Assembly: GCF_030440575.1 (NCBI RefSeq)
Contig: NZ_CP047189.1
Location: 1,736,001 to 1,800,000, forward strand
Length of the DNA stretch: 64,000 nt
Source of the DNA: Corynebacterium ciconiae DSM 44920
GTDB lineage: Bacteria; Actinomycetota; Actinomycetes; Mycobacteriales; Mycobacteriaceae
Direction of reading: 5' to 3'
Part shown: one piece after another, positions 1 through 64,000 of the stretch
How positions within the stretch are numbered: position 1 is the first letter of the stretch
Layout: the number at the start of each line of letters is the position of its first letter
Program-made: the position numbers and the translations under genes
The notes under the pieces: generated by a model
The model's input: only the letters and a program-made list of their open reading frames with translations
Databases searched by the model: none
What the model was told of the DNA's origin: nothing

Positions 1-868
1 ACAGCGATACGACAACGTGCGTGAGTGGGTGTGTGGGTTCGTGTGCTGTGGGCTGGCGGCCGAGGATGGTGAAGAGGGCGTCGGCGAGGCGCTGGCGTTT
101 GGTGCGGTGGCAGGTGCTGTCGGCGCGTAGCGGACGCGCGGTGGATTGGGCGACGTCGAGTTGGGTTTTGAGCAGCGCCAGGGCGTAGGGCGGGATATAG
201 CCGCCGATGCGGGCACCGCCATCGCTGTCTTGAGGGCCGATGAAGAATCCGCGGTTGCGGTGGGCGCGCAGGGTGTCGCGGGGCAGCTCGTCGTTGCGTT
301 GGTTGACCTGGCTGATGACGAAGGCCTTGAGGTCCTCGACGCTGCAGTGGGCGGCGCGTTCGACAGCGCGAAGACGAATTGTCTCGCGCGGGATCGCGGA
401 CTTGGAGCGGAGGCATTTAAGGCCGCGCTCGATGGTGAGGCGCTGCTCGGCGGTGAGGCCATGGCGGTTGGCAAGGGTACGGGCAGTGGCGCGGATGCGC
501 TCAGCTTCTTCCCGCCGCCTAGTGACAGCGACGCTGCTTTCGCCTTCGGTGGCGGGATCATCGACGACGCTGTCATACCAGCCGCGGCCTTGGGCGCGGA
601 GATCCTTCGCCTTAGCTTTGGACCAGCCGTAGGACTCGGTGAGATACAGCGTGGACTTGTTAGAACCGCATAGCTCGGTAGTGCTACACGTATCTGCGGC
701 TCGAGCTAGCTCGAGTTCGAATCGGGCCAGGGCGGTGAGAACCGACTTGATACGGTCGCGATTTTCGTGAACCGTGGCGAGAGCTATGTCGCCGGATTCG
801 AGTCCGGCCGAGTGCTCTTCTAGCCATAGCGCCGCGCTGTCTAGCACGTGCGTATCCCCCGAGTACAT
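1..868 (-). CDS. DUF222 / HNH endonuclease family protein, N-terminal part (cut by window edge)
   Basis: The reading frame starts at ATG 868 (MYSGDTHVLDSAALWLEEHS) and stays open for 289 codons to the left edge, so the C-terminus lies outside. What is visible is helical and charged (EHSAGLESGDIALATVHE, then RAVERAAHCSVEDLKAFVIS, then GGARIGGYIPPYALALL). This matches the DUF222 domain that in actinobacteria usually precedes a C-terminal HNH nuclease domain (the 13E12-repeat type). The HNH part would be beyond position 1 and is inferred only. Such genes occur in many diverged copies per genome and may be domesticated or mobile. Open frames on the plus strand here are shadows of this gene. Confidence 0.75.
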   Translation of the reverse strand, partial: MYSGDTHVLDSAALWLEEHSAGLESGDIALATVHENRDRIKSVLTALARFELELARAADTCSTTELCGSNKSTLYLTESYGWSKAKAKDLRAQGRGWYDSVVDDPATEGESSVAVTRRREEAERIRATARTLANRHGLTAEQRLTIERGLKCLRSKSAIPRETIRLRAVERAAHCSVEDLKAFVISQVNQRNDELPRDTLRAHRNRGFFIGPQDSDGGARIGGYIPPYALALLKTQLDVAQSTARPLRADSTCHRTKRQRLADALFTILGRQPTAHEPTHPLTHVVVSL

Positions 869-1328
869 TGGCTTGTTCCCCCGAATAAGTCAGTACTGCG
901 TTGCGTTTACCTGACCAACCCTAACCTCCTTCCTACTCGCCACGCTCGCTAACTGTGCACGTCTCGGTGGGCATCGCTGCCCAGCATAGAGCGTCGGAAT
1001 GAGCTATGGCCGGGGCGCAGGTGAGCTATGGTGAAAGTGCGCCGCTTGCCTCGCGCCGCGTGCCGCCCACCGCGTGCCGCCCGCAGTGCGCCGCGCGCAG
1101 CAGTGCCTCACGCAGTGCCGTGCACGGTGCCGCAGAGCGCAGCGCCTACGCACTAAACGAACTAAAACTCGGCGCAGCGCCCCAGCGCCCAACCACACAG
1201 CAACGCAGCCAGGCCAGTAACACCCCAACCCAACCGCCCCGGCACGACCCACTGCTGGGCAAAGAAAAACCCACAACCGACATCGCTGTCTGTTGTGGGT
1301 TGTCCTACCCCAATCTCAGATTGAGACC
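869..1328. other. Intergenic region with low-complexity GC-rich segment
   Basis: About 460 bases lie between the DUF222 gene and the stop of the Bax-inhibitor-like gene. The part at 1030-1150 is dominated by GCC/GTG/CGC words, including a 13-base direct repeat, CCGCGTGCCGCCC, at 1056-1068 and 1070-1082. The only strong element is the terminator at 1262-1301. Open frames here have arginine/alanine-rich low-complexity translations and no ribosome-binding site, and I do not consider them genes. Confidence 0.6.
1262..1301 (-). terminator. Rho-independent terminator of the Bax-inhibitor-like gene
   Basis: On the minus strand the perfect 10-bp stem AACCCACAAC / GTTGTGGGTT (plus positions 1292-1301 and 1268-1277) is followed by TTTTCTTT. 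It lies about 30 nt past the stop codon of the gene ending at 1329. Confidence 0.85.
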
Positions 1329-2195
1329 CTAGTTCCGGAAGTAGGACAGCAGGCGCAGAATCTCGGTGTAGAGCCACACGAGGGTGACGGCCAGTCCGAG
1401 GGCAACGCCCCAGGCCATTTTCGCGGGGGCGCCTTGGCGCACGAGCTGGTCGGCCATGTTGAAGTCGTTGAGGAAGGAGAATGCGGCGAGGCCGATGCAC
1501 ACGAGGGAGAACACGATGGCGAGCGGGCCGCCGTCGGTGAGCGGGTTGCTGCCGGTGAACATGTAGAGCAGCAGGTTGCCGATGGACAGCACGACTACGC
1601 CGATGATGGCGCCGGTCATGACGCGCTGGAATTTGGGCGTGACTTTGACGGCCCCAGTTTTGTACACGTAGAGCATGCCGATGAAGACGCCGACGGTGCC
1701 GAGGACGGCTTGGCCGATCATGACGGCGGCGTTGGTATCGGCGACCACCATGTTGGCGAACATGAAGGAGATGCCGCCGACGAAGAGGCCTTCGAAGGCC
1801 GCGTAGGTGAGGGTGATAGGCGCCGAGCCGTATTTCTTACCGAAGGCGCCGACCAGAACGGTGATTAGACCACCGATGGCGCCGATGCCTGCGAGCATCA
1901 TTGCGATGCCGGGGTTGGAGACGCCGATGGCGTAAGTGATGATGGCGCCGACGATGATCACGCCGAGCGTCATGCCGGTTTTGGCGATCACGTCGTCTAC
2001 GGTCATCGGCCGCTCACCGCTTTGGGCGGTGGCGTTGCTGAGGCTGGGATCTTGGTAGTAGCCCTGCATGGCGGCTTGCTGTGCCGTCTGCTGGCCGCGG
2101 TAGCCCTGGCCATAGGGGTCTTGGTTGCTGGGGCCGTGGCCGCCGCGCTGCCCAGATTGGGTGAGGGAGCTAAATACTGGATTGCTGCTACGCAC
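1329..2195 (-). CDS. Bax inhibitor-1/YccA-like integral membrane protein
   Basis: 288 residues. The Gly/Gln/Tyr-rich hydrophilic N-terminus (about residues 1-65) is followed by about seven hydrophobic helices, starting at MTLGVIIVGAIITYAIGV and ending at ALGLAVTLVWLYTEILRLLS. The C-terminal LYTEILRLL region with acidic residues is typical of the actinobacterial Bax-inhibitor-1/YccA family. Role unknown; relatives are implicated in ion leak and stress tolerance. The start is GTG 2195, preceded by a GAGG element five to six bases away. Monocistronic, with its own terminator. Confidence 0.85.
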   Translation of the reverse strand: MRSSNPVFSSLTQSGQRGGHGPSNQDPYGQGYRGQQTAQQAAMQGYYQDPSLSNATAQSGERPMTVDDVIAKTGMTLGVIIVGAIITYAIGVSNPGIAMMLAGIGAIGGLITVLVGAFGKKYGSAPITLTYAAFEGLFVGGISFMFANMVVADTNAAVMIGQAVLGTVGVFIGMLYVYKTGAVKVTPKFQRVMTGAIIGVVVLSIGNLLLYMFTGSNPLTDGGPLAIVFSLVCIGLAAFSFLNDFNMADQLVRQGAPAKMAWGVALGLAVTLVWLYTEILRLLSYFRN

Positions 2196-2392
2196 TTGTT
2201 TCCTCGTGTCCTTTCGTAGCGTTGTTTATCTGCGATTGGATAGTGTCCAATCGCGCTTACGTCATATTCAACGTTTCCGCCGCCGTTTTAGTTCCCTCAC
2301 CGTCGCACTATTCTCCCACCCTGCCGGTGCGGGAGATTCGCCCGCCATGCGCGCAATGTTTTACACTGAGTCGAGCGCGCTCGGCGCGTGAT

Positions 2393-2466
2393 CCCCCTAT
2401 AGCCCAATTGGCAGAGGCGGTGGACTTAAAATCCATTCAGTGTCGGTTCGAGTCCGACTGGGGGGA
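2393..2466 (+). tRNA. tRNA-Leu, anticodon TAA, with short variable loop
   Basis: A cloverleaf can be drawn by hand: acceptor CCCCCTA/TGGGGGG (2393-2399 with 2459-2465), D-arm GCC...GGC, anticodon stem GTGGA/TCCAT with loop CTTAAAA (anticodon TAA at 2427-2429), T-arm GTCGG-TTCGAGT-CCGAC. Discriminator base A2466; CCA is not encoded. The variable region is only five bases (TCAGT, 2437-2441), whereas canonical bacterial tRNA-Leu has a long variable arm. The Leu identity therefore rests on the anticodon alone. Confidence 0.85.
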
Positions 2467-2531
2467 CTTTATCTTTGTGTGGGCATCGCTTTCTCGCTTG
2501 TCGACGCCACCTCCCTGCCCTACCCGCTTTC

Positions 2532-3497
2532 TTAGTCGAGTTCGCCGCGCTGTCTAGCGAGCTGCTCGATGATTCCGTCGAGGATGTCCTTTTCGGAGAT
2601 CATGATCTCGTGGACGTCGGTTTCTTCTTCGATCATGGTGGTGATGCCATCGACGACTACCGCCCCGCCGGAAATGACGTCTGCTCGGCCTTCGTGGATC
2701 ACGGGGTGGGCGGCCCGTTGGGTGGAGGTTTTGGCGAGCAGGTCGTCGCAGAGCACGCGGAGGGCGTCGAAACGCAGTGTGCTGCCGTGGATCGCGGTGG
2801 CTTCGTAGGCTTCGAGGCCTTGGGCCAGGGCGGAGAGTGTGGTGAAGGTGCCGGCGCAGCCGACGAAGGTGGTGGCGCTGCTGATGGGCACGATGGCGCG
2901 CACTTCGGAGAGGCGTTCGCGCACGTAGTCGCCGGCGATTTCGATCTCTGTGCTGGTGGGCGGGTCGGAGCGCATGATCCGTTCGGTCAGGCGTACGCAT
3001 CCCATTTGGCTGGAATGGGCGCCGAGGATCTCGCCGTCGCGGGTGCCTACAACGAATTCGGTGGAACCGCCGCCGAGGTCGATCACGCAGTAGGGGCCGG
3101 GCAGTTCCTTAAGGTCGCTGACGGCGCCGGCGAAGGAGAGCTGTGCTTCTTCCTCGCCGCTGATCACCTCGGCGCCGCGGCTGGGGGCCACTTGGTTGAG
3201 CAGGCGGCTGGTCATGGCGAAGAATTCTTCGCGGTTGCCGGCGTCACGGGTAGCGGAGGTGGCCACCATGCGCACGGCTTCGACGCGTTCGATTTTCATG
3301 ATGCCCACATAGCGCTCGAGTACGGCGCGGGTGCGTTCGAGTGCTTCGGGGTCGAATTCTCCGGTGGCGTCGACTCCTTGGCCGAGCCGGACAATCTCCA
3401 TGCCGCGATAGATGTCCCGGACGTGGCCATCCCGGACTTCGGAGATGAGTAGGCGCAGCGAGTTGGTTCCGCAGTCGACGGCGGCGAGGCGGGTCAT
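2532..3497 (-). CDS. ppx2: Ppx/GppA-family exopolyphosphatase
   Basis: 321 residues with the ASKHA-fold phosphate-1 motif DCGTNSLRLLI at residues 8-18 and the second nucleotide/phosphate loop CVIDLGGGSTEFVVG near 137-151. Family members remove terminal phosphate from inorganic polyphosphate or act on pppGpp. The short form without a C-terminal HD domain matches corynebacterial Ppx2 proteins. The start ATG 3497 lies one base past the DUF501 stop, so the genes are translationally linked. The order eno / DivIC / DUF501 / ppx2 is the corynebacterial arrangement, which supports the gene name. Confidence 0.88.
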   Translation of the reverse strand: MTRLAAVDCGTNSLRLLISEVRDGHVRDIYRGMEIVRLGQGVDATGEFDPEALERTRAVLERYVGIMKIERVEAVRMVATSATRDAGNREEFFAMTSRLLNQVAPSRGAEVISGEEEAQLSFAGAVSDLKELPGPYCVIDLGGGSTEFVVGTRDGEILGAHSSQMGCVRLTERIMRSDPPTSTEIEIAGDYVRERLSEVRAIVPISSATTFVGCAGTFTTLSALAQGLEAYEATAIHGSTLRFDALRVLCDDLLAKTSTQRAAHPVIHEGRADVISGGAVVVDGITTMIEEETDVHEIMISEKDILDGIIEQLARQRGELD

Positions 3498-3498
3498 G

Positions 3499-4053
3499 CT
3501 ATTTCACCTCGGCGTTGGAGAAGTCGAAGTCGGCGAGATCAATGCCGAGCTCGGCACAGGTGGGCCAATCGGCAGGGATCGCCGTGCCGCGCAACTTGCC
3601 GTGTTCGGCGGCCATTGCCACGGCCTCGGTGCCAAGCCGCACGTGCTGCGGCCCTTCAGACAGCGCATAGGCGATCAGGACGTGCAGGCACTTCACCCGG
3701 TCCGGCATGCCGCCGCCGGAGAAGTCTGTGCCGAGATCCTCGATCGCGTTGCGCTTGTTCAGGTAAAACTCGTGGGCGCGGCGATAATCCTCGGCCAAAT
3801 CCGCATCGCTGTCTAGTCGCGCGGTCATCCACTTCATCACGTGCGCCACCTCGAGCCGGGAAGCCTCCGCGGTCAGCCGCGGGTCGGTGAGGTAATACAG
3901 CGTGGGAAAGGGGGTGCCGTCTTCCAGCCGCGGGGCGGTTTCGATGGCCCCGGGTGCTCCGTCGGGGCAGCGGTAGGAGATGGCGCGCACGCCGCGGGGG
4001 CGGCGGCCCAGCTGGGTCTGGATTTCGTCTAGATCTGCATCGCGAACGCTCAT
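3499..4053 (-). CDS. DUF501 family protein
   Basis: 184 residues, a conserved actinobacterial family of unknown function. Visible conserved stretches include RRPRGVRAISYRCPDG, FPTLYYLTDPRL and the Cys-containing PDRVKCLHVLIAYALSEG. No signal peptide or membrane segment. It sits 33 nt after the DivIC-like gene and directly before ppx2 in a co-directional group. The constant neighbourhood suggests a link to cell division or polyphosphate metabolism, but no activity can be assigned. Confidence 0.85.
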   Translation of the reverse strand: MSVRDADLDEIQTQLGRRPRGVRAISYRCPDGAPGAIETAPRLEDGTPFPTLYYLTDPRLTAEASRLEVAHVMKWMTARLDSDADLAEDYRRAHEFYLNKRNAIEDLGTDFSGGGMPDRVKCLHVLIAYALSEGPQHVRLGTEAVAMAAEHGKLRGTAIPADWPTCAELGIDLADFDFSNAEVK

Positions 4054-4086
4054 GCGCTCTAGTGTCTCACGATCCTTCCCGCGGGG

Positions 4087-4698
4087 TTAATTCTGCGCCG
4101 GCGCTGCTGGCTCCTCCTCAGCGGGCTGGGGCTGCTGCTGCGGTTCGAGGGGCTCGAGCGGCAGGTTGGAGATATTGGGCTCTCCCCCACGATCGCTGTC
4201 TGGATTGTGGTTGAGTTCGACCAGCGGGGCGTGCGGGTCGGTGATCGTGTGCCAGAGATCGGAGTACCAGGTGTGGTTCGAGGCATCCTCGTCGGAGCTT
4301 GTCGACGTCACCCCGTCGGTGGGGGTGATGGAAGGGTCGAGGATACGAAACGGTGTTTCACCCTCGGCGATGGCGCCGAGCCGGCGGCGGATCTGCTCGT
4401 CCTGGTAGGCCGGCGAGTTGTTTTTCTCAAGCTCATCGAGCAGGCGTTGTTTTTCGGCCTGCTTGGCGGCGATCGAGGAGTTCAGATCGGAGATGTCCGA
4501 ACGCTGGTCAAAGTAGGTGCGCAGGGGAAAAACGATGAGCCACAGGGCAAGCAAAAGGGCCACGACTAGCACAACGATGCCGACGGGGCTGATTCCACGG
4601 GTCACTGATGCTCGGGGGAAGCTAGCGCTGCGCGTGGGGGCGGCGAACTGCGCCTTGTTATTCACCGGTACCGAACGCGGGGTGTCTCCTGAGGCCAT
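4087..4698 (-). CDS. FtsB/DivIC-family septum formation initiator
   Basis: 203 residues from ATG 4698. A basic N-terminal tail (1-50) is followed by one transmembrane helix (VGIVVLVVALLLALWLIVFP), a short coiled coil (SDISDLNSSIAAKQAEKQRL) and a long acidic, Pro/Gln-rich C-terminus. This is the topology of FtsB/DivIC, which joins the FtsL/FtsQ divisome subcomplex. The upstream-extended frame to 4740 was rejected because it has no RBS, whereas a TAGACT -10 box at 4709-4714 would start the transcript only a few bases before this ATG. DUF501 follows at 33 nt. Confidence 0.85.
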   Translation of the reverse strand: MASGDTPRSVPVNNKAQFAAPTRSASFPRASVTRGISPVGIVVLVVALLLALWLIVFPLRTYFDQRSDISDLNSSIAAKQAEKQRLLDELEKNNSPAYQDEQIRRRLGAIAEGETPFRILDPSITPTDGVTSTSSDEDASNHTWYSDLWHTITDPHAPLVELNHNPDSDRGGEPNISNLPLEPLEPQQQPQPAEEEPAAPAQN

Positions 4699-4708
4699 AA
4701 TGCGTTTT

Positions 4709-4714
4709 AGTCTA
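4709..4714 (-). promoter_or_regulatory. -10 element of the DivIC-like gene (near-leaderless transcript)
   Basis: TAGACT on the minus strand, ending ten bases before ATG 4698, predicts a transcript start about four bases upstream of the start codon. It lies beyond the eno hairpin, so the downstream group has its own promoter. No clear -35 was identified. Confidence 0.5.
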
Positions 4715-4727
4715 GCCCCACACGCAC

Positions 4728-4779
4728 CACCGCGCCCCACGCGACACCCTGTGCGGGTGTTCGTTCGTGGGGCGCGGTG
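4728..4779 (-). terminator. Large hairpin downstream of eno
   Basis: A perfect 14-bp stem, CACCGCGCCCCACG (4728-4741) with CGTGGGGCGCGGTG (4766-4779), encloses a second inverted repeat ACACCC/GGGTGT. It lies just past the eno stop. The T-tract is weak, so it may be a stabiliser or an inefficient terminator. Confidence 0.6.
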
Positions 4780-4802
4780 TTCGCCGGGGGCCTAGGTGCC
4801 TC

Positions 4803-6089
<1,287 letters not shown>

Positions 6090-6152
6090 CTAAGCCGTTA
6101 GACAGATGTGGGGTGTGGAAATGCGTGTGCAATCTTTCCACCAACATGCCCG

Positions 6153-6158
6153 ATTCTA
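6153..6158 (-). promoter_or_regulatory. Candidate -10 box for eno
   Basis: TAGAAT on the minus strand about 72 bases upstream of GTG 6080, in the 255-base gap behind eno. No good -35 hexamer is visible at the usual distance. Assignment is by position only. Confidence 0.4.
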
Positions 6159-6335
6159 GCGCATTCCTGTGGGATACGGACCTAAAACCACATGGACTGT
6201 GTCCGATACCCAACAATTCTGCTGGATAGGCTTCGAGATGGTTGCGAAAGTCACGCTTCACCGCTCAATTGTGGCACGAATTGCCTGACTCTGCCGTCCC
6301 AGAAGCGGTTGTGGGAACAAACTCACATCGCAGAT

Positions 6336-7124
6336 CTACAAGGCCGGCTGCCCCAGCGCATAGGAGGCGGCGGCATCGCGCACCCGCACCAGATAGTCAT
6401 TGGACATGTTGTAGGAGCGAATCGCCTCGGCCCAGCCCTCCGGGGTGGACAGGTCGCGGTCATTGGCGCACAGCAAGGTAGCGGAACCGAGCGCAGCGTC
6501 GTCAATCTGATGCGGGTCTGCTACCTCATCGCCGTTGGCGTCGCGACCAAAGCGCTCCCAGGATTCGGGGATAAACTGCATCGGCCCCACGGCGCGGTCC
6601 CAATCGGGATCGCCGTCGAGTTCGCCATTGTCGGTATCGGGGATCTCCGCAAACCCGGGCGAGCCATCCAGCGGCACGCCGATGATCGGTGGCGAGACCA
6701 CACCGTTGTCATCGATACTGGCGCCGCCGAAGACCTTGCCGGTGTAGGTGCCGTGGCGGGTTTCTACAAAGCCAATCCCGGCGAGGGTGTTCCAATGCAG
6801 GTGGCAATTGGGCCACGAGTCGGCGGCGATCAGCTCCGCATTGGCATAGGCGCGCAGCGCGGGGGCGGGAATGGACATCTCCGCGGCGAGCGGATCGGCC
6901 CAGTAGCCGAGTTTGTCCGAGGTGCGCCCAGAATCGTGCACATCAATAGCCGGCACCTCGGCGCCAGCGGCCGGGGGCACATTGTCCGGCACGGGCTGGA
7001 GCTGCCTAATAGGGCTTGAGCCCTCCAGCAACGACAGCGCCCAGCCTACGACGGCGATCACCATAATGATCGCCAAAACCGTGCTGCAGCCGCAGCCGAG
7101 CGCGCGTCGTCCTCCAGTAGCCAT
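6336..7124 (-). CDS. Membrane-anchored lytic transglycosylase, MltB/SLT_2-like
   Basis: 262 residues. An N-terminal membrane helix (STVLAIIMVIAVVGWALSLL, about residues 14-34) is followed by a Pro/Ala linker and a lysozyme-fold domain. Catalytic Glu is in LAGIGFVETRHGTY, and the family features AVGPMQFIPESWERFG and SYNMSNDYLVRVRDAA follow. Such enzymes cleave peptidoglycan glycan strands outside the membrane. A single gene between mazG and eno, a position conserved in corynebacteria. A short calcium-type acidic stretch (PDTDNGELDGDPDWD) lies before the PMQF motif. Confidence 0.87.
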   Translation of the reverse strand: MATGGRRALGCGCSTVLAIIMVIAVVGWALSLLEGSSPIRQLQPVPDNVPPAAGAEVPAIDVHDSGRTSDKLGYWADPLAAEMSIPAPALRAYANAELIAADSWPNCHLHWNTLAGIGFVETRHGTYTGKVFGGASIDDNGVVSPPIIGVPLDGSPGFAEIPDTDNGELDGDPDWDRAVGPMQFIPESWERFGRDANGDEVADPHQIDDAALGSATLLCANDRDLSTPEGWAEAIRSYNMSNDYLVRVRDAAASYALGQPAL

Positions 7125-7149
7125 GGACGTTTAATATACAGAATCGCTG

Positions 7150-7707
7150 TTAGCTCGCTGAGTGCTCGGCCCGCTTAGCTTCCTGCCACAGTCGATCCTG
7201 CTCGGCCTCGTCGACGATCTCGCTGGTGCCGTCGAAGAGATAGGGGGCGCGGGCCTGGAGTTTGCTCACGAACGCCTGGGCTACCTCGGCCATCGAAAAA
7301 TCGCCTCGGCGGCGGGCGATTTCCGCGTGGAAGAGCACCTGCAGGTACACATCGGCTAGTTCTTTTCTTAGCTCCTCCGCGCTGGCGTCGCCGCGCTCCC
7401 AGGCGGCGACGGCGGCGATGAACTCCTCTGTTTCTTCCCGTAGATAAGGCACCAGGGAGCTATGGGTTTGGCGGCGCTCCCACTGCCCGATTTCGAGGGC
7501 GCGCTCCATTACCGCTACCGCGCCGGCTTGGGGACCGGCAGTGATGCACACCGAGGCGTCGGGGCTGTGTACTGCTCCGAGGGCGCGCAGCTGGGATTGG
7601 ACGGAGGTGGGCAGGGTGGCGTCGATAAGCACGGGCCCACGAAGGCTGGGGATGGCGTCGAGCGGGAGGGCGTAGTTGTTATCGGCGTCGAGAACAATGG
7701 TGCGCAT
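7150..7707 (-). CDS. mazG: MazG-type nucleoside triphosphate pyrophosphohydrolase
   Basis: 185 residues from ATG 7707 (MRTIVLDADNNYALP). The C-terminal half carries the all-alpha MazG fold: LREETEEFIAAVAAWERGD followed by ELRKELADVYLQVLFHAEIA, giving the EExxE and ExxxD Mg-binding residues. It probably hydrolyses (d)NTPs to monophosphates. A GTG 27 bases upstream would add nine residues, but the shorter start matches family N-termini as I recall them. The N-terminal half (residues 1-85) resembles a tetrapyrrole-methylase remnant only loosely. One copy of the GCTTATCGACG repeat lies inside the gene. Confidence 0.85.
   Translation of the reverse strand: MRTIVLDADNNYALPLDAIPSLRGPVLIDATLPTSVQSQLRALGAVHSPDASVCITAGPQAGAVAVMERALEIGQWERRQTHSSLVPYLREETEEFIAAVAAWERGDASAEELRKELADVYLQVLFHAEIARRRGDFSMAEVAQAFVSKLQARAPYLFDGTSEIVDEAEQDRLWQEAKRAEHSAS
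7620..7630 (-). repeat. GCTTATCGACG 11-mer, copy 1 (inside mazG)
   Basis: Exact match on the minus strand, read in frame as CTT-ATC-GAC-GCC (Leu-Ile-Asp-Ala). One of eight exact copies in the window. Confidence 0.8.
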
Positions 7708-7780
7708 GGGCCTAGCGTAGCGCCCTACCCCCACACGGTTGTGCGAGGCTTATTACTTTTTGTGCAGCGTGTTTTAGGGT

Positions 7781-9289
7781 ATGGGCGTGACCAATACACT
7801 TCAGCCCGTAATCTCGGGCGCTGACTCTCATCGGCCGACCGTGCGCGTATGGACGCTCGTGTCGCTCATTATCGGTTCAACAATCGGAACAGGAATTTTC
7901 GCTCTTCCGCAAAATGCGGGTTCCGTGGCCGGCCCAGGCGCCATGCTCATTGGGTGGGCTATTGCGGGCGTGGGCATGCTCTCCATTGCGTTTGTATTCC
8001 AGATTTTGGCGGTGCGGAAACCGCATTTGGATTCGGGCGTGTATTCCTATGTGCGTGCCGGATTGGGCGATTTTGTTGGCTTCGCCTCGGCGTGGGGGTA
8101 TTGGCTCGGTTCTGTCATCGCCCAGGTGGGATACGCCACCCTGTTTTTCTCCACGATCGGCCACTATGTGCCGATCTTTGATGAGCAGCACCGCTGGATT
8201 CAGGCCGTGGCTGTGTCGGTGATGACATGGGCCATTTATTTCGCCCTTACCCGCGGTATCCGCCAGGCGGCGGCGCTCAATATGGTGACCACCGTGGCAA
8301 AACTGCTGCCCATTGCCGCCTTTATTGTTTTGGTGGCCTTCATCGGCTTTAGCTGGGATACCTTCACTCTAGATTTCTGGGCGCGCGAGGGCTCGGTGGG
8401 CTCGACGATGGACCAGATCAAGGGCATCATGCTCTTCACGGTATGGGCGTTCATCGGCGTGGAGGGCGCCAGCGTGTACTCCAAGCAGGCCCGCACCCGC
8501 GCCGATGTGGGTAAAGCCACGGTGTTTGGTTTCTTCACGGTGCTCGCGCTGCTGGTGACGGTGGCCACGCTCTCCTATGGTGTGCTCACTCAAGAGGAAT
8601 TGGCGGCACTGCCGGATAACTCGATGGCTAGTGTGTTAGAGGCCGTGGTCGGCCCGTGGGGCGCGGCGCTGATTTCGCTGGGTCTGTGCCTCTCTGTGCT
8701 CGGCGCCTATGTCTCGTGGCAAATGCTGTGCGCCGAGCCGATTGCGCTCATGGCAGTTGATGGGTTATTGCCGCGGAAATTGGGGGCGGTGAATGATCAG
8801 GGCGCGGCCGTATGGGCACAGCTGGTTTCTACCGTGGTGATTCAGATTTCGGTGATCATTTTCTTTGTTAATGAAACCACCTATGTCTCCATGGTGCAGC
8901 TGGCCACCATGATGTACATGCTTCCCTACGTGTTCTCCTCGATCTATTTGCTACTGCTCACCACTCGCGGTCGGGGCGTGGCACATCCGCAGGCTGGTAT
9001 TCGTTTCGACGATTCCGGGCCGGTAATCTCGGCGAAGAATAACGCCACCCACCGCCTCGTGGCTGTGATTGCCACCGTGTATTCGCTGTGGCTGTTTTAT
9101 GCCGCCGATGTGACCTATGTTCTGTTCGGCGCGCTGCTCGTGATTCCCGGGCTTGTGCCCTATGTGTGGACGCGAGTAAAAACGGGCGATCGAGTGTTTA
9201 ACCCAGTGGAATGGGTCATTGTGCTGCTCGTGCTTCTTGGCGGCGCAATCGCCATCTACGGCCTCTCCACCGGCAGCCTCTCGCTATAA
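7781..9289 (+). CDS. lysI: APC-superfamily basic amino acid permease/antiporter, LysI-like
   Basis: 502 residues, about twelve transmembrane helices. The N-terminal APC signature TLVSLIIGSTIGTGIFALPQNAG (TM1 with the GTG substrate loop) and the unwound TM6 region FTVWAFIGVEGASVYSKQA are those of the APA family (lysine permease, arginine/ornithine antiporters). Length and position next to mazG and mfd match the L-lysine permease LysI of C. glutamicum; substrate is inferred from that. The start ATG 7781 has no strong SD and may be near-leaderless; GTG 7787 is an alternative. A hairpin separates it from the convergent mfd. Confidence 0.8.
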   Translation: MGVTNTLQPVISGADSHRPTVRVWTLVSLIIGSTIGTGIFALPQNAGSVAGPGAMLIGWAIAGVGMLSIAFVFQILAVRKPHLDSGVYSYVRAGLGDFVGFASAWGYWLGSVIAQVGYATLFFSTIGHYVPIFDEQHRWIQAVAVSVMTWAIYFALTRGIRQAAALNMVTTVAKLLPIAAFIVLVAFIGFSWDTFTLDFWAREGSVGSTMDQIKGIMLFTVWAFIGVEGASVYSKQARTRADVGKATVFGFFTVLALLVTVATLSYGVLTQEELAALPDNSMASVLEAVVGPWGAALISLGLCLSVLGAYVSWQMLCAEPIALMAVDGLLPRKLGAVNDQGAAVWAQLVSTVVIQISVIIFFVNETTYVSMVQLATMMYMLPYVFSSIYLLLLTTRGRGVAHPQAGIRFDDSGPVISAKNNATHRLVAVIATVYSLWLFYAADVTYVLFGALLVIPGLVPYVWTRVKTGDRVFNPVEWVIVLLVLLGGAIAIYGLSTGSLSL

Positions 9290-9344
9290 CCGACTACCCG
9301 CTAGTAGCCACTTCGCGCGTTCACCCGCTGATCGCGTTTATCGA

Positions 9345-9388
9345 CGCCTCCCCGCCGCAGCATCACCTATCTGCGTATCGGGGAGGCG
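9345..9388. terminator. Hairpin between convergent lysI and mfd
   Basis: A perfect 10-bp inverted repeat, CGCCTCCCCG (9345-9354) and CGGGGAGGCG (9379-9388), lies between the two stop codons. There is no U-tract on either side, so termination is inferred from position. A GTTTATCGACGC variant of the 11-mer repeat abuts the left arm. Confidence 0.6.
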
Positions 9389-9419
9389 CCGTGGTAGTGA
9401 CCGTTGCGTGCTCCAGCTG

Positions 9420-12400
9420 CTAACGCAGCCGGTATTTCCGCCGCCTCGCCTCGCGCTTGTCCTCGAGGTCCATGGCTTCATCGATCTCGGCGGCGCTGCG
9501 CTGCGCCCGCCTACCGCGGCCTTCACGCGCGCGGGTACTGCTTCCTGCCCCAGCACCGGTGCCACCGCCACCAACGCTACCGCTGCTGACCACGGGGGCC
9601 ACGGTGTCGAGAGCGGATTCCACCCCGGTGGTCACATTGACTCGGTCGAGCTGGAACAAGGTGGAGACAAAGTCTGCCACCCATTGCACCAGCTCGACAT
9701 CGCGCAGCTGCGGATCGGTGATGTTGCGCCCCGCCTTGGGCAGCGGAACCATCACCGCTTTAGCGGCGGCGCGGTAGGTTGCGCCACTGAACAGGCGCTT
9801 GAGCCGAACCTGTTGAGAGTCTTTGAGCTCCACCGGGTGGATCTTGATGCGATTGCCCTGCACCACGATGTCCGCCACAGAGGCTCGTGCCGCCACCCGC
9901 CGCAGCCGGGCCATGGTGAGCAGCCGCTGCACTTCCACCGGCAGTGCACCGAAGCGGTCGGCCATATCTTCCACGGCGCGGCCGAGTTCTTCTTCGGTAT
10001 TAGCGGCGGCGATGGTGCGATACATATCCAGCCGCAGGCGTTCGGAGTTGATATAGCTATCCGGAATGTGGGCGTCCACCGGCAGATCGATGCGGATCTC
10101 GGTGGATTCCTTCTCGGTGGCATCCAGCGGCTGACCGGAGGCGAGGGCGCGGAACGTCTCCACAGCCTCTCCGACTAGGCGCATGTAGAGGTCAAAACCC
10201 ACCCCAGCGATGTGCCCGGATTGTTCGGCGCCAAGTACGTTGCCGGCGCCGCGCATCTCGAGGTCCTTCATGGCCACGGCCATGCCGGCCCCGAGATCAT
10301 TGTTTTGGGCGATCGTGGACAGCCGGTCGTAGGAGGTTTCGGTGAGCGTGGATCCCTTGGGGTAGAGGAAATAGGCGTAACCGCGCTCGCGGGAGCGCCC
10401 CACCCGGCCGCGCAGCTGGTGGAGCTGCGATAGGCCCATGTGGTGGGCGTTTTCCACAATCAGGGTGTTGGCATTAGCGATATCGAGGCCTGTTTCCACG
10501 ATGGTGGTGCACACCAGCACGTCATAGTCCCGATTCCAGAAGCCCTGCACGGTTTGTTCCAGCAGTTGCTCGCTCATCTGGCCGTGGGCCACCACGATGC
10601 GCGCCTCGGGCACAAGTTCGCGCAGCTCGCGGGCACGTTTATCGATGTCCTTGACCTTGTTGTGCACGAAAAACACTTGGCCGTCGCGCAGGATTTCGCG
10701 GCGAATAGCGGCAGCGATCTGTTTATCCTCCGCAGCCCCCACGTAGGTGAGCACGGGGTGGCGATCTTCCGGCGGGGTGAGAATGGTGGACATCTCGCGA
10801 ATGCCCGCCATGGACATCTCCAGGGTGCGCGGGATCGGGGTGGCAGACATGGTGAGCACGTCCACGTGGGTGCGCAGGCCCTTGATGTGTTCCTTGTGCT
10901 CCACGCCGAAGCGCTGCTCCTCGTCCACGATCACAAGGCCGAGGTTCTTCCACGTCACACCCGTCTGCAGCAGGCGGTGGGTGCCAATCACTACATCCAC
11001 CTCGCCGCTGGCCAGGCCGGTGATGATCTCCTTAGCCTCCGCGGTGGAGGTAAAACGTGAGAGGCCACGGATCGTCACGGGGAAACCGGCCATCCGTTCT
11101 TCGAACGTGGATAGGTGCTGCTGCGCCAGCAAGGTGGTGGGCACGAGTAGCGCCACCTGCTTGCCGTCTTGCACGGCTTTGAACGCGGCGCGCACCGCCA
11201 CCTCGGTTTTGCCGTAGCCCACATCACCGACGACCACTCGGTCCATCGGCACGGGCTTTTCCATGTCCTCTTTCACGGCCTCGATGGCGAGCATCTGGTC
11301 TTCGGTTTCGACGAAGGGGAAGTTATCCTCCATCTCTTTTTGCCACGGCGAATCCGGGGCAAAGCCGTAGCCGGGCGCTGCCTGGCGCTTGGCGTAGAGC
11401 TCGATGAGTTCACCGGCAATTTCACGCACCGCGGCGCGCGCTTTGCGCTTGGTGTTCTTCCAGTCCGAGCCGCCCATCTTCGACAGCGTTGGGGTTTCGC
11501 CACCCACATATTTGCTCAGAAGATCGATCGAATCCATGGGCACATACAGTTTGTCGGCCGGCGCGCCGCGCTTTGAGGAGGCGTATTCCAGCACTACGTA
11601 TTCGCGCCGCGAGGTGCCATCACCTGTAGTGATGGTGCGCTCAGTCATCTCAATGAATCGGCCGATACCGTGGGTGTCGTGCACCACATAGTCGCCCTTT
11701 TTCAGGGCCAACGGGTCTACCCTATTGCGCTTTTTCGCTGGACGACGCTTCGCCCCGGCAATATCTCCCACCCGGTTACCGGTGAGGTCGGTTTCGGTGA
11801 TCACCACCAAATCGGGATCGTCAAAGATCAAACCATTGTGGGCGAAAGCCTGGTAGAGGGTCACCTCGCCGTCGCTGGGCCGCCAGCCCGGGGTGGCCAC
11901 CTTGGTGCGGATACCCTGTTCCTTGAAGCGCTCCTGCATGCGGTTGATCGCCCCCTTTGCCGGGGCGATGAACGCCGCCTTGCCGCCCGCCACTGTATGG
12001 GCCAGTAGCTGGGTCATCATCGCTTGGATCTCCGCCAGATCGCCTCGCGGCTGCGGAGGCAAAGAAAACTCCAGCGGCAAGGTGAGGTCCTCGCTGGCTT
12101 CCATGATGCCTGGCTCAGCGGCAGTCCAGTGCGGCTGGGACTGGGCGAGCATGGCGTCGTGAAGCGCATCGATGCCCACATAGGAGCCACTCGATAGGTC
12201 CAGATCAGCGGTGGCCACTGGTGCCGCCCCGCCCATCGCGGCTACTTCCCACCCCGCGGCGAGAAACTCCTCATCGGTGGCGATGAGATCGCTGATGCGG
12301 GTGATGATTTTTTGCGGCGCCAGCTCCAGCACGTGCCAACCGCTACCCAGCAGCTGCGGCAAGGGCACCAGTGCATGCGGGCTGAGCACCGGCAGCAGTG

Positions 12401-13217
12401 CCTCCATCCCCTCGGCATAGGTGCGGGTAGAGATCTTATCCAACAGCTCACTCAAGGCGGGGTGATGTGCATATACCCGGGCCAGCTCGCGGGCACGGTC
12501 AGCTACATCATCATCAATCAGCAGCGTGCGAGCCGGATAGATCGACAGCTCACTGAGGGTGCGATTCGCGATGGCACGCTGATCGGCCACCGCGAACTCG
12601 CGCAGCTCGCTCACCTCATCGCCCCAGAACTCAATACGCACCGCTTGGTCCGCGGTGGTGGGAAAAATATCGATAATGCCGCCGCGGGTGGCGAACTCGC
12701 CGCGCCGGGAGACCATATCTACATGCGCATAGCCGAAAAACACCAAGCGTGTGCGCAACTGCTCAAAATCGCACTCCTCATCCACCCGCAGATGGATCGA
12801 CTGCTGCGGGGCATCGAGCACTGGCTGGCAATAGCTCCGCGCGGGTGTGACTACCACCCGATAGTCCTGCAGGCGATCGAGGGTCTGCGCCCGCCGCCCC
12901 ACAATGTCCATTCCAGGGCTGAGCCGCTCGTGTGGCAGGGTCTCCCAAGAGGGCAAAAAGGCAACCTTCTCCCCCACCATCGCCTTAAGCTCCGCAGTGA
13001 GATCCTCGGCCTCGCGGCCATTGGCAGTAACCACCAATAGCTGTGTGCGCTGCGAGAGCGCGGCGATGGCCCAGCTGCGGGCTTGATCGTGCAGCGATAG
13101 GTGCAGGCGTGGATCGCCCACGTGGGTGAGCAAACCAGCGAACTTCTTGTCCTCAGCGGCGGTACGAGCCAGCCCGCTGAGCATGGGAGTGGATGATCGG
13201 GACGCCTCGACAGTCAC
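9420..13217 (-). CDS. mfd: Transcription-repair coupling factor Mfd
   Basis: 1265 residues, full length. It displaces RNA polymerase stalled at DNA lesions and recruits UvrA. Visible in order: UvrB-homology module ([20 protein letters not shown]), RNAP-interaction domain ([38 protein letters not shown]), translocase motifs ([75 protein letters not shown]) and the C-terminal autoinhibitory domain. The longest frame starts at GTG 13217; ATG 13184 is a plausible alternative. The Lys/Arg-rich C-terminal tail is typical of actinobacteria. Confidence 0.97.
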
Positions 13218-13504
13218 GACTTCGGCGATGCCTTCCTGACACGATGGGAAACGAACAAAATTCTGACAATTGCTGTGATGAAACCCTAGGGCGGCGATAT
13301 CTCACGCGCACCGGCACATCAGTTGCCGTGGCGGGCTTCATGCGACAGCACTACCGCGCGATACTACTCGCCGCCCCAGACACGCCCCTCACCACGGCAC
13401 ATGGCCGCTCTCACCACGAGCTCCAGCGCGCTGCAGTCCACAGCCGCGCTACCGCCTCCACCACCCCTGTTTTCCCCACAGAGAGGTGTTCTGCAGGGGG
13501 CGCG

Positions 13505-14257
13505 CTAGGGGGTCTCGGGGGATGCAGAATCTGTAGGAGCGGCAACTGTGGAGTCGTTGCCCTGCTGGAGTTGACGGTTGTGCTCGCGCTGGAGAGCTTC
13601 GGGGGCTTCGGTGGGCTGATAATACTTGGCATTCTCGCCTACGGTCTTAAGTTCTGGATCCCGCAGGCTGGGATCTGCCACCATGCCGGCTAGGCCATTC
13701 CAGCACAGATTAACAATGTGTGCGGCCACCACTTCCTTGCTGGGCTCGCGCACATCCAGCCACCACTGCGCCGTGGAGGAGGCCATACCCACCAGCGCCT
13801 GGCCATAAAGCACTGCCACATCGGGGTTGAGCCCGGATTTCTCGAAAGCGCCGGCCAAGATATAGGACACATTTCCTACGGTGTCATTGAGCAGCGTGGA
13901 GTAGGTGTTTTGCTGCTCGGGATCCACATCGCGGGTGAGGATGGTGAACTCATCGGTGTGGTCTTCTACAAAAGAAAGGAAGGCCATAACGGCGGATTCC
14001 ACGCGGCGGCGATAGCCAGAGCAGTTCAGCGCATTTTCAATGACTGAGCGCATCAGCTGCGTATCGCGGTCCACAACCTCGGCATAGAGCCCCTCTTTGC
14101 CCCCAAAGTGCTCATAGACTACCGGCTTAGACACCCCGGCGCGGGAGGCGATCTCTTCCACACTCGTGCCCTTGAGCCCGCGCTCAGCAAAGACTGTGCG
14201 CCCCACTTCAATCAGTTGCTCGCGGCGCTGCTTGCCGGTCATCCTCCGCTTCACCAT
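13505..14257 (-). CDS. TetR-family transcriptional regulator
   Basis: 250 residues. The N-terminal helix-turn-helix is clear: RREQLIEVGRTVFAERGLKG, VEEIASRAGVSKPVVYEHFG, then GGKEGLYAEVV. The C-terminal domain has a conserved Trp-rich segment (AQWWLDVREPSKEVVA) and ends in a Gln/Ser-rich tail. Ligand unknown. It is upstream of and co-directional with mfd (287-base gap). A near-palindrome directly before the start codon (14261-14279) is a candidate autoregulatory operator. The second Met (codon 6) is an alternative start. Confidence 0.88.
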   Translation of the reverse strand: MVKRRMTGKQRREQLIEVGRTVFAERGLKGTSVEEIASRAGVSKPVVYEHFGGKEGLYAEVVDRDTQLMRSVIENALNCSGYRRRVESAVMAFLSFVEDHTDEFTILTRDVDPEQQNTYSTLLNDTVGNVSYILAGAFEKSGLNPDVAVLYGQALVGMASSTAQWWLDVREPSKEVVAAHIVNLCWNGLAGMVADPSLRDPELKTVGENAKYYQPTEAPEALQREHNRQLQQGNDSTVAAPTDSASPETP

Positions 14258-14260
14258 GCA

Positions 14261-14279
14261 GTAAAGCCTATACGCTTAC
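14261..14279 (-). promoter_or_regulatory. Candidate TetR operator
   Basis: The 19-base sequence GTAAAGCCTATACGCTTAC (plus strand) has arms GTAAAGC / GCTTAC that mirror each other imperfectly around TATA. It is three bases upstream of the TetR start codon, where autorepression sites usually lie. Confidence 0.4.
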
Positions 14280-14388
14280 GCATCTCTCAGCTGCATCCCT
14301 CTCCCCTCACACCTCCCCCACGGGCGATTGGCACCCCCTCGACGCTATGTTGTAGGATTTCTAGCGCACCGCCTACGCGCGAGTGCGT

Positions 14389-14460
14389 TTCCCCATGGTG
14401 TAATTGGCAACACTACGGTTTTTGGTACCGTCATTCTAGGTTCGAGTCCTGGTGGGGAAG
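14389..14460 (+). tRNA. tRNA-Gln, anticodon TTG
   Basis: Cloverleaf: acceptor TTCCCCA/TGGGGAA (14389-14395 with 14453-14459), anticodon stem ACGGT/ACCGT around loop TTTTGGT (anticodon TTG at 14422-14424), T-arm CTAGG-TTCGAGT-CCTGG, discriminator G14460. No encoded CCA. A T-rich stretch (CTTTTTTTATT) follows at once and may end the transcript. Confidence 0.93.
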
Positions 14461-14653
14461 CTTTTTTTATTGCCTCACCCCCTCCTCCGCGCATCCTGAG
14501 GCCGAGGCGTGTCGACGCCCCCTCCCTACCCCCTCATTGTGTGTGCCGAAGATATTCCGGCCGGCCAGCGCATGCGGACAAAGTTTTGCACCCCTACATA
14601 CTATGGCTGTAACGTGTGTGACAAAAGTTAAGTCTCGTTTAGGTAACACCTGA

Positions 14654-14659
14654 TAGACT
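14654..14659 (+). promoter_or_regulatory. Candidate -10 box for the SGNH hydrolase gene
   Basis: TAGACT about 75 bases upstream of ATG 14735; the same hexamer is found before the DivIC-like gene and rplY. No convincing -35 element was seen. Confidence 0.4.
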
Positions 14660-14734
14660 CCCATGCGATATACATCAATGATGCCGCTGACGTGCGGCGC
14701 TGATGTTTCCTGTGACCCGATTGGAAAGAACTTC

Positions 14735-15592
14735 ATGAAGTCTGCATCCCGGACCCGTACGAAGGTGCTGTCTCTAGTGACCGCCGCAGCCGCCGCTATG
14801 GGAATCACCGCGGCGCTTCCCACCACCGCAGAGGCCGCGCCCGGCAATGTTGTGGTGGTCGGCGATTCTATGCCTGCCAACCCCAGCATTGAGGACTACG
14901 TGGGCAGCAAGCTGCCCGAGCAGGCTCGCGGTCTCACTCCGAACGCCAAGGTCAACCATGTGGGCTGCGGCTCTGACGGGCTGTTCACCGGCACTTACGC
15001 CCGCGTCTCCGGCAAGGCTGTAGATGATTTCACCTGCCCCGGCGCGAGCTTCATGACCGGTGGCATGCGGGTGGACTTCGCCCTCGACACCGCGGCACAG
15101 CGCGGCAAGCTCAACGGCGCTACCTCTGAGGTTGTTATCTTCGCCGGCGCCAATGACACCTACTCGCGGATGCGTAACCAGTCCTTGCCCGACATTGAGC
15201 GCGAGCTCTATGGCGCCATCCGTGGCTCTATCGCCAAGGCTAAGCACTACGCCCCGAATGCCCGCGTGAAGGTTGTGGGTATGCCCCACGTGGCCAATGC
15301 CAATGGCGGCGTGTGCCTGATTAACGTGATCCCGAATATTCCGCTAGGCATTCCTGCCGGAGTGGTTAACGATGTCGAGTTCCACCTGCAGTGGGCTCAG
15401 GTACATGCCTCCCATGATGGTGGCGCCACCTTTGTTGACACCAAGCCGATCTCCGATGGGCACGAGATGTGCTCCAATGACCGCTGGATCACCGGCATCA
15501 TTGACACCACCGCCCGCAGCCCGCACAATCTCATGTTCCACATGACTGATGCCGGCCTGACCTCCGTGGCCACCCACACCGCCCGCTCCTAA
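14735..15592 (+). CDS. Secreted SGNH/GDSL-family hydrolase
   Basis: 285 residues from ATG 14735, eight or so bases after GGAAAGAA. A signal peptide (VLSLVTAAAAAMGITAALPT, cleavage likely after AEA at 33-35) exports it. The SGNH blocks are VVVGDSMPAN (nucleophile Ser45) and FAGANDTYS (Asn140), with a C-terminal His in NLMFHMTDAG (His269). Several Cys suggest disulfides. Related corynebacterial and mycobacterial enzymes are secreted esterases/lipases; the substrate is unknown. The longer open frame starting at 14663 was rejected because the RBS and signal peptide fit the later ATG. Confidence 0.87.
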   Translation: MKSASRTRTKVLSLVTAAAAAMGITAALPTTAEAAPGNVVVVGDSMPANPSIEDYVGSKLPEQARGLTPNAKVNHVGCGSDGLFTGTYARVSGKAVDDFTCPGASFMTGGMRVDFALDTAAQRGKLNGATSEVVIFAGANDTYSRMRNQSLPDIERELYGAIRGSIAKAKHYAPNARVKVVGMPHVANANGGVCLINVIPNIPLGIPAGVVNDVEFHLQWAQVHASHDGGATFVDTKPISDGHEMCSNDRWITGIIDTTARSPHNLMFHMTDAGLTSVATHTARS

Positions 15593-15640
15593 GCGCGGTG
15601 CCTGCGCGGCAGTTCTGCCAGCTGCGTTTTACACGTCGCC

Positions 15641-15692
15641 AACACCCGGCTCTCAGTCTCTTCGCTAGTCGAGGGACCAGGGACCGGGTGTT
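15641..15692. terminator. Inverted repeat between convergent SGNH hydrolase and iunH
   Basis: Arms AACACCCGG (15641-15649) and CCGGGTGTT (15684-15692), 9 bp perfect, with a 34-base loop between the two stop codons. There is no T-run. Its role as a terminator rests on position. Confidence 0.45.
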
Positions 15693-15739
15693 CGCATGTC
15701 ACGCCGGCGAGCGTCCACACGCTCTGGCGAGAGCCCAAC

Positions 15740-16699
15740 CTAGAGCTCAGGCTTGTCCTCGACAGCGGCGATTGCCTCGGTAACCAGCTGCCAGAACCGC
15801 CCGTGGTCGAGGGTGGTGGCCACCTGGGTGGAGCACTCGGGCCCAGCGGGGCTACGGAAGTCCACCACGGTCATGCCGGTGGTGAGACTTCCCCGCAGTT
15901 CCACGTCGATGGGGGCTCGGCGGGTGGCCACACATTCGGGATCGATCAGGTAGGCGATGGTGCAGGGATCGTGCACCGGCGGGTCATCGAAACCTTGGTT
16001 CTCGCGGTAGGCCTCGCGGAAGAATCCGCACAGGTCCACCACGAGCTGGGAGCAGTCGGTGCCGAGCTCAGCGATGCTGCGCTCCACTTCACGGGTAGCA
16101 AGTGCTTGGTGGGTGAGGTCGAGGCCCACCATGGTCACCGGCCAGCCGGCGTTGAACACGATGTGGGCGGCTTCTGGGTCCACATACACGTTGAATTCTG
16201 CCCAGGCGGTGCGGTTGCCGGTGTGGTAGCCGCCTCCCATGAGCACGACTTCTCGGACCTTCTCCACGATGCGCGGCTCCTTGCGCACCGCGAGGGCGAT
16301 ATTGGTTAGCGGGCCGGTGGGCACCAGGGTGATCTCACCGGCGTCGCTGGCCATGATGGTGTCGATGATGAAGTCTACGCCGTGCTTCTGCCCCAGTGGC
16401 ACGCGCGGCTCGGGCAGGCTGGCCCCATCGAGCCCGGTCTCGCCGTGCACATCGGCAGCCACAGTCAGCGGCCGGACCAGTGGGCGGTCACAGCCGGGGT
16501 AGACCACCGTGTCGAGCCGAGCTACGGTGGCCACCGCGCGGGCGTTATGGGTTACCTTCTCGAGGGTTTGGTTTCCGCCGATGGTGGTGATGCCCAGCAG
16601 CTCAATGGCGGGATTGCCGCCGGCGAGGATGATGGCCACCGCATCGTCGTGGCCGGGATCGCAGTCCAGAATGATTTTTCGAGGAGTGTGTGCGCTCAT
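15740..16699 (-). CDS. Inosine/uridine-preferring nucleoside hydrolase
   Basis: 319 residues. The N-terminal Asp cluster KIILDCDPGHDDAVAIILA binds Ca2+, and later family motifs include LVPTGPLTNIALAV, VVLMGGGY and the active-site His region DDPPVHDPCTIAYLI. The enzyme splits ribonucleosides into base and ribose for salvage. It lies 58 nt after the MetQ-like lipoprotein gene and may share its transcript, which would link a binding protein to nucleoside use, but this is inference. Confidence 0.92.
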   Translation of the reverse strand: MSAHTPRKIILDCDPGHDDAVAIILAGGNPAIELLGITTIGGNQTLEKVTHNARAVATVARLDTVVYPGCDRPLVRPLTVAADVHGETGLDGASLPEPRVPLGQKHGVDFIIDTIMASDAGEITLVPTGPLTNIALAVRKEPRIVEKVREVVLMGGGYHTGNRTAWAEFNVYVDPEAAHIVFNAGWPVTMVGLDLTHQALATREVERSIAELGTDCSQLVVDLCGFFREAYRENQGFDDPPVHDPCTIAYLIDPECVATRRAPIDVELRGSLTTGMTVVDFRSPAGPECSTQVATTLDHGRFWQLVTEAIAAVEDKPEL

Positions 16700-16757
16700 A
16701 GTTCTTCAGTCTAAAGAGTCACACCACTGGGCGCTGGGACTGTGCCGTAGCCCTGCG

Positions 16758-17558
16758 CTAGTGCTGGGCGGGAAGCACAGCCCCGTGGTAATTGTTGCGG
16801 ATAAATTCCGCTACCTCAGGCGACTGTAGTGCCGTGGCGAGGGCTTTCACCTGCGGCGAGTCGGCCACATCCTGCCAAGCCACGAGAATATTGACATAGG
16901 GGTTGTTATCTGGATCCTCGCCGGCCAGGCTGTCCTCCTCATAGTTCAGTCCGGCCTCGAGCGCGAAGTTGCCGTTAATCACCGAGACGGCCACATCTTT
17001 GTCTTCGAGGGTCTGGGGCAAAAGGCGAGCGTCGACAAGCGTGATTGTGAGATCGCGGGGGTTGGCGGTGATGTCTTCTACCGCGGTCTCGGCGCTGCGC
17101 TCGTCGATCTCGATGAGGTTGTTCTCCGCCAGTAGCGATAGTGCGCGCGCACGGTTGACGGGATCGTTCGGGATGGTCACTGTGGCGCCGGCGGGCAGCT
17201 GCTCGAGGGAATCGACGCTGGTGGAAAACACCGTGAGCGGCTCAAGGTGCACAGCTGCGACGGAACGCAGACTGTGATCATCGTTTTCCTCGCTCCACTC
17301 CTGCAGATAGGGATCGTGCTGGAAGAAGTTGGCGTCCGCATCACCATTGGCGGTCACGTGGTTGGGATCAATGCCTCCCTGGATCACCTTCACATCCAGC
17401 TCGACGCCCTCGGCAAGGCCTTCATCGGCAATGTAGTTCAGGATGCGGGCGTGCGGCTCGGGCGAGGCGACGAGGGTGAGCGTGTTCTCCTTGTGTTCGG
17501 AGCTACAAGCACTCAGGGCTAGGACACACACTACGGCGGCGGCTAGTCGTTTGAACAT
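16758..17558 (-). CDS. MetQ/NlpA-family ABC substrate-binding lipoprotein
   Basis: 266 residues. Signal peptide with lipobox LSAC, lipidated Cys18 (MFKRLAAAVVCVLALSACSS). The body matches NlpA/MetQ binding proteins: LTLVASPEPHARILNYIADE, NFFQHDPYLQEW, TIPNDPVNRARALSLLAENN, NYEEDSLAGEDPDNNPYVNI. Relatives bind D- or L-methionine. No ABC ATPase or permease gene lies nearby, so it must use a transporter encoded elsewhere or act otherwise. It starts four bases after the interrupted oxygenase gene. Confidence 0.9.
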   Translation of the reverse strand: MFKRLAAAVVCVLALSACSSEHKENTLTLVASPEPHARILNYIADEGLAEGVELDVKVIQGGIDPNHVTANGDADANFFQHDPYLQEWSEENDDHSLRSVAAVHLEPLTVFSTSVDSLEQLPAGATVTIPNDPVNRARALSLLAENNLIEIDERSAETAVEDITANPRDLTITLVDARLLPQTLEDKDVAVSVINGNFALEAGLNYEEDSLAGEDPDNNPYVNILVAWQDVADSPQVKALATALQSPEVAEFIRNNYHGAVLPAQH

Positions 17559-17562
17559 GATC

Positions 17563-18612
17563 TCAGGCTGCTTTCTTGTGCTTATCGACGATCACCGCGA
17601 AGTTGTCTGCGATGTGCTGGTGGTATTTCTGCGTCACATCAGGGTGAGCACGCAGGCGCGACTTCAAGGCATTCAACCCGTTGGTGCAGTAGATCTCCTC
17701 GCCGTCAAGATCCACCCCTATCTCCTCGGTGCCGGTCTTAAGCTCTGGCGGCAGGGTGATGCGGGGGATTTCGGCGTCGAGCGCTGGGCTGTAGAAGAAA
17801 GGAAGCGAAAACCGCTCGGTTCCTGGCAAAGAGGGCAGCACTCGGTGCGGGGTGGCCTTTAAATAACCACCGGTGGCCACGCTCATCAGCTCGCCGATGT
17901 TGACGATGAGATAGTCCTCCACTGCTGGCACATTCACCCAGCTGCCGTCTACCAGCACCTGCAAGCCACGCGAATCCTCCTCCACGGTGAGCAGGGTGAT
18001 GAAACCAGCGTCGTGGTGGGCACCCACCCCCTGGCGAGTGGCGGAGAGATCATGGGCGGGATAGTGCACGATCTTCAGCAGTGAATGCGGGGCCGCGAAC
18101 GCCTCGGCGAAAGTGTCCTCGCCATGGCCGAGCGCCACCGCCCAAGCGCGCAGCAGCTGCTCTCCTATCTGCTCCAGCTAGGCAAACCAGGCGAGGGCGC
18201 GGGTTTTGAGTTCGGGCTGATCCTGCGGCCACTGATTGGGCCCCTGCAGGATCTTCCACGGCTCGGCGGGCACCTTCTCTAATTCAGCGGGCAGCTCTGG
18301 ACCGATGTCTAGTTGCTCGCGCCAGTCGCGCAAACCTTGGGTGCGCTCCGCGCCGGTGGCGGTGTAGCCGCGATAGTGCGGGGAATGCACCTGAGCGATG
18401 CGGCGTTTTGTGGCTGCGGATTGGGAGAAAAAGGCGCGGGCCTCAGCTAAGAGCGCGTCGCGTTCGGCGGGGTCGATGCCGTGGCGGGCCAAATAGAAAA
18501 AACCCACCTCGTGGGCGGCCTGTCGCAGCGCATCTAGCTCATCCGCATAACCAGGCGCCGAAGGGCTGCGCAGGCGGGAGAAATCGATGACGGGAATATT
18601 CAGAGAAGCCAT
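17563..18612 (-). pseudogene. Isopenicillin N synthase-like 2-oxoglutarate/Fe(II) oxygenase with an in-frame TAG
   Basis: One frame encodes a family-typical protein of about 349 codons, interrupted by a single TAG at 18178-18180. Before it comes the N-terminal half (MASLNIPVIDFSRL, AAHEVGFFYLARHGID). After it, in the same frame and with no gap, come LEQIGEQLLRAW and the catalytic half: the Fe-binding pair GVGAHHDAGFITLL and ATPHRVLPSLPGTERFS with 2OG-binding Arg. A G-to-T change of GAG to TAG would explain it. It could be a true nonsense mutation, a sequencing error, or two polypeptides. It directly precedes the MetQ-like gene. Confidence 0.8.
17580..17590 (+). repeat. GCTTATCGACG 11-mer, copy 2
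   Basis: Exact plus-strand match inside the minus-strand oxygenase gene, there read as GTC-GAT-AAG (Val-Asp-Lys), so a different frame from copy 1. Confidence 0.8.
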
Positions 18613-18766
18613 GCCGCCATCATAGACCCCTCTGTCTATCCAGTCCGCACTATACCCCCACCCTGGCCGCAACTACACCCGCAAGTAGCGCCGCTAGCTG
18701 GCCTTTTAATGCAGACCGCTCAGTACGCTCACAGGTGCTGTTCGCACGCTCCTCTCCCAAACGGGT

Positions 18767-21700
18767 TTAGAGGGCACGGACGAGCTCAGCGAGGGGGTCA
18801 TCACCGCGATCGCGCAGGCGCCGCACGGTCGTTCGCCGCGGACAGTCGGCGTCTAGCCCAATGGCCAGATTGAGCGCGCCGATCACCGCCGTGGGCTCCA
18901 CTCCTTCTGCTAGGGCACCCTCGGCGTCGAGAAATTGCTCATCGGCCCCCATGCGGTTGATAAGTTTCACGAGCCCTTCGGCATCCTCCCGCAGCGCTGG
19001 CGCCCGAGTGATATCGAAGTTGCTGCCAAAGTGCAGCCAGGCTCGATCGCCTTCTTCTAGTTCGAGATCACGGATGAAACGGGAGATCGTGCCCAGCGCG
19101 GCGTTGGTCTTTCCCCACGTGAGGCGCTGCTCGCCGAGGCGGCTGGGAATCAGCACGGATTCGCCATAGGCCACATCATAAAGGGCAAGCACCCCACGAT
19201 CGACGGCCGTACCGGACCCGCGCACATGATCGTGGTGAATGCTCAGCAGCAGCTGCCATTCGCCATCGCGCAGATACAGCCCGCGAGTCTGCTCCGGCTG
19301 GGCATCATTAACCACCGCTTCCTCGCTGCTGCGGTAGCGCACCTGACCATTGTCCAGCACGAAGTCGCCGGTGTCGGCGTAGACGCGCACGGAATTGGGC
19401 GAGACCCCATAGCCGGTGGCTTCCTCGATGAGCTCCTGCAGCGCCACCCCGCGGCTGCGCTCGGGATCTTCGGCATTGGCCTGTGCTAGGCGGTTGGCGA
19501 TGAAATCAGCGATGGTGGTCCACTCCTGCTTGCCCCATTCCCGCAGCGCCCAGGTGCGCCGCCCGCACCGCTGCACCACCTCGGCTGCTGCGAGGGCATT
19601 ATCAATAGAGTTCATGCTGCGATCAGGCAGCACGGCGTGCAGCTGCTCGGAGGTCATCGGCTCGCCTTCCACCTGCAGCACACCACAGGCCCGGGCCACC
19701 ACCGATTCGGTGCGGCTCAGCACGTGCTCCTTATAGATCACATAGGGGGTGAGCACCTCGACCCACTCGCGCATCAGTTCCACCTCGGCGCCCGCTGCCT
19801 CAGCGAGGGTTTCGAGTGCGATCACCCCGTAGGCATCAGCGGCGCTAGCGATGGCCTCATCCACCGCGTCGATAAATCCTGCACGGCTAAACCACAGGTA
19901 ATCGGCGGTGTGCTCGCAGTCGGTGAATTCCACGCACTCCACACCCCACGCACCTGGCTCGCCCACCAGCGGCAGAATCCGCAGCAGGTCGGTCTCTATC
20001 CCCTCGGGCGCTAGCTCCAGCGCCGGCAGTTCGCGGTAGAGCTCCGTGGCGCGCCGAGCAGCCCCCACCCTCCCGCGCAGCGCGGCTTGAACCAGAGCGC
20101 AGGCAGGGCCGATGGCGGCGAGAGAGGCACACAGGTCTCGTTCGAGTTGGCGGACCCTTTCGCGACTGACATCAAAGCGGTCCCCGAGTTCCTGCAGCGT
20201 GGCCTCGCCAACGAGACGCTCATCCAGGATCACCCCGAGGCGTTCATCGCTAGCGAGCACCTCGGCGATCTCTGCGCAGGCTGCGCGCACCACCTGTTCT
20301 GCACGTTTCGGCAGATCCGCAATCTCCGCGGCAACACTCTCAGGCAGCGCCTCAGTCTGCGTTGTCACCAGCGTTGCAGTGCCGCTGAGCGCCAGCCAGT
20401 CCAGTAACGCGGACTGCGAACGCTCCTCTGTGTCAGGCGCTGCGAGTGTCTCGGGGCGCGGCGTGGCGGCCTCGATCCCGGCCGCATCGGCTGTGCCCCC
20501 TGCCTCGTATTCATCAAGGGCCAACAGCACGACCTCGCTGATAAGTTTCTGCAGCCGCACCCGCCCAATGCCGGGCAGATCCGCCAGCTGCTGCGCGCTC
20601 ACCTGCGTCACACCGCTGTCCGGTGGGGTGTTCAGCAGCGACCGGGCGCGGGCCCACATCCGCCCCTCCGGCACCATTGTCGTGCGCAGATAAGGCGAAA
20701 GCTCACCTAGGGGCGTGGTGCTGTCGCGCGCGAGCCACGCCTGGACGATACTCAGAGTGTCGCAGCCGCTAAGTGCACCCAGATCCAGCCACGGAAAAAC
20801 CTCCCCCAGGCTGTGTTTTTGCCGTTCTGCCTCGGAATCTTTTTCCGTTGAGCTTATCGACGCCATCATGGCCGCCAACGCCCGGGCAAAACCCACCTCG
20901 TCGATGATCTGCACCCCGAGCTCGCGGGCCTTGGTGGCCTTGCGGGACATGGTGTGCACATCCGCGGCCACCACCAGCCGAGAGGCCCGAATCACCCCGC
21001 CTACGCTCAGCCCCGCCTCGCGGGCACGGGCCTCCCAGGTGTCTCTGGGTGTCACCAGCGCGCCGGTGAAGCTCACCCGATCACCCGGCGCGAGAGCGCA
21101 CACCTCAGCATGCTCGCCGTCGGCTCCGGCGGCGTAGGTGTCCTCGGCGGGCTGGGCGAGCAGCTGATGGAATCGTTCCGTGTCGATCGAGAGCTGCTCG
21201 GCGATGCGCTCGAGCCAGCACCGCTCCCGCTCGGCCACCACCCCGTCAGCCCAGGCCTCTACCACCAATTGCGTGAGATAGTGCTCGTGCAGCTCGCTGA
21301 TGTCCTCGGCTGCCAGCCCTTGGGCTGTGGCCACCCGGTTCAGCTGCTCAAGCTCCTGCGTGCTCAGCCGGCCATCCACCATCGCTTGGGCCAGGGCCGC
21401 GCAGTAGCGATCGGAGGCTGCATCCCCGGTGGCTGGCATGGCCGTGATGAGCCGGAAGAGCCAAGCGGACTCGGCCGAGGAGGAGGCGTCGATAAGCGCC
21501 TCGCTCCACGCCTGCAGCGGGCCAGAGGCAGCCGACCCGCACAGCCCGTCTTGCCGCGCTAAGCATGCAACCTCGGAGTCAGCCAGTGCGGCCAGCTGCT
21601 CGGTGGGGCACATCAAGGGCTCTGCGGTGCTGCGCAGCCGGGGATGCCGGCGCAGCAGCTCAGCCCACAGCTGGGCGGTGGCCACAGCATCGGCAAGCGC

Positions 21701-22204
21701 GGTGTGGGCAGCACTATTGTTCACCCCAATCGCCGCGATGCACTCGGACAAGGAACGCGGCGCCCCTGGCAGAAGCCGGCGCGAGAGAGCTTGAGTGTCC
21801 AACAACCACGTGCCCTGCGGCAGCTCTAGCCCAGCGCGGGCGAACTCGTGCTCGAGGAAACGGCGCTCGAAGGGGGCGTTGTGGGCCACCAGAATCCGCC
21901 CCTGTAGCACCTGTGCTAGCCGCTGGGCGATCTGTGCAAAGGTGGGGGCCTTCACCAGATCCGTGGCGGTGATGTGATGAATGTGGGAATTATTAAAGCC
22001 ACACTCCGGTTGCACCAATGTGCGCCAAAAGCCTTCGGGATGCGCCTGCGCATCGAGTAACACGATGCCGATTTCAAGGATTCTGCTGCTTCTGCTGAAT
22101 CCGGTGGTCTCGAGGTCGATCACGGCGAAACCCGGCTCAGTGCGGCCGCAGATGTGCTCAAAGGCGGCATGCGTGTTCAGTTCTTTCTGTGTGGATAACA
22201 GCAA
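18767..22204 (-). CDS. Multidomain DEDD exonuclease / TerB-like / BRCT / HhH / sigma-like HTH protein
   Basis: 1145 residues. Domains in order: DnaQ-like 3'-5' exonuclease (about 25-190) with FAVIDLETTG (Asp30, Glu32) and HTALADA (His167, Asp172); a TerB-like helical segment (265-350); BRCT (372-447, GDRVSFTGALVTPRD); helix-hairpin-helix (540-560, LADLPGIGRVRLQKL); a sigma-region-4-like HTH (664-690, LQELGDRFDVSRERVRQLE); and a 450-residue C-terminal region with further winged-helix-like parts. DNA repair or processing is likely but no function is proven. The frame has no ATG near its beginning: the first codon after a stop is TTG 22204. A TACACT -10 at 22225-22230 would start RNA just upstream. 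Confidence 0.8.
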   Translation of the reverse strand: MLLSTQKELNTHAAFEHICGRTEPGFAVIDLETTGFSRSSRILEIGIVLLDAQAHPEGFWRTLVQPECGFNNSHIHHITATDLVKAPTFAQIAQRLAQVLQGRILVAHNAPFERRFLEHEFARAGLELPQGTWLLDTQALSRRLLPGAPRSLSECIAAIGVNNSAAHTALADAVATAQLWAELLRRHPRLRSTAEPLMCPTEQLAALADSEVACLARQDGLCGSAASGPLQAWSEALIDASSSAESAWLFRLITAMPATGDAASDRYCAALAQAMVDGRLSTQELEQLNRVATAQGLAAEDISELHEHYLTQLVVEAWADGVVAERERCWLERIAEQLSIDTERFHQLLAQPAEDTYAAGADGEHAEVCALAPGDRVSFTGALVTPRDTWEARAREAGLSVGGVIRASRLVVAADVHTMSRKATKARELGVQIIDEVGFARALAAMMASISSTEKDSEAERQKHSLGEVFPWLDLGALSGCDTLSIVQAWLARDSTTPLGELSPYLRTTMVPEGRMWARARSLLNTPPDSGVTQVSAQQLADLPGIGRVRLQKLISEVVLLALDEYEAGGTADAAGIEAATPRPETLAAPDTEERSQSALLDWLALSGTATLVTTQTEALPESVAAEIADLPKRAEQVVRAACAEIAEVLASDERLGVILDERLVGEATLQELGDRFDVSRERVRQLERDLCASLAAIGPACALVQAALRGRVGAARRATELYRELPALELAPEGIETDLLRILPLVGEPGAWGVECVEFTDCEHTADYLWFSRAGFIDAVDEAIASAADAYGVIALETLAEAAGAEVELMREWVEVLTPYVIYKEHVLSRTESVVARACGVLQVEGEPMTSEQLHAVLPDRSMNSIDNALAAAEVVQRCGRRTWALREWGKQEWTTIADFIANRLAQANAEDPERSRGVALQELIEEATGYGVSPNSVRVYADTGDFVLDNGQVRYRSSEEAVVNDAQPEQTRGLYLRDGEWQLLLSIHHDHVRGSGTAVDRGVLALYDVAYGESVLIPSRLGEQRLTWGKTNAALGTISRFIRDLELEEGDRAWLHFGSNFDITRAPALREDAEGLVKLINRMGADEQFLDAEGALAEGVEPTAVIGALNLAIGLDADCPRRTTVRRLRDRGDDPLAELVRAL
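20852..20862 (+). repeat. GCTTATCGACG 11-mer, copy 3
   Basis: Exact plus-strand match inside the minus-strand multidomain gene, read there as GCG-TCG-ATA-AGC (Ala-Ser-Ile-Ser), a third frame. Confidence 0.8.
21487..21497 (-). repeat. GCTTATCGACG 11-mer, copy 4
   Basis: Exact minus-strand match 625 bases from copy 3 in the same gene, in the opposite orientation, read as CTT-ATC-GAC-GCC. Confidence 0.8.
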
Positions 22205-22224
22205 TCATTTTCTCTAGCCCACTT

Positions 22225-22230
22225 AGTGTA
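22225..22230 (-). promoter_or_regulatory. -10 element of the multidomain exonuclease gene
   Basis: TACACT on the minus strand, 20 bases before TTG 22204, predicting a leader of about 13 nt. The rest of the 298-base divergent gap to the MFS gene shows no other clear element apart from an AGGAG site at 22491-22495. Confidence 0.45.
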
Positions 22231-22502
22231 GCGATGCCTGTGTATTTTGTACCGCCTTTTCAGCCTTCTTTCCCACCCCCTACCCTCGCGCCGAAAACCT
22301 CGTCGACCAGCGGCGACAGCACACACCACTTAGTACAGCCGCACTTTAAGCAGTGCGGCCTTAATGCCACCGCCTTCTAGGCGCAGGCATAGCATCAAAG
22401 AGCTCACCTGCCCAGAGCACAGCTTTATCCAGCCCCAGTGCCGTTTCTATCAGCCCCTTAACGCAGGCCCTCTCGCCTCGTTTCGCTTTCAGGAGTATCA
22501 CC

Positions 22503-23759
22503 ATGTCCACCCAGCGTCCAGGGTCAATCTCTGGTTCGACTCAGGAAAAGGCCAACGCCCGCCGCCTGATTGCCGCCAATAGCCTGCAAAACGTGGGTGA
22601 TCAGTTTGTGGCGGCCAAAACGGTGCTGCCGTGGCTGCTCGCCCACGCCGGCACGCCTGGTTTTTTCATCGCCCTTTTGGTGCCGATCCGCGAGTCCGGT
22701 TCCATGCTGCCCCAGGCGGCACTCACCCCGTGGGTGATGCGCCATGATCGCCGAGCCGGAATCTGGGTGGCTGGCGCCCTCGGCCAGGCGATCACCGCGG
22801 CCATCATCGGACTTGGTGCACTCGTGCTTGAGGGTTGGTGGCTCGGCGTGTGCGTGGTGCTAGCCCTAGCTGGGTTCGCGCTGGCTCGCTCTTTGTGCTC
22901 GATTGCTTCGAAGGATGTTCAGGGACGCACCGTGGCCAAGGGGCGACGCGGCCGCATCAACGGCACCTCCACCATGATCGGCGGACTAGTGGCCATCGGT
23001 GTAGGCGGCGCTGTGCGGCTGATGCGCGAGCACGCCCCCGATTGGCTGCTGGCGGGTCTGATCTTGCTTGCTGCTGGCCTGTGGCTCATCGGTGCGCTGG
23101 TATTTCACCGCATCGAGGAACCGGCCCATGCCGCCGATGACAGCCAACGCCCCACAGGCGGCTGGGTGAAGGACATGCGCACCCTGCTGGGTGGGGATAC
23201 AGACTTCCGGAACTTTGTGATTCTGCGTTCGCTGCTGCTGGTTTCCTCGCTCTCGCCGGCCTTTATTGTGGCGCTCTCCCAAGAAGCCACCGCCCTGCTC
23301 GCGGGATTGGGCTCCTTTCTTGTGGCCTCCGGACTGGCTGCGGTGCTCGGCGGCAGGATCTCGGGAATCTGGTCGGATCGCTCCTCTAAGTCGGTGATGA
23401 CCATCGGTGCCGCGGTTGCCTCAACGACATTGCTGGCCGTAGTGGCCTGTTATTGGTGGGCCCCCACCGGCTGGCAGCCTTGGCTCTATCCCCTGCTGTT
23501 CTTTGTGGTCAGCCTGGCCCACACCGCGATCCGGGTGGCCCGCAAGACCTACATCGTGGACATGGCCGAGGGTGATGTGCGCACCCGCTATGTGGCGGTA
23601 GCCAATACCGCCATGGGCTTCATCCTGCTCTTCACCGGCGTGATCTCCGGACTCTTCGCCCACTTCGGCGCCCAGTGGGCACTGGTATTTCTCGCCGCCT
23701 TAGGGTTTATCGGCGTGGTCTTCTCCCGCGGTATCGCGGATGTCTCCGCCACCTCCTAA
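22503..23759 (+). CDS. Major facilitator superfamily transporter
   Basis: 418 residues, about eleven to twelve hydrophobic helices, start ATG 22503 seven bases after AGGAG. The N-terminal half has RLIAANSLQNVGDQFVAAKT (first helix) and PWVMRHDRRAGIWVAGALGQ, a loop resembling MFS motif A; the C-terminal half starts near NFVILRSLLLVSSLSPAFIV. Substrate unknown; sequence gives no specific clue. Single gene between the exonuclease and glmU. LplT-like or drug-efflux roles are possible. Confidence 0.82.
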   Translation: MSTQRPGSISGSTQEKANARRLIAANSLQNVGDQFVAAKTVLPWLLAHAGTPGFFIALLVPIRESGSMLPQAALTPWVMRHDRRAGIWVAGALGQAITAAIIGLGALVLEGWWLGVCVVLALAGFALARSLCSIASKDVQGRTVAKGRRGRINGTSTMIGGLVAIGVGGAVRLMREHAPDWLLAGLILLAAGLWLIGALVFHRIEEPAHAADDSQRPTGGWVKDMRTLLGGDTDFRNFVILRSLLLVSSLSPAFIVALSQEATALLAGLGSFLVASGLAAVLGGRISGIWSDRSSKSVMTIGAAVASTTLLAVVACYWWAPTGWQPWLYPLLFFVVSLAHTAIRVARKTYIVDMAEGDVRTRYVAVANTAMGFILLFTGVISGLFAHFGAQWALVFLAALGFIGVVFSRGIADVSATS

Positions 23760-23905
23760 AACACGCCACACCCACCCCACGGGTTCCCACGGGGGCGGCG
23801 CCCGAGCCGGCGCTACAGCCTGTGAGTCGCCCCAGTACCGAGGGCGGCTAATGGTAGTTTTAGACCCGTACACGAAACGCGATCGATAAAGAGTCACCTA
23901 CCTTT

Positions 23906-25378
23906 ATGTCAGATACTTCCCATAATTCCGCCGCCACCGCAGTGATCATGCTCGCTGCAGGGGCCGGCACCCGAATGAAGTCCGCCACCCCGAAGATGCT
24001 GCACCCCGTAGCCGGCCGCTCCATGCTGGCCCACGGCCTGCACGCCGCGGCGGGCATTAACCCCAGCCATCTCATCGCAGTCGTCGGCCATGGCCGCGAG
24101 CAGGTGGTGCCCGCCATCGAGGCCGAGGCGCCGAGTCTGCCACACTCCCCTGCCGTGCGCACCGCGGTACAGGAGGAGCAAAACGGCACCGGCCACGCCG
24201 TAGGCATCGGCCTCGAGGCCCTGCCCGCTGACTTCACCGGCACCGTGGTGGTCACCACATCCGATATCCCGGCGCTTAATGCCGAGACTCTGCAGCAGCT
24301 GGTGCTCACGCACACCAGCGCCCCGCAAGCCGCGGTCACCGTGCTCACCACCGCGGTGGATAACCCTCACGGCTACGGCCGCATCATCCGCGACGAGGAT
24401 GGCCGCGTGACCGAGATCGTGGAGGAAAAAGACGCCACCGATGCCCAGCGGGCTGTCACTGAGGTCAACTCCGCCGTCTACGCCTTCGACGCCGCCCTGT
24501 TGCGCGAGGCCCTGACCCAGCTGGATACCAACAACGCCCAGGGCGAGCTGTATCTGACCGACGTGATCAAGATTGCCCGCACCTCGGGCAAGCTGGTGCG
24601 CGCCCACAAGCTCGCGGATTCCTACTATGTTTCGGGTGTCAACGACCGAGTGCAGCTGGCCGCGATGAGCAAGGAATTCAACCGCCGCCTCTGCGAAGAG
24701 GCCATGCGCGGCGGCGCCACCATCGAGGATCCGGCCACCACCTTCATCGACTGCACCGTGCGCATCGGCCAGGATGTGACCATCCACCCCGGTACCCAGC
24801 TCAAGGGCACCACCACCATCGCCGATGGCGCGGAGATCGGCCCAGACACCACGCTCACCAACGTGGAGGTCGGCGAGGGTGCTCAGGTGGTGCGCACCCA
24901 CGGCTTCGACTCCCGTATCGGTGCCGGCGCCTCGGTGGGACCGTTTACCTACCTACGCCCAGGCACTGATTTGGGCGAGAAGGGCAAGCTCGGCGGTTTC
25001 GTGGAGTCTAAGAACGCCACGATCGGCCGCGGCTCGAAGATCCCGCACCTGACCTATATCGGCGACGCTGAAGTGGGCGAAGAGTCCAATATCGGCTGCT
25101 CCTCGGTGTTTGTGAACTATGACGGCGTGAGCAAGCACCGCTCCGTGGTGGGCAGCCATGTTCGACTCGGTTCCGACACCATGATTGTGGCCCCAGTGAC
25201 CATTGGTGACGGCGTGTACTCCGGTGCAGGTACAGTAATTAAAGATGATGTACCTGCAGGTTCGCTCGTAGTCTCAGGCGGCAAGCAGCGCAACATCGAA
25301 GGGTGGGTAGAGCGCAAGCGACCGAACACCCCGGCTGCCGACGCCGCAGCTGCCGCCCGAAAGCCCAAGCAAGCATAA
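23906..25378 (+). CDS. glmU: Bifunctional GlmU (N-acetylglucosamine-1-P uridyltransferase / glucosamine-1-P acetyltransferase)
   Basis: 490 residues. The N-terminal pyrophosphorylase domain (about 10-240) has [20 protein letters not shown] and [15 protein letters not shown]; the C-terminal left-handed beta-helix has hexapeptide repeats ([25 protein letters not shown]), [19 protein letters not shown] and the acetyl-CoA site [16 protein letters not shown]. It makes UDP-GlcNAc for peptidoglycan and mycothiol. Followed after 24 bases by prs, the usual actinobacterial pair. The N-terminus is about ten residues longer than typical. Confidence 0.97.
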
Positions 25379-25402
25379 GGAAAGGTAAGGCATCGAGAAA
25401 CG

Positions 25403-26380
25403 ATGACTGGCCAGTGGACAGATAACCAAAAGAACCTCATGGTGTTTTCCGGTCGGGGCAACTCGACCCTCGGCGAGCAGGTGGCGCACGAGCTCGGAAC
25501 TGAGCTCACCCCTACCACCGCCCGCGACTTCGCCAACGGCGAGATCTTTGTGCGGTTCGAGGAATCCGTGCGCGGCTGCGACGCCTTCGTGATCCAGTCC
25601 CACGCCCAGCCGCTGAACAAGCTGCTGATGGAACAGCTGATCATGATCGACGCGCTCAAGCGAGGCTCCGCCAAGCGCATCACCGCGATCCTGCCCTTCT
25701 ACCCCTACGCGCGCCAGGACAAGAAGCACCGTGGCCGCGAGCCGATCTCCGCCCGCCTGGTGGCCGATCTGCTCAAGACCGCCGGCGCCGACCGCATCGT
25801 GTCCGTGGATCTGCACACCGACCAGATCCAGGGTTTCTTCGACGGCCCCGTCGATCACATGCACGCCATGCCGATCCTCACCGACCACATCAAGAGCAAC
25901 TACGAGCTCGAGAACATCTGCGTGGTCTCCCCCGATGCCGGCCGCGTGAAGACCGCCGAGAAGTGGGCCAACACCCTAGGCGATGCCCCCATGGCTTTCA
26001 TCCACAAGACCCGCTCCGTGGACGAGGCAAACAAGGTGACCGCCAACCGCGTGGTCGGTGACGTACAGGGCCGCACCTGCGTGCTGCTCGACGACATGAT
26101 CGATACCGGCGGCACCATCGCCGGCGCAGTGAAGGTGCTTAAGGAGGCAGGTGCCGGCGATGTGATCATCGGCTGCACCCACGGTGTGTTCTCCGACCCG
26201 GCCCGCGAGCGCCTCTCCAAGTGCGGCGCCAAGGAAGTCATCACCACCGACACCCTCCCGCAGAACCCCGAGGGCTGGGACAACCTCACCGTGCTGCCCA
26301 TCGCCCCGCTGCTGGCCAAGACGATCCACGAGATCTTCGAAAACGGTTCGGTGACCACCCTCTTCGAGGGCGAGGCCTAA
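25403..26380 (+). CDS. prs: Ribose-phosphate pyrophosphokinase
   Basis: 325 residues. It makes PRPP from ribose 5-phosphate and ATP. Visible are the catalytic flexible loop region YPYARQDKKHRGREPISARL, the Mg/PRPP-binding HTDQIQGFFDGPVDH, and the PRPP loop CVLLDDMIDTGGTIAGA. Co-transcribed with glmU. In related genomes rplY and pth follow directly; here two catabolic blocks intervene. Confidence 0.97.
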   Translation: MTGQWTDNQKNLMVFSGRGNSTLGEQVAHELGTELTPTTARDFANGEIFVRFEESVRGCDAFVIQSHAQPLNKLLMEQLIMIDALKRGSAKRITAILPFYPYARQDKKHRGREPISARLVADLLKTAGADRIVSVDLHTDQIQGFFDGPVDHMHAMPILTDHIKSNYELENICVVSPDAGRVKTAEKWANTLGDAPMAFIHKTRSVDEANKVTANRVVGDVQGRTCVLLDDMIDTGGTIAGAVKVLKEAGAGDVIIGCTHGVFSDPARERLSKCGAKEVITTDTLPQNPEGWDNLTVLPIAPLLAKTIHEIFENGSVTTLFEGEA

Positions 26381-26403
26381 CCGCTTAGGACTCCTTCACC
26401 GCC

Positions 26404-26437
26404 GGCCGCCGTCTCCCCTCTCTGCGAGGCGGCGGCC
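26404..26437 (+). terminator. Hairpin downstream of prs
   Basis: GGCCGCCG (26404-26411) pairs with CGGCGGCC (26430-26437), followed by GCTTCTGCGCTT. The U-tract is weak. A copy of the 11-mer repeat follows at once. Confidence 0.55.
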
Positions 26438-26445
26438 GCTTCTGC

Positions 26446-26456
26446 GCTTATCGACG
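26446..26456 (+). repeat. GCTTATCGACG 11-mer, copy 5 (intergenic)
   Basis: Exact match between the prs hairpin and the terminator of the aromatic operon, outside any gene. Confidence 0.8.
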
Positions 26457-26477
26457 CTAGGAGCGGGTGGTGAACAC

Positions 26478-26512
26478 GAAAAGCCCGCCCTGCGCAGAAG
26501 CGCAGAGCGAGC
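26478..26512 (-). terminator. Rho-independent terminator of the aromatic (upper) operon
   Basis: On the minus strand GCTCGCTCTGCGC pairs along all 13 bases (three G-U) with GCGCAGGGCGGGC across a TTCT loop, then TTTTCG. It lies nine bases past the hydrolase stop. Confidence 0.88.
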
Positions 26513-26520
26513 AATCAGAG

Positions 26521-27375
26521 CTAGAGACGCTCAGAAAGCCATTGCTTAATTACGCGGTTGAACTCATCAGCGCGCTCCACCTGGGACCAGTGACCGCACT
26601 GGGAGAAGATATGCACGTCGGCATGAGGGACCACATTCAGCAAATCCCAGGTTCGCGACACCGGAATCACTTTGTCCTGGGTGCCATGAATTAGCAGGAC
26701 CGGAATATCGAGTTCCGCCAACTTGTCGAAATCGAGGGGTAGCTCATTGCGGTCTCGGTCACGAGCCGCAACAACTTCCTTGAGTCGGTCACTTGCCGTG
26801 TCGTTGAGAGCGGAGTTGTAGCGCAAATCCACGAGCTCCTCGGTGATAAGGGTCTTGTCCACCACGAAAAGCTCGAGCGTATCTCGGATACCCTCCCTGG
26901 TCAGAGTCGGATTCGAGTGCCCCTTCAATGCACCGGTGAGCTTAGCCCCTCCAGTACCCATGGAGATGATTCCAGCAAGGCGCTCTGGGTGATCGATCGC
27001 GAACTGGAAAGCAAGCCACCCACCCAGGGAATTACCGACGATCCAGGTCTTTTCGATACCGAGTGCATCTAGCACGCGAATCGCATGATCGACCCACTGG
27101 CGGATTCCATACTCGGTTCCCTCTGCCACCACTGTCTGGCCGTACCCGATGGAATCGATGGCAATGCAACGGCCAAACTCCGCGATCTGGGGCAAGTTGA
27201 GCCACCAGTTGGCCGCGGCGGTGACTCCGGTTCCCGATCCGTGCAGGAACAGGATGGGCGTTCCCTCACCCAGTTCGTGGTAGTGCGTGATCTCGCCCGG
27301 AGCAGTTTCAAGCCACTTGTCCTCCAGGCCAAAGAAAGGGTCAGTCTTGAAGTCGGGGATGTGTGTCTCAGTCAT
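26521..27375 (-). CDS. mhpC: Alpha/beta hydrolase, meta-cleavage product (C-C bond) hydrolase, MhpC-like
   Basis: 284 residues from ATG 27375. Alpha/beta-hydrolase features: oxyanion loop LFLHGSGTGVTAAANWW, nucleophile elbow VGNSLGGW (Ser116), Asp in LLIHGTQDKVIP and His in SQCGHWSQVERADEF. These match MhpC/BphD/DmpD enzymes that split the ring-fission product of a catechol. With an MhpB-type dioxygenase in the same island, the likely substrate is 2-hydroxy-6-oxonona-2,4-dienedioate or its unsaturated analogue. Last gene of the upper operon, before a strong terminator. A GTG/ATG start 19-24 bases upstream is possible. Confidence 0.85.
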   Translation of the reverse strand: MTETHIPDFKTDPFFGLEDKWLETAPGEITHYHELGEGTPILFLHGSGTGVTAAANWWLNLPQIAEFGRCIAIDSIGYGQTVVAEGTEYGIRQWVDHAIRVLDALGIEKTWIVGNSLGGWLAFQFAIDHPERLAGIISMGTGGAKLTGALKGHSNPTLTREGIRDTLELFVVDKTLITEELVDLRYNSALNDTASDRLKEVVAARDRDRNELPLDFDKLAELDIPVLLIHGTQDKVIPVSRTWDLLNVVPHADVHIFSQCGHWSQVERADEFNRVIKQWLSERL

Positions 27376-27451
27376 AGCGCCTACTGTATCCTCCATCACA
27401 TTTTCAGTTCAGTTACTTGTTCCATTGTGCGGGACGTGGCCCCGTTCCGGA

Positions 27452-27868
27452 TCACTCCCGCGGTCGCGGCACGGAATAGGTGGTAATGAATTTTCCGAGC
27501 AGTGTTCCACTGTCACTGGAGTGCACCTCTGTATCTGTCACGATGATTGACTTTCCTGCCCGCACGATTCGGGCAGTAGCAATCGCGTCGCCTGTCTTCG
27601 CGTTAGCCACCACGTTAACGGTGGAGGACACAGCCAGCGGAAATACTCCCTCATCCACGTTGTACATCACCAACCATGTGGCAGTGATGTCTGCCAGGCC
27701 AAACAGCGCCGGTGCGGCAAACATCCCAGCGGGCTGTGATACCTCTGCCCTCAGAGGCATTCCCACCTTCACGCACTCAGCCGAACCCTCGATTGGGTAA
27801 AGACCGAGAGTGATGGCGATGTCATTTACTCGCGAGTAGAACGCGTTCCACTTGTCTTCAAAAGTCAT
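27452..27868 (-). CDS. PaaI-type hotdog thioesterase
   Basis: 138 residues, one hotdog domain. Visible family features are AGMFAAPALFGLADITATWLVM (catalytic helix region; the usual HGG is changed) and VVANAKTGDAIATARIVRAGKSIIV. It would hydrolyse an acyl-CoA thioester. Its ATG overlaps the stop of the preceding small gene (ATGA), so it is translationally coupled to it and to the CoA ligase. In this context it could release CoA from stalled aromatic intermediates. Not part of the E. coli hca/mhp set. Confidence 0.75.
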   Translation of the reverse strand: MTFEDKWNAFYSRVNDIAITLGLYPIEGSAECVKVGMPLRAEVSQPAGMFAAPALFGLADITATWLVMYNVDEGVFPLAVSSTVNVVANAKTGDAIATARIVRAGKSIIVTDTEVHSSDSGTLLGKFITTYSVPRPRE

Positions 27869-28188
27869 GTCAGCTCCAATGAATCGATATCCGTTGAGTG
27901 TTTCTTCACCCGATCAGGCTCAGCAACCATAAGATTCAGTTCCGCCCCGTCTCGCGTTTCGACATCCACCACAAAGTGCATTCCCGCCGATTCGCAGGCG
28001 CGCACTCCTTCAAGGTCATCGACATCCACGCCAACAATTACCCGGCGACAGCGTGGATACTCCCTAAACACTCGCTCGATGCAAGCACTCATGCGTTCCG
28101 TGGTGCTCAGAGACATCTCGAGGTCGTCGGCACCATAGGGGTAGGTGTGCTTCAATGGAGAACGATCAATGGGGGTGAGGCTAGGCAT
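27865..28188 (-). CDS. Small protein resembling the C-terminal half of a GNAT acetyltransferase
   Basis: 107 residues from ATG 28188, which overlaps the ligase stop (ATGCCTAG). The segment VDDLEGVRACESAGMHFVVD resembles the last helix-strand unit of GNAT domains (...aGF..v). No acetyl-CoA pyrophosphate loop (Q/RxxGxG/A) is visible, so catalysis is doubtful. It may be a truncated acetyltransferase, a binding module or an accessory to the CoA ligase. Tight overlaps on both sides (ligase before, thioesterase after) argue that it is translated. Confidence 0.6.
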   Translation of the reverse strand: MPSLTPIDRSPLKHTYPYGADDLEMSLSTTERMSACIERVFREYPRCRRVIVGVDVDDLEGVRACESAGMHFVVDVETRDGAELNLMVAEPDRVKKHSTDIDSLELT

Positions 28189-29821
28189 GAGTATCCTTTC
28201 GAATCTCTGCTTCCTCATGAGCGCGTTCGATGGCGAGAACTTCGCGCACATGCTCCCGAATGGCAATCTTGTTCACCTTGCCTGCCGAATTACGATCAAT
28301 CGTGTCTACCAGCACCAGCTTCTTGGGCAGTTTGTACCGAGCAAGGTGGTGCTCGCAGTGCTCACGCAAGTGCTCAATGGTGAGAGTGGCCCCCTCGTCC
28401 AGCTGAACAACCGCCACCACGATTTCCCCCCACTCCGGATCGGGATGGCCGACTACCGTATTTCCTAGTACGCCTTCGGCACCAGCGACTACCCGTTCTA
28501 CCTCGGCTGGGTAGACATTTTCTCCGCCGGTGATGATGAGGTCTTTGAGCCGATCGACCACATAATAGAAACCATCCTCATCCCGGATACCAATGTCTCC
28601 GGAATGAAACCAGCCTGCCGTGTAGGCGGAATTAGTGACCTCGGGGTTGTTCCAGTACCCCGTGGCCACATTCGGACCACGCACCCACATTTCTCCCGAG
28701 ACACCAGGCTCTTTAACTTCTTCGCCGGTATCAGGGTTCATGAGCTTCACCTCGGTGTAGGGCATTGGAATGCCACAGGAACCAATCTTGGTAGCCGTCA
28801 TCTCGGGAGGAAGGTAGGTAGCGAAAGGCGACGTCTCCGTGAGCCCCCAGGCCTGTTGGATATTGATTCCTTTCTCCATGTAGCGATGAATCAAAACCGG
28901 CGGTACGGGAGCTCCCGCGCAAATGGTGGCGCGCATCGAGCGGAGATTTGAGGAGGCAAAGTTAGGGTGCTTATACATAGCCTCCAGTTGAGCAGGCACA
29001 AGAAATGCGGTGGCAACAGAGTATTTCTCGATCTCTTCCAGAACACCCCCCGGGTTGAAATGGCGGTGAATAAGCACAGTATTGCCACGAACGAGAGATC
29101 GGATAGAAAAGGAATTCAGCGCACCTACGTGGAACAGCGGAGCGGTAGCGAGAGTGACGTCCCCAGGACGCACATCCACCATCGTGTCAACATTGATCTG
29201 ATTCCACCACAAATTGCCAAAAGTCAGCTGAGCTCCCTTAGGCAGTCCGGTAGTTCCAGAGGTGAAAAGCAGGAGAGCCAGATCCTTCATGCCCATAGGC
29301 CGCACCTTGGGCGCTGGATTCGACTCGCCGGGATCAGGAAAAGTAGACGTCGAATGCCAATAGACAGGGATAGTTTTATCCGGAGGGCTGAGAGAGTCGT
29401 CGTCAACAGCCACAACGTGCTGTCTCTCGATTCCATAAACCGTCATGGCTTTGCCCACGTACTCGCCTTCAACTACCACGGTGTGCGGGGTTCCCTGCAT
29501 CAACAGCTTGGAAACCTCGGGGGCAGATAGGCGGAAGTTGAACGGCATAAAGGTAGCACCCAACCACCAACTTGCGAGCATCGTGTAAAAGAAGCTCACC
29601 GAGTTCACACCTATGTAGGCCACGCGATCGCCCTGGCGAACACCTGCCTCATCGAGGTGGAGTACCCACCGCTGCAGAGTGTTATGGAGCTCGCCGTAGG
29701 TGATAGTGCGGTTTTCGTAGACTAGCGCCACCGCTTCTGGCTTGTACTGGGCATGTCGCGCAATTTGCGTGACGGGGTTGATGTCTAAAGAGTCCGGATT
29801 GTGGACTACTCCATTGATCAT
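28181..29821 (-). CDS. AMP-forming acyl-CoA synthetase (ANL superfamily)
   Basis: 546 residues. ANL motifs: A3 P-loop FTSGTTGLPKG (187-197), A5 WGLTETSPF, A7 HSGDIGIRDEDGFYYVVDRLKD, and C-terminal catalytic Lys in DRNSAGKVNKIAIRE. It should activate a carboxylic acid to its CoA thioester through an acyl-adenylate. In a phenylpropanoid island the candidate substrates are phenylpropionate, cinnamate or a pathway product. Start chosen at ATG 29821, which overlaps the dehydrogenase stop (TGATG); GTG 29824 is possible. The gene is extra relative to hca/mhp operons. Confidence 0.87.
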   Translation of the reverse strand: MINGVVHNPDSLDINPVTQIARHAQYKPEAVALVYENRTITYGELHNTLQRWVLHLDEAGVRQGDRVAYIGVNSVSFFYTMLASWWLGATFMPFNFRLSAPEVSKLLMQGTPHTVVVEGEYVGKAMTVYGIERQHVVAVDDDSLSPPDKTIPVYWHSTSTFPDPGESNPAPKVRPMGMKDLALLLFTSGTTGLPKGAQLTFGNLWWNQINVDTMVDVRPGDVTLATAPLFHVGALNSFSIRSLVRGNTVLIHRHFNPGGVLEEIEKYSVATAFLVPAQLEAMYKHPNFASSNLRSMRATICAGAPVPPVLIHRYMEKGINIQQAWGLTETSPFATYLPPEMTATKIGSCGIPMPYTEVKLMNPDTGEEVKEPGVSGEMWVRGPNVATGYWNNPEVTNSAYTAGWFHSGDIGIRDEDGFYYVVDRLKDLIITGGENVYPAEVERVVAGAEGVLGNTVVGHPDPEWGEIVVAVVQLDEGATLTIEHLREHCEHHLARYKLPKKLVLVDTIDRNSAGKVNKIAIREHVREVLAIERAHEEAEIRKDTHA

Positions 29822-30651
29822 CACAAGCAATCGCCTCCTGCGGCTGTGTGGAAGCCGCGCGCGGCAATGCCTCCATCGATCTGGATGACTGAGCCAGTCA
29901 TGTTAGCTCCGTCAGCAGGATCCGCAAGCATCACGTAAGGCCCCGTGAAGCTACGTGGATCTGTCGAAATGTCATGCAAAGGAATGTAGGGATTTCCGCC
30001 TTCTGGGCGGCGATCCATGGTGTCTTTGAAACTACGGCTATCGAGACCAGCAGCCGCGGGACCTCTGAGATCAGTCCGCATGCCGCCAACAGCGACGCCA
30101 TTCACTCGAACTTTGGGGGCGAGCTCGTGCGCAAATTGAAGCATCAGCCCTCGATCTGCGAATTTTGCCGCGGTGTAGACGGGGCCACCGCCCGCGGGAT
30201 AGTACGACGCATTCGAGAGGGTCATGATGATAGAGCCTTCCGACTTCACCAGCTCTCTCCACGTCGCTTCAACAGTAAGGAGATAGCCTTTGACGTTGAT
30301 GCCGAAAACCTCATCGCACACAGATGCAAGCTCGTCACCGTTAAGCCGTGTGACCGAACGGTTGTAATCCCAGATACCCGCGTTGGGAATAACAGTGTCG
30401 ATCCCTCCAAACATCCGGCAGGTCTCATCGACTGCAGCGTGAAGCTCGTGAGGCGAGCGCACATCGGCACTACAGGCAAGTGCCCGGGATGTCCCAAGCT
30501 CTGTCGTCACTGCGTGCGCTCGTTCGAGCGATACGTCCACGACGGAGACATTGGCACCTTCTGCGTGAAATCTTCGTGCTAGGGCCGCCCCTAACCCCGA
30601 GCCTGCACCGGTGATGAACAACGTATGACCTTGAAAACGCTGCTGCGTCAT
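29821..30651 (-). CDS. SDR-family cis-dihydrodiol dehydrogenase, HcaB/BphB-like
   Basis: 276 residues. The NAD-binding Rossmann motif is TGAGSGLG (14-21), PNAGIWDY supplies the NAG segment, and the catalytic Ser and YTAAK follow. The sequence FGINVKGYLLTVEA and the C-terminal half (GPYVMLADPADGANMTGSVI) match cis-2,3-dihydrodiol dehydrogenases, which rearomatise the dioxygenase product to a catechol with NAD+. It lies between the dioxygenase beta subunit (36-base gap) and the CoA ligase. Confidence 0.88.
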   Translation of the reverse strand: MTQQRFQGHTLFITGAGSGLGAALARRFHAEGANVSVVDVSLERAHAVTTELGTSRALACSADVRSPHELHAAVDETCRMFGGIDTVIPNAGIWDYNRSVTRLNGDELASVCDEVFGINVKGYLLTVEATWRELVKSEGSIIMTLSNASYYPAGGGPVYTAAKFADRGLMLQFAHELAPKVRVNGVAVGGMRTDLRGPAAAGLDSRSFKDTMDRRPEGGNPYIPLHDISTDPRSFTGPYVMLADPADGANMTGSVIQIDGGIAARGFHTAAGGDCL

Positions 30652-30687
30652 AGCGATTCTCTTCCTGTCTTTGAGGGAGCCGACCAG

Positions 30688-31245
30688 CTAGAAGAAGGTA
30701 GATATGTTTTTCGACGTCAAGACATTGATGTCCAACAGAATGCGGCGATCAAAAATCTTGAAGCCTTCACCTGTGGTACGAAGCAGATCTGTGCGAGTTC
30801 CAGCGAAGGTGTCCTGTTCTGTTTCCAGTCGAGTGCGCCACACGAGGAAGTTACTTCGTGCTTCGATGACCGGCTCACCGGCAAGATCTGCATGCCGGAA
30901 AACAAGGTTGCTAATAAGATGCCTGGTTCGAGACGGTGGGTCTTCGGCCCACGCCATTCCCGAGTCAAACCGGCGGATACGCCACGCTAACGATTCCTTG
31001 GTTTCGTCGTAGAATGCCGCTTCGCCATAGGAGGCGACGGATAGTGCTTGTTGCCGACGAAGCCTATTGGACCTGGTGGGCGCCCAGTACAGGAGATCCT
31101 CATCGAATCGGTCCAGCCAGTCGGTGTAGCGGCCATCATCTAGAAGGTCCGCCTCGCTGTAGTAAAAACTCTGCAACTCGTAGGCGCGCTCCATACTCAC
31201 CAGTTCACCGACGACTGCGTCGTCCCTGCGTAGGTAATCAGTCAC
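30688..31245 (-). CDS. Aromatic-ring-hydroxylating dioxygenase beta subunit
   Basis: 185 residues of the NTF2-like small-subunit family. It shows AYELQSFYYSEADLLDDGRY, WLDRFDEDLLYWAPTRSNR, AWAEDPPSRTRHLISNLVF and the C-terminal RILLDINVLTSKNISTFF. The subunit is structural, forming the alpha3beta3 hexamer. The wording is close to HcaF/BphA2-type proteins. The gene follows the ferredoxin reductase rather than the alpha subunit, a shuffled order compared with E. coli hcaEFCBD. Confidence 0.88.
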   Translation of the reverse strand: MTDYLRRDDAVVGELVSMERAYELQSFYYSEADLLDDGRYTDWLDRFDEDLLYWAPTRSNRLRRQQALSVASYGEAAFYDETKESLAWRIRRFDSGMAWAEDPPSRTRHLISNLVFRHADLAGEPVIEARSNFLVWRTRLETEQDTFAGTRTDLLRTTGEGFKIFDRRILLDINVLTSKNISTFF

Positions 31246-31276
31246 TGCTCTCTCCTCCCGTTAGTCTTGGGGGCTT

Positions 31277-32494
31277 TCAGCGCGAAAGCTTCTTAAGGTT
31301 CTGGCTGGGGTCTGCAAGCTTGTCCGGATCAGGGCTAATACCGCGGTCAATCATCCGGCGAGCGGCGCGAACTGCCATTGAATCGTCGATCGCTGCGGCT
31401 CCCACCACTTGTCCTTGCGCGTTCAATCGGAAAGCCACCGCAGGATGACCATCTCGGTCCTCGCGGACAACCGTGTTTCCTGGGAGGCTCATATCACCCA
31501 CTCCCTCGACATGTACGCCATAACGATCAGACCAGAACCAGCCGGCACTGTGTTGAGGCAGATCCTTCCCCGTAATCGTGGCCGCCGCGGTCTGCGCGGT
31601 GTGCACTGCATTTTCCCAATGCTCATGACGCCGTTCGAGCGCACCGTCACTGCGTCGTGTGCGGGCACAATCACCGATCGCCCAGATCCCTGGCACGCTA
31701 GCTCTCTGTTCTTCATCGACGACAATGCCGTTGTCGAAATCCAGCTCTGCCGACCGTGCAAGGGCTTCTTCAGCAGTGATACCTACCGCAACGACAACCA
31801 CGTCTGCTGCCAATGATGCGTGTCCCTTGATGTTCACCGTGAAGCGATGGTCGCCCTCCTCGTGATATTCAATTGATTCCGTAAGACCATTGATGTAGGC
31901 AACCCCATTATCCTCATGCATAGTGTGAAGGCGGGTAGCGATGTCCTCACCCACTGCCGGCACCAGTGCAACCGGAGCCGGATCAATGAGTGTGACCTGA
32001 GCTCCCAACTCCAAGGCAGAACCCGCCAATTCAGCTCCGATAAGCCCAGCTCCAACGATGGCCAAATCAATCCCCGGGCCGAGCTTTTCTTTAAGCAGTT
32101 CTGCATCCTTCATGGTCCTCAACGAAAAAATCTCAGGATGGTTGAACCCGGGAAGCGGTAGCACACGCGGCACACCACCCGTAGCGATGACAAGGTTGTC
32201 GTAGCCCAGGGTGTTCGAGTCCTTAAGCGTGACTTTCTTGTTGGCGCTATCGATGGCGATAGCCTCCGCCTGGATCACCTCCACCCGGTTTTCCTCATAC
32301 CATTCGGTTGGGGCGAGCAGAAGGTCATCATGGCCCTTCGTGCCCTGCATGATCTCTTTCGACAAGGGCGGTCGATCATAGGGAAGTCCCTCTGGATCAA
32401 CGATGGTGATCTCACCTTCCCAATCATGTTTGCGTAGTGACTGGGCGAGAGTGAACCCTCCGATTCCGCCTCCGATAATGAGTGTGTGTGCCAC
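31277..32494 (-). CDS. Ferredoxin reductase component of the dioxygenase (FAD/NAD-dependent)
   Basis: 405 residues. Two dinucleotide folds are visible: the FAD motif LIIGGGIGGFTLAQSLR at the N-terminus and the NAD motif LAIVGAGLIGAELAGSALE near 145-165, then the FAD signature VPGIWAIGDCA. This is the BphA4/HcaD type that passes electrons from NADH to a Rieske ferredoxin. It follows the ferredoxin gene by 54 bases. Confidence 0.92.
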   Translation of the reverse strand: MAHTLIIGGGIGGFTLAQSLRKHDWEGEITIVDPEGLPYDRPPLSKEIMQGTKGHDDLLLAPTEWYEENRVEVIQAEAIAIDSANKKVTLKDSNTLGYDNLVIATGGVPRVLPLPGFNHPEIFSLRTMKDAELLKEKLGPGIDLAIVGAGLIGAELAGSALELGAQVTLIDPAPVALVPAVGEDIATRLHTMHEDNGVAYINGLTESIEYHEEGDHRFTVNIKGHASLAADVVVVAVGITAEEALARSAELDFDNGIVVDEEQRASVPGIWAIGDCARTRRSDGALERRHEHWENAVHTAQTAAATITGKDLPQHSAGWFWSDRYGVHVEGVGDMSLPGNTVVREDRDGHPAVAFRLNAQGQVVGAAAIDDSMAVRAARRMIDRGISPDPDKLADPSQNLKKLSR

Positions 32495-32548
32495 GTTTTC
32501 AGCTCCTTGATGTGTGGGGCAACGATTCTGTGGATCGGCTTATGATCT

Positions 32549-32893
32549 CTACTCAGCCGTGGCGGGGGTGCCGGGGTAGATCCAGATCTCTTCCCCGCGC
32601 AGCTCAAGCTTGTGGCTGGCTACGTCCTCCGTTGCGGGCATGCACTGCACTGCACCTGTCTTGAGACAAAACTTGGCTGTGTGAATCGGACACTCCACCT
32701 CACAGCCCTCGATCCAGCCGTCAGCAAGCGAGGCGTCCTCGTGAGAGCACGTGTCATTGAGCGCGTAGAATTCATCATCCTCGGTACGGAAAACAGCAAT
32801 GGGCTCCGAGAACCCGGTGACGTCGGTATCTACAACGATGGCCTCTTCCGGCTCGATATCGTCCTTAACTGCGACCTTGACTGCTTCAGACAT
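32549..32893 (-). CDS. Rieske [2Fe-2S] ferredoxin of the dioxygenase
   Basis: 114 residues. Cluster ligands Cys49, His51, Cys68 and His71 (CSHEDASLADG...CPIH) with the usual spacing for BphA3/HcaC ferredoxins. It shuttles electrons from the reductase to the oxygenase. A close paralogue lies at 42827-43249. Confidence 0.94.
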   Translation of the reverse strand: MSEAVKVAVKDDIEPEEAIVVDTDVTGFSEPIAVFRTEDDEFYALNDTCSHEDASLADGWIEGCEVECPIHTAKFCLKTGAVQCMPATEDVASHKLELRGEEIWIYPGTPATAE

Positions 32894-32943
32894 CGGTGAA
32901 CCTTTCCGCGTGGTGTAGTTGGTAGTTGTTGTGGAGATCGGGC

Positions 32944-34269
32944 TTAGTTTTCGTGCCAGGCCGGGGTGTTCATGAGCTCTTTCCAGCGCCGATAGAAACC
33001 CCGTCCGGCTGCGTCGGAGTAGAGCTCAGAGGTTGTGCCAGGGAAACCTGCGTTGTGCTTTTCAGTCCCCATACCCATCTGGTAATTCAGTGCGGTTCCC
33101 TGAATCATGAAGGCGTGAGCGTTGGCTTGAACCTCGGACCAGTTTTCTCCATCGTCTTGCTCGAAAATCCCGGATGGGCCAAAAGTACGAAGGTTATACA
33201 GCCGCTGGGCTTTCTTGACGTCTTCCGGCATGGATTTATCCAGAACTGTCCACGCCCAGACCTCAATCTTGTTAGGACCTTTCGGGTGCCAGACCCTGAT
33301 CGAACCATTAACCGGAAGATATGAGAAGTTGGGAAAGACATTTCCGTGTCCGTTGGTCATCGGACCTGTGACCTGCTCTGGAGACAATCGGTCTCGCAGA
33401 AACTCATAGTCGTAATACTCGTGCACCGGCTGGGCATCGAAGCGATTTTTCGGATGCACGGGGAACCCGGCCCCGTGGCCAGAGTCACTCGTGAATTGCT
33501 TGCCAGTTCGCTCAGCAATCGCCTTTTTGGGCCCCTTGCCGGATGGCGACATCACCATCAACGCTGATGCGTGGGACATGTTGACGTGGTACCAGTCTGT
33601 GGCGAACTGCTCCGCTGCGAGTTTCCAGTTGCCTTCGAGCACCCACTTGGTCACACCGCCAACAACACAGGTTCCCTCCGGATCACGATCGAGGAACGCG
33701 TCGAGGTACCAGGTGAGGTCACCGAGAGCATCCTCGAGTGGTTCCGCGTTTTCGTCCCAATTGGCAAAAATAAGTCCCTTGTAGGACTCCACCCTCGGCG
33801 CGGTGACCAGACCCCAGTCGGAGGGATTAAAGGAGGGGTCATAGTCGTCTTTACCAGGAAGATTAACGAGTTCTCCGTCGAGATCGTATGTCCATCCGTG
33901 ATACGTACACGTGAAGTTTTTTGTGCGGCCGTGGTCTGCACGACATACACGTGCCCCTCGATGCCGACAATTATTGAGCAGAACGCGAATCTCGCGCTTC
34001 TTATTCATCGACGCAATGACTGGATCTTCGCCCATGTAGGTCTGGAAGAAATCACCGGGTTTCTGGAACTGATCCTCATGGGCGATAAACAGCCATGAGC
34101 GTGCAAAAATGCGTCGCATCTCTTGGCGGTAGATCTCCTCGTCACTGAAGATTCGGCGATCTATCAGTCCATTGTCAGGATCCGCCATTCCGCCAATGTC
34201 GGTATTAGTGTCGAGGCCCTGAGGGCGTGTCAGCCCGGCGAGGGGCCTCGGATTCTGCGGAGTTGCCAT
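32944..34269 (-). CDS. Rieske ring-hydroxylating dioxygenase alpha subunit, HcaE-like
   Basis: 441 residues from ATG 34269, four bases after GGAGG. The Rieske centre is Cys101, His103, Cys121, His124 (CRHRGARVCRAD...CTYHGW). The mononuclear iron site is in QFATDWYHVNMSHAS (His228, His233) with the third ligand probably Asp in EQDDGENWSE. The segments WLFIAHEDQFQKPGDFF, ESYKGLIFANWD and VWHPKGPNKIEVWA closely resemble E. coli HcaE (3-phenylpropionate/cinnamate dioxygenase) as I recall it. It adds O2 to the 2,3-positions of the ring. First gene of the upper operon. The open frame continues upstream to 34371 but without an RBS. Confidence 0.9.
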   Translation of the reverse strand: MATPQNPRPLAGLTRPQGLDTNTDIGGMADPDNGLIDRRIFSDEEIYRQEMRRIFARSWLFIAHEDQFQKPGDFFQTYMGEDPVIASMNKKREIRVLLNNCRHRGARVCRADHGRTKNFTCTYHGWTYDLDGELVNLPGKDDYDPSFNPSDWGLVTAPRVESYKGLIFANWDENAEPLEDALGDLTWYLDAFLDRDPEGTCVVGGVTKWVLEGNWKLAAEQFATDWYHVNMSHASALMVMSPSGKGPKKAIAERTGKQFTSDSGHGAGFPVHPKNRFDAQPVHEYYDYEFLRDRLSPEQVTGPMTNGHGNVFPNFSYLPVNGSIRVWHPKGPNKIEVWAWTVLDKSMPEDVKKAQRLYNLRTFGPSGIFEQDDGENWSEVQANAHAFMIQGTALNYQMGMGTEKHNAGFPGTTSELYSDAAGRGFYRRWKELMNTPAWHEN

Positions 34270-34476
34270 GTATCCTCCGTCCCTACTTTCCTTGTCCTGT
34301 CGTGCCACAGAGCTACAGCCGTGTCTGGAGCGACTTTTACCGGGGGAATAGCACCCCCTCAAAGACCACACTCGAGTTCAAGCTGCTGCCTACTGTGCCG
34401 AATCAGCTCGACTCCTCTGTCGCGGCCCCTGCATCAACGCTAGGCGGGGTGGCCAACTACCGCGATCTGGTGCCCT

Positions 34477-34492
34477 TGTGAGCTGATTCATA
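34477..34492. promoter_or_regulatory. GlxR/CRP-like binding site candidate
   Basis: TGTGAGCTGATTCATA matches TGTGA-N6-TCACA with one mismatch in the right half-site. GlxR is the global cAMP-receptor-type regulator of corynebacteria and often controls aromatic catabolism. Confidence 0.4.
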
Positions 34493-34540
34493 TATTGTGT
34501 GCTCAATTATGTGACTGGAGTCAAAATTTTCTAAAGAGCC

Positions 34541-34559
34541 CGTTCCACCCTCCGGAACG
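34541..34559. promoter_or_regulatory. Inverted repeat, candidate IclR operator
   Basis: CGTTCC and GGAACG, exact 6-bp arms around a seven-base spacer, midway in the divergent control region. Confidence 0.4.
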
Positions 34560-34773
34560 CCGCCAGGCATGTATGGTCGCACCTGGGAACTATTGCTTTT
34601 CACACCACTTCACACAGCACCCCCTTAACGTGGGCATGTGAAGAACAAAATGGCACAAAAACTGAAACTGGAGATGAGGGTTGTGCGGAGCTTCCGGTTG
34701 CCCGCATCTCCCACACCATTCACACCACATCGTGCGTGCTCTACGCACCCGCAGCAGGAAGGTCGATCACCCA

Positions 34774-35571
34774 ATGACAGGAGAACAGCCCGCCAAGAAC
34801 ACACGCGGAGCAGTGGACAAAGCGATGAGCCTCCTGCGTTGCTTCAGCACGCATGACGCAATGGGAATCGGCCTGAGTGAACTTGCCCGACGCGCTGACC
34901 TATCTAAGACAACGACGCACCGCATTCTCGGAACTCTGGTTGATAATGGGGCACTCGAGCGCTCAGGCGACGTGTATCGGCTTGGGCCGTTGTTCTTTGA
35001 GCTCATGACCGAACGGGGCAGCAAACATTCCGAGCTTGTGAGCGAACAGCTCACTCCATATCTCGCCGCCCTTTTCGAGCACACCCGGCATACCGTGCAT
35101 TTGGCCTATCTCGACAGCACAGAGGTGGTGTATGTGAACAAGCTGTTTTCTGCTCGGCGGGTCGATGCCCCTTCCCGCATCGGAGGTCGTGCCCCGGCAC
35201 ACTGCACCGGTGTAGGAAAAGCAATGTTGGCTTTTGATGAAGGCGCAACTGAGACCGTTATAGCCTCAGGCCTGCGCGGATGGACTCCGTTCACAATCAC
35301 TGATCAAGCCCAGTTGCGGCGTGAACTTTCCACCATTCGCGATACCGGAATAGCTCACGATCGCCAGGAGATAACCCTGGGACTGAGCTGCGTAGCGGCG
35401 CCGATCTTCGGGATTCACAACGTGCCTCAAGCCGCGATGAGCGTCTCGGGACCTTCGGAGACCTTCAATCCAAACCGGGTGCTCCCACCCCTGAAAAAGA
35501 TCTGCTTATCAGCTTCCCGCGTAGTTCAGCAGTGGCAAAGGAAAAACCGCCCGGAGATTTTCGAAGATTAA
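34774..35571 (+). CDS. IclR-family regulator, MhpR/HppR type
   Basis: 265 residues from ATG 34774. N-terminal winged HTH: AVDKAMSLLRCFSTHDAMGI, LSELARRADLSKTTTHRILG, LVDNGALERSGDVYRLG. The C-terminal effector domain has HTVHLAYLDSTEVVYVNKL, APAHCTGVGKAMLAF and the family signature LGLSCVAAPIFG. IclR proteins such as MhpR activate phenylpropionate catabolic genes with the substrate as effector. It is divergent from the dioxygenase operon and convergent with the mhpBDFE operon, so it probably controls both. The longer frame from 34681 lacks an RBS. Confidence 0.9.
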   Translation: MTGEQPAKNTRGAVDKAMSLLRCFSTHDAMGIGLSELARRADLSKTTTHRILGTLVDNGALERSGDVYRLGPLFFELMTERGSKHSELVSEQLTPYLAALFEHTRHTVHLAYLDSTEVVYVNKLFSARRVDAPSRIGGRAPAHCTGVGKAMLAFDEGATETVIASGLRGWTPFTITDQAQLRRELSTIRDTGIAHDRQEITLGLSCVAAPIFGIHNVPQAAMSVSGPSETFNPNRVLPPLKKICLSASRVVQQWQRKNRPEIFED

Positions 35572-35645
35572 TTCCTAGAACTAGAACGCACAGGCAAGGG
35601 GCTAGAGGCCTGCACAGGCGCAGCGTGAAGTGGCTGACATAAAGA

Positions 35646-35705
35646 ATGCGGCTTCCACCTCGCAAACCTCGGCACGTGCACGTTGCGTTCTGAAGGAAGC
35701 CGCAT
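35646..35705. terminator. Inverted repeat between convergent IclR and mhpE genes
   Basis: Perfect 11-bp arms ATGCGGCTTCC (35646-35656) and GGAAGCCGCAT (35695-35705) with a 38-base loop that itself contains CACGTGCACGT. There is no T-tract. Probably a bidirectional terminator. Confidence 0.5.
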
Positions 35706-35732
35706 CTAACGGAGTTGCTCTTTGACCCCGGT

Positions 35733-36737
35733 TTAGCTGGCGCGTTTCAAATCCACAGCCACATCGATGATCATATCCTCCTGGCCGCCTACATAACCAC
35801 GACGACCAACCTCCGCCAAAATGTCCTGGGTAGGTACGCCGTAGCGCTGAGACGCCCGCTCAGCATGGAGCAGGAAGGAGTTGTACACGCCCATTTGGCC
35901 CTGCACGATTGAACCGCGATCCATGCTAGGAAGACGATCCACCAGTGGTTTCAATACGTCTTCGGCAGCGTGCAAGATCTCTTTGGTTTTCACGCCAGTC
36001 TCAATACCTAGCCGATCGAAGGCCACAGCAAGTACTTCTGTGGGGGAGTTTCCCGCTCCCGCTCCGAGGCCAGCGAGCGATCCATCAATCTGGCTGGCCC
36101 CTGCCCGAACCGCTAGAACAGAGTTAGTGACGCCAAAGGACATATTTTGGTGCCCATGGAAGCCCACCTGGGCATCAGAGCCTATCTCCTCTACAAGAGC
36201 ACGTACCCGCTCCTCTGCTTCTTCCATGATCATCGCGCCGGCTGAATCCACTACGAAAACGCACTGGCAACCCGCGTCCACCATGATTCGTGCTTGTTCA
36301 GCAAGCGCCCGAGGCTCCGAACGGTGAGACAACATGAGAAAGCCGCTCGTTTCCAACCCGAGTGCGCGTGCTTCTTGAAAGTGAGAGATCGATACATCAG
36401 CCTCAGTGCAGTGAGTTGCCACACGGATGACATCGACGCCACATCGCTGCGCCTCCTTGATGTCATCTACTCGTCCAACCCCAGGCAGCACGAGTGCGCC
36501 GATTTTGGCTTTCTTCGCCTCATCCCTTGCCGCCGCGATGAGGTCAAGCTCGTTGACTTTGGAGAAGCCATAATTGAAGGATGAACCGCCCAGGCCATCG
36601 CCGTGGGTTACTTCGATCATGTCCACGTGGGCGTCGTCGAGCGCCCGCACGACCGCGCGTACCTGCTCCTCTGTGTACTGGTGACGTACAGAGTGTGAAC
36701 CGTCACGCAGCGTGGTGTCATTAATCCGAATGCTCAT
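35733..36737 (-). CDS. mhpE: 4-hydroxy-2-oxovalerate aldolase
   Basis: 334 residues of the HMGL-like/DmpG family. Features: IRINDTTLRDGSHSVRHQYT (metal-binding Asp in TLRDG), EVTHGDGLGGSSFNYGFS, VDSAGAMIMEEAEERV, VGFHGHQNMSFGVTNSVLA (metal His). It splits 4-hydroxy-2-oxovalerate into pyruvate and acetaldehyde. The C-terminal DmpG-communication helix region is present (YGVPTQDILAEVGRRGYVGG), so channelling with the adjacent MhpF dehydrogenase is expected. Confidence 0.95.
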   Translation of the reverse strand: MSIRINDTTLRDGSHSVRHQYTEEQVRAVVRALDDAHVDMIEVTHGDGLGGSSFNYGFSKVNELDLIAAARDEAKKAKIGALVLPGVGRVDDIKEAQRCGVDVIRVATHCTEADVSISHFQEARALGLETSGFLMLSHRSEPRALAEQARIMVDAGCQCVFVVDSAGAMIMEEAEERVRALVEEIGSDAQVGFHGHQNMSFGVTNSVLAVRAGASQIDGSLAGLGAGAGNSPTEVLAVAFDRLGIETGVKTKEILHAAEDVLKPLVDRLPSMDRGSIVQGQMGVYNSFLLHAERASQRYGVPTQDILAEVGRRGYVGGQEDMIIDVAVDLKRAS

Positions 36738-36755
36738 TGGGTGTCGTGTCCTCTC

Positions 36756-37661
36756 CTAGATCAGGCTCGCCAGTCGTTCACCGGTAGCCACTGCAGCTGC
36801 TGTGATGATGTCCAAGTTGCCCGCGTACTCCGGCAAGTAGTCACCGGCTCCGGTTACTTCCAGCAGCACAGTCACTCGCCCCCATCCATTCCATTCCGGG
36901 CGCGCCTCATCGAACTGCGGGGTTGCAGTCACGTGGTAGCCCGGAACGTAGGAGCTGACCCGCTCAACCATGCTCTCAATGGAATCGAGAACCTTCTTCT
37001 GCAGTTCCCCCTCCACTGCGGCTTCGGCCGGTAGCGAGCAATAGACGGTGTTGCGCATGTTCATCGGAGGATCAACTGGGTTCAGCACGATGATGGCCTT
37101 TCCCCGCCGCGCTCCACCTACCTTCTCCAGTGCGGTGGCAGTGGTCTCCACAAACTCGTCAATATTGGCCCGGGTGCCTGGGCCAGCGGATCGTGATGAA
37201 ATCGACGCAACGATTTCTGCATATTCCACGTCGACCACACTCGATACTGCGGAAACGATGGGCACTGTCGCCTGACCACCGCACGTAATCATGTTGACAT
37301 TATCTAGGTCTTTGAGGTCATCTAGGTTCACGCTGGGGGAGAAATAGGGCCCCACAGCCGCCGGCGTGAGATCGATCGCCCGAATACCAGCGTCACGGTA
37401 GAGCGGCGCGTTTGCGAGGTGAGCGCTCGCGGAGGTGGCTTCGAAGACAATATCCGGTTTTGGTTCCTGCCGAACTAGCCATTCAACGCCTTCAGCCGAA
37501 GTGATAAGACCCTTGTCTTTAGCCTTCCTCAAACCTTCTGATTGCGGATCTACTCCAACCATGTACATCGGCTCGATTACCTTAGATTTCAGGAGCTTGT
37601 ACATGAGGTCAGTGCCGATATTGCCTGGGCCGACGATAGCCGCTGTGATCTTATTGCTCAT
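36756..37661 (-). CDS. mhpF: Acetaldehyde dehydrogenase (acylating)
   Basis: 301 residues. NAD motif [18 protein letters not shown] at the N-terminus; catalytic Cys in [20 protein letters not shown]; later [18 protein letters not shown]. It converts acetaldehyde to acetyl-CoA and normally forms a channelling complex with the aldolase, whose gene follows 18 bases later. Its ATG directly follows the mhpD stop (TAAATG). Confidence 0.95.
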
Positions 37662-38450
37662 TTACTTGTGTCCTTTACTAAAAGTGGCCGTCAACGTTCC
37701 GTATGTTCCGTAGTCCACATACACGTTTTCTCCGGCGCGCACTGCCGCGGCGCCGCAGAAGCTTCCTGTGAGGATGATTTCCCCTGCTTTCAGTGGAGTG
37801 CCCTGCTCTGCAAGCACCCCGGCTAGCCACACCAGCGGCGTCAAAGGGTGTCCCATCACAGCAGCACCCGTACCGACATGTGGTTCGCCATCCCCGACCG
37901 TCATCACAGCTTCGACCTCTGGTAGTTGGTCCACAGCAACATCGATAGGCTGAGAGCTGAGAATGACTGCGGCACACGAGGCGTTATCCGCCACCGTATC
38001 GACCAGACGGATGTCCCAATCCCGGACACGTGAGTCGATAATTTCGACTGCGAGATATACCTCGTCAACGGCCTCCACCACATCGTCGAAGGTGGTATCC
38101 GCTCCCAGATCACGGTTGATTATGAAGGCCAGCTCAGGCTCCACCTTGGGGGCGATGAACCGAGACACGTCGATGTGGTCCCCATCTCGGTACAGCTGTT
38201 GATCACTAAAGAATCCAAAATCCGGACTATCCACGCCAAGTTGTTGCTGCATAGCGACCGACGTAAGCCCAATTTTGCGACCGATGATGCTCCGTCCTGC
38301 GTCTTTGAGTGCTTTTTCTTGCCACTGCTGAATGGCATAGGCACCTTCTAGATCCAGACCAGCGATCGTGTTTCGCGGCGGCTCAATAGGCACTTTGGTG
38401 TCGTAGGCGCGAAGTAAATCAGCCGCTACCCTGTGCTTCTCATCATTCAT
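37662..38450 (-). CDS. mhpD: 2-keto-4-pentenoate hydratase
   Basis: 262 residues from ATG 38450 (MNDEKHRVAADLL), preceded by AGGATAGGCACGAAA. Family features: IQQWQEKALKDAGRSIIGRK, SPDFGFFSDQQLY, KVEPELAFIINRDL (metal-binding Glu pair), and VMGHPLTPLVWLAGVL. It hydrates 2-hydroxypenta-2,4-dienoate to 4-hydroxy-2-oxovalerate. The upstream-extended frame to 38576 overlaps mhpB and has no start signal. Confidence 0.93.
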   Translation of the reverse strand: MNDEKHRVAADLLRAYDTKVPIEPPRNTIAGLDLEGAYAIQQWQEKALKDAGRSIIGRKIGLTSVAMQQQLGVDSPDFGFFSDQQLYRDGDHIDVSRFIAPKVEPELAFIINRDLGADTTFDDVVEAVDEVYLAVEIIDSRVRDWDIRLVDTVADNASCAAVILSSQPIDVAVDQLPEVEAVMTVGDGEPHVGTGAAVMGHPLTPLVWLAGVLAEQGTPLKAGEIILTGSFCGAAAVRAGENVYVDYGTYGTLTATFSKGHK

Positions 38451-38458
38451 TTTCGTGC

Positions 38459-39394
38459 CTATCCTTTCGCCATGATCCCGAAGCCGGCAATGAACTCTTT
38501 GATCGGCCTGTAGTACTGGTAGCGAACTTCTGCATCGGGATGTGCTGCTGCAAGTGCCGAAAATGCCGCCACCCAAGTGCGCACTTCATGCGAGGAGTGT
38601 CCAGCCTGCTGGTCCATCTCATCCGCGGTGTAGCTGTCAAAGCCTGCTGGATCGTTGGAAGCACAGACTTCCATGAAAGCCGCATCCCACTCCGGGTTGA
38701 GGTCCTGAATCGGGGCTTCTCCTTTTGCAAAAGCGACGGCATTGTTGATGACATTTTGCTCGCGAGCCTGCCGAGCCTCTTCTGTCGGATGACGGCCGTT
38801 AAGCAGCAACGCCTTTTGCTCCTCTGTAGCCGTGGCCCACTGCGGTACCGGCGGGTCGTGAGACAGCCCGCCCGACGCCATGAACAGCACGCGCTCGTCA
38901 CGCTGAGCGAAGAAGCGACCCACTGCCTCCCCCATAGCTCGCACACGCTTCATGGAAACGAAGGGGCGTGCCACTCCATTAACGAAAATCGGGATAACGG
39001 GAGTGCCTTCGATGTCTCCGTATATGACTTCGAGCGGCTGCACTCCCCCGTGATCGATCTCCATGCGACGAGAGATAGCCACATCAATGTCCTGAGAAAT
39101 GATGAACTGAGCTAGTTCCTCTGCTAGTTCGGTAGGCACGTTGAGCTGCCCGACCTGGCCTCCCCAGTCTCCCACGCTGACGCACTCGTAGCCCACGCAG
39201 TAGGGCGGCATCAGATCATAGAAAAATCCGTTGTAATGATCGGGCCAGAAAAGCACGACCAGATCTGGGTTGTAGGACTTCACGAACTCTCTAGCATGAT
39301 CGAAAGCGCCGTGGAGCTCGTCGAGCACGTTCCTGGGCGGCTCGAGAACGTTGAGCAATGGACTGTGCGACATCGCAAGTAACTGAGCAGGCAT
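38459..39394 (-). CDS. mhpB: 2,3-dihydroxyphenylpropionate/2,3-dihydroxycinnamate 1,2-dioxygenase (LigB-type extradiol)
   Basis: 311 residues from ATG 39394. It is colinear with E. coli MhpB as I recall it: LLAMSHSPLLN (His ligand), LVVLFWPDHYNGFFYDLMPP (Asp-His), RMEIDHGGVQPLEVI (catalytic His), FMASGGLSHDPPVP, and the C-terminal STHE/SSHEVRTWVAAFSAL with YRPIKEFIAGFG. This class III enzyme cleaves a catechol bearing a propionate or acrylate side chain, which is the main reason for assigning the island to phenylpropanoid acids. First gene of the lower operon. Confidence 0.93.
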   Translation of the reverse strand: MPAQLLAMSHSPLLNVLEPPRNVLDELHGAFDHAREFVKSYNPDLVVLFWPDHYNGFFYDLMPPYCVGYECVSVGDWGGQVGQLNVPTELAEELAQFIISQDIDVAISRRMEIDHGGVQPLEVIYGDIEGTPVIPIFVNGVARPFVSMKRVRAMGEAVGRFFAQRDERVLFMASGGLSHDPPVPQWATATEEQKALLLNGRHPTEEARQAREQNVINNAVAFAKGEAPIQDLNPEWDAAFMEVCASNDPAGFDSYTADEMDQQAGHSSHEVRTWVAAFSALAAAHPDAEVRYQYYRPIKEFIAGFGIMAKG

Positions 39395-39419
39395 GCTTCT
39401 TGCACTCCCCTTTCCTATT

Positions 39420-39433
39420 AACGTCCTTACGTT
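39420..39433 (-). promoter_or_regulatory. Inverted repeat upstream of mhpB
   Basis: AACGTCCTTACGTT (exact arms AACGT/ACGTT, four-base spacer) 26 bases upstream of the mhpB start. A second, imperfect repeat (TGACCACAATATGGTTCA) lies a few bases beyond. Candidate regulator sites; not similar to the repeat at 34541. Confidence 0.35.
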
Positions 39434-39539
39434 TCTGACCACAATATGGTTCAGATCACTAGAGGAGACAGTGCTCGTTCCGATTGGTGGAACAGCCCAA
39501 CACGGCACGAAAACCAGGGCCGGCCAGCAGAGCCGTTGC

Positions 39540-39545
39540 TACAAT
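39540..39545 (+). promoter_or_regulatory. Extended -10 promoter of the Nudix-helicase pair
   Basis: TACAAT preceded by TTGC gives an extended -10 (TGnTACAAT). The start of the Nudix gene is 40 bases downstream. No good -35 hexamer is needed for or seen with this element. Confidence 0.55.
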
Positions 39546-39585
39546 TGCACCATTATCCAGCCCTAACCCCACAACGCGAGGCGAG

Positions 39586-39975
39586 ATGAAGAAGACGATT
39601 CGAGTGACCGGCGCAGTGCTCCAACGAGACGGAAAGATCCTTGCTGCCCAGCGTGGTCAAGACAAGAGCCTCGGCGGATTCTGGGAGTTTCCGGGCGGGA
39701 AGATCGAAGAGGGAGAAACCCCTGAGCAGTCGCTAGCCCGCGAGCTAAAAGAAGAGCTTCTCATCGACGCCTCCATCGAGGAGCACATCACAACTACTCG
39801 TTATGAGTACGATTTCGCAATCATCGAGTTGTCGACGTACGTCTGCAAGCTGCAATCCGGCGAGCCCACCCTGACCGAGCATGAGCAGGTCCGCTGGGTC
39901 GGCCCCGAGGGCCTAAAAGAGTTAGAATGGGCTCCCGCCGATATCCCCACCGTCGAGATCCTCGCGACTGCCTAG
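39586..39975 (+). CDS. MutT-type Nudix pyrophosphohydrolase
   Basis: 129 residues from ATG 39586, after GCGAGGCGAG. The Nudix box GGKIEEGETPEQSLARELKE followed by EL is intact except that the usual Gly after EE is Leu. The preceding GGFWEFPGGK is the MutT/CTP-diphosphatase type. It would hydrolyse a (modified) nucleoside triphosphate. The stop TAG is immediately followed by the ATG of the helicase, so the two are translated together and probably act together. Confidence 0.88.
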   Translation: MKKTIRVTGAVLQRDGKILAAQRGQDKSLGGFWEFPGGKIEEGETPEQSLARELKEELLIDASIEEHITTTRYEYDFAIIELSTYVCKLQSGEPTLTEHEQVRWVGPEGLKELEWAPADIPTVEILATA

Positions 39976-42822
39976 ATGAGCACAAATTCCACATCGCCGC
40001 TGTTGGCTGATCTTCAGCACGGCTTCATTGATAAGCACCATCCTGCGCAGGGCGACTGCACCCCTCACCTGATCGATAACCGAGATCCAAACACGATGCT
40101 CGCCGCGATCACGCGCGAGATGGAGCGCTGTAACTCTTTTACTTTCTCAGTCGCGTTCATCACCCCGGATGCGCTCGCCCTTCTCAAGCCCTATTTGTTG
40201 CGCTTTGAGGGACGAGCAATAATCATTACGTCCACATACCTGGACTTCAATAACCCTGATATGTTTGAGGAGCTATTGCAGCTACCAAACATCGAAGTAC
40301 GCGTAGTAGATGACCATACCCAGGGGTTCCACGCGAAAGGCTATATCTTCTCTACCGACTTCGGTGTCACCGCCATTGTGGGTAGCGCCAACATGACCCG
40401 CCATGCCCTGATGAAGAATCAGGAGTGGAACGTCAAGTTCAGCGCAATGAAGCACGGCGACATCACCTACCAGATCCAGGACGCCGCAAACTACCAGTAT
40501 TCGATTTCTGTACCTCTCACGGCGGAATGGATTAAGAAATATCGTGCGCACCGCCGGCCTCCCTCTTATCCACGGCATGATCCTCAGCTGCCGTCCCATG
40601 AGCGCATTACTCCGAACGCGATGCAGCTTCACGCCCTCGAAGAACTCTCTAAGTTGCATAGCACGGGCGCCAAGAAGGCGCTCATAATCTCTGCCACAGG
40701 TACTGGCAAAACGATACTGGCTGCGCTGGCCGTACGTGCAGCGCAGCCACGCCGCTTGCTCTTCTTGGCGCACCGAGAACAAATCGTTCGTAAAGCACAG
40801 CAGGAATTTCGCCGGGTTATAGAGGCCGATAATAAGGATTTCTCCGTGTTTCTCGGCGCGAATCGCGATGCTTCGGCCCGTTTCGTCTTCTCTACTGTTC
40901 AGACTATGTCTCAGCCGTCGAGCCTCGGTAGTCTCGATCCTGATCACTTCGATTACATCATTATCGACGAGGCTCATCGCTCTGCAGCTTCGTCTTATGA
41001 AAAAATCACAAAGCATTTCACGCCGGATTTCCTCCTTGGCCTCACCGCCACACCGGAACGCACAGACGAGAAAAGCGTATATGAGTTTTTCGACTACAAC
41101 GTGGCATTCGAGATCAGGCTCAGCGACGCCCTCGAGAACAACATGCTGACTCCTTTCGACTACTACGGTGTCGCGGACTATGTCACCGAAAGCGGCGAGA
41201 CAGTGGATGATTCCACCGAGCTGAAGTACCTCGTTGCCGAGGAACGCGTCGAGCATTTGCTCGAAAAGCTGCGGATCTACGGCCGGGTCCGTAATGTCTG
41301 CGGGCTCATCTTCTGCAGCCGGGCTGAGGAAGCACGGGAGCTGTCCCAAAGGCTGAATGAAGCAGAATTGTTTGGACGACGGCTTCGGACCGTAGCGCTC
41401 ACCTCGGACGATCACCAGAAAGAACGCGAGCGCGCGATTGAACGACTAGAGTCTGGCGAGCTCGACTACATCATCACAGTGGATCTGTTCAACGAGGGCA
41501 TCGATATCCCTAAGGTCAACCAGATCGTCATGCTCCGTCCAACCCAGTCCGTCATCGTCTTCACCCAGCAACTCGGCCGCGGACTACGTAAATACCCTGA
41601 AAAGGACAACCTGCGCGTCATCGACTTCATCGGTAACTACAAAAACAACTTCCTGGTTCCGATGGCTCTACACGGCACAACGCGCCGACGGGACGTTCTC
41701 CGGGATGGTACGCGTGGCGCCAAAGCAGTATCTGGGCTAAGCCATATCTCCTTTGACAAGGTTGCCCAGCAGCGAATTCTTGCGGCCATCAACTCTGCGA
41801 GCATGGACCATCTCCGCATACTCAAAGAAGACATCGCCGAACTTCACAGCCGCCTCAACGCGGTGCCCACGCTCTATGACTTCGCTCGATTCGATCGAGC
41901 GGAGCCAGAAGTTCTTGCGTTGAAGATGAAGAACTATTGGTCGCTGCTCAATTCCACCAAGTTTTGCGATGTCGCGCCCACCGAGGTCCAGGCGGGCATG
42001 CTGAACCTGCTCTCCCTGCGAATTCTCAACGGCAAACGACCGCATGAGTCCCTCCTACTTCGGCGACTTATCGACGGTCCTGCAACAAACGAAGAGATAG
42101 CCACGCTGTTTGTCGACTACGGCACGACGTCGCACCAAGCCGTCATCGATAGCGCTGTGCGAGTGCTCACGGGCGAATTTGATAGTTGGAAAAAGGATCC
42201 ACAATTTCCGATAATCGCCCGTGACGCCCACACTCTACGGCTCTCCCAGAACTTCGAAGCCAATTACCGTTCGTCCGCGCTGTTTAAGAAGCATGTGGAC
42301 GACATCATCACCACAAGCCTCTTCCTCAACAGGGAAAAACACTCTATCGAGGGAAAGATGATCGTGGGCAAGTTGTACAACCGCGAAGACTTTTGCCGTC
42401 TCTTTAACTGGAAGCGTAACGAACGCGGCGTAATCAATGGCTACAAGATCGATAAGGACACCAACACCTGCCCGATCTACATCACCCACCACAAGGGTGA
42501 TGGATTCTCTGAGAGCACGCGTTATGAGGACTACCTCGACTCGGCTGAGTCAATGACCTGGTACACCCGCGGTAACCGCACCTTGAAGAGTAAGGAACTC
42601 ATTCCGATCATCAACAACTCTGTCGAGCTTCACATGTTTGCGAAACGTGATGACCGGGAGGGCACCGATTTCTTCTACCTTGGTCCGGTGACATCGCGGG
42701 ACGCCGTTAATGAACGAATGCCCGTCGAAGACCGAAGCATCGATATCGTGCGCATGAAGCTCGATTTCGAAGTTCCTGTCGATCCTGCAGACCTAAGCTA
42801 CCTGCGCGGCGCCGAGACCTAG
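39976..42822 (+). CDS. PLD-nuclease-like / SF2 helicase / DUF3427 protein
   Basis: 948 residues. An N-terminal phospholipase-D-like domain has one HKD motif (His119, Lys121, then GSANMT with Asn139). The SF2 helicase core follows: Walker A SATGTGKT (239-246), DEAH box IIDEAHRS (331-334), FSTVQTM, LGLTATPERTDE, and motif VI QQLGRGLRKYPEKD. The C-terminal part (about 640-940) matches DUF3427, with GKLYNREDFCRLFNWKRNER. A repair or defence role is plausible; no function is established for the pair. The coding style is less G+C-rich than the core genes. Confidence 0.85.
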   Translation: MSTNSTSPLLADLQHGFIDKHHPAQGDCTPHLIDNRDPNTMLAAITREMERCNSFTFSVAFITPDALALLKPYLLRFEGRAIIITSTYLDFNNPDMFEELLQLPNIEVRVVDDHTQGFHAKGYIFSTDFGVTAIVGSANMTRHALMKNQEWNVKFSAMKHGDITYQIQDAANYQYSISVPLTAEWIKKYRAHRRPPSYPRHDPQLPSHERITPNAMQLHALEELSKLHSTGAKKALIISATGTGKTILAALAVRAAQPRRLLFLAHREQIVRKAQQEFRRVIEADNKDFSVFLGANRDASARFVFSTVQTMSQPSSLGSLDPDHFDYIIIDEAHRSAASSYEKITKHFTPDFLLGLTATPERTDEKSVYEFFDYNVAFEIRLSDALENNMLTPFDYYGVADYVTESGETVDDSTELKYLVAEERVEHLLEKLRIYGRVRNVCGLIFCSRAEEARELSQRLNEAELFGRRLRTVALTSDDHQKERERAIERLESGELDYIITVDLFNEGIDIPKVNQIVMLRPTQSVIVFTQQLGRGLRKYPEKDNLRVIDFIGNYKNNFLVPMALHGTTRRRDVLRDGTRGAKAVSGLSHISFDKVAQQRILAAINSASMDHLRILKEDIAELHSRLNAVPTLYDFARFDRAEPEVLALKMKNYWSLLNSTKFCDVAPTEVQAGMLNLLSLRILNGKRPHESLLLRRLIDGPATNEEIATLFVDYGTTSHQAVIDSAVRVLTGEFDSWKKDPQFPIIARDAHTLRLSQNFEANYRSSALFKKHVDDIITTSLFLNREKHSIEGKMIVGKLYNREDFCRLFNWKRNERGVINGYKIDKDTNTCPIYITHHKGDGFSESTRYEDYLDSAESMTWYTRGNRTLKSKELIPIINNSVELHMFAKRDDREGTDFFYLGPVTSRDAVNERMPVEDRSIDIVRMKLDFEVPVDPADLSYLRGAET

Positions 42823-42826
42823 GCCC

Positions 42827-43249
42827 TCACTGCTCTACCAGCACCCACACGTGCCCGTCAGTGACGCGGACGGGATAGGTGCGTACGGCTTCGCTGGCTG
42901 GCGGGGTGAGCGCTGCGCCTGTGCGTAGGCAAAAGGCTGCCAGGTGCACGGGGCATTCGACTGTGCAGTCTTCGAGCCAGCCGGCCGCGAGGGAGGCATC
43001 TTCATGGGTGCAGGTGTCATCGATGCAGTAGAACTCGCCGTCTGCGGTGTGGAAAAGGGCAATGGGGTCATCAAGGCCGGTGGCATCGGAGTCGAGCACG
43101 ACCGCGGAGTCGGACTCGATAGCGCTGGCGGGGCCGGCATCCACCCAGCGCCCGGCAGTTGCCTCGTGGTGAGCGCTGCTGGGGTCCTCGTGATTGTCCG
43201 TGGCCTCGCTTATCGGTGCGCGTCGGGTTATCCTTCCCCACCACCGCAT
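42827..43249 (-). CDS. Second Rieske [2Fe-2S] ferredoxin, orphan, with N-terminal extension
   Basis: 140 residues from ATG 43249, preceded by GGAGGG at five bases. Ligands Cys80, His82, Cys99, His102 (CTHEDASLAAG...CPVH). The last 95 residues align throughout with the ferredoxin at 32549-32893, sharing roughly half the residues, but the codon choice here is distinctly more G+C-rich. An extra 40-residue N-terminus is rich in Arg, His and Asp. No oxygenase or reductase gene adjoins it: the helicase converges on it (four bases between stops) and an FAA-hydrolase gene diverges from it. It could serve the same dioxygenase or an unlinked oxygenase. Confidence 0.85.
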   Translation of the reverse strand: MRWWGRITRRAPISEATDNHEDPSSAHHEATAGRWVDAGPASAIESDSAVVLDSDATGLDDPIALFHTADGEFYCIDDTCTHEDASLAAGWLEDCTVECPVHLAAFCLRTGAALTPPASEAVRTYPVRVTDGHVWVLVEQ

Positions 43250-43405
43250 AGTGGACCCTCCTCTACTGGGGATCGAAGGTGTGCTCTGTGCATCGTTGTT
43301 GCCTGTCCCCAACTCTAAACATTGGTGGTTCTCGGCTCGTGTTGCCCCACCCTTCGCTGCCACCCGCACTGCACGGGCGCCTGTAGCCAAGTAGCCTCGG
43401 TGCAC

Positions 43406-44239
43406 ATGAAGCTTGCTACGTTCCGCTCCCCGCTCACTGCCAACCATACTCGGGTTGGTCGTGTGGATGATGACCATTCGGCTACGCTCATCGGTGATTT
43501 CGCCGATGTTGGCGAGCTGCTGCGCCAGCCTCGTTGGCGCGAACTGGCCGAGCAGGCCTCGGAGTTGACGGTGGAGTTTCAGCAGCACACCCTCGCTCCG
43601 CCGATTCCCCGCCCAGGCAAGATCATCTGCGTGGGCTTGAACTACGCCGCCCATATTGAAGAGATGGGCCACGATCGTCCCGATGTTCCCACCTTGTTCA
43701 TCAAATACCCCGAGGCGCTGATTGGGCCCTTCGATGATGCGCAGGTTCCCCCGATCGCGCAGGCTTCTGCGGACTACGAGGGTGAGCTGGCGGTGATCGT
43801 CGCTAAGCGCACGCGCAATGCCACACCTGATCAGGCCGCGGATTCTATCGCTGGGTTTTCGGTGATCAATGATTTTACGGCCCGTGAGCTGCAGTATCGC
43901 ACCAAGCAGTGGCATCAGGGAAAGTCCTTGGAGCACACGAGTGGTTTTGGCCCGTGGCTGGTGACTCCGGATGACATGCCGGATCAGGCGCGTCTGCGCA
44001 CCGTGGTCAATGGCGAGCAGCGCCAGGATGCGCCATTGTCGGATCTGGTGTTTACCCCGGCGGATTTGGTGTCGTTCTGTTCGCAGCTCTACACGCTGAA
44101 CCCGGGTGATGTGATCGCCACCGGCACCCCAGCGGGTGTGGGCCATGGATTGGGAACCTATCTTTCGCACAATGACGTGGTCGAGATCTCGGTCGATGGG
44201 ATCGGGCGGATCCGTAACCGAGTGGTCTTTGGTGCATAA
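43406..44239 (+). CDS. Fumarylacetoacetate hydrolase family protein
   Basis: 277 residues from ATG 43406. FAH-fold features: IICVGLNYAAHIEEMGHDRP, metal ligands in ADYEGELAVIVAKR, VINDFTARELQYR, HTSGFGPWLVT, and VIATGTPAGVGHGLG. Members include acylpyruvate hydrolases, oxaloacetate tautomerases/decarboxylases and homoprotocatechuate isomerases, so the substrate is open. No strong RBS is visible. The G+C-rich style is that of the core chromosome, so it may be an old neighbour of rplY rather than part of the aromatic island. Confidence 0.87.
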   Translation: MKLATFRSPLTANHTRVGRVDDDHSATLIGDFADVGELLRQPRWRELAEQASELTVEFQQHTLAPPIPRPGKIICVGLNYAAHIEEMGHDRPDVPTLFIKYPEALIGPFDDAQVPPIAQASADYEGELAVIVAKRTRNATPDQAADSIAGFSVINDFTARELQYRTKQWHQGKSLEHTSGFGPWLVTPDDMPDQARLRTVVNGEQRQDAPLSDLVFTPADLVSFCSQLYTLNPGDVIATGTPAGVGHGLGTYLSHNDVVEISVDGIGRIRNRVVFGA

Positions 44240-44253
44240 ACAGCGGGTTGTGC

Positions 44254-44483
44254 TAGACTTCCGTTCGTCTCGGCGAGGGGGCTTGCTAGCCCAAGCCCCG
44301 TTATCGACGCGATCGAAAGAGCTCAGCCCCATCTAATCTGGGGCCTAATGCCTGCGGCGATGCGAGATGCCACGCACTGCTAGCGGGCTTTTTTGATGTC
44401 TATGGCCTCTGATGATGGCCCGGATAGTCACAGCCCGTGTGTGGTGTGTTGACCACCAACTAGAAACTTTTAAGGAGATAGCA
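44254..44483 (+). promoter_or_regulatory. rplY promoter and structured leader
   Basis: A TAGACT -10 at 44254-44259 predicts a 5' leader of about 218 nt. In it are three successive hairpins: GGGGCTTG/CAAGCCCC (44278-44299), GCCCCA/TGGGGC (44326-44344) and a terminator (44350-44394); GTGGT/ACCAC (44441-44456) lies before the AAGGAG site at 44474. This looks like a cis-regulatory leader with attenuation. It could instead be the terminator of the upstream gene plus a later, unseen promoter. Confidence 0.5.
44350..44394 (+). terminator. Terminator/attenuator in front of rplY
   Basis: GCCTGC (44350-44355) pairs with GCGGGC (44383-44388, one G-U), followed by a run of six T (44389-44394). The loop holds a small GGC/GCC hairpin. 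It lies 90 bases before the rplY start and 111 bases after the FAA-hydrolase stop. Confidence 0.7.
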
Positions 44484-45146
44484 ATGGCTACTAAGGCAAT
44501 TGATATCAAGGCTAGCGCTCGCACTGAGTTCGGTAAGGGCGCTGCCCGCCGTGCCCGCCGCGACGGCCTGATCCCGCTCGTGGTGTACTCCAATGACCTG
44601 GAGGCCCCGGTGCACGCCACCGTTGACCGTATCGAGTTCACCGCCATCGTGCGTCACCACGGTGTGAACGCGATTGTGAATCTCAACGTGGATGGCGAGG
44701 AGCACCTCACCATGATCAAGCACGTTGATCAGAACCCGCTCACCTTCGACATCGACCACATCGACCTCTACGCCATTTCCCGCGGCGAGAAGGTTGAGGT
44801 TGAGGTGCCGATCACCTACGCCGGCGATCCGGCTCCGGGCACCCTCGTCTACCAGGATGCAGACACCCTGCTCTTGGAGGCCGACGTGCTTTCCATTCCG
44901 GAAGAGATCGAGATCGACGTCGAGGGGCTCGAGGTTGGCACCCAGATCCTGGCCAAGGACGTTGCTATGCCTGGCAACTGCACCCTGGCTGCCGACGAGG
45001 AGCTGCTGGTTCTCACCGTCGTCTACCCGGAGACCGAGAATGTCGAGCCGGGCGAGGCCGAGAACGAGGACCCAGAGGACGTGCCCACCGTGGACGAGGA
45101 CGAATCCACCACCGAAGAGGGCTCCGCTTCCGAGGACGAGGAGTAA
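44484..45146 (+). CDS. rplY: 50S ribosomal protein L25 / general stress protein Ctc
   Basis: 220 residues from ATG 44484, six bases after AAGGAG. N-terminal L25 5S-rRNA-binding domain (KASARTEFGKGAARRARRDG, IPLVVYSNDLEAPVHATVDR) and C-terminal TL5/Ctc beta-domain (AISRGEKVEVEVPITYAGDP). The tail is very acidic (Asp/Glu-rich over about 30 residues), as in actinobacterial L25. Normally next to prs and pth; here set apart from both. Confidence 0.97.
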   Translation: MATKAIDIKASARTEFGKGAARRARRDGLIPLVVYSNDLEAPVHATVDRIEFTAIVRHHGVNAIVNLNVDGEEHLTMIKHVDQNPLTFDIDHIDLYAISRGEKVEVEVPITYAGDPAPGTLVYQDADTLLLEADVLSIPEEIEIDVEGLEVGTQILAKDVAMPGNCTLAADEELLVLTVVYPETENVEPGEAENEDPEDVPTVDEDESTTEEGSASEDEE

Positions 45147-45191
45147 ATCCTGCCTCTGTGGCGCGATGTTTTGATACACGCCACCTTCTTT

Positions 45192-45236
45192 CACCACCAC
45201 CCTAGGCGCCCACTGTGCGTGCCTAGGGTGGTGGTG
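45192..45236. terminator. Long perfect hairpin after rplY
   Basis: CACCACCACCCTAGGC (45192-45207) pairs over all 16 bases with GCCTAGGGTGGTGGTG (45221-45236), 13-base loop. Only TATCT follows, so it is either a terminator with a poor U-tract or an RNA stabiliser. Confidence 0.7.
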
Positions 45237-45295
45237 TATCTGGGCGCGCTACGATGAGATGACTCTCGGTGCTGATCTAGAAAGCTTCTCGCCCC

Positions 45296-46804
45296 ATGAA
45301 CGTAGCCAAGACCACTGCCCTGGCGGCCGCCTGTGCCCTCTCGCTGGTGCTCACCTCGTGTTCAGCTGACTCTGACGCCGCCGACGCCACCCACGCTCGG
45401 GTAGGCGTGGCCTTTTCCCCCGTGGCGAACTTCGCGCCCTTTAGCGCCGATGCCCCCATCGCCACCAAGTTGGGCTCCTCGGAGACCTTGGTGCGTATCG
45501 ATCCTGATGGCACCCCGAGCGGCTGGCTCGCCTCCTCGTGGACGCAGCCCACCAGCAGCAGCGTGGTGTTTGAGCTACGGCCTAAGGTGCGTTTTCACGA
45601 TGGCTCCACCATGGATGCCGAGGCGGTAGCCCATAGCCTCAACGAGGCTTTTTCCTCTCCTTTTCGACCCCGTGGGTTGGGCTCGGCGGCGCTGAAGGCC
45701 ACCGCCACCGATGATCTTGAAGTGAAGGTCACCTCGGATCGACCTGATCCGATTCTGCCGCAGCGCTTCGCTGATCCGGGCACCATGATCTTGTCTAAGA
45801 AGGCCTACACCACCGAAGACGACCGCCCAGTGATCAACGCCATCGGTTATGGCACCGGCCCCTTCACGTGGATCTCTGCGTCTAACACGCACGCCCACCT
45901 AGAGGCCAATGAGGACTATTGGGGCGAGCAGCCTGGGATCCGCAGCGTCTATGTCACCTTCTCCGCCGACCCGCAGGAACTCGCTGAGGACATCGATAGC
46001 TCCCGAGTGGATGTGGCAGCCGGTATTCCCGCCAGCAGTGTGCCCACCGTGCAGGAACACGCCGAGGTGGCGACCATATCAACGCCGCGCACCAGCCTGC
46101 TGTATTTCAATACCGCCAAGGGGCTCTTTACCCGAGCCGATGTGCGTAGCGCGGCGATCGATGCCCTCGATGTGGACGCGCTTGTAGACGAGGTCTATCC
46201 CTCCGGCACCGACACCCTGGACGGCACGCTCTTTCGTACCGCCGAACGCGGCGACGCTTCCGTCTCCCCCGTGGAATTGAACACCGCCCCCACGGGCAGC
46301 ATCAAGAATGGCCCGCGGCATATCACCATGGTGACCTACACCGATATTCCCGAGCTTCCCCAGCTCGCCGAGGCAGTGGCCGAGCAGCTGCGACAAGCCG
46401 GCTTTGACGTAGAGATCACCCTCGATAGCTACGGCAATCTAGAAAACCGCATCCTCGATGGCCGATTCGATCTGGTACTGGGCTCGCGTAACTACATGAG
46501 CGGCACCGCCGATACCCTCAGCTACCTAGCCTCCGATGTGACCTGCGGCAAACGCTATAACATTGCCCGCTACTGCAACGACTCGCTCGATGCGGAGATC
46601 ACCAGCGCACTGAGCACCAGCGACGCCACCGACCGAGAAGATGAAGCCGTGGACATCGCCAGCGAGGTGCTGGCGGCTGGAGCCATCGTGCCGATCGCCG
46701 TGGAACACGTCTATCTCGGCTCTCGGGGTGTCACCGGGCTCGTGGATGATCCCTTCGAGGTGCGCCTGCTCACCTCCGACTTCCGGCCGGACTCTGCCTC
46801 CTAG
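45296..46804 (+). CDS. Family 5 ABC substrate-binding lipoprotein (oligopeptide/nickel type)
   Basis: 502 residues. Lipoprotein signal LAAACALSLVLTSC with lipidated Cys22. Family-5 features: LGSSETLVRIDPDGTPSGWL, SSVVFELRPKVRFHDGSTMD, NAIGYGTGPFTW, ANEDYWGEQPGIRSVYVTF, and YFNTAKGLFTRADVRSAAID. It would capture peptides or another solute outside the membrane. No permease or ATPase gene is adjacent. It stands alone between rplY and the fucose locus. Confidence 0.88.
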   Translation: MNVAKTTALAAACALSLVLTSCSADSDAADATHARVGVAFSPVANFAPFSADAPIATKLGSSETLVRIDPDGTPSGWLASSWTQPTSSSVVFELRPKVRFHDGSTMDAEAVAHSLNEAFSSPFRPRGLGSAALKATATDDLEVKVTSDRPDPILPQRFADPGTMILSKKAYTTEDDRPVINAIGYGTGPFTWISASNTHAHLEANEDYWGEQPGIRSVYVTFSADPQELAEDIDSSRVDVAAGIPASSVPTVQEHAEVATISTPRTSLLYFNTAKGLFTRADVRSAAIDALDVDALVDEVYPSGTDTLDGTLFRTAERGDASVSPVELNTAPTGSIKNGPRHITMVTYTDIPELPQLAEAVAEQLRQAGFDVEITLDSYGNLENRILDGRFDLVLGSRNYMSGTADTLSYLASDVTCGKRYNIARYCNDSLDAEITSALSTSDATDREDEAVDIASEVLAAGAIVPIAVEHVYLGSRGVTGLVDDPFEVRLLTSDFRPDSAS

Positions 46805-47229
46805 ACCGCTGCCTAGCGCCTACCCTGCGCCGCCCCAAGGGAGAACGGCAGCGCTGAGCTGCGCTGAGCCCGCCGCCTAGGTAACAATCACCTGCGTGCT
46901 ACGTGTTTCTATCTTCCACTTCTCGGCTGAACAGACCGTGGACTGGTGCTGCGCTGTACCCGAGCGCAGTGAACCGCGGTGGACATGAACACAGGCACAC
47001 CCCATTAAATCACCCCTATAGGTGGGTGTGATTGCCGTACTTGTCGGAGCTATCTTTATTTCATCTAGGCTATGCCGATCGACAGGAAGAGTAGTAACAT
47101 GACTGATGAGAGCGCTACCATTTCGAGTTTCATAGCCTCTAGCTGCACATATCGCCAGTCATCACATAGACACGACAGTGATAGACACCCACGGCTTCTA
47201 CTCGCAGACCTAATCGCCAGGAGGACACC
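46805..47229. other. Intergenic region upstream of fucA
   Basis: 425 bases without a convincing gene. It holds an outward inverted repeat AATCAC...GTGATT with inner CACC/GGTG at 47008-47033, a weak promoter candidate (TTGTCG at 47041 and TAGGCT at 47066, spacing 19), the LacI-type operator at 47107-47120 and an AGGAGG site just before the fucA ATG. Short open frames here have no RBS or recognisable product. Confidence 0.5.
47107..47120. promoter_or_regulatory. LacI-type operator 1, upstream of fucA
   Basis: TGAGAGCGCTACCA. It agrees with operator 2 (TGATAGCGCTAACA) at 12 of 14 positions and has the central AGCGCT palindrome typical of LacI-family sites. Confidence 0.6.
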
Positions 47230-47880
47230 ATGCTTCTTTCAGAAGAGAGAACACTTATCGCCGACTATTGCCAGCACTTCGCATCCGACGGACTGGTCGT
47301 AGGAACGGCCGGAAATATCTCTATTCGCGCAGGTGAGCTCGTAGCTATCACCCCCACCGGACTGCCCTACGTCGGGATCACCCCAGAAGACATCTGCGTG
47401 GTCAATTTTGACACCGGAGAGCAGGTTGAAGGTCAGTATCGCCCCACCAGCGAGATACATCTCCACCTCCAAGCACTGCAGACGACCGGTCTCGATTCGA
47501 TCGTGCACACGCACTCCGCTTATGCCACCACTGTAGCCAGCCTTGAAGGCGTGACTGAGCTGCCCAATATCCACTACATCACCGCCACCATGGGCGGAGC
47601 GATCCCCGTCACGGAGTACGCCCGCTATGGCAGCCAATTGCTCGCCGACAATGTCGAGGCTGCACTGCAGAGCAAAACCGCATGTTTGCTCGGCAATCAC
47701 GGCTCCGTAGCCGCAGGCAAAGACCTTGCCGAGGCCTACACCAAGGCACAGTCCATTGAATGGCTATCCAAGGTCTACCTCAATGCCCTAGCTGCGGGAA
47801 CCCCGCGCATCCTCACGTCCGAGCAGATGGAAGAGGCCAGCGCCGCCATCGCCACCTACGGCCAGCCACACAAGCGCTAA
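47230..47880 (+). CDS. fucA: L-fuculose-1-phosphate aldolase (class II aldolase/adducin family)
   Basis: 216 residues; AGGAGG five bases before ATG 47230. Zinc-site residues His93, His95 (IVHTHS) and His157 (LLGNHGSVA), with catalytic Glu75 in RPTSEIHLHL. GLVVGTAGNISIR binds the phosphate. It splits L-fuculose 1-phosphate into dihydroxyacetone phosphate and L-lactaldehyde. First gene of the locus, separated from fucI by its own terminator and a second operator. L-ribulose-phosphate epimerase is an alternative from sequence alone, but the neighbours decide. Confidence 0.9.
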   Translation: MLLSEERTLIADYCQHFASDGLVVGTAGNISIRAGELVAITPTGLPYVGITPEDICVVNFDTGEQVEGQYRPTSEIHLHLQALQTTGLDSIVHTHSAYATTVASLEGVTELPNIHYITATMGGAIPVTEYARYGSQLLADNVEAALQSKTACLLGNHGSVAAGKDLAEAYTKAQSIEWLSKVYLNALAAGTPRILTSEQMEEASAAIATYGQPHKR

Positions 47881-47892
47881 GCCACACAACTA

Positions 47893-47927
47893 ACAGCCCC
47901 ACCATCGCCGTGGTGGGGCTGTTTTTC
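47893..47927 (+). terminator. Rho-independent terminator after fucA
   Basis: Twelve-base stem ACAGCCCCACCA / TGGTGGGGCTGT (47893-47904 and 47911-47922) followed by TTTTTCC. Strong and canonical. Confidence 0.93.
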
Positions 47928-48160
47928 CTTGCCGCGTGGGAACGTTATCATTTCGCCCCACCTACCCCATACCGCCGCACAATTACCCCCATTAGGTGGC
48001 GCCCCCCCCCACCATCCTTTCCGCGCCCACAAGCTAGTGTGGCGACCGTCAAATCCGGTTTTAAGCTCGATAAATGTCATAAAACCCATCCCGCACGTTT
48101 AGAGCCAGCGGGAAAGGTTCCGAAAGCCCTTCCCTATCTACATGGCCGATGTTAGACTTT
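47928..48160. other. Intergenic region between fucA terminator and fucI operator
   Basis: No gene seen. It contains the C10 tract at 48004-48013 and AT-rich stretches (GATAAATGTCATAAAAC) that may carry upstream promoter elements for fucI. Confidence 0.5.
48004..48013 (+). repeat. Ten-cytosine homopolymer tract
   Basis: An uninterrupted run of ten C in the fucA-fucI intergenic region, about 150 bases upstream of the operator. Runs of this length are prone to slippage. Confidence 0.9.
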
Positions 48161-48174
48161 TGATAGCGCTAACA
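48161..48174. promoter_or_regulatory. LacI-type operator 2, upstream of fucI
   Basis: TGATAGCGCTAACA, a near-perfect palindrome around AGCGCT, 116 bases upstream of the fucI ATG. A short inverted repeat CCCCATACTGGGG (48248-48260) lies between it and the RBS. Confidence 0.65.
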
Positions 48175-48289
48175 TAAGGGCTTGAGACAGTGCCCACAGG
48201 CCGATTGCTAGACCCATTCACCCCCACCGGCCACGGCGCTCCAGATCCCCCATACTGGGGTGACATTACCTCCCGAAGGAGAACTACCC

Positions 48290-50047
48290 ATGGTTCATCA
48301 CCCGAAGATTGGCATCCGGCCCACCATTGACGGCCGTCGTCGCGGAGTCCGCGAATCACTCGAAGATAAAACGATGTGGATGGCCCACGCTGCCGCCGAT
48401 CTCATCACTAAGAATCTCCGTTACCTCGACGGCGAGCCCGTCGAGGTCGTCATCGCCGAAACCACCATCGGCCGCCCCGGCGAAGCAGCTGCCTGCGACG
48501 ATCTTTTCGCTAACCAGAACGTGATCGCCGAACTCACCGTGACTCCCGCCTGGTGCTACGTCACGGAAACCATGGATATGGATCCCAACCGTTTCCACGC
48601 CATCTGGGGATATAACGGCACCGAGCGCCCCGGCGCCGTGACGCTGGCCGCAAATCTCGCCGCCTACGCCCAGTACGGCATTCCCGCATTCAGCATCTAT
48701 GGTCACGACGTTCAAGATGCCGATGACACCGACATCCCCGTAGAGGTCTCTGACAAGATCCTGACCTTCTCCCGTGCAGCCGTTGCTGCGGGCCAGATGC
48801 GAGGTAAGGGCTATCTGCAGATGGGCTCGACCTGCATGGGCATCGCTGGTTCCTCCAGCGATCGCCACTTTTTCCAAGACTATCTCGGCATGCGCGTGGA
48901 GTCCGTGGACATGACCGAGTTCATCCGCCGCATCAACGAAGGCATCTTCGATCCCGAAGAGTATGAGAAGGCACGCGCATGGGTGCGTGAGAATGTTCAG
49001 ATTGGCAAGGACTTCAACCCCGAGCCGCGCGACGACGCCGAAGAGCAGTGGGACTTCATCACCAAGATGGCTCTCATCGGGCGCGACATGATGGAAGGCA
49101 ACCCCAAGCTTGCCGAGCTGGGCTTCGAGGAGGAAGCATGCGGCTTTAACGCCATTGCCTCCGGCTTCCAGGGTCAACGTCAGTGGACCGACACCTACCC
49201 CAATGGTGACTTCATGGAGACCATGCTGAACACCACCTTCGACTGGAACGGCGCGCGCCGCCCGGTGGTATTGGCCACGGAGAATGACACCCTCAATGGT
49301 GCCAGCATGCTCCTCAACTACCTGCTCACCAACCGCACGCAGATGTTCTCCGATGTACGCACCTATTGGTCTCCCGAGGCCATTGAGCGCGTCACTGGCG
49401 AAAAGCCCACCGGCGGGGCCACGAATGGCTTCCTAGACCTGCGCAATTCCGGCGCCACGACTCTTGACGCCACTGGCGTGATGAAGGACGCCGACGGCAA
49501 TCCGTGCACCAAGCCTTTCTGGGAAGTCACCGAAGAGGACCAGAAGGCTGTCATGGAGGCCACCACCTTCCATGCGGCAACCCACGAGTATTTCCGTGGG
49601 GGTGGATTCTCGACCCACTTCCGCACCGCTCCGAACATGCCTGTCACCATGATTCGTCTGAATTTGATCAAGGGCGTCGGCCCGGTGTTGCAGATCGCCG
49701 AGGGTGAGACCGTCACGCTGAGCGAAGAGGCCACCACCAAGATCGAGAACCGCACGGACCGCACTTGGCCCACCACGTTCTTCGCCCCGCGTCTGACGGG
49801 CAAGGGCGCATTCACCTCGGTGTATGACGTGATGGACAATTGGGGAGCGAACCACGGCGCCATCGGCTTCGGCCACTTCGGCAAGGAGCTGATCACTCTC
49901 GCCGCCATGCTCCGTATCCCAGTGAACATGCACAACGTGGACGATGCAAAGATCTTCCGTCCGCGCGCATGGGGTCTCCATGGAACCGCAGACAAGGAAA
50001 GCGCCGACTTCCGCGCCTGCAAAAACTATGGTCCATTCTTTGCCTAA
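48290..50047 (+). CDS. fucI: L-fucose isomerase
   Basis: 585 residues from ATG 48290, eight bases after AAGGAG. Close to the usual FucI length. Features: [20 protein letters not shown] at the N-terminus, [20 protein letters not shown], the metal-binding [20 protein letters not shown] (Glu and Asp ligands) and the C-terminal [20 protein letters not shown]. It converts L-fucose to L-fuculose (and often D-arabinose to D-ribulose). The kinase gene follows after 40 bases. Confidence 0.96.
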
Positions 50048-50087
50048 TTGCGCAGTGCACTGAGCGACAAGAGATAAGGATCACATA

Positions 50088-51461
50088 ATGTCACGGGTCA
50101 TCAGGACTTTGGCAATCGACATGGGCTCGTCCTCCGTTCGTGGAATTGTTGGTGCATGGGACACAGATTCCAAGAAACTGACAAGGTCGGAAGTGTTTCG
50201 TGCAGAACACCACGTCGGCACCGATGAGCAGGGAAACCTGCACTGGGACCTGGAGGCGCTTAAAGACGCAGCCGGCCAGGCACTCCAAGCGGCCGGAGAT
50301 ATTGACTCAGTTGCTGTCGATGGATGGGGAGTCGATTTCGTCGTCGTCGACGAGAACAACAATCCTCTGTCACAGGCACTCTCCTATCGAGATAGTGCCG
50401 GCGCCCGAGGCCGAAGCCTGATGGCATCACGAATGCCGGAGGCGGAGCAGTACCACGCCTCCGGCATTCTCCCCCAAGACATTAACTCTGTATATCGCCT
50501 CGCACTGCAACCGCCCAACACCGGCACGGTGATGTTCCTCCCGGACTTCATCGCCCGCTGCGTGCTTGATCAGCCCACCCAGGCGTGGGCGTCGCGTGGA
50601 ATCGCCTCTACCTCGGGGCTTCTCGCGGCAAGTCATGAGGATTGGTCCGAGGAGATACTCGCCGCAGCGGGCATCGACCGGCAACGACTCCCCTCTATCA
50701 CCAGCGAGCGGCGCGTGATCGGCACCCGTTCTGATGGCGTCCGCGTCATCGCCGCTGGCTCTCATGACACTGCGTGTGCATTGTCATCGTTGTCTCGGGA
50801 ATGTGGCTATCCCGAAGATGCCATGTTTATTTCCTGCGGATCATGGTCCGTTGTTGGCGCGCAAACCTCAGAAGCGGTGGTAACAGAGGATGCCTACTCC
50901 CGAGGAGTCACCAATGAAGCCACCGCACGGGGCGATAACAGAGCTGAGCTCAACCTCACTGGGCTCTGGGTCGCTCAAGAGTGTCGACGCACCTGGGGAA
51001 ATCCAAGCTACGAAGAACTCAACCGGCTGCTAGCGGACGCCTCAAATCCAGGCGCCATTATCGATGTGTGCGACCCACGCTTCAGTGCCCCTGGAGACAT
51101 GCCGGATCGCGTCGTGCAGGCAGCACGTGAACACAACGTCACCCTTTCGACACGTGGCGAAATCCTGCGCGTCGTGTTTGATTCCATCGCCCGAGCTCAA
51201 GCAGATGCGATCCACTCGCTTCGCACTCTGACCGGATCCACGGGGGAAACCTATGTCATGGGAGGCGGGGTAAAGAACCTCTTCCTCATGCAAAGGACAG
51301 CCGCCGCCCTCGGCGAAAGCATTCGCGTGACGGATCCTGAGGCCACGGCCCTAGGAAACATCATCAACCAGCTCCTCACCCTGAACGTTCCCCCTACAGA
51401 CCTAGCGGAATGGGTTCGCAACGCTGGGGTGATCACCACCGTCTGCCCGACGGACGACTGA
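50088..51461 (+). CDS. FGGY-family sugar kinase, rhamnulokinase-like, presumed L-fuculokinase
   Basis: 457 residues. FGGY features: TLAIDMGSSSVRGIVGAWD (phosphate loop), SVAVDGWGVDFVVVDENNNP, VIAAGSHDTACALSSL, FISCGSWSVVGAQ and the adenosine motif YVMGGGVKNLFLMQRTAAAL. The AVDGWGVDF and SHDTA...SCGSWS wording is that of RhaB rhamnulokinases rather than E. coli FucK. The setting between fucI and fucP implies it phosphorylates L-fuculose. No rhamnose isomerase or RhaD gene is present. Confidence 0.88.
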   Translation: MSRVIRTLAIDMGSSSVRGIVGAWDTDSKKLTRSEVFRAEHHVGTDEQGNLHWDLEALKDAAGQALQAAGDIDSVAVDGWGVDFVVVDENNNPLSQALSYRDSAGARGRSLMASRMPEAEQYHASGILPQDINSVYRLALQPPNTGTVMFLPDFIARCVLDQPTQAWASRGIASTSGLLAASHEDWSEEILAAAGIDRQRLPSITSERRVIGTRSDGVRVIAAGSHDTACALSSLSRECGYPEDAMFISCGSWSVVGAQTSEAVVTEDAYSRGVTNEATARGDNRAELNLTGLWVAQECRRTWGNPSYEELNRLLADASNPGAIIDVCDPRFSAPGDMPDRVVQAAREHNVTLSTRGEILRVVFDSIARAQADAIHSLRTLTGSTGETYVMGGGVKNLFLMQRTAAALGESIRVTDPEATALGNIINQLLTLNVPPTDLAEWVRNAGVITTVCPTDD

Positions 51462-51472
51462 AAGAAAAAATC

Positions 51473-52819
51473 ATGACTGACACTTCCGTTAGCAGTCCAC
51501 AATCAGCACCCCCGAAGAAGGAACGTAAAAAGTACCTGAACGATGGAATGCTCGTTCCTTTCATCCTTCTGGTGTCCTGCTTTGCAGCCTGGGGTATGTC
51601 CACCGACATGACCGCTCCTCTCGTCAAGGTATTTGGTTCGGTCTTTTCGATGTCGACCTTCCAATCCTCGCTCGTGCAGTTCTCCTACTACGGGGCCTAC
51701 TTTCTGCTCGCTATTCCGGCGGCCTACATTAACTCCAAGTTGGGCTACAAGGGTGGCGTTTGTATCGGCCTCTTCCTCGCTGCTGCCGGCGCCTTTGCGT
51801 TCTACCCTGCGAGCCTGAGCATGACCTTCGTGGCCTTCATTGGGGCCCTGTTCTCCCTCGCGGCAGGCCTGTCCATCCTCGAGACCTCCGCTAACCCGTT
51901 TGTTATCGCCATGGGCCCGGAAGAGACCTCGACGCGGCGTCTGAACTTCGCTCAATCCTTCAACCCCATCGGTTCTAACTTGGGTGTGCTGGTTGCTGCC
52001 ATCATGATCCTGCCCAATATCCACGAGCACACGGCAGAAGAACGAGCCTCGCTGCCTCAAGAGGAACTCACCTCTATGGTCTCGGGCGAACTCAAGGCCG
52101 TGATGATTCCTTTCGTCGGCCTCGCCATCCTGTACTTGGTGCTCGGCATTGCCATCGCATTGGTCAAAATTCCTGACCGCTCTCGCAGTGCTGGAGACAG
52201 CACAGTCGCTCTTTCAGTACCGAGCTCGGGCCGCCTGGGCCGGTTGATCAGAAATCGCCGCTACTCCTTCGGTGTGGTTGCCCAGTTCTTCAACATTGGC
52301 GCCCAAACCTGTATCTGGACCTACGTCATCCACTACTCCACCAATGTCGTTGGCAAGACCAACGCCGAGTCGGGAATATGGCTCCAGGTCTCCCTGATCT
52401 GCTTCCTCGTTGCCCGCTTCGTCATGACCGCCTTGATGGGCATCATCGACGCCCGCCGACTCTTAATCATCATGTGCTCCTTGGGGGGCGTCCTCACCTT
52501 GGTCGGCATTCTCGCCGGGAACATCATCGGTTTGATCGCTATCGCTTCTCTCTCCGCCTGTATCTCCTTGCTATTCCCCACTATCTATGGACAGGCACTC
52601 ACCGGACTCGGAGAAGACACTAAATTCGGTTCGGCTGGGCTTGTTATGGCCATCGTCGGTGGCGCTATTCTTCCCCCGGTACAAGGCCTGCTCGTCGATA
52701 CTATCGGCACCGCTCACTCGTTCATTGTTGTTCTCGTCTGCTTCATTGTGGTGCTGTCCTACGGTGTGTTTACGCTCCGCTTCAAGAACCCTGGCGAAAC
52801 CGCACCGACTGCCGCATAG
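51473..52819 (+). CDS. fucP: L-fucose:H+ symporter FucP (MFS)
   Basis: 448 residues from ATG 51473, 11 bases after the kinase stop; the SD is weak (AAAGAAAAA). About twelve helices. Family features: ILLVSCFAAWGMSTDMTAPL (helix 1), YYGAYFLLAIPAAYINSKLG, LSILETSANPFVIAMGPEET (conserved Glu in helix 4) and RLNFAQSFNPIGSNLG. These are diagnostic of the FucP/GlcP group. It imports fucose with protons. Confidence 0.93.
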   Translation: MTDTSVSSPQSAPPKKERKKYLNDGMLVPFILLVSCFAAWGMSTDMTAPLVKVFGSVFSMSTFQSSLVQFSYYGAYFLLAIPAAYINSKLGYKGGVCIGLFLAAAGAFAFYPASLSMTFVAFIGALFSLAAGLSILETSANPFVIAMGPEETSTRRLNFAQSFNPIGSNLGVLVAAIMILPNIHEHTAEERASLPQEELTSMVSGELKAVMIPFVGLAILYLVLGIAIALVKIPDRSRSAGDSTVALSVPSSGRLGRLIRNRRYSFGVVAQFFNIGAQTCIWTYVIHYSTNVVGKTNAESGIWLQVSLICFLVARFVMTALMGIIDARRLLIIMCSLGGVLTLVGILAGNIIGLIAIASLSACISLLFPTIYGQALTGLGEDTKFGSAGLVMAIVGGAILPPVQGLLVDTIGTAHSFIVVLVCFIVVLSYGVFTLRFKNPGETAPTAA

Positions 52820-52884
52820 GAGGTTCAATACATAATCTCTCTCACGCCCCTCATCGTCACCTCTTTTCACGCTAAGGAGAACAC

Positions 52885-53313
52885 ATGCTCCGCAATATCC
52901 CGGAGAAGATTTCACCGGAACTCCTCTACACTCTGGCCCGCATGGGACATGGCGATCGCATCGTCATCGGAGATGGAAATTTCCCAGGCTACACCTACAA
53001 TTCCACGGTCATCCACGCTGATGGTCACACCGTCGCTGGCATGATGGACGCAATCCTCAAGCTGATGCCCTTGGACTCCTATAATCCGTGGCAGATCGGT
53101 CTCATGGAAACTGTGGGAGACGATCCAGAGCCTCCTGTATGGAGCGAATTCGCCGAGATCGCCGAACGCAGCTATCCGAGCCATACCGTGAAACACTTTG
53201 AGCGATTCGAGTTCTATGAGCAAGCAAAGAAGTGTTTCGCAGTTGTTGTGACCACGGACACCGCTCTCTACGGAAATATTATCCTCACGAAGGGAGTTGT
53301 CATTCCAGAATAG
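52885..53313 (+). CDS. fucU: L-fucose mutarotase (RbsD/FucU family)
   Basis: 142 residues, ATG 52885 preceded by AAGGAG. Family motif LARMGHGDRIVIGDGNFPGY with the conserved His, and the C-terminal YGNIILTKGVV. It interconverts alpha- and beta-L-fucose to feed the isomerase. Follows fucP by 65 bases in the same direction. Confidence 0.95.
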   Translation: MLRNIPEKISPELLYTLARMGHGDRIVIGDGNFPGYTYNSTVIHADGHTVAGMMDAILKLMPLDSYNPWQIGLMETVGDDPEPPVWSEFAEIAERSYPSHTVKHFERFEFYEQAKKCFAVVVTTDTALYGNIILTKGVVIPE

Positions 53314-53381
53314 ATTCACGCATTTCGACAGACTGTATGGCGCCTAGGCCACCCGCATTCTTGGGTGCCCTGGGCGTCATG

Positions 53382-53387
53382 TACACT
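53382..53387 (+). promoter_or_regulatory. -10 box of the LacI-family gene (leaderless)
   Basis: TACACT ends seven bases before GTG 53395, the distance expected if transcription starts at the start codon. A TTCTTG at 53358-53363 is a possible -35 (18-base spacing). Confidence 0.55.
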
Positions 53388-53394
53388 TACCGGC

Positions 53395-54408
53395 GTGCGT
53401 AAAAAGTCGGTTATGCAGGATGTGGCACAGTTAGCGGGGGTATCCACGCAAACTGTGTCTCGAGTAGTAAATAACCATTCTTCCGTGCGACCAGCCACCC
53501 GCGAACGCGTCTATGCCGCTATGCGCGAGCTCGACTACCGGCCCAACGCAGCGGCCCAAATGCTTGCTTCCGGCTCCTCCCGCTCCATTGGTGTCCTTTC
53601 TGTGGGCACGATGTCTCACGGCTTGATCACCCTCTTTGCCGAGCTGCAGGCCCACGCCAAACACCGGGGATGGCATGTGCTCACCTCCTCATCAGCCAAT
53701 GCCGACTTCGCGGAGACGCAATCCGCCCTTGACTATTTGCACTCCCGACAAGTGTTGGCGACGGTCATCCTCTTCCAACATCGCAGCCTTCTGCCACTCT
53801 TCGAGCATTGGACAGGTGCTCCTGGGGTGATGATCAGCTCCGTCGACCACGGCATTGAGGACATGTCCACCATCGGCATCGATCAAGTATCCGGTCTACA
53901 CTCCGCCTTGGACCATTTGTGGGACCAAGGAGTAACCGATACGGCCATGATTACCGGTGACCGGGAATATATCGACGCTCGGGAACGAATGGTCATCTAC
54001 CAGCGCTATAGCCGTTTGAAGAAGCAATCCTTCTCGCTTTTTGGCGGCAAGGGTTGGGGCGCCTGCGATGGCTACGCTGCCGCGCAGGAGATCCTCAACG
54101 TTGGCCTCCCCGAAGCCGTCATCGGCGGCAATGATAAAATCGCGGTCGGCTGCGCCCGCGCCTTCGCCGAGCACGGCTTCACTGCGGGGAAAGATTATAA
54201 GCTTATCGGGATTGACGATGATGAAGTCAGCTCCTACCTGACCCCTCCCCTCTCCTCTATTCGCCAAGACTTCGCCGAACTCGCTGGTGTTGTCATTGAT
54301 GAACTCGCCGGGTTGATGGAGGGCAAGCCCCACCGCAAGCTCCTGCTGCCTTCCCATTTCATTCCCCGCGCGTCTTCGCTGCCTGAGGATGCGCCCGAGC
54401 TCGGTTAG
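53395..54408 (+). CDS. LacI-family transcriptional regulator of the fucose locus
   Basis: 337 residues from GTG 53395. HTH and hinge helix: VMQDVAQLAGVSTQTVSRVV, NNHSSVRPATRERVYAAMRE, YRPNAAAQMLASG. The periplasmic-binding-like effector domain follows (IGVLSVGTMSHGLITLFAEL, AVIGGNDKIAVGCARAFAEH, LIGIDDDEVSSYLTPPLSSI). It probably binds the AGCGCT operators upstream of fucA and fucI and is released by fucose, fuculose or a phosphate of it. A longer reading frame from 53365 would begin upstream of the -10 box. Last gene of the locus. Confidence 0.9.
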   Translation: MRKKSVMQDVAQLAGVSTQTVSRVVNNHSSVRPATRERVYAAMRELDYRPNAAAQMLASGSSRSIGVLSVGTMSHGLITLFAELQAHAKHRGWHVLTSSSANADFAETQSALDYLHSRQVLATVILFQHRSLLPLFEHWTGAPGVMISSVDHGIEDMSTIGIDQVSGLHSALDHLWDQGVTDTAMITGDREYIDARERMVIYQRYSRLKKQSFSLFGGKGWGACDGYAAAQEILNVGLPEAVIGGNDKIAVGCARAFAEHGFTAGKDYKLIGIDDDEVSSYLTPPLSSIRQDFAELAGVVIDELAGLMEGKPHRKLLLPSHFIPRASSLPEDAPELG

Positions 54409-54474
54409 AACACACAGCAGCTGATCCTAGGCTCGGAAACTGCGGCGGTATCGCTGCTACTAGGGTTAGTGGGC

Positions 54475-55017
54475 ATGGAAACTTTCATCGTGGTTGGGCT
54501 GGGCAACTCGGGTAGGCAATACGCCGAGACCCGCCACAACATCGGATATCTTGTGGCCGATGAGATGGCGGGCCGCGAGGTGGCGTCGTCACGCTTTAGT
54601 GTGCATAAAAAATCCGGCACCCAATTAGTGGAAGTGCGGCACGGCCAGCGGAAAGTGATTGTGGCGAAGCCGCTGTGTTTGATGAATGTTAGCGGCCGGC
54701 CGGTGCAGGCGCTGGCGCGCTTCTACTCGGTGAACCCGAGCAATATCGTGGTGGTTCACGACGATATGGAACTGGACTTTGGGCAGGTGGCGCACAAGAT
54801 CGGTGGTGGGCTGGCCGGGCACAATGGGCTGCGTTCGATCGCCCAGAGCCTCGGGACGAAGGAGTTTCAACGCATCCGAGTGGGCATTGGACGCCCACCG
54901 GGATCCCAACCACCAGCAAGCTTCGTGCTCAAGCCCTTTAGTACCCGCGAACGCCCCGAACTGCCCTTCGTATGCAGTGACGCGGTGGATGTGATCGAAC
55001 GCGAGGTGTTGGGTTAG
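54475..55017 (+). CDS. pth: Peptidyl-tRNA hydrolase
   Basis: 180 residues from ATG 54475 (GTG 54469 is two codons upstream and in frame). Signature FIVVGLGNSGRQYAETRHNI with catalytic His, KPLCLMNVSGRPV and VVHDDMELDFGQVAHKIGGG, then GHNGLRSIAQSLG. It releases peptides from prematurely dissociated peptidyl-tRNA. In relatives it is next to rplY; here 9.3 kb separate them. Confidence 0.96.
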   Translation: METFIVVGLGNSGRQYAETRHNIGYLVADEMAGREVASSRFSVHKKSGTQLVEVRHGQRKVIVAKPLCLMNVSGRPVQALARFYSVNPSNIVVVHDDMELDFGQVAHKIGGGLAGHNGLRSIAQSLGTKEFQRIRVGIGRPPGSQPPASFVLKPFSTRERPELPFVCSDAVDVIEREVLG

Positions 55018-55071
55018 TAGCTGCCGGCTGTGCCCCGCCGTCTGCGCCGCGCCACACCCCGCTCATCGCGG

Positions 55072-56565
55072 CTAATCGCTACGCCGCACCCGCCTCGCCC
55101 CGGCAAGCACCATGGAGCGCACCGGCAGGGTCACACTCAGTGCCAAGGCCATCACCACTACCCCGCCGAGAACAATGGACAGCCACGAGGCTGGGTTCTC
55201 GAAGATCGTGGGAATATGGGTGCCGAACTCCTCGTACTCGGCGAAGGGGCGGAATAGGATGCGGCCGAAAATGAAGGCCACTACGCTCGCTCCCACCATG
55301 GGGCCGATCATCTCTAGCCATGAGACGGCCAGACCAACGCGGCTGGGCACGCCGATTTTGTTGAGCGCGAGTGTTTGATCAGCGCGCTCAAACTCGGCGG
55401 AGCACTGGTTAATCATCGCGGAGATGCCGGCCAGGATAAACGCGAAGACGATCGTGGAGATCACCCCGGTGGTGATGTCGGAATACACCCCAGAGATCAG
55501 TCTCGTCTGTGCTTCGGCCTGGCCCGGATCGCTAGGATCACGGAATGGCGCCGAGGCGAGCGCTGCGATGATCAGGGAAATCGCGGCAATGCCAGAGACA
55601 CGCCGCCAGGCTTTCACCGGTTCCATCACCACGCGGCGGGCAGTCCAGCTCACAGTGAGCCACGGTGCCCGTGCGAGCAACCGAGATGCAAGCTGCAGGA
55701 GCAGCGGCATCACGAGGTCCACGGCAAGCAGAAATACCGCGACAATCAGCACGGTGCCGAGATAGCGCCACGGACCATCGCTCATACCGGGTGCGGGCAT
55801 GAGCACCAAAGCACCAATGGCGACGATGAGCACGATTAGCCGCCAGAAGCGCAGCGCCTTCGGGGTTGATCTACGAGATACCCCGAGCGGAGAGATGTTC
55901 ACCCGCAGCAGCCCGAACCACGCCGAGATGCAGACGCATCCGAGCAGCAACAGATCCAGCGAGAGATACAGCCAGAACGGAGCAAGGATCTCCTCATAGC
56001 GCACGCTGTCTCCTTGGAAGGACAACCGCTGGAAGAAGGGCAATAGAAGAAGCGCAATGCCGGTGCCGAGGATGATGCCCACCACGGCCTGTACAAGGGT
56101 TTCGAAGGTGCCCATGCGGTTGATCTCCGAGCGCGACAGCCCGAGCAAGCGGAATGAGGCCAGCCTCCGCTCCCGCATCCGGGCACCTAGCACCGCCGCC
56201 GCGCTGGTCAGCGTGAGCACGGGGAAGATCAGCAACGCGCAGGCAAAGCCGGCAAGGAAAACGTAGAAACCAAGCATCGCTTCCATGCCTGGGTCCGCGG
56301 CAATAGCCTGGGCTGCGAGCTCGCGCGGATGTTGCTGACGATAGACAAACATCCAGGTGCCGGAGGCCACGATCATCACGATTGCGCTGATCACACTAAA
56401 AGCCACGATCGCCAACAGCGTTAACAACCCCGAACCATCGCGGCGGCGCATCCGCGCAGCAAACACGTGGTAAGTAATCGAGCGCAGGTTCGCGGCCCCG
56501 CGGTAGACCCGCTGTGGCCGAATGCTGTCGCGTGTGGTGGAGGAGGTTTGCGTGGGAGTGCTCAT
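55072..56565 (-). CDS. FtsX/MacB-type ABC transporter permease
   Basis: 497 residues from ATG 56565, behind GGAGGGG and overlapping the ATPase stop (ATGA). An N-terminal helix (LLTLLAIVAFSVISAIVMIV) is followed by an extracytoplasmic segment and two clusters of three or more helices. TLTSAAAVLGARMRERRLAS and RLLGLSRSEINRMGTFETLV match the FtsX-like permease core. Such exporters often give resistance to antimicrobial peptides or move lipoproteins. Divergent from a two-component system that probably controls it. Confidence 0.87.
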   Translation of the reverse strand: MSTPTQTSSTTRDSIRPQRVYRGAANLRSITYHVFAARMRRRDGSGLLTLLAIVAFSVISAIVMIVASGTWMFVYRQQHPRELAAQAIAADPGMEAMLGFYVFLAGFACALLIFPVLTLTSAAAVLGARMRERRLASFRLLGLSRSEINRMGTFETLVQAVVGIILGTGIALLLLPFFQRLSFQGDSVRYEEILAPFWLYLSLDLLLLGCVCISAWFGLLRVNISPLGVSRRSTPKALRFWRLIVLIVAIGALVLMPAPGMSDGPWRYLGTVLIVAVFLLAVDLVMPLLLQLASRLLARAPWLTVSWTARRVVMEPVKAWRRVSGIAAISLIIAALASAPFRDPSDPGQAEAQTRLISGVYSDITTGVISTIVFAFILAGISAMINQCSAEFERADQTLALNKIGVPSRVGLAVSWLEMIGPMVGASVVAFIFGRILFRPFAEYEEFGTHIPTIFENPASWLSIVLGGVVVMALALSVTLPVRSMVLAGARRVRRSD

Positions 56566-57320
56566 CGCTGCCCCTCCTCCCAAGCGCGTCCAGCTGCCTG
56601 GCTGGTCGCGGCCGCGGTGGCGGTGCGGGTGCGGGAGCCGTCGATGGCCCGATCGGCGTGCACTCGCCCATCGCGGATCTCGATCAGCCGGTCGCACCAC
56701 TGGGCCACATTGCTGTCGTGGGTCACGATCACCAGCGTGGCGCCGCTGCGCTGCACTAGGGCAGTGAGCAGCTGCATCACCTCATGGCCGGTGGCTTGGT
56801 CAAGTGCGCCGGTGGGCTCGTCGGCGAAGATGATCTTCGGCTCACCGGCGATAGCCCGTGCCACCGCCACTCGCTGGGCTTGGCCGCCGGAAACATCACC
56901 GGGTAGCTTGGCGCCGTGCCCAGCCATGCCGAGCATCTCCAGCAGCTCATCGGCGCGAGCGTGCGCCGCCCGGCGCGACTGGCCACGCAGTTGCAAGGGC
57001 ATGGCCACGTTTTCACGGTTGCTCAACTCGGGAATGAGTTGGCCGTCTTGGAACACAAAACCGAAATCGTGCAGGCGAATGCGGGAGCGCTGGGTGTCAT
57101 TGATGGTGGTGATATCGCGCCCGTTGTAGATCACCGCGCCACTGTCGGGCACCAACACTCCTGCAAGGCAGTTGAGCAGGGTGGACTTACCGGAACCGGA
57201 AGGGCCCATCACGGCCACTGCCTGTCCGGCGCCGATCTCAAGGGAGACATCATGGAGGACATTTTCTGTGCCAAAGCTCTTGGAGAGGTTCTGCGCGCTG
57301 AGTAGTGATTGCGTTGTCAT
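56562..57320 (-). CDS. ABC transporter ATP-binding protein (MacB/LolD type)
   Basis: 252 residues. Walker A VMGPSGSGKSTLLN, Q-loop FVFQDGQLIPELSN, signature VSGGQAQRVAVARAIAGEPK, Walker B IIFADEPTGALDQAT and H-loop VIVTHDSNVAQ. Pairs with the overlapping permease gene. The C-terminal 30 residues form an Arg/Ala-rich tail. Confidence 0.95.
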   Translation of the reverse strand: MTTQSLLSAQNLSKSFGTENVLHDVSLEIGAGQAVAVMGPSGSGKSTLLNCLAGVLVPDSGAVIYNGRDITTINDTQRSRIRLHDFGFVFQDGQLIPELSNRENVAMPLQLRGQSRRAAHARADELLEMLGMAGHGAKLPGDVSGGQAQRVAVARAIAGEPKIIFADEPTGALDQATGHEVMQLLTALVQRSGATLVIVTHDSNVAQWCDRLIEIRDGRVHADRAIDGSRTRTATAAATSQAAGRAWEEGQR

Positions 57321-57379
57321 AGCTTCAATTCAAGGCTGTACGCTGGCAATTTCCAATAATCTAGAGACTAGTTTTCTTA

Positions 57380-57395
57380 GTAGTGCTAGCACTAC
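57380..57395. promoter_or_regulatory. Perfect 16-bp palindrome between the ABC exporter and the two-component genes
   Basis: GTAGTGCTAGCACTAC is identical to its reverse complement. It lies in the 122-base divergent gap, 48 bases before the kinase start and 60 from the ATPase start. Best candidate for the response-regulator binding site. Confidence 0.6.
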
Positions 57396-57442
57396 CCCCA
57401 CCGTGGCTGCCTCGGCAGGATTTGTCGGAGAGCCCTTTTAGA

Positions 57443-58216
57443 ATGAGTGCCATGGCAGGTTTGTTTCGCCGCGTTCGTAGCGCGGGCTCCCAGCGTGATC
57501 ACGATGCGGAGATCCGTCATCTCATCGATTCGCGCCGCACGATTGTCAACGCCTACGAGGTGGAGCGCCGCCGCATCGAGCGGGATTTGCACGATGGCGC
57601 TCAGCAGTCCTTTGTGGCTGCGGCGATGGCACTCGGCGAGGCGGAGCTGGACCCGGCGGTGGAGGCCAACCCGCAGCTCAAAGCGTTGCTTGCGCAGGCA
57701 CACCGCACTCTCGATGAGGGTTTAGAGGCGCTGCGGGCGACGGTGCGGGGGATCCATCCGCACACGCTCAGCGATTCTGGGTTGGTTGCCGCGGTGGAGG
57801 AGCTGCTGCATTCCATGCCGTTGCGCTCTTCTCTCACCTGCCCGCATCCGCTTCCCACCCTGCCGGAGGGGGTGTTGGCCTGTGGTTATTTCTTTGTCTC
57901 TGAAGCGCTGAGCAATATTGGCAAATATGTGCCCGAGGCGCGGGTGGATGTGTTGATCACGGTTGAGTCCAATCTGCGGATCTCGGTGCTGGACACCGGT
58001 TCCGGCGGGGCGCGCATTGTGCCAGGCGGCGGTCTGCACGGCATTAAGGAGCGGCTCGCCGCGTTCGGCGGCACGATGGAGCTGAACTCCCCGCCGGGCG
58101 GGCCCACCCAGGTTGTGGCTAATGTGCCCTTGTTGTTGCATCGCGGGGAAAGCGGCATTGTGCTCAGCGCCGTCGAATCCGCCGCCAGCCCCACAGACGT
58201 AGGAGAGGATCGCTAA
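57443..58216 (+). CDS. Cytoplasmic NarL-family sensor histidine kinase
   Basis: 257 residues from ATG 57443 (ATG 57452 is an alternative). HisKA_3 box VERRRIERDLHDGAQQSFVA with the phospho-acceptor His, then the ATPase domain (SEALSNIGKYVPEARVDVLI, LDTGSGGARIVPGGGLHGIK, ERLAAFGGTMEL). No transmembrane or sensor domain precedes the kinase core, so the signal must come through another protein, possibly the adjacent exporter. Its stop overlaps the regulator start (TAATG). Confidence 0.9.
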   Translation: MSAMAGLFRRVRSAGSQRDHDAEIRHLIDSRRTIVNAYEVERRRIERDLHDGAQQSFVAAAMALGEAELDPAVEANPQLKALLAQAHRTLDEGLEALRATVRGIHPHTLSDSGLVAAVEELLHSMPLRSSLTCPHPLPTLPEGVLACGYFFVSEALSNIGKYVPEARVDVLITVESNLRISVLDTGSGGARIVPGGGLHGIKERLAAFGGTMELNSPPGGPTQVVANVPLLLHRGESGIVLSAVESAASPTDVGEDR

Positions 58217-58869
58217 TGAACATCATTTTGGCCGATGATTCGGGCCTGCTTCGCGAGTCTTTAGCGGCCATGCTGGAACGACAGGGCTTCACGGTGCTCG
58301 CGCAATGTTCCTCGGCCGAGGAGATCATGCCGCTTATCGACGCCCACTCCTCGGCCGTCGACCTCCTAGTCACAGATGTCCGCATGCCACCATCGATGAG
58401 CGATGACGGCCTGCACGCAGCCGTGAATGTACGGCACCACTACCCTTCGGTGGGCATCGTGGTGTGCTCGCAGTATGTTGCGCCGGCTTATGCTCGCACC
58501 GTGTTGGAGATGGCAGGGGGTGTGGCCGGTACCGGCTATGTGCTCAAAGACTCGGTGGGGCATGTGGCCGATTTCATCCGCACTCTGCGCACGGTGGCCG
58601 CCGGCGGCATGGTGATTGATCCGCAGGTAGCCCAAGCCATGGTGCGTTCTCAGCAGGGAATGAACGATCTCACCGCGCGGGAGAGCGAGGTGCTTGCTCT
58701 CATGGCGCAGGGGCTTTCTAACCCCGACATCGCCGAGCGCCTTGTGGTCTCGGGTGCTGCGGTAGCCAAGCACATCGCCTCGATCTTTCAGAAGCTGGGC
58801 CTTTCTCCGGGGGAGGACAATCGACGAGTCAAAGCGGTGCTGCGTTATCTCTCGGACGTCGGCGCATGA
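58216..58869 (+). CDS. NarL/LuxR-family response regulator
   Basis: 217 residues. Receiver domain with phospho-acceptor Asp54 (LLVTDVRMPPS) and acidic pocket at the N-terminus (IILADDSG). The C-terminal LuxR HTH is LTARESEVLALMAQGLSNPD, then SGAAVAKHIASIFQKLGL. Partner of the overlapping kinase gene and likely regulator of the divergent ABC exporter through the palindrome at 57380-57395. Confidence 0.93.
   Translation: MNIILADDSGLLRESLAAMLERQGFTVLAQCSSAEEIMPLIDAHSSAVDLLVTDVRMPPSMSDDGLHAAVNVRHHYPSVGIVVCSQYVAPAYARTVLEMAGGVAGTGYVLKDSVGHVADFIRTLRTVAAGGMVIDPQVAQAMVRSQQGMNDLTARESEVLALMAQGLSNPDIAERLVVSGAAVAKHIASIFQKLGLSPGEDNRRVKAVLRYLSDVGA
58332..58342 (+). repeat. GCTTATCGACG 11-mer, copy 6 (inside the response-regulator gene)
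   Basis: Exact plus-strand match, in frame as CTT-ATC-GAC-GCC. Confidence 0.8.
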
Positions 58870-58893
58870 GCTATTTCAGGTACAAAGGAGGGC

Positions 58894-59394
58894 ATGACTT
58901 TACGTACTGCTTTCCAAGGAAACCCGGTCACCGTCTCCGGCGAACTGCCCGAGGCAGGCTCGCGCTTGGGCGAGTTCTCGCTGACTAATGACTCGCTTGA
59001 GACTGTCACCAACTCCGATTACTCCGGTCGCCGAGTGGTGCTCAACATTTTCCCCTCTGTGGACACTGGCGTGTGTGCCGCATCGGTGCGCCAGTTCAAT
59101 GAGCTCGCCGCCGGACTAGATAACACCGTGGTGGTCAACGTCTCCCGCGATCTGCCTTTCGCCTTGGCCCGCTTCTGCGGCGCCGAGGGCCTAGAGAACG
59201 TGGAGGTGGCTTCGGACTTCCGCCGCGGATTCGGCGATAATCTCGGCCTGGTGCAAAGCGATGGCCCGCTGGCTCAGCTGCTTGCCCGCGCCGTGATCGT
59301 CTGTGATGAAGATGGCACCGTCCTGCACTCCCAGCTGGTTGATGAGATCACCACCGAGCCGGACTACGAGGCCGCCCTTTCCGCACTGCGCTAA
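58894..59394 (+). CDS. tpx: Thiol peroxidase (2-Cys, Tpx family)
   Basis: 166 residues, ATG 58894 after AAAGGAGG. Peroxidatic Cys61 (PSVDTGVCAASVRQFN) and resolving Cys95 (FALARFCGAEGLENV) at the spacing typical of atypical 2-Cys Tpx, with catalytic Arg in the C-terminal part. It reduces peroxides using thioredoxin-like donors. Confidence 0.95.
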   Translation: MTLRTAFQGNPVTVSGELPEAGSRLGEFSLTNDSLETVTNSDYSGRRVVLNIFPSVDTGVCAASVRQFNELAAGLDNTVVVNVSRDLPFALARFCGAEGLENVEVASDFRRGFGDNLGLVQSDGPLAQLLARAVIVCDEDGTVLHSQLVDEITTEPDYEAALSALR

Positions 59395-59866
59395 TCGCAC
59401 TGTCGTCCTATATTGCCCGCTTCTGCCCGCCTTCTCCTCTGCTGACGCGCGAGTAGGAGGCGGGCTGTACTTGTGGCCTAGATGAGGCTGCTGTGACCGC
59501 GACGACCACACGCTTTTCTGCTGCTCATAACCGGCGAGGAACTGGCCGACGATCCTTGCCATGCCCACTGAGTGAAGCTCACTGCTTTATTTCTAACAAT
59601 GGAATTGTGGCCATCACCTGATCAGCCCACCTACGTTCTTCATCTATCCACTGGATGAACAGCCTCTATTGCCCTGCCATCAACGCGGCCCCGTCTACCC
59701 CTTCAGGCCACAGATATCGCTCAGCCGATATCCCTTACATTCTTGTGCTCACCTCAGCTTTTCTATCCATTCCGCACAGCACACGCTAAGGTATCCCCTA
59801 ACTGTGTTGTTTGTGCGGTGCGCCACATGTGCACCCCGGATGTAGAAAAGGAGGTGTCCGCATACT
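59395..59866. other. Intergenic region between tpx and the glutamate symporter gene
   Basis: 472 bases with no convincing gene. A hairpin with outer arms GCCCGCC/GGCGGGC (59425-59465) probably ends the tpx transcript, though its T-tract is poor. Near the right end a GTGCGGTGCGCCACATGTGCAC stem region (about 59813-59834) and a strong AAAGGAGG (59847-59854) precede the symporter start. Confidence 0.5.
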
Positions 59867-61348
59867 ATGACACCCAATTCCGTTGGTTTTGCACTCGTGG
59901 TTCTCATGGTTGTGCTCTTCGTGGGCAAGATCGTGCGCATGCGTGTGAAATGGACACAAAACCTGTTTTTGCCCAGTTCCATCATCGCCGGTACCCTCGC
60001 CCTGCTGCTCGGGCCTGAGGTGCTCGGCACCATCGCGGGCTGGTTCGGAGAGAACTCCACCACCGAGTATCTCCAAAGTGGTGGCCTCTTCGGCGAGCAG
60101 ATGCTCAGCGTATGGAAAACCCTGCCCGGCCTGTTGATCTCGGTGGTGTTCGCCACCCTGTTCTTAGGCCAGAAGCTACCCAAGCCCAAAGAGGTGTATC
60201 ACCTCGCCGGCCCGCAGCTGTCGGTGGGCGTGGCCTTCGCCTCCGGCCAGTACGTGGTGGGCATGCTGCTCGCCGTGGCAGTGCTGGCGCCACTGTTTGG
60301 TATGTCGCCCATGGCGGGTGCCCTGATCGAGATCGGATTCGAGGGTGGGCACGGTACCGCTGCCGGCATGATTGATGTGTTCCACGAGGTGGGCTTCCCC
60401 GAGGGCGGCGATCTCGCCGTGGCTGTGGCCACCGTGGGCCTCGTGGGCGGCATCGTGATCGGTGTGGGCGTGATCAACTGGGCCATTCGCACCGGCCGCA
60501 CCCAGATCGTCACCGAGGTCAAAGACCGCTCCCTCGAGGAGCAGCGTGGCCTGTTCCGGCGCGATGAGCAGTACACCGCTGCGGTGATGACATCGCGCCC
60601 CTCCTCTATCGAGCCGCTATCTCTGCACGCCGCGTTTATCGGCCTGTCCATCCTCATCGGTATCTGCATTCTCGAGTTTCTGCAGTGGGTCGAGAAGATG
60701 CTGTGGGCCGATCAGGTGGAGCTGCTGCGCTATGTGCCGCTGTTTCCGATCGCCATGATCGGCGGAATTATCGTCCAGATTCTGCTGAACAAAACCGGCT
60801 ATGACTACTTGGTGGATTCCAACATGATGCTGCGACTGCAGGGCCTAGCCCTCGACATGCTCATCGTGGCCGCACTCGCCACCATCTCGCTGCAGGCGAT
60901 CGCCAATAACTTCTGGCCCTTCGTACTGCTGTGCCTGGGCGGCATCATCATCAACGTGTTCATACTGCTGTGGCTCGTGCCGCGGACCATCCCCTCCTAC
61001 TGGCTCGAGCGCGGCATCGGCGACTTCGGCCAGTCCATGGGTGTCACGGCCACCGGCCTGATCCTCATGCGCATCGCCGATCCCGAGGGCGAAAGCCCCG
61101 CCTTCGAGGCCTTCGGCTACAAGCAGTTGGTATTCGAGCCCTTCTTCGGCGGCGGTGTGATCACCGCCCTCGCCGTGCCGATCATCTACCAGTTCGGCCC
61201 CGGCTGGATCTTGGGCCCCATGCTCGCTCTATTCATCGCTGCCTTGGCGTGGAGCCTGCTCTACTGGGCGAAGAAGAATAAAGATCCGCACGCCGAGAAG
61301 GTAGTGCAGCGCAAGCAGGACTCCGGCGCGGAGCCCGAGCCCGTCTAG
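59867..61348 (+). CDS. gltS: Sodium/glutamate symporter, GltS family
   Basis: 493 residues, ten or more hydrophobic helices in two repeats. Family features: FLPSSIIAGTLALLLGPEVL, the Gly-rich pore segment IEIGFEGGHGTAAGMIDVFH, and its counterpart IGDFGQSMGVTATGLILMRI. The GHGTAAG motif with an acidic neighbour is diagnostic of ESS/GltS carriers. A charged loop of about 50 residues (VKDRSLEEQRGLFRRDEQY) and a charged C-terminal tail make it longer than E. coli GltS (about 400). Start ATG 59867 is 12 bases after GGAGG. Confidence 0.88.
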   Translation: MTPNSVGFALVVLMVVLFVGKIVRMRVKWTQNLFLPSSIIAGTLALLLGPEVLGTIAGWFGENSTTEYLQSGGLFGEQMLSVWKTLPGLLISVVFATLFLGQKLPKPKEVYHLAGPQLSVGVAFASGQYVVGMLLAVAVLAPLFGMSPMAGALIEIGFEGGHGTAAGMIDVFHEVGFPEGGDLAVAVATVGLVGGIVIGVGVINWAIRTGRTQIVTEVKDRSLEEQRGLFRRDEQYTAAVMTSRPSSIEPLSLHAAFIGLSILIGICILEFLQWVEKMLWADQVELLRYVPLFPIAMIGGIIVQILLNKTGYDYLVDSNMMLRLQGLALDMLIVAALATISLQAIANNFWPFVLLCLGGIIINVFILLWLVPRTIPSYWLERGIGDFGQSMGVTATGLILMRIADPEGESPAFEAFGYKQLVFEPFFGGGVITALAVPIIYQFGPGWILGPMLALFIAALAWSLLYWAKKNKDPHAEKVVQRKQDSGAEPEPV

Positions 61349-61387
61349 ACCACTACGTGGCGACCGCGCGGTGTGTGCCCGACATGA

Positions 61388-61398
61388 CGTCGATAAGC
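61388..61398 (-). repeat. GCTTATCGACG 11-mer, copy 7 (intergenic)
   Basis: Exact minus-strand match in the gltS-gapB convergent gap, 14 bases from the terminator. Confidence 0.8.
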
Positions 61399-61412
61399 GC
61401 TGACCGCACAAT

Positions 61413-61444
61413 AATGCCCCATTCGAAGAATCGAATGGGGCATT
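61413..61444. terminator. Hairpin between convergent gltS and gapB
   Basis: AATGCCCCATTCGA (61413-61426) pairs over 14 bases with TCGAATGGGGCATT (61431-61444) across AGAA. Probably bidirectional; T-tracts are short. Confidence 0.75.
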
Positions 61445-61458
61445 GGTCTATCGTGCAG

Positions 61459-62925
61459 CTAGTCGAGCTCGGAGAGCTCGCGGCGCGGAGGATACACCCG
61501 CGGCCGGGTGCCGGCGATCTCCTCCACGATGCGAATCACCTGGTTGGAGTAGCCGAACTCGTTGTCGTACCACACGTACAGCACCAAGTGGTTACCGGTG
61601 GCGATGGTGGCCAAACCATCGACGATGCCGGCGTGGGTGGAGCCGATGAAGTCATTCGACACCACCTCGGGCGACTTGATGTAGTTGATCTGCTGGCGCA
61701 GCGTGGACTTCAACGAGACGGTGCGCAGGTAGTTATTCACCTCATCGGCGTCTACGTCCTGCTTCACCGTCAGGTTCAGCACCGCCATGGACACATCCGG
61801 GGTGGGCACGCGGATCGCGTTGCCAGTGAGCTTGCCCTCGAACTCAGGCAGGGCCTTGGCCACGGCCTTCGCCGCGCCGGTGGAGGTAAGCACCATGTTC
61901 AAGGTGGCGGCACGGCCGCGGCGCTCGCCCTTGTGGAAGTTATCGATCAGGTTCTGATCGTTCGTAAAGGAATGCACTGTCTCCACATGGCCAAACTCCA
62001 CCCCATAGCGGTGGTCGATGGCCTTGAGCACCGGGGTGATGGCGTTGGTGGTGCAGGATGCGGCGGAGAGCACCTCATCCGAATCCTCGATGTCGGTGTG
62101 GTTGATGCCGTAGACGATATTTTTGATGTCACCCTTGCCCGGGGCGGTGAGTAGCACCTTAGACGCACCCTTGGACTTCAGGTGCTGAGACAATCCAGCG
62201 CGGTCGCGCCACACACCGGTGTTATCCACCACGATGGCATCCTGAATGCCGTAGGCGGTGTAGTCCACCTCTTCGGGGCTGTTGGCGTAGATCATCTGGA
62301 TGGGGGTGCCATTGGCCCAGATGATGTCCTTGTCCTCGTCGATGGTGATGGAACCGTCGAAGGCACCGTGGATGGAATCGCGGCGCAGCAAAGAGGCCCG
62401 CTTGACTATGTCATCCGCGCACTTCTTGCGCACTACCACTGCCCGCAGGCGGGTACCGCGACCCTGCGTTTCGCGGGCCACGAGGATCCGGGCGAGCAGA
62501 CGCCCAATACGGCCGAAGCCGTAGAGCACCACATCGCGCTGCACCTCAGTGTCCTTGGTGCCGATCACATCGGCCAGCTGCTCCTCCAGGTAGGCGCGCA
62601 GATCGCCGCCCTGCTTCTTGTAGCCCACTGCAAGGCGCGCCACATCGATAGAGGCGGTGCCCAGATCTAGCTCAAGCAGGGTTTGGAAGACAGGCAGGGT
62701 GTCTTCCAAGGGAAGCTCGCGCTCCATGACGCGGCGCGCATAGCGGTGCATCTTGATGATCTCGATGTCCGACGGATTCACCAGCAAACGACCGAAGATC
62801 GAGGTAACCACGTTCTTCTCGCGGTGCAGGCGGCCGATCAGCGGGATCATCTGCTCGGCGAGCTCGATGCGCTTGCTCCAGTCGCTGGGGTTGGGGGTGT
62901 GGGCGTCGGTCATAGTGGCGTTCAT
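61459..62925 (-). CDS. gapB: Glyceraldehyde-3-phosphate dehydrogenase, long GapB type
   Basis: 488 residues. About 130 N-terminal residues precede the NAD(P) motif VVLYGFGRIGRLLARIL, the extension typical of corynebacterial GapB. Active-site Cys is in LSAASCTTNAITPVLKAI; catalytic His follows in ETVHSFTND, and WYDNEFGYSNQVIRI ends the fold. GapB is thought to serve gluconeogenesis with NADP. GGAGG lies just upstream; the first ATG (62925) is only two bases from it and the fifth codon ATG (62913) is 14 away, so the exact start is uncertain. Confidence 0.95.
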   Translation of the reverse strand: MNATMTDAHTPNPSDWSKRIELAEQMIPLIGRLHREKNVVTSIFGRLLVNPSDIEIIKMHRYARRVMERELPLEDTLPVFQTLLELDLGTASIDVARLAVGYKKQGGDLRAYLEEQLADVIGTKDTEVQRDVVLYGFGRIGRLLARILVARETQGRGTRLRAVVVRKKCADDIVKRASLLRRDSIHGAFDGSITIDEDKDIIWANGTPIQMIYANSPEEVDYTAYGIQDAIVVDNTGVWRDRAGLSQHLKSKGASKVLLTAPGKGDIKNIVYGINHTDIEDSDEVLSAASCTTNAITPVLKAIDHRYGVEFGHVETVHSFTNDQNLIDNFHKGERRGRAATLNMVLTSTGAAKAVAKALPEFEGKLTGNAIRVPTPDVSMAVLNLTVKQDVDADEVNNYLRTVSLKSTLRQQINYIKSPEVVSNDFIGSTHAGIVDGLATIATGNHLVLYVWYDNEFGYSNQVIRIVEEIAGTRPRVYPPRRELSELD

Positions 62926-63102
62926 ATCCTCCGCTAGTGATGGGTGAATGGTTCAATGTCCACCTCAAACGGTAGCGAAGATGTGGTTTTCAGGGGGCCA
63001 TTTTCACCCCACTTTCTCACCACTCGGGGGTAGATACATGTCTGTTTTTATCCACCTCAATCACTAAATGTGAGCCGCCCCCCTACCCCACTGTGACGCG
63101 CG

Positions 63103-63282
63103 CTACCACTTGCGCGCTTTGGCGATGGCCTTCTTGAGCGCCTTATCGTCCAAATCCAAGGCATGAGCCTTGCGCAGTCGGTGGCACACCACAGGACACG
63201 AGCAGCAGCGCTTCTTGGATCGGCAACACTTCTTCTTCGTCTTGCCCTTTTCCAGATTGCGGCGAACCTTTTCCAGTTTCAT
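63103..63282 (-). CDS. Small Cys/Lys/Arg-rich conserved-type protein (59 aa)
   Basis: ATG 63282 to TAG 63103, 59 residues, just below common ORF length cut-offs. It begins MKLEKVRRNLEKGKTKKK and has six Cys in a compact cluster (KCCRSKKRCCSCPVVCHR), then a charged helix (KALKKAIAKARKW). The sequence is too biased toward paired Cys and basic residues to be chance. Cys spacing CC-x6-CC-x-C-x4-C with a nearby His suggests zinc binding or nucleic-acid contact. I recall similar small actinobacterial proteins but know no function. Confidence 0.75.
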   Translation of the reverse strand: MKLEKVRRNLEKGKTKKKCCRSKKRCCSCPVVCHRLRKAHALDLDDKALKKAIAKARKW

Positions 63283-63300
63283 TCCTGCACCTTCATCCGC

Positions 63301-63311
63301 GCTTATCGACG
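63301..63311 (+). repeat. GCTTATCGACG 11-mer, copy 8 (intergenic)
   Basis: Exact plus-strand match 18 bases upstream of the 59-residue gene's start codon. Confidence 0.8.
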
Positions 63312-63404
63312 CCCACCTCTACGCCCCGTCCCCACGTGGGCGGCACGCAGCCGACGGCGTAGTAAACCTAGCCTTAACTAGTGAAAGTGTAGCCTAGCCG
63401 TGCC

Positions 63405-64000
63405 TCACTTACTGAGCAGATGCCGCACGATTTCTGCGGCCGAAGCCTCCCGGCAGTGATTCACGCCCTCGCCTGCGAGACAATAAGCCCACGCCCGCTC
63501 CTCCTTCTTTCTCTCAGGGGCCGGGCTGATATGGGGAAACACCGGCGGCATGCTAGCGTTCGCGTGCTCATCCACCCCTGTGATGACACCACGAGCAACC
63601 CGCCCAGTAAACGCGCGGGTGGCGGCGGTTTCTAGCTGGCCTTCGCGCAGAATGGCGCGATTACTCTCACTCGTCCCAGCCTCATCTGCCAACAGAAAAG
63701 CGGTTCCGCACGAGACTGCGACCACCTGCTCTAGGCTCAGAGCATCAGCCACAGCCGCTGGGGTAGTTAGCCCGCCAGCCGCGATGAGCGGCAGCGTGCA
63801 TTCGGCGGCCACCGCGGCGATAAGCTCTGGCAGCGCCAACGTGTTGGGTTTCTCATCCTGATCCCAACTACCGCGATGCCCGCCAGCGCTAGCTGCCTGC
63901 ACGATCACCGCGTCCGCCCCCACCTGCTCTGCTACGCGGGCCTCATCGGGGCTTGTGACGCTCACCCATGCTTCGATCCCCCGCTCGTGGGCCTGACGCA
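63405..64000 (-). CDS. Nitronate monooxygenase / 2-nitropropane dioxygenase family, C-terminal part (cut by window edge)
   Basis: The frame is open from the right edge (RQAHERGIEAWVSVTSPDEA) to the stop at 63405, about 198 codons. FMN-binding TIM-barrel features: ADAVIVQAASAGGHRG, LPLIAAGGLTTPAAVADAL and VVAVSCGTAFLLADEAGTSE. The family oxidises alkyl nitronates; some members are enoyl-ACP reductases. The N-terminus lies outside, so length and start are unknown. Confidence 0.85.
   Translation of the reverse strand, partial: RQAHERGIEAWVSVTSPDEARVAEQVGADAVIVQAASAGGHRGSWDQDEKPNTLALPELIAAVAAECTLPLIAAGGLTTPAAVADALSLEQVVAVSCGTAFLLADEAGTSESNRAILREGQLETAATRAFTGRVARGVITGVDEHANASMPPVFPHISPAPERKKEERAWAYCLAGEGVNHCREASAAEIVRHLLSK

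Follow-up and report, generated by a model that had tools for sequence, protein, structure and literature searches.

A probable aryl-propanoate ring-attack operon in Corynebacterium ciconiae with a CoA ligase, a thioesterase and an apparently inactive GNAT-like protein

We analyzed a window of 64,000 nucleotides from Corynebacterium ciconiae DSM 44920 (NZ_CP047189.1, positions 1,736,001 to 1,800,000), in which positions 26478..39433 had been read in the first-pass annotation as a complete hca/mhp-type phenylpropanoid pathway. The genes named there were all intact open reading frames inside these coordinates, with family support. All 14 genes of the operon lie on the minus strand, except for the regulator. 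The dioxygenase is encoded by genes for an alpha subunit of 441 aa (32944..34269, starting with an ATG preceded by a GGAGG-type ribosome site, in a listed frame that runs to 34371), a Rieske ferredoxin (32549..32893) and a ferredoxin--NAD(+) reductase (31277..32494), both assigned by family matches, and a beta subunit (30688..31245). They are followed by a cis-dihydrodiol dehydrogenase, a HcaB-type SDR (29821..30651; 279 bits, cut-off 330). A plasmid origin of the island was discarded, with no near match to 26478-39433 among 72,556 plasmid records.

The MhpB-type class III extradiol dioxygenase (38459..39394, listed frame to 39508) reached 448 bits with PRK13370.1-4 (cut-off 291) and stayed below the cut-offs of the other three of the four PRK13370 models for 3-carboxyethylcatechol 2,3-dioxygenase. 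The MhpE-type 4-hydroxy-2-oxovalerate aldolase (35733..36737; TIGR03217, 476 bits, cut-off 286) and the MhpF-type acylating acetaldehyde dehydrogenase (36756..37661; TIGR03215, 421 bits, cut-off 282) were above their NCBIfam thresholds. The MhpD-type 2-hydroxypentadienoate hydratase (37662..38450, listed frame to 38576) had PRK11342 as its best NCBIfam model, at 224 bits against a cut-off of 350. At the MhpC position there is an alpha/beta hydrolase for the meta-cleavage product (26521..27399), supported by family and solved-structure matches. Among solved structures it scored 199 bits with 2-hydroxy-6-oxo-7-methylocta-2,4-dienoate hydrolase, which we take to be CumD of the cumene pathway, and 118 bits with MhpC of E. 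coli. The hydroxylase MhpA had no counterpart in this genome at E<=1e-100, a difference from E. coli hca/mhp; MhpA appears in 12 of 242 genomes of the genus.

This gene content supports well a direct attack on the ring followed by meta cleavage of the MhpB type. Going by the protein families and by what is established about such pathways, the alpha and beta subunits with their own ferredoxin and reductase would form a cis-dihydrodiol, which the HcaB-type dehydrogenase would rearomatise to a 2,3-dihydroxy acid. MhpB would cut the ring of this acid, the hydrolase would give 2-hydroxypenta-2,4-dienoate plus succinate or fumarate, and MhpD, MhpE and MhpF would lead to pyruvate and acetyl-CoA. A phenylpropanoid is the candidate substrate. 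Like E. coli hca/mhp, the operon has a four-component dioxygenase, a dihydrodiol dehydrogenase, MhpB-D-E-F chemistry and a regulator of the IclR family.

The label hca-type is right as to the kind of reaction and fails for descent. The alpha subunit scored 432 bits with the HcaE equivalog (best of six models), where the NCBIfam cut-off is 830. In the tree, for which the program warned of long branches meeting, it belongs to a separate clade of 36 rows (support 100/100) with E. coli HcaE and BphA outside, and it does not group with any dioxygenase of known other substrate. Since the alpha subunit falls outside both of these reference clades, HcaE and BphA, the tree does not tell its substrate. 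The gene order differs as well, alpha-Fd-FdR-beta-B here and alpha-beta-Fd-B-FdR in an annotated hca cluster of Vibrio. The beta subunit scored 171.9 bits with the PRK10069 subfamily (cut-off 145) and 142.3 bits with the stricter HcaF equivalog (cut-off 230).

An unrelated substrate, such as an alkylbenzene or a biphenyl-like compound, with the CoA ligase activating the fatty acid that the hydrolase releases, would agree with the similarity of this enzyme to the cumene-pathway one. Among PDB entries the alpha subunit scored 406 bits with biphenyl dioxygenase and 400 with HcaE, and the alignment-profile search ranked biphenyl and benzene dioxygenases above HcaE. We consider it quite improbable all the same, as MhpB, the beta subunit and the dehydrogenase score best with models of the phenylpropionate pathway, and the two annotated bph clusters that we fetched both have bphC as the ring-cleavage gene.

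Three genes of the operon are additional to E. coli hca/mhp. The AMP-forming acyl/aryl-CoA ligase (28181..29830) is supported by family and solved-structure matches, the nearest being proteins named as a fatty-acyl-CoA synthase and a feruloyl-CoA synthetase, with 372 bits each. The hotdog thioesterase (PaaI-like; 27452..27868) is assigned by family matches, and between both is a small gene (27865..28188) that we call pseudo-GNAT. A synteny search in actinobacteria gave 80 oxygenase loci, counted with profiles that were built partly from the same loci. The ligase (at least 40% identity) was present in 71 of them and in all 22 Corynebacterium loci, after hcaB in the majority of mapped loci, and thus truly belongs to the conserved operon as had been proposed. 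MhpB was inside the flanks in 59 of the 80. The thioesterase, placed in the operon by the same proposal, accompanied the ligase within one stretch in 19 of the 22 Corynebacterium loci and was found in 19 of the 80 actinobacterial ones, and therefore a gate made of ligase and thioesterase is not general.

CoA chemistry ahead of ring attack has been proposed for ibuprofen. The ipf pathway, as outlined in PMC11347016, combines a CoA ligase with a Rieske dioxygenase whose substrate is the CoA ester. By analogy with that proposal, the ligase would form an aryl-alkanoyl-CoA, the dioxygenase would oxidise this thioester at its ring, and the thioesterase would free the acid before MhpB. The position of the ligase after hcaB fits such an order. 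In the active-site table W231, V234, R283 and K/R281 (KF715 BphA numbering) were found in all 36 rows of the alpha clade, and R283 was missing from the three HcaE and the four BphA rows (position 281 was K in one HcaE row). The basic residues 281 and 283 might bind a carboxylate group or the phosphates of CoA, a pattern that is suggestive only because the alignment is gapped at 281-283. Against this order, six of the 80 loci have the oxygenase and the pseudo-GNAT with no ligase of at least 40% identity nearby, all six with MhpB nearby. The ipf description (PMC11347016) includes a thiolase, IpfDE, and the catechol 2,3-dioxygenase IpfL; here there is an MhpB-type enzyme, and family searches found no thiolase of the IpfD/E kind among the 14 operon genes. 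We regard this order of steps as unlikely.

Another option is that the ligase and a chromosomal beta-oxidation shorten odd-chain phenylalkanoates to 3-phenylpropionyl-CoA, which the thioesterase would release into the ring route. The joint presence of both genes in the 19 Corynebacterium loci would suit it, and at about 264-274 kb of the same genome (L139) there are enoyl-CoA hydratase-like genes and the only acyl-CoA dehydrogenase match of the genome. This set has no linkage to the operon and might act on any acid, and 61 of the 80 actinobacterial loci had no thioesterase match, so that we see it as possible but on the unlikely side. An apparent thiolase and an SDR were also read by eye at L139.

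The pseudo-GNAT, whose ATG start overlaps the end of the ligase gene, had been taken for a GNAT-like fragment. Instead, it is a conserved separate gene of 107 aa (about 100-180 aa across relatives), located between ligase and thioesterase in Corynebacterium, with a dN/dS of 0.078 against L053, the nearest relative found. A remnant of a GNAT was rejected because the gene is conserved across loci and under selection. Within the genus its co-occurrence with the operon is complete as far as the contigs reach, and across actinobacteria it is almost complete. At L124 the ligase is kept and the pseudo-GNAT is missing; at L105, where the ligase has the opposite orientation and the contig stops about 2.4 kb past hcaB, it was not found. 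The predicted structure of a relative (L068) has the GNAT fold with almost no acyl-CoA loop. As controls we used the 16 other GNAT matches of a phylum sample of 396 genomes, full-length open frames of 207-867 aa that scored at most 58.4 bits (129.6 for the protein studied here). The strict pattern of the acyl-CoA pyrophosphate loop, with the count restricted to places that have the letters YP, was found in 1/79 pseudo-GNATs and 9/16 controls, and a looser one in 16/79, at scattered places, and 15/16. The DxGxH motif, presumably catalytic in GNAT acyltransferases, was found in 1/79 and 16/16. The small protein resembles EryM/MbtK acyltransferases in family and, by the predicted relative, in fold, and differs from them in lacking the CoA phosphate loop and DxGxH. 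It is apparently a catalytically dead GNAT, although loss of motifs is no proof of loss of activity. An active lysine acyltransferase controlling the ligase would agree with the location of the gene and with the predicted fold of the relative, but is very improbable given the absence of loop and motif and the six loci that keep the pseudo-GNAT without a nearby ligase. BphX is likewise a small unassigned gene inside a ring-dioxygenase operon; no relation was detectable (hhalign probability 0.2 with one BphX).

Taken together, this is probably an actinobacterial operon type, here in its Corynebacterium form, that attacks the ring of an aryl-propanoate of the 3-phenylpropionate/cinnamate type directly, with a ligase-thioesterase gate and a dead GNAT as partner. 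The earlier pathway reading is thereby kept for ring attack, MhpB cleavage and the ligase, and given up for hca descent and the GNAT fragment. Among the points that sit uneasily with this explanation are the hydrolase that points to the cumene pathway and the presence of MhpB in the flanks of 59 of the 80 loci. Ligase and thioesterase would be a side entry or gate, the former trapping or activating the acid or longer phenylalkanoates, the latter giving the free acid back to the ring route. Because the pseudo-GNAT co-occurs with the operon, it may serve the oxygenase system without enzymatic activity, as a partner or as an adaptor that responds to acyl-CoA. A stronger version is rather doubtful, in which the actinobacterial dioxygenases of this clade require a dead acyltransferase of their own that senses the acyl-CoA made by the ligase, or attaches to the oxygenase, and turns ring attack on or off; if true, Rieske dioxygenases would be controlled or assembled in a new way. 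Given this co-occurrence of an unnamed pseudo-enzyme, studies of a much-used class of biocatalysts may have overlooked one of its partners.

Corynebacterium is best known for the CoA-dependent side-chain breakdown of phenylpropanoids. Found in 22 of the 242 species sampled, the ring-attack operon would add a second strategy to the genus. In the sample of 396 genomes the alpha subunit (E<=1e-100) appeared in this genome only, and therefore that sample could hardly test linkage. A similar gene set is described for GI-12, a genomic island of a penguin Corynebacterium with 3-phenylpropionate/cinnamate dioxygenase subunits, a reductase, a beta subunit, a dihydrodiol dehydrogenase and a CoA ligase named FadD13 (PMC8269222). 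Section 7 of that paper names no pathway, meta-cleavage genes or GNAT gene, and the likeness is by description only. Literature searches found nothing joining Corynebacterium, hcaE and 3-phenylpropionate dioxygenase; "cinnamic acid dioxygenase" with Corynebacterium occurs in PMC8269222.

The regulator (34681..35571, plus strand, true start perhaps near 34774) is divergent from the alpha gene. It is of the IclR family, and MhpR-type is valid at the family level only because the PRK09834 models, which we take to be MhpR, reach no more than 26.2 bits where the cut-offs are 269-299. An IclR-group palindrome, GTTCG-N5-CGAAC (motif from passages of PMC8222616), gave with two mismatches 19 matches where 33.6 were expected, and was rejected. 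No clear operator was seen among the repeats of the promoter region; TTCACAC, with three copies there, is missing in the nearest relative (L034) and occurs in just six of the 22 loci. The operon includes no transporter, as stated before. At another place in this genome (L012) an MHS-family symporter gene accompanies a second oxygenase unit, and one lies within the fetched stretch in 12 of the 22 Corynebacterium loci.

The genes of the ring-dioxygenase operon (26478-39433) that had been proposed in the first-pass annotation were all intact and located where it had placed them. On the minus strand the order is hydrolase, hotdog thioesterase, a small gene, CoA ligase, HcaB-type dehydrogenase, dioxygenase beta subunit, ferredoxin reductase, ferredoxin and alpha subunit; after alpha comes an IclR-family regulator gene on the plus strand, followed by MhpE, MhpF, MhpD and MhpB. 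The G+C content of this stretch was 56.0%, versus 62.9% in 1-26477 and 60.2% beyond 43000, and that of the MutT/helicase genes, extending to about 43 kb, was 55.3%. Given this lower G+C, the operon and the MutT/helicase genes look acquired together by this genome (2.58 Mb, one contig).

The new element of the operon is the small gene (27865-28188, minus strand), which we call pseudo-GNAT. It had been described before as a GNAT-like fragment, a description that does not hold, since it has its own frame of 107 aa with an ATG overlapping the end of the ligase gene, and compared to the nearest relative found (79% identity) the dN/dS was 0.078, with dS near saturation. The protein search gave 193 matches among 8000 candidates scored; the best 120 of them were mainly named "hypothetical protein" or "GNAT family N-acetyltransferase" in their sources, with single others such as "Acetyltransferase". 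No Pfam model matched the window protein at cut-off; across the family the best model was PF13523, matched by 34 of 47 members at E<=0.1. Using a profile of 47 relatives (E<=1e-6), pseudo-GNAT was detected in 21 of 242 genus genomes, all of them carrying the operon, and in the 22nd operon genome (G191) the contig stops just beyond the ligase. A profile of 79 relatives detected it in 72 of the best 80 actinobacterial loci; both profiles include members from the counted loci, so that these are counts by a fitted model. Six loci (L076, L080, L088, L093, L102 and L125) had pseudo-GNAT with no ligase of 40% identity nearby, and all six had MhpB. Five had the ligase without pseudo-GNAT, three of which (L059, L065 and L126) end at the ligase.

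The relatives of the C. ciconiae genome are Corynebacterium. The ligase was present in 22 of 242 genus genomes (E<=1e-120) and a close alpha in the same 22 (66-91% identity, the window itself excluded). By score thresholds of our own choice, alpha, beta, ferredoxin, reductase, dehydrogenase and ligase were present in all 22 fetched Corynebacterium stretches (window included), pseudo-GNAT in 21, thioesterase in 19, MhpD/E/F in 19, IclR in 16 and MhpB in 15, some stretches ending early. Two genomes (G075 and G163, loci L051 and L052) carry a diverged version, with alpha at 66% and no match to the thioesterase. Between its beta and hcaB genes lies a hydrolase of a third type, as is the case in 59 of the 80 named loci by match count. 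Some relatives have an MhpA-type hydroxylase gene adjoining or near the oxygenase unit (L045, L046, L047:5989-7767 and L013); at E<=1e-100 it was detected in 12 of 242 genus genomes and not in the C. ciconiae genome.

Scanning named genomes with the alpha alignment gave 374 stretches with a relative, and the best 80, all actinobacteria by their titles, were kept. A ligase of at least 40% identity was nearby in 71 of these 80 (any ligase match above 40 bits in 73), an IclR-like gene in 66, MhpB in 59 and the thioesterase in 19 (matches above 40 bits). Among 396 genomes spread over the phylum, alpha (E<=1e-100) was found only in the C. ciconiae genome, and therefore the distribution of the operon is scattered, not general. 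Genomic island GI-12 of the penguin Corynebacterium lineage 2 is listed with a similar gene set including a CoA ligase, and no pathway is named in the section describing it (PMC8269222). For Kocuria, another study (PMC12343579) reports hcaE in 59 genomes and annotated mhpB in none. No study of this operon was found in the literature searched, which included few subscription journals.

In a phylogeny of 53 alpha sequences, for which treekit gave a long-branch warning, the window alpha fell within a clade of 36 actinobacterial rows (support 100/100). The HcaE of E. coli and Vibrio and the BphA group were placed elsewhere, and the rows closest to the clade were L147 and L149, both oxygenases from Rhodococcus plasmids with long branches. 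The HcaE NCBIfam model scored 432 bits, below its cut-off of 830, and the PDB neighbours were biphenyl dioxygenase (406 bits) and HcaE (400 bits). From this placement and these scores the substrate is not readable from alpha. The best pointers are MhpB (448 bits versus a cut-off of 291, one of four models; 303 bits to 8k04), beta (171.9 versus 145) and the HcaB models, whereas the hydrolase points elsewhere, to the cumene pathway. The observation of the first-pass annotation is confirmed, and its reading as degradation of a phenylpropionate-type acid is supported in part. At BphA positions 231, 234, 281 and 283, all 36 alpha sequences of the actinobacterial clade have W, V, K/R and R, respectively; none of the HcaE and BphA rows showed W231, V234 or R283, and the four residues are possible substrate contacts.

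The same genome has a second HcaE-like alpha/beta unit (L012:9435-14814, at about 527-533 kb), together with genes for a VOC protein, an ABM-like protein and an MHS symporter. Of the 22 operon genomes, 14 have a second alpha (38-42% identity, E<=1e-60), and in the mapped copies the genes after it encode beta, a VOC protein of two modules, an ABM-like protein and a symporter of the MHS family; the other 220 genus genomes gave a weaker match of 32-33% in three and none closer. As the ferredoxin and reductase of the window operon had no match in the 20-kb stretch around the L012 unit, this unit may share those of the operon. Elsewhere in this genome, at about 264-274 kb (L139:8671-18057), genes for a thiolase, two enoyl-CoA hydratase-like proteins, a ligase, an aldehyde dehydrogenase, an acyl-CoA dehydrogenase and an SDR, in part identified by eye, lie together and are possibly a beta-oxidation set.

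Between alpha and the IclR gene the word TTCACAC appears three times (34599-34731; about 0.07 expected by shuffling). The nearest relative does not share these words, which are tentatively a possible operator. The low G+C stretch contains a helicase of 948 aa (39976-42822, plus strand), which RadD, EcoAI-type and phospholipase-D anti-phage models matched below their cut-offs. A second Rieske ferredoxin (42827-43180, minus strand) lies some 3.4 kb beyond the operon. It occupies the C-terminal portion of ORF 42827-44332 as listed, and scored 116.3 bits versus a cut-off of 113 with the HcaC-type model PRK09965.
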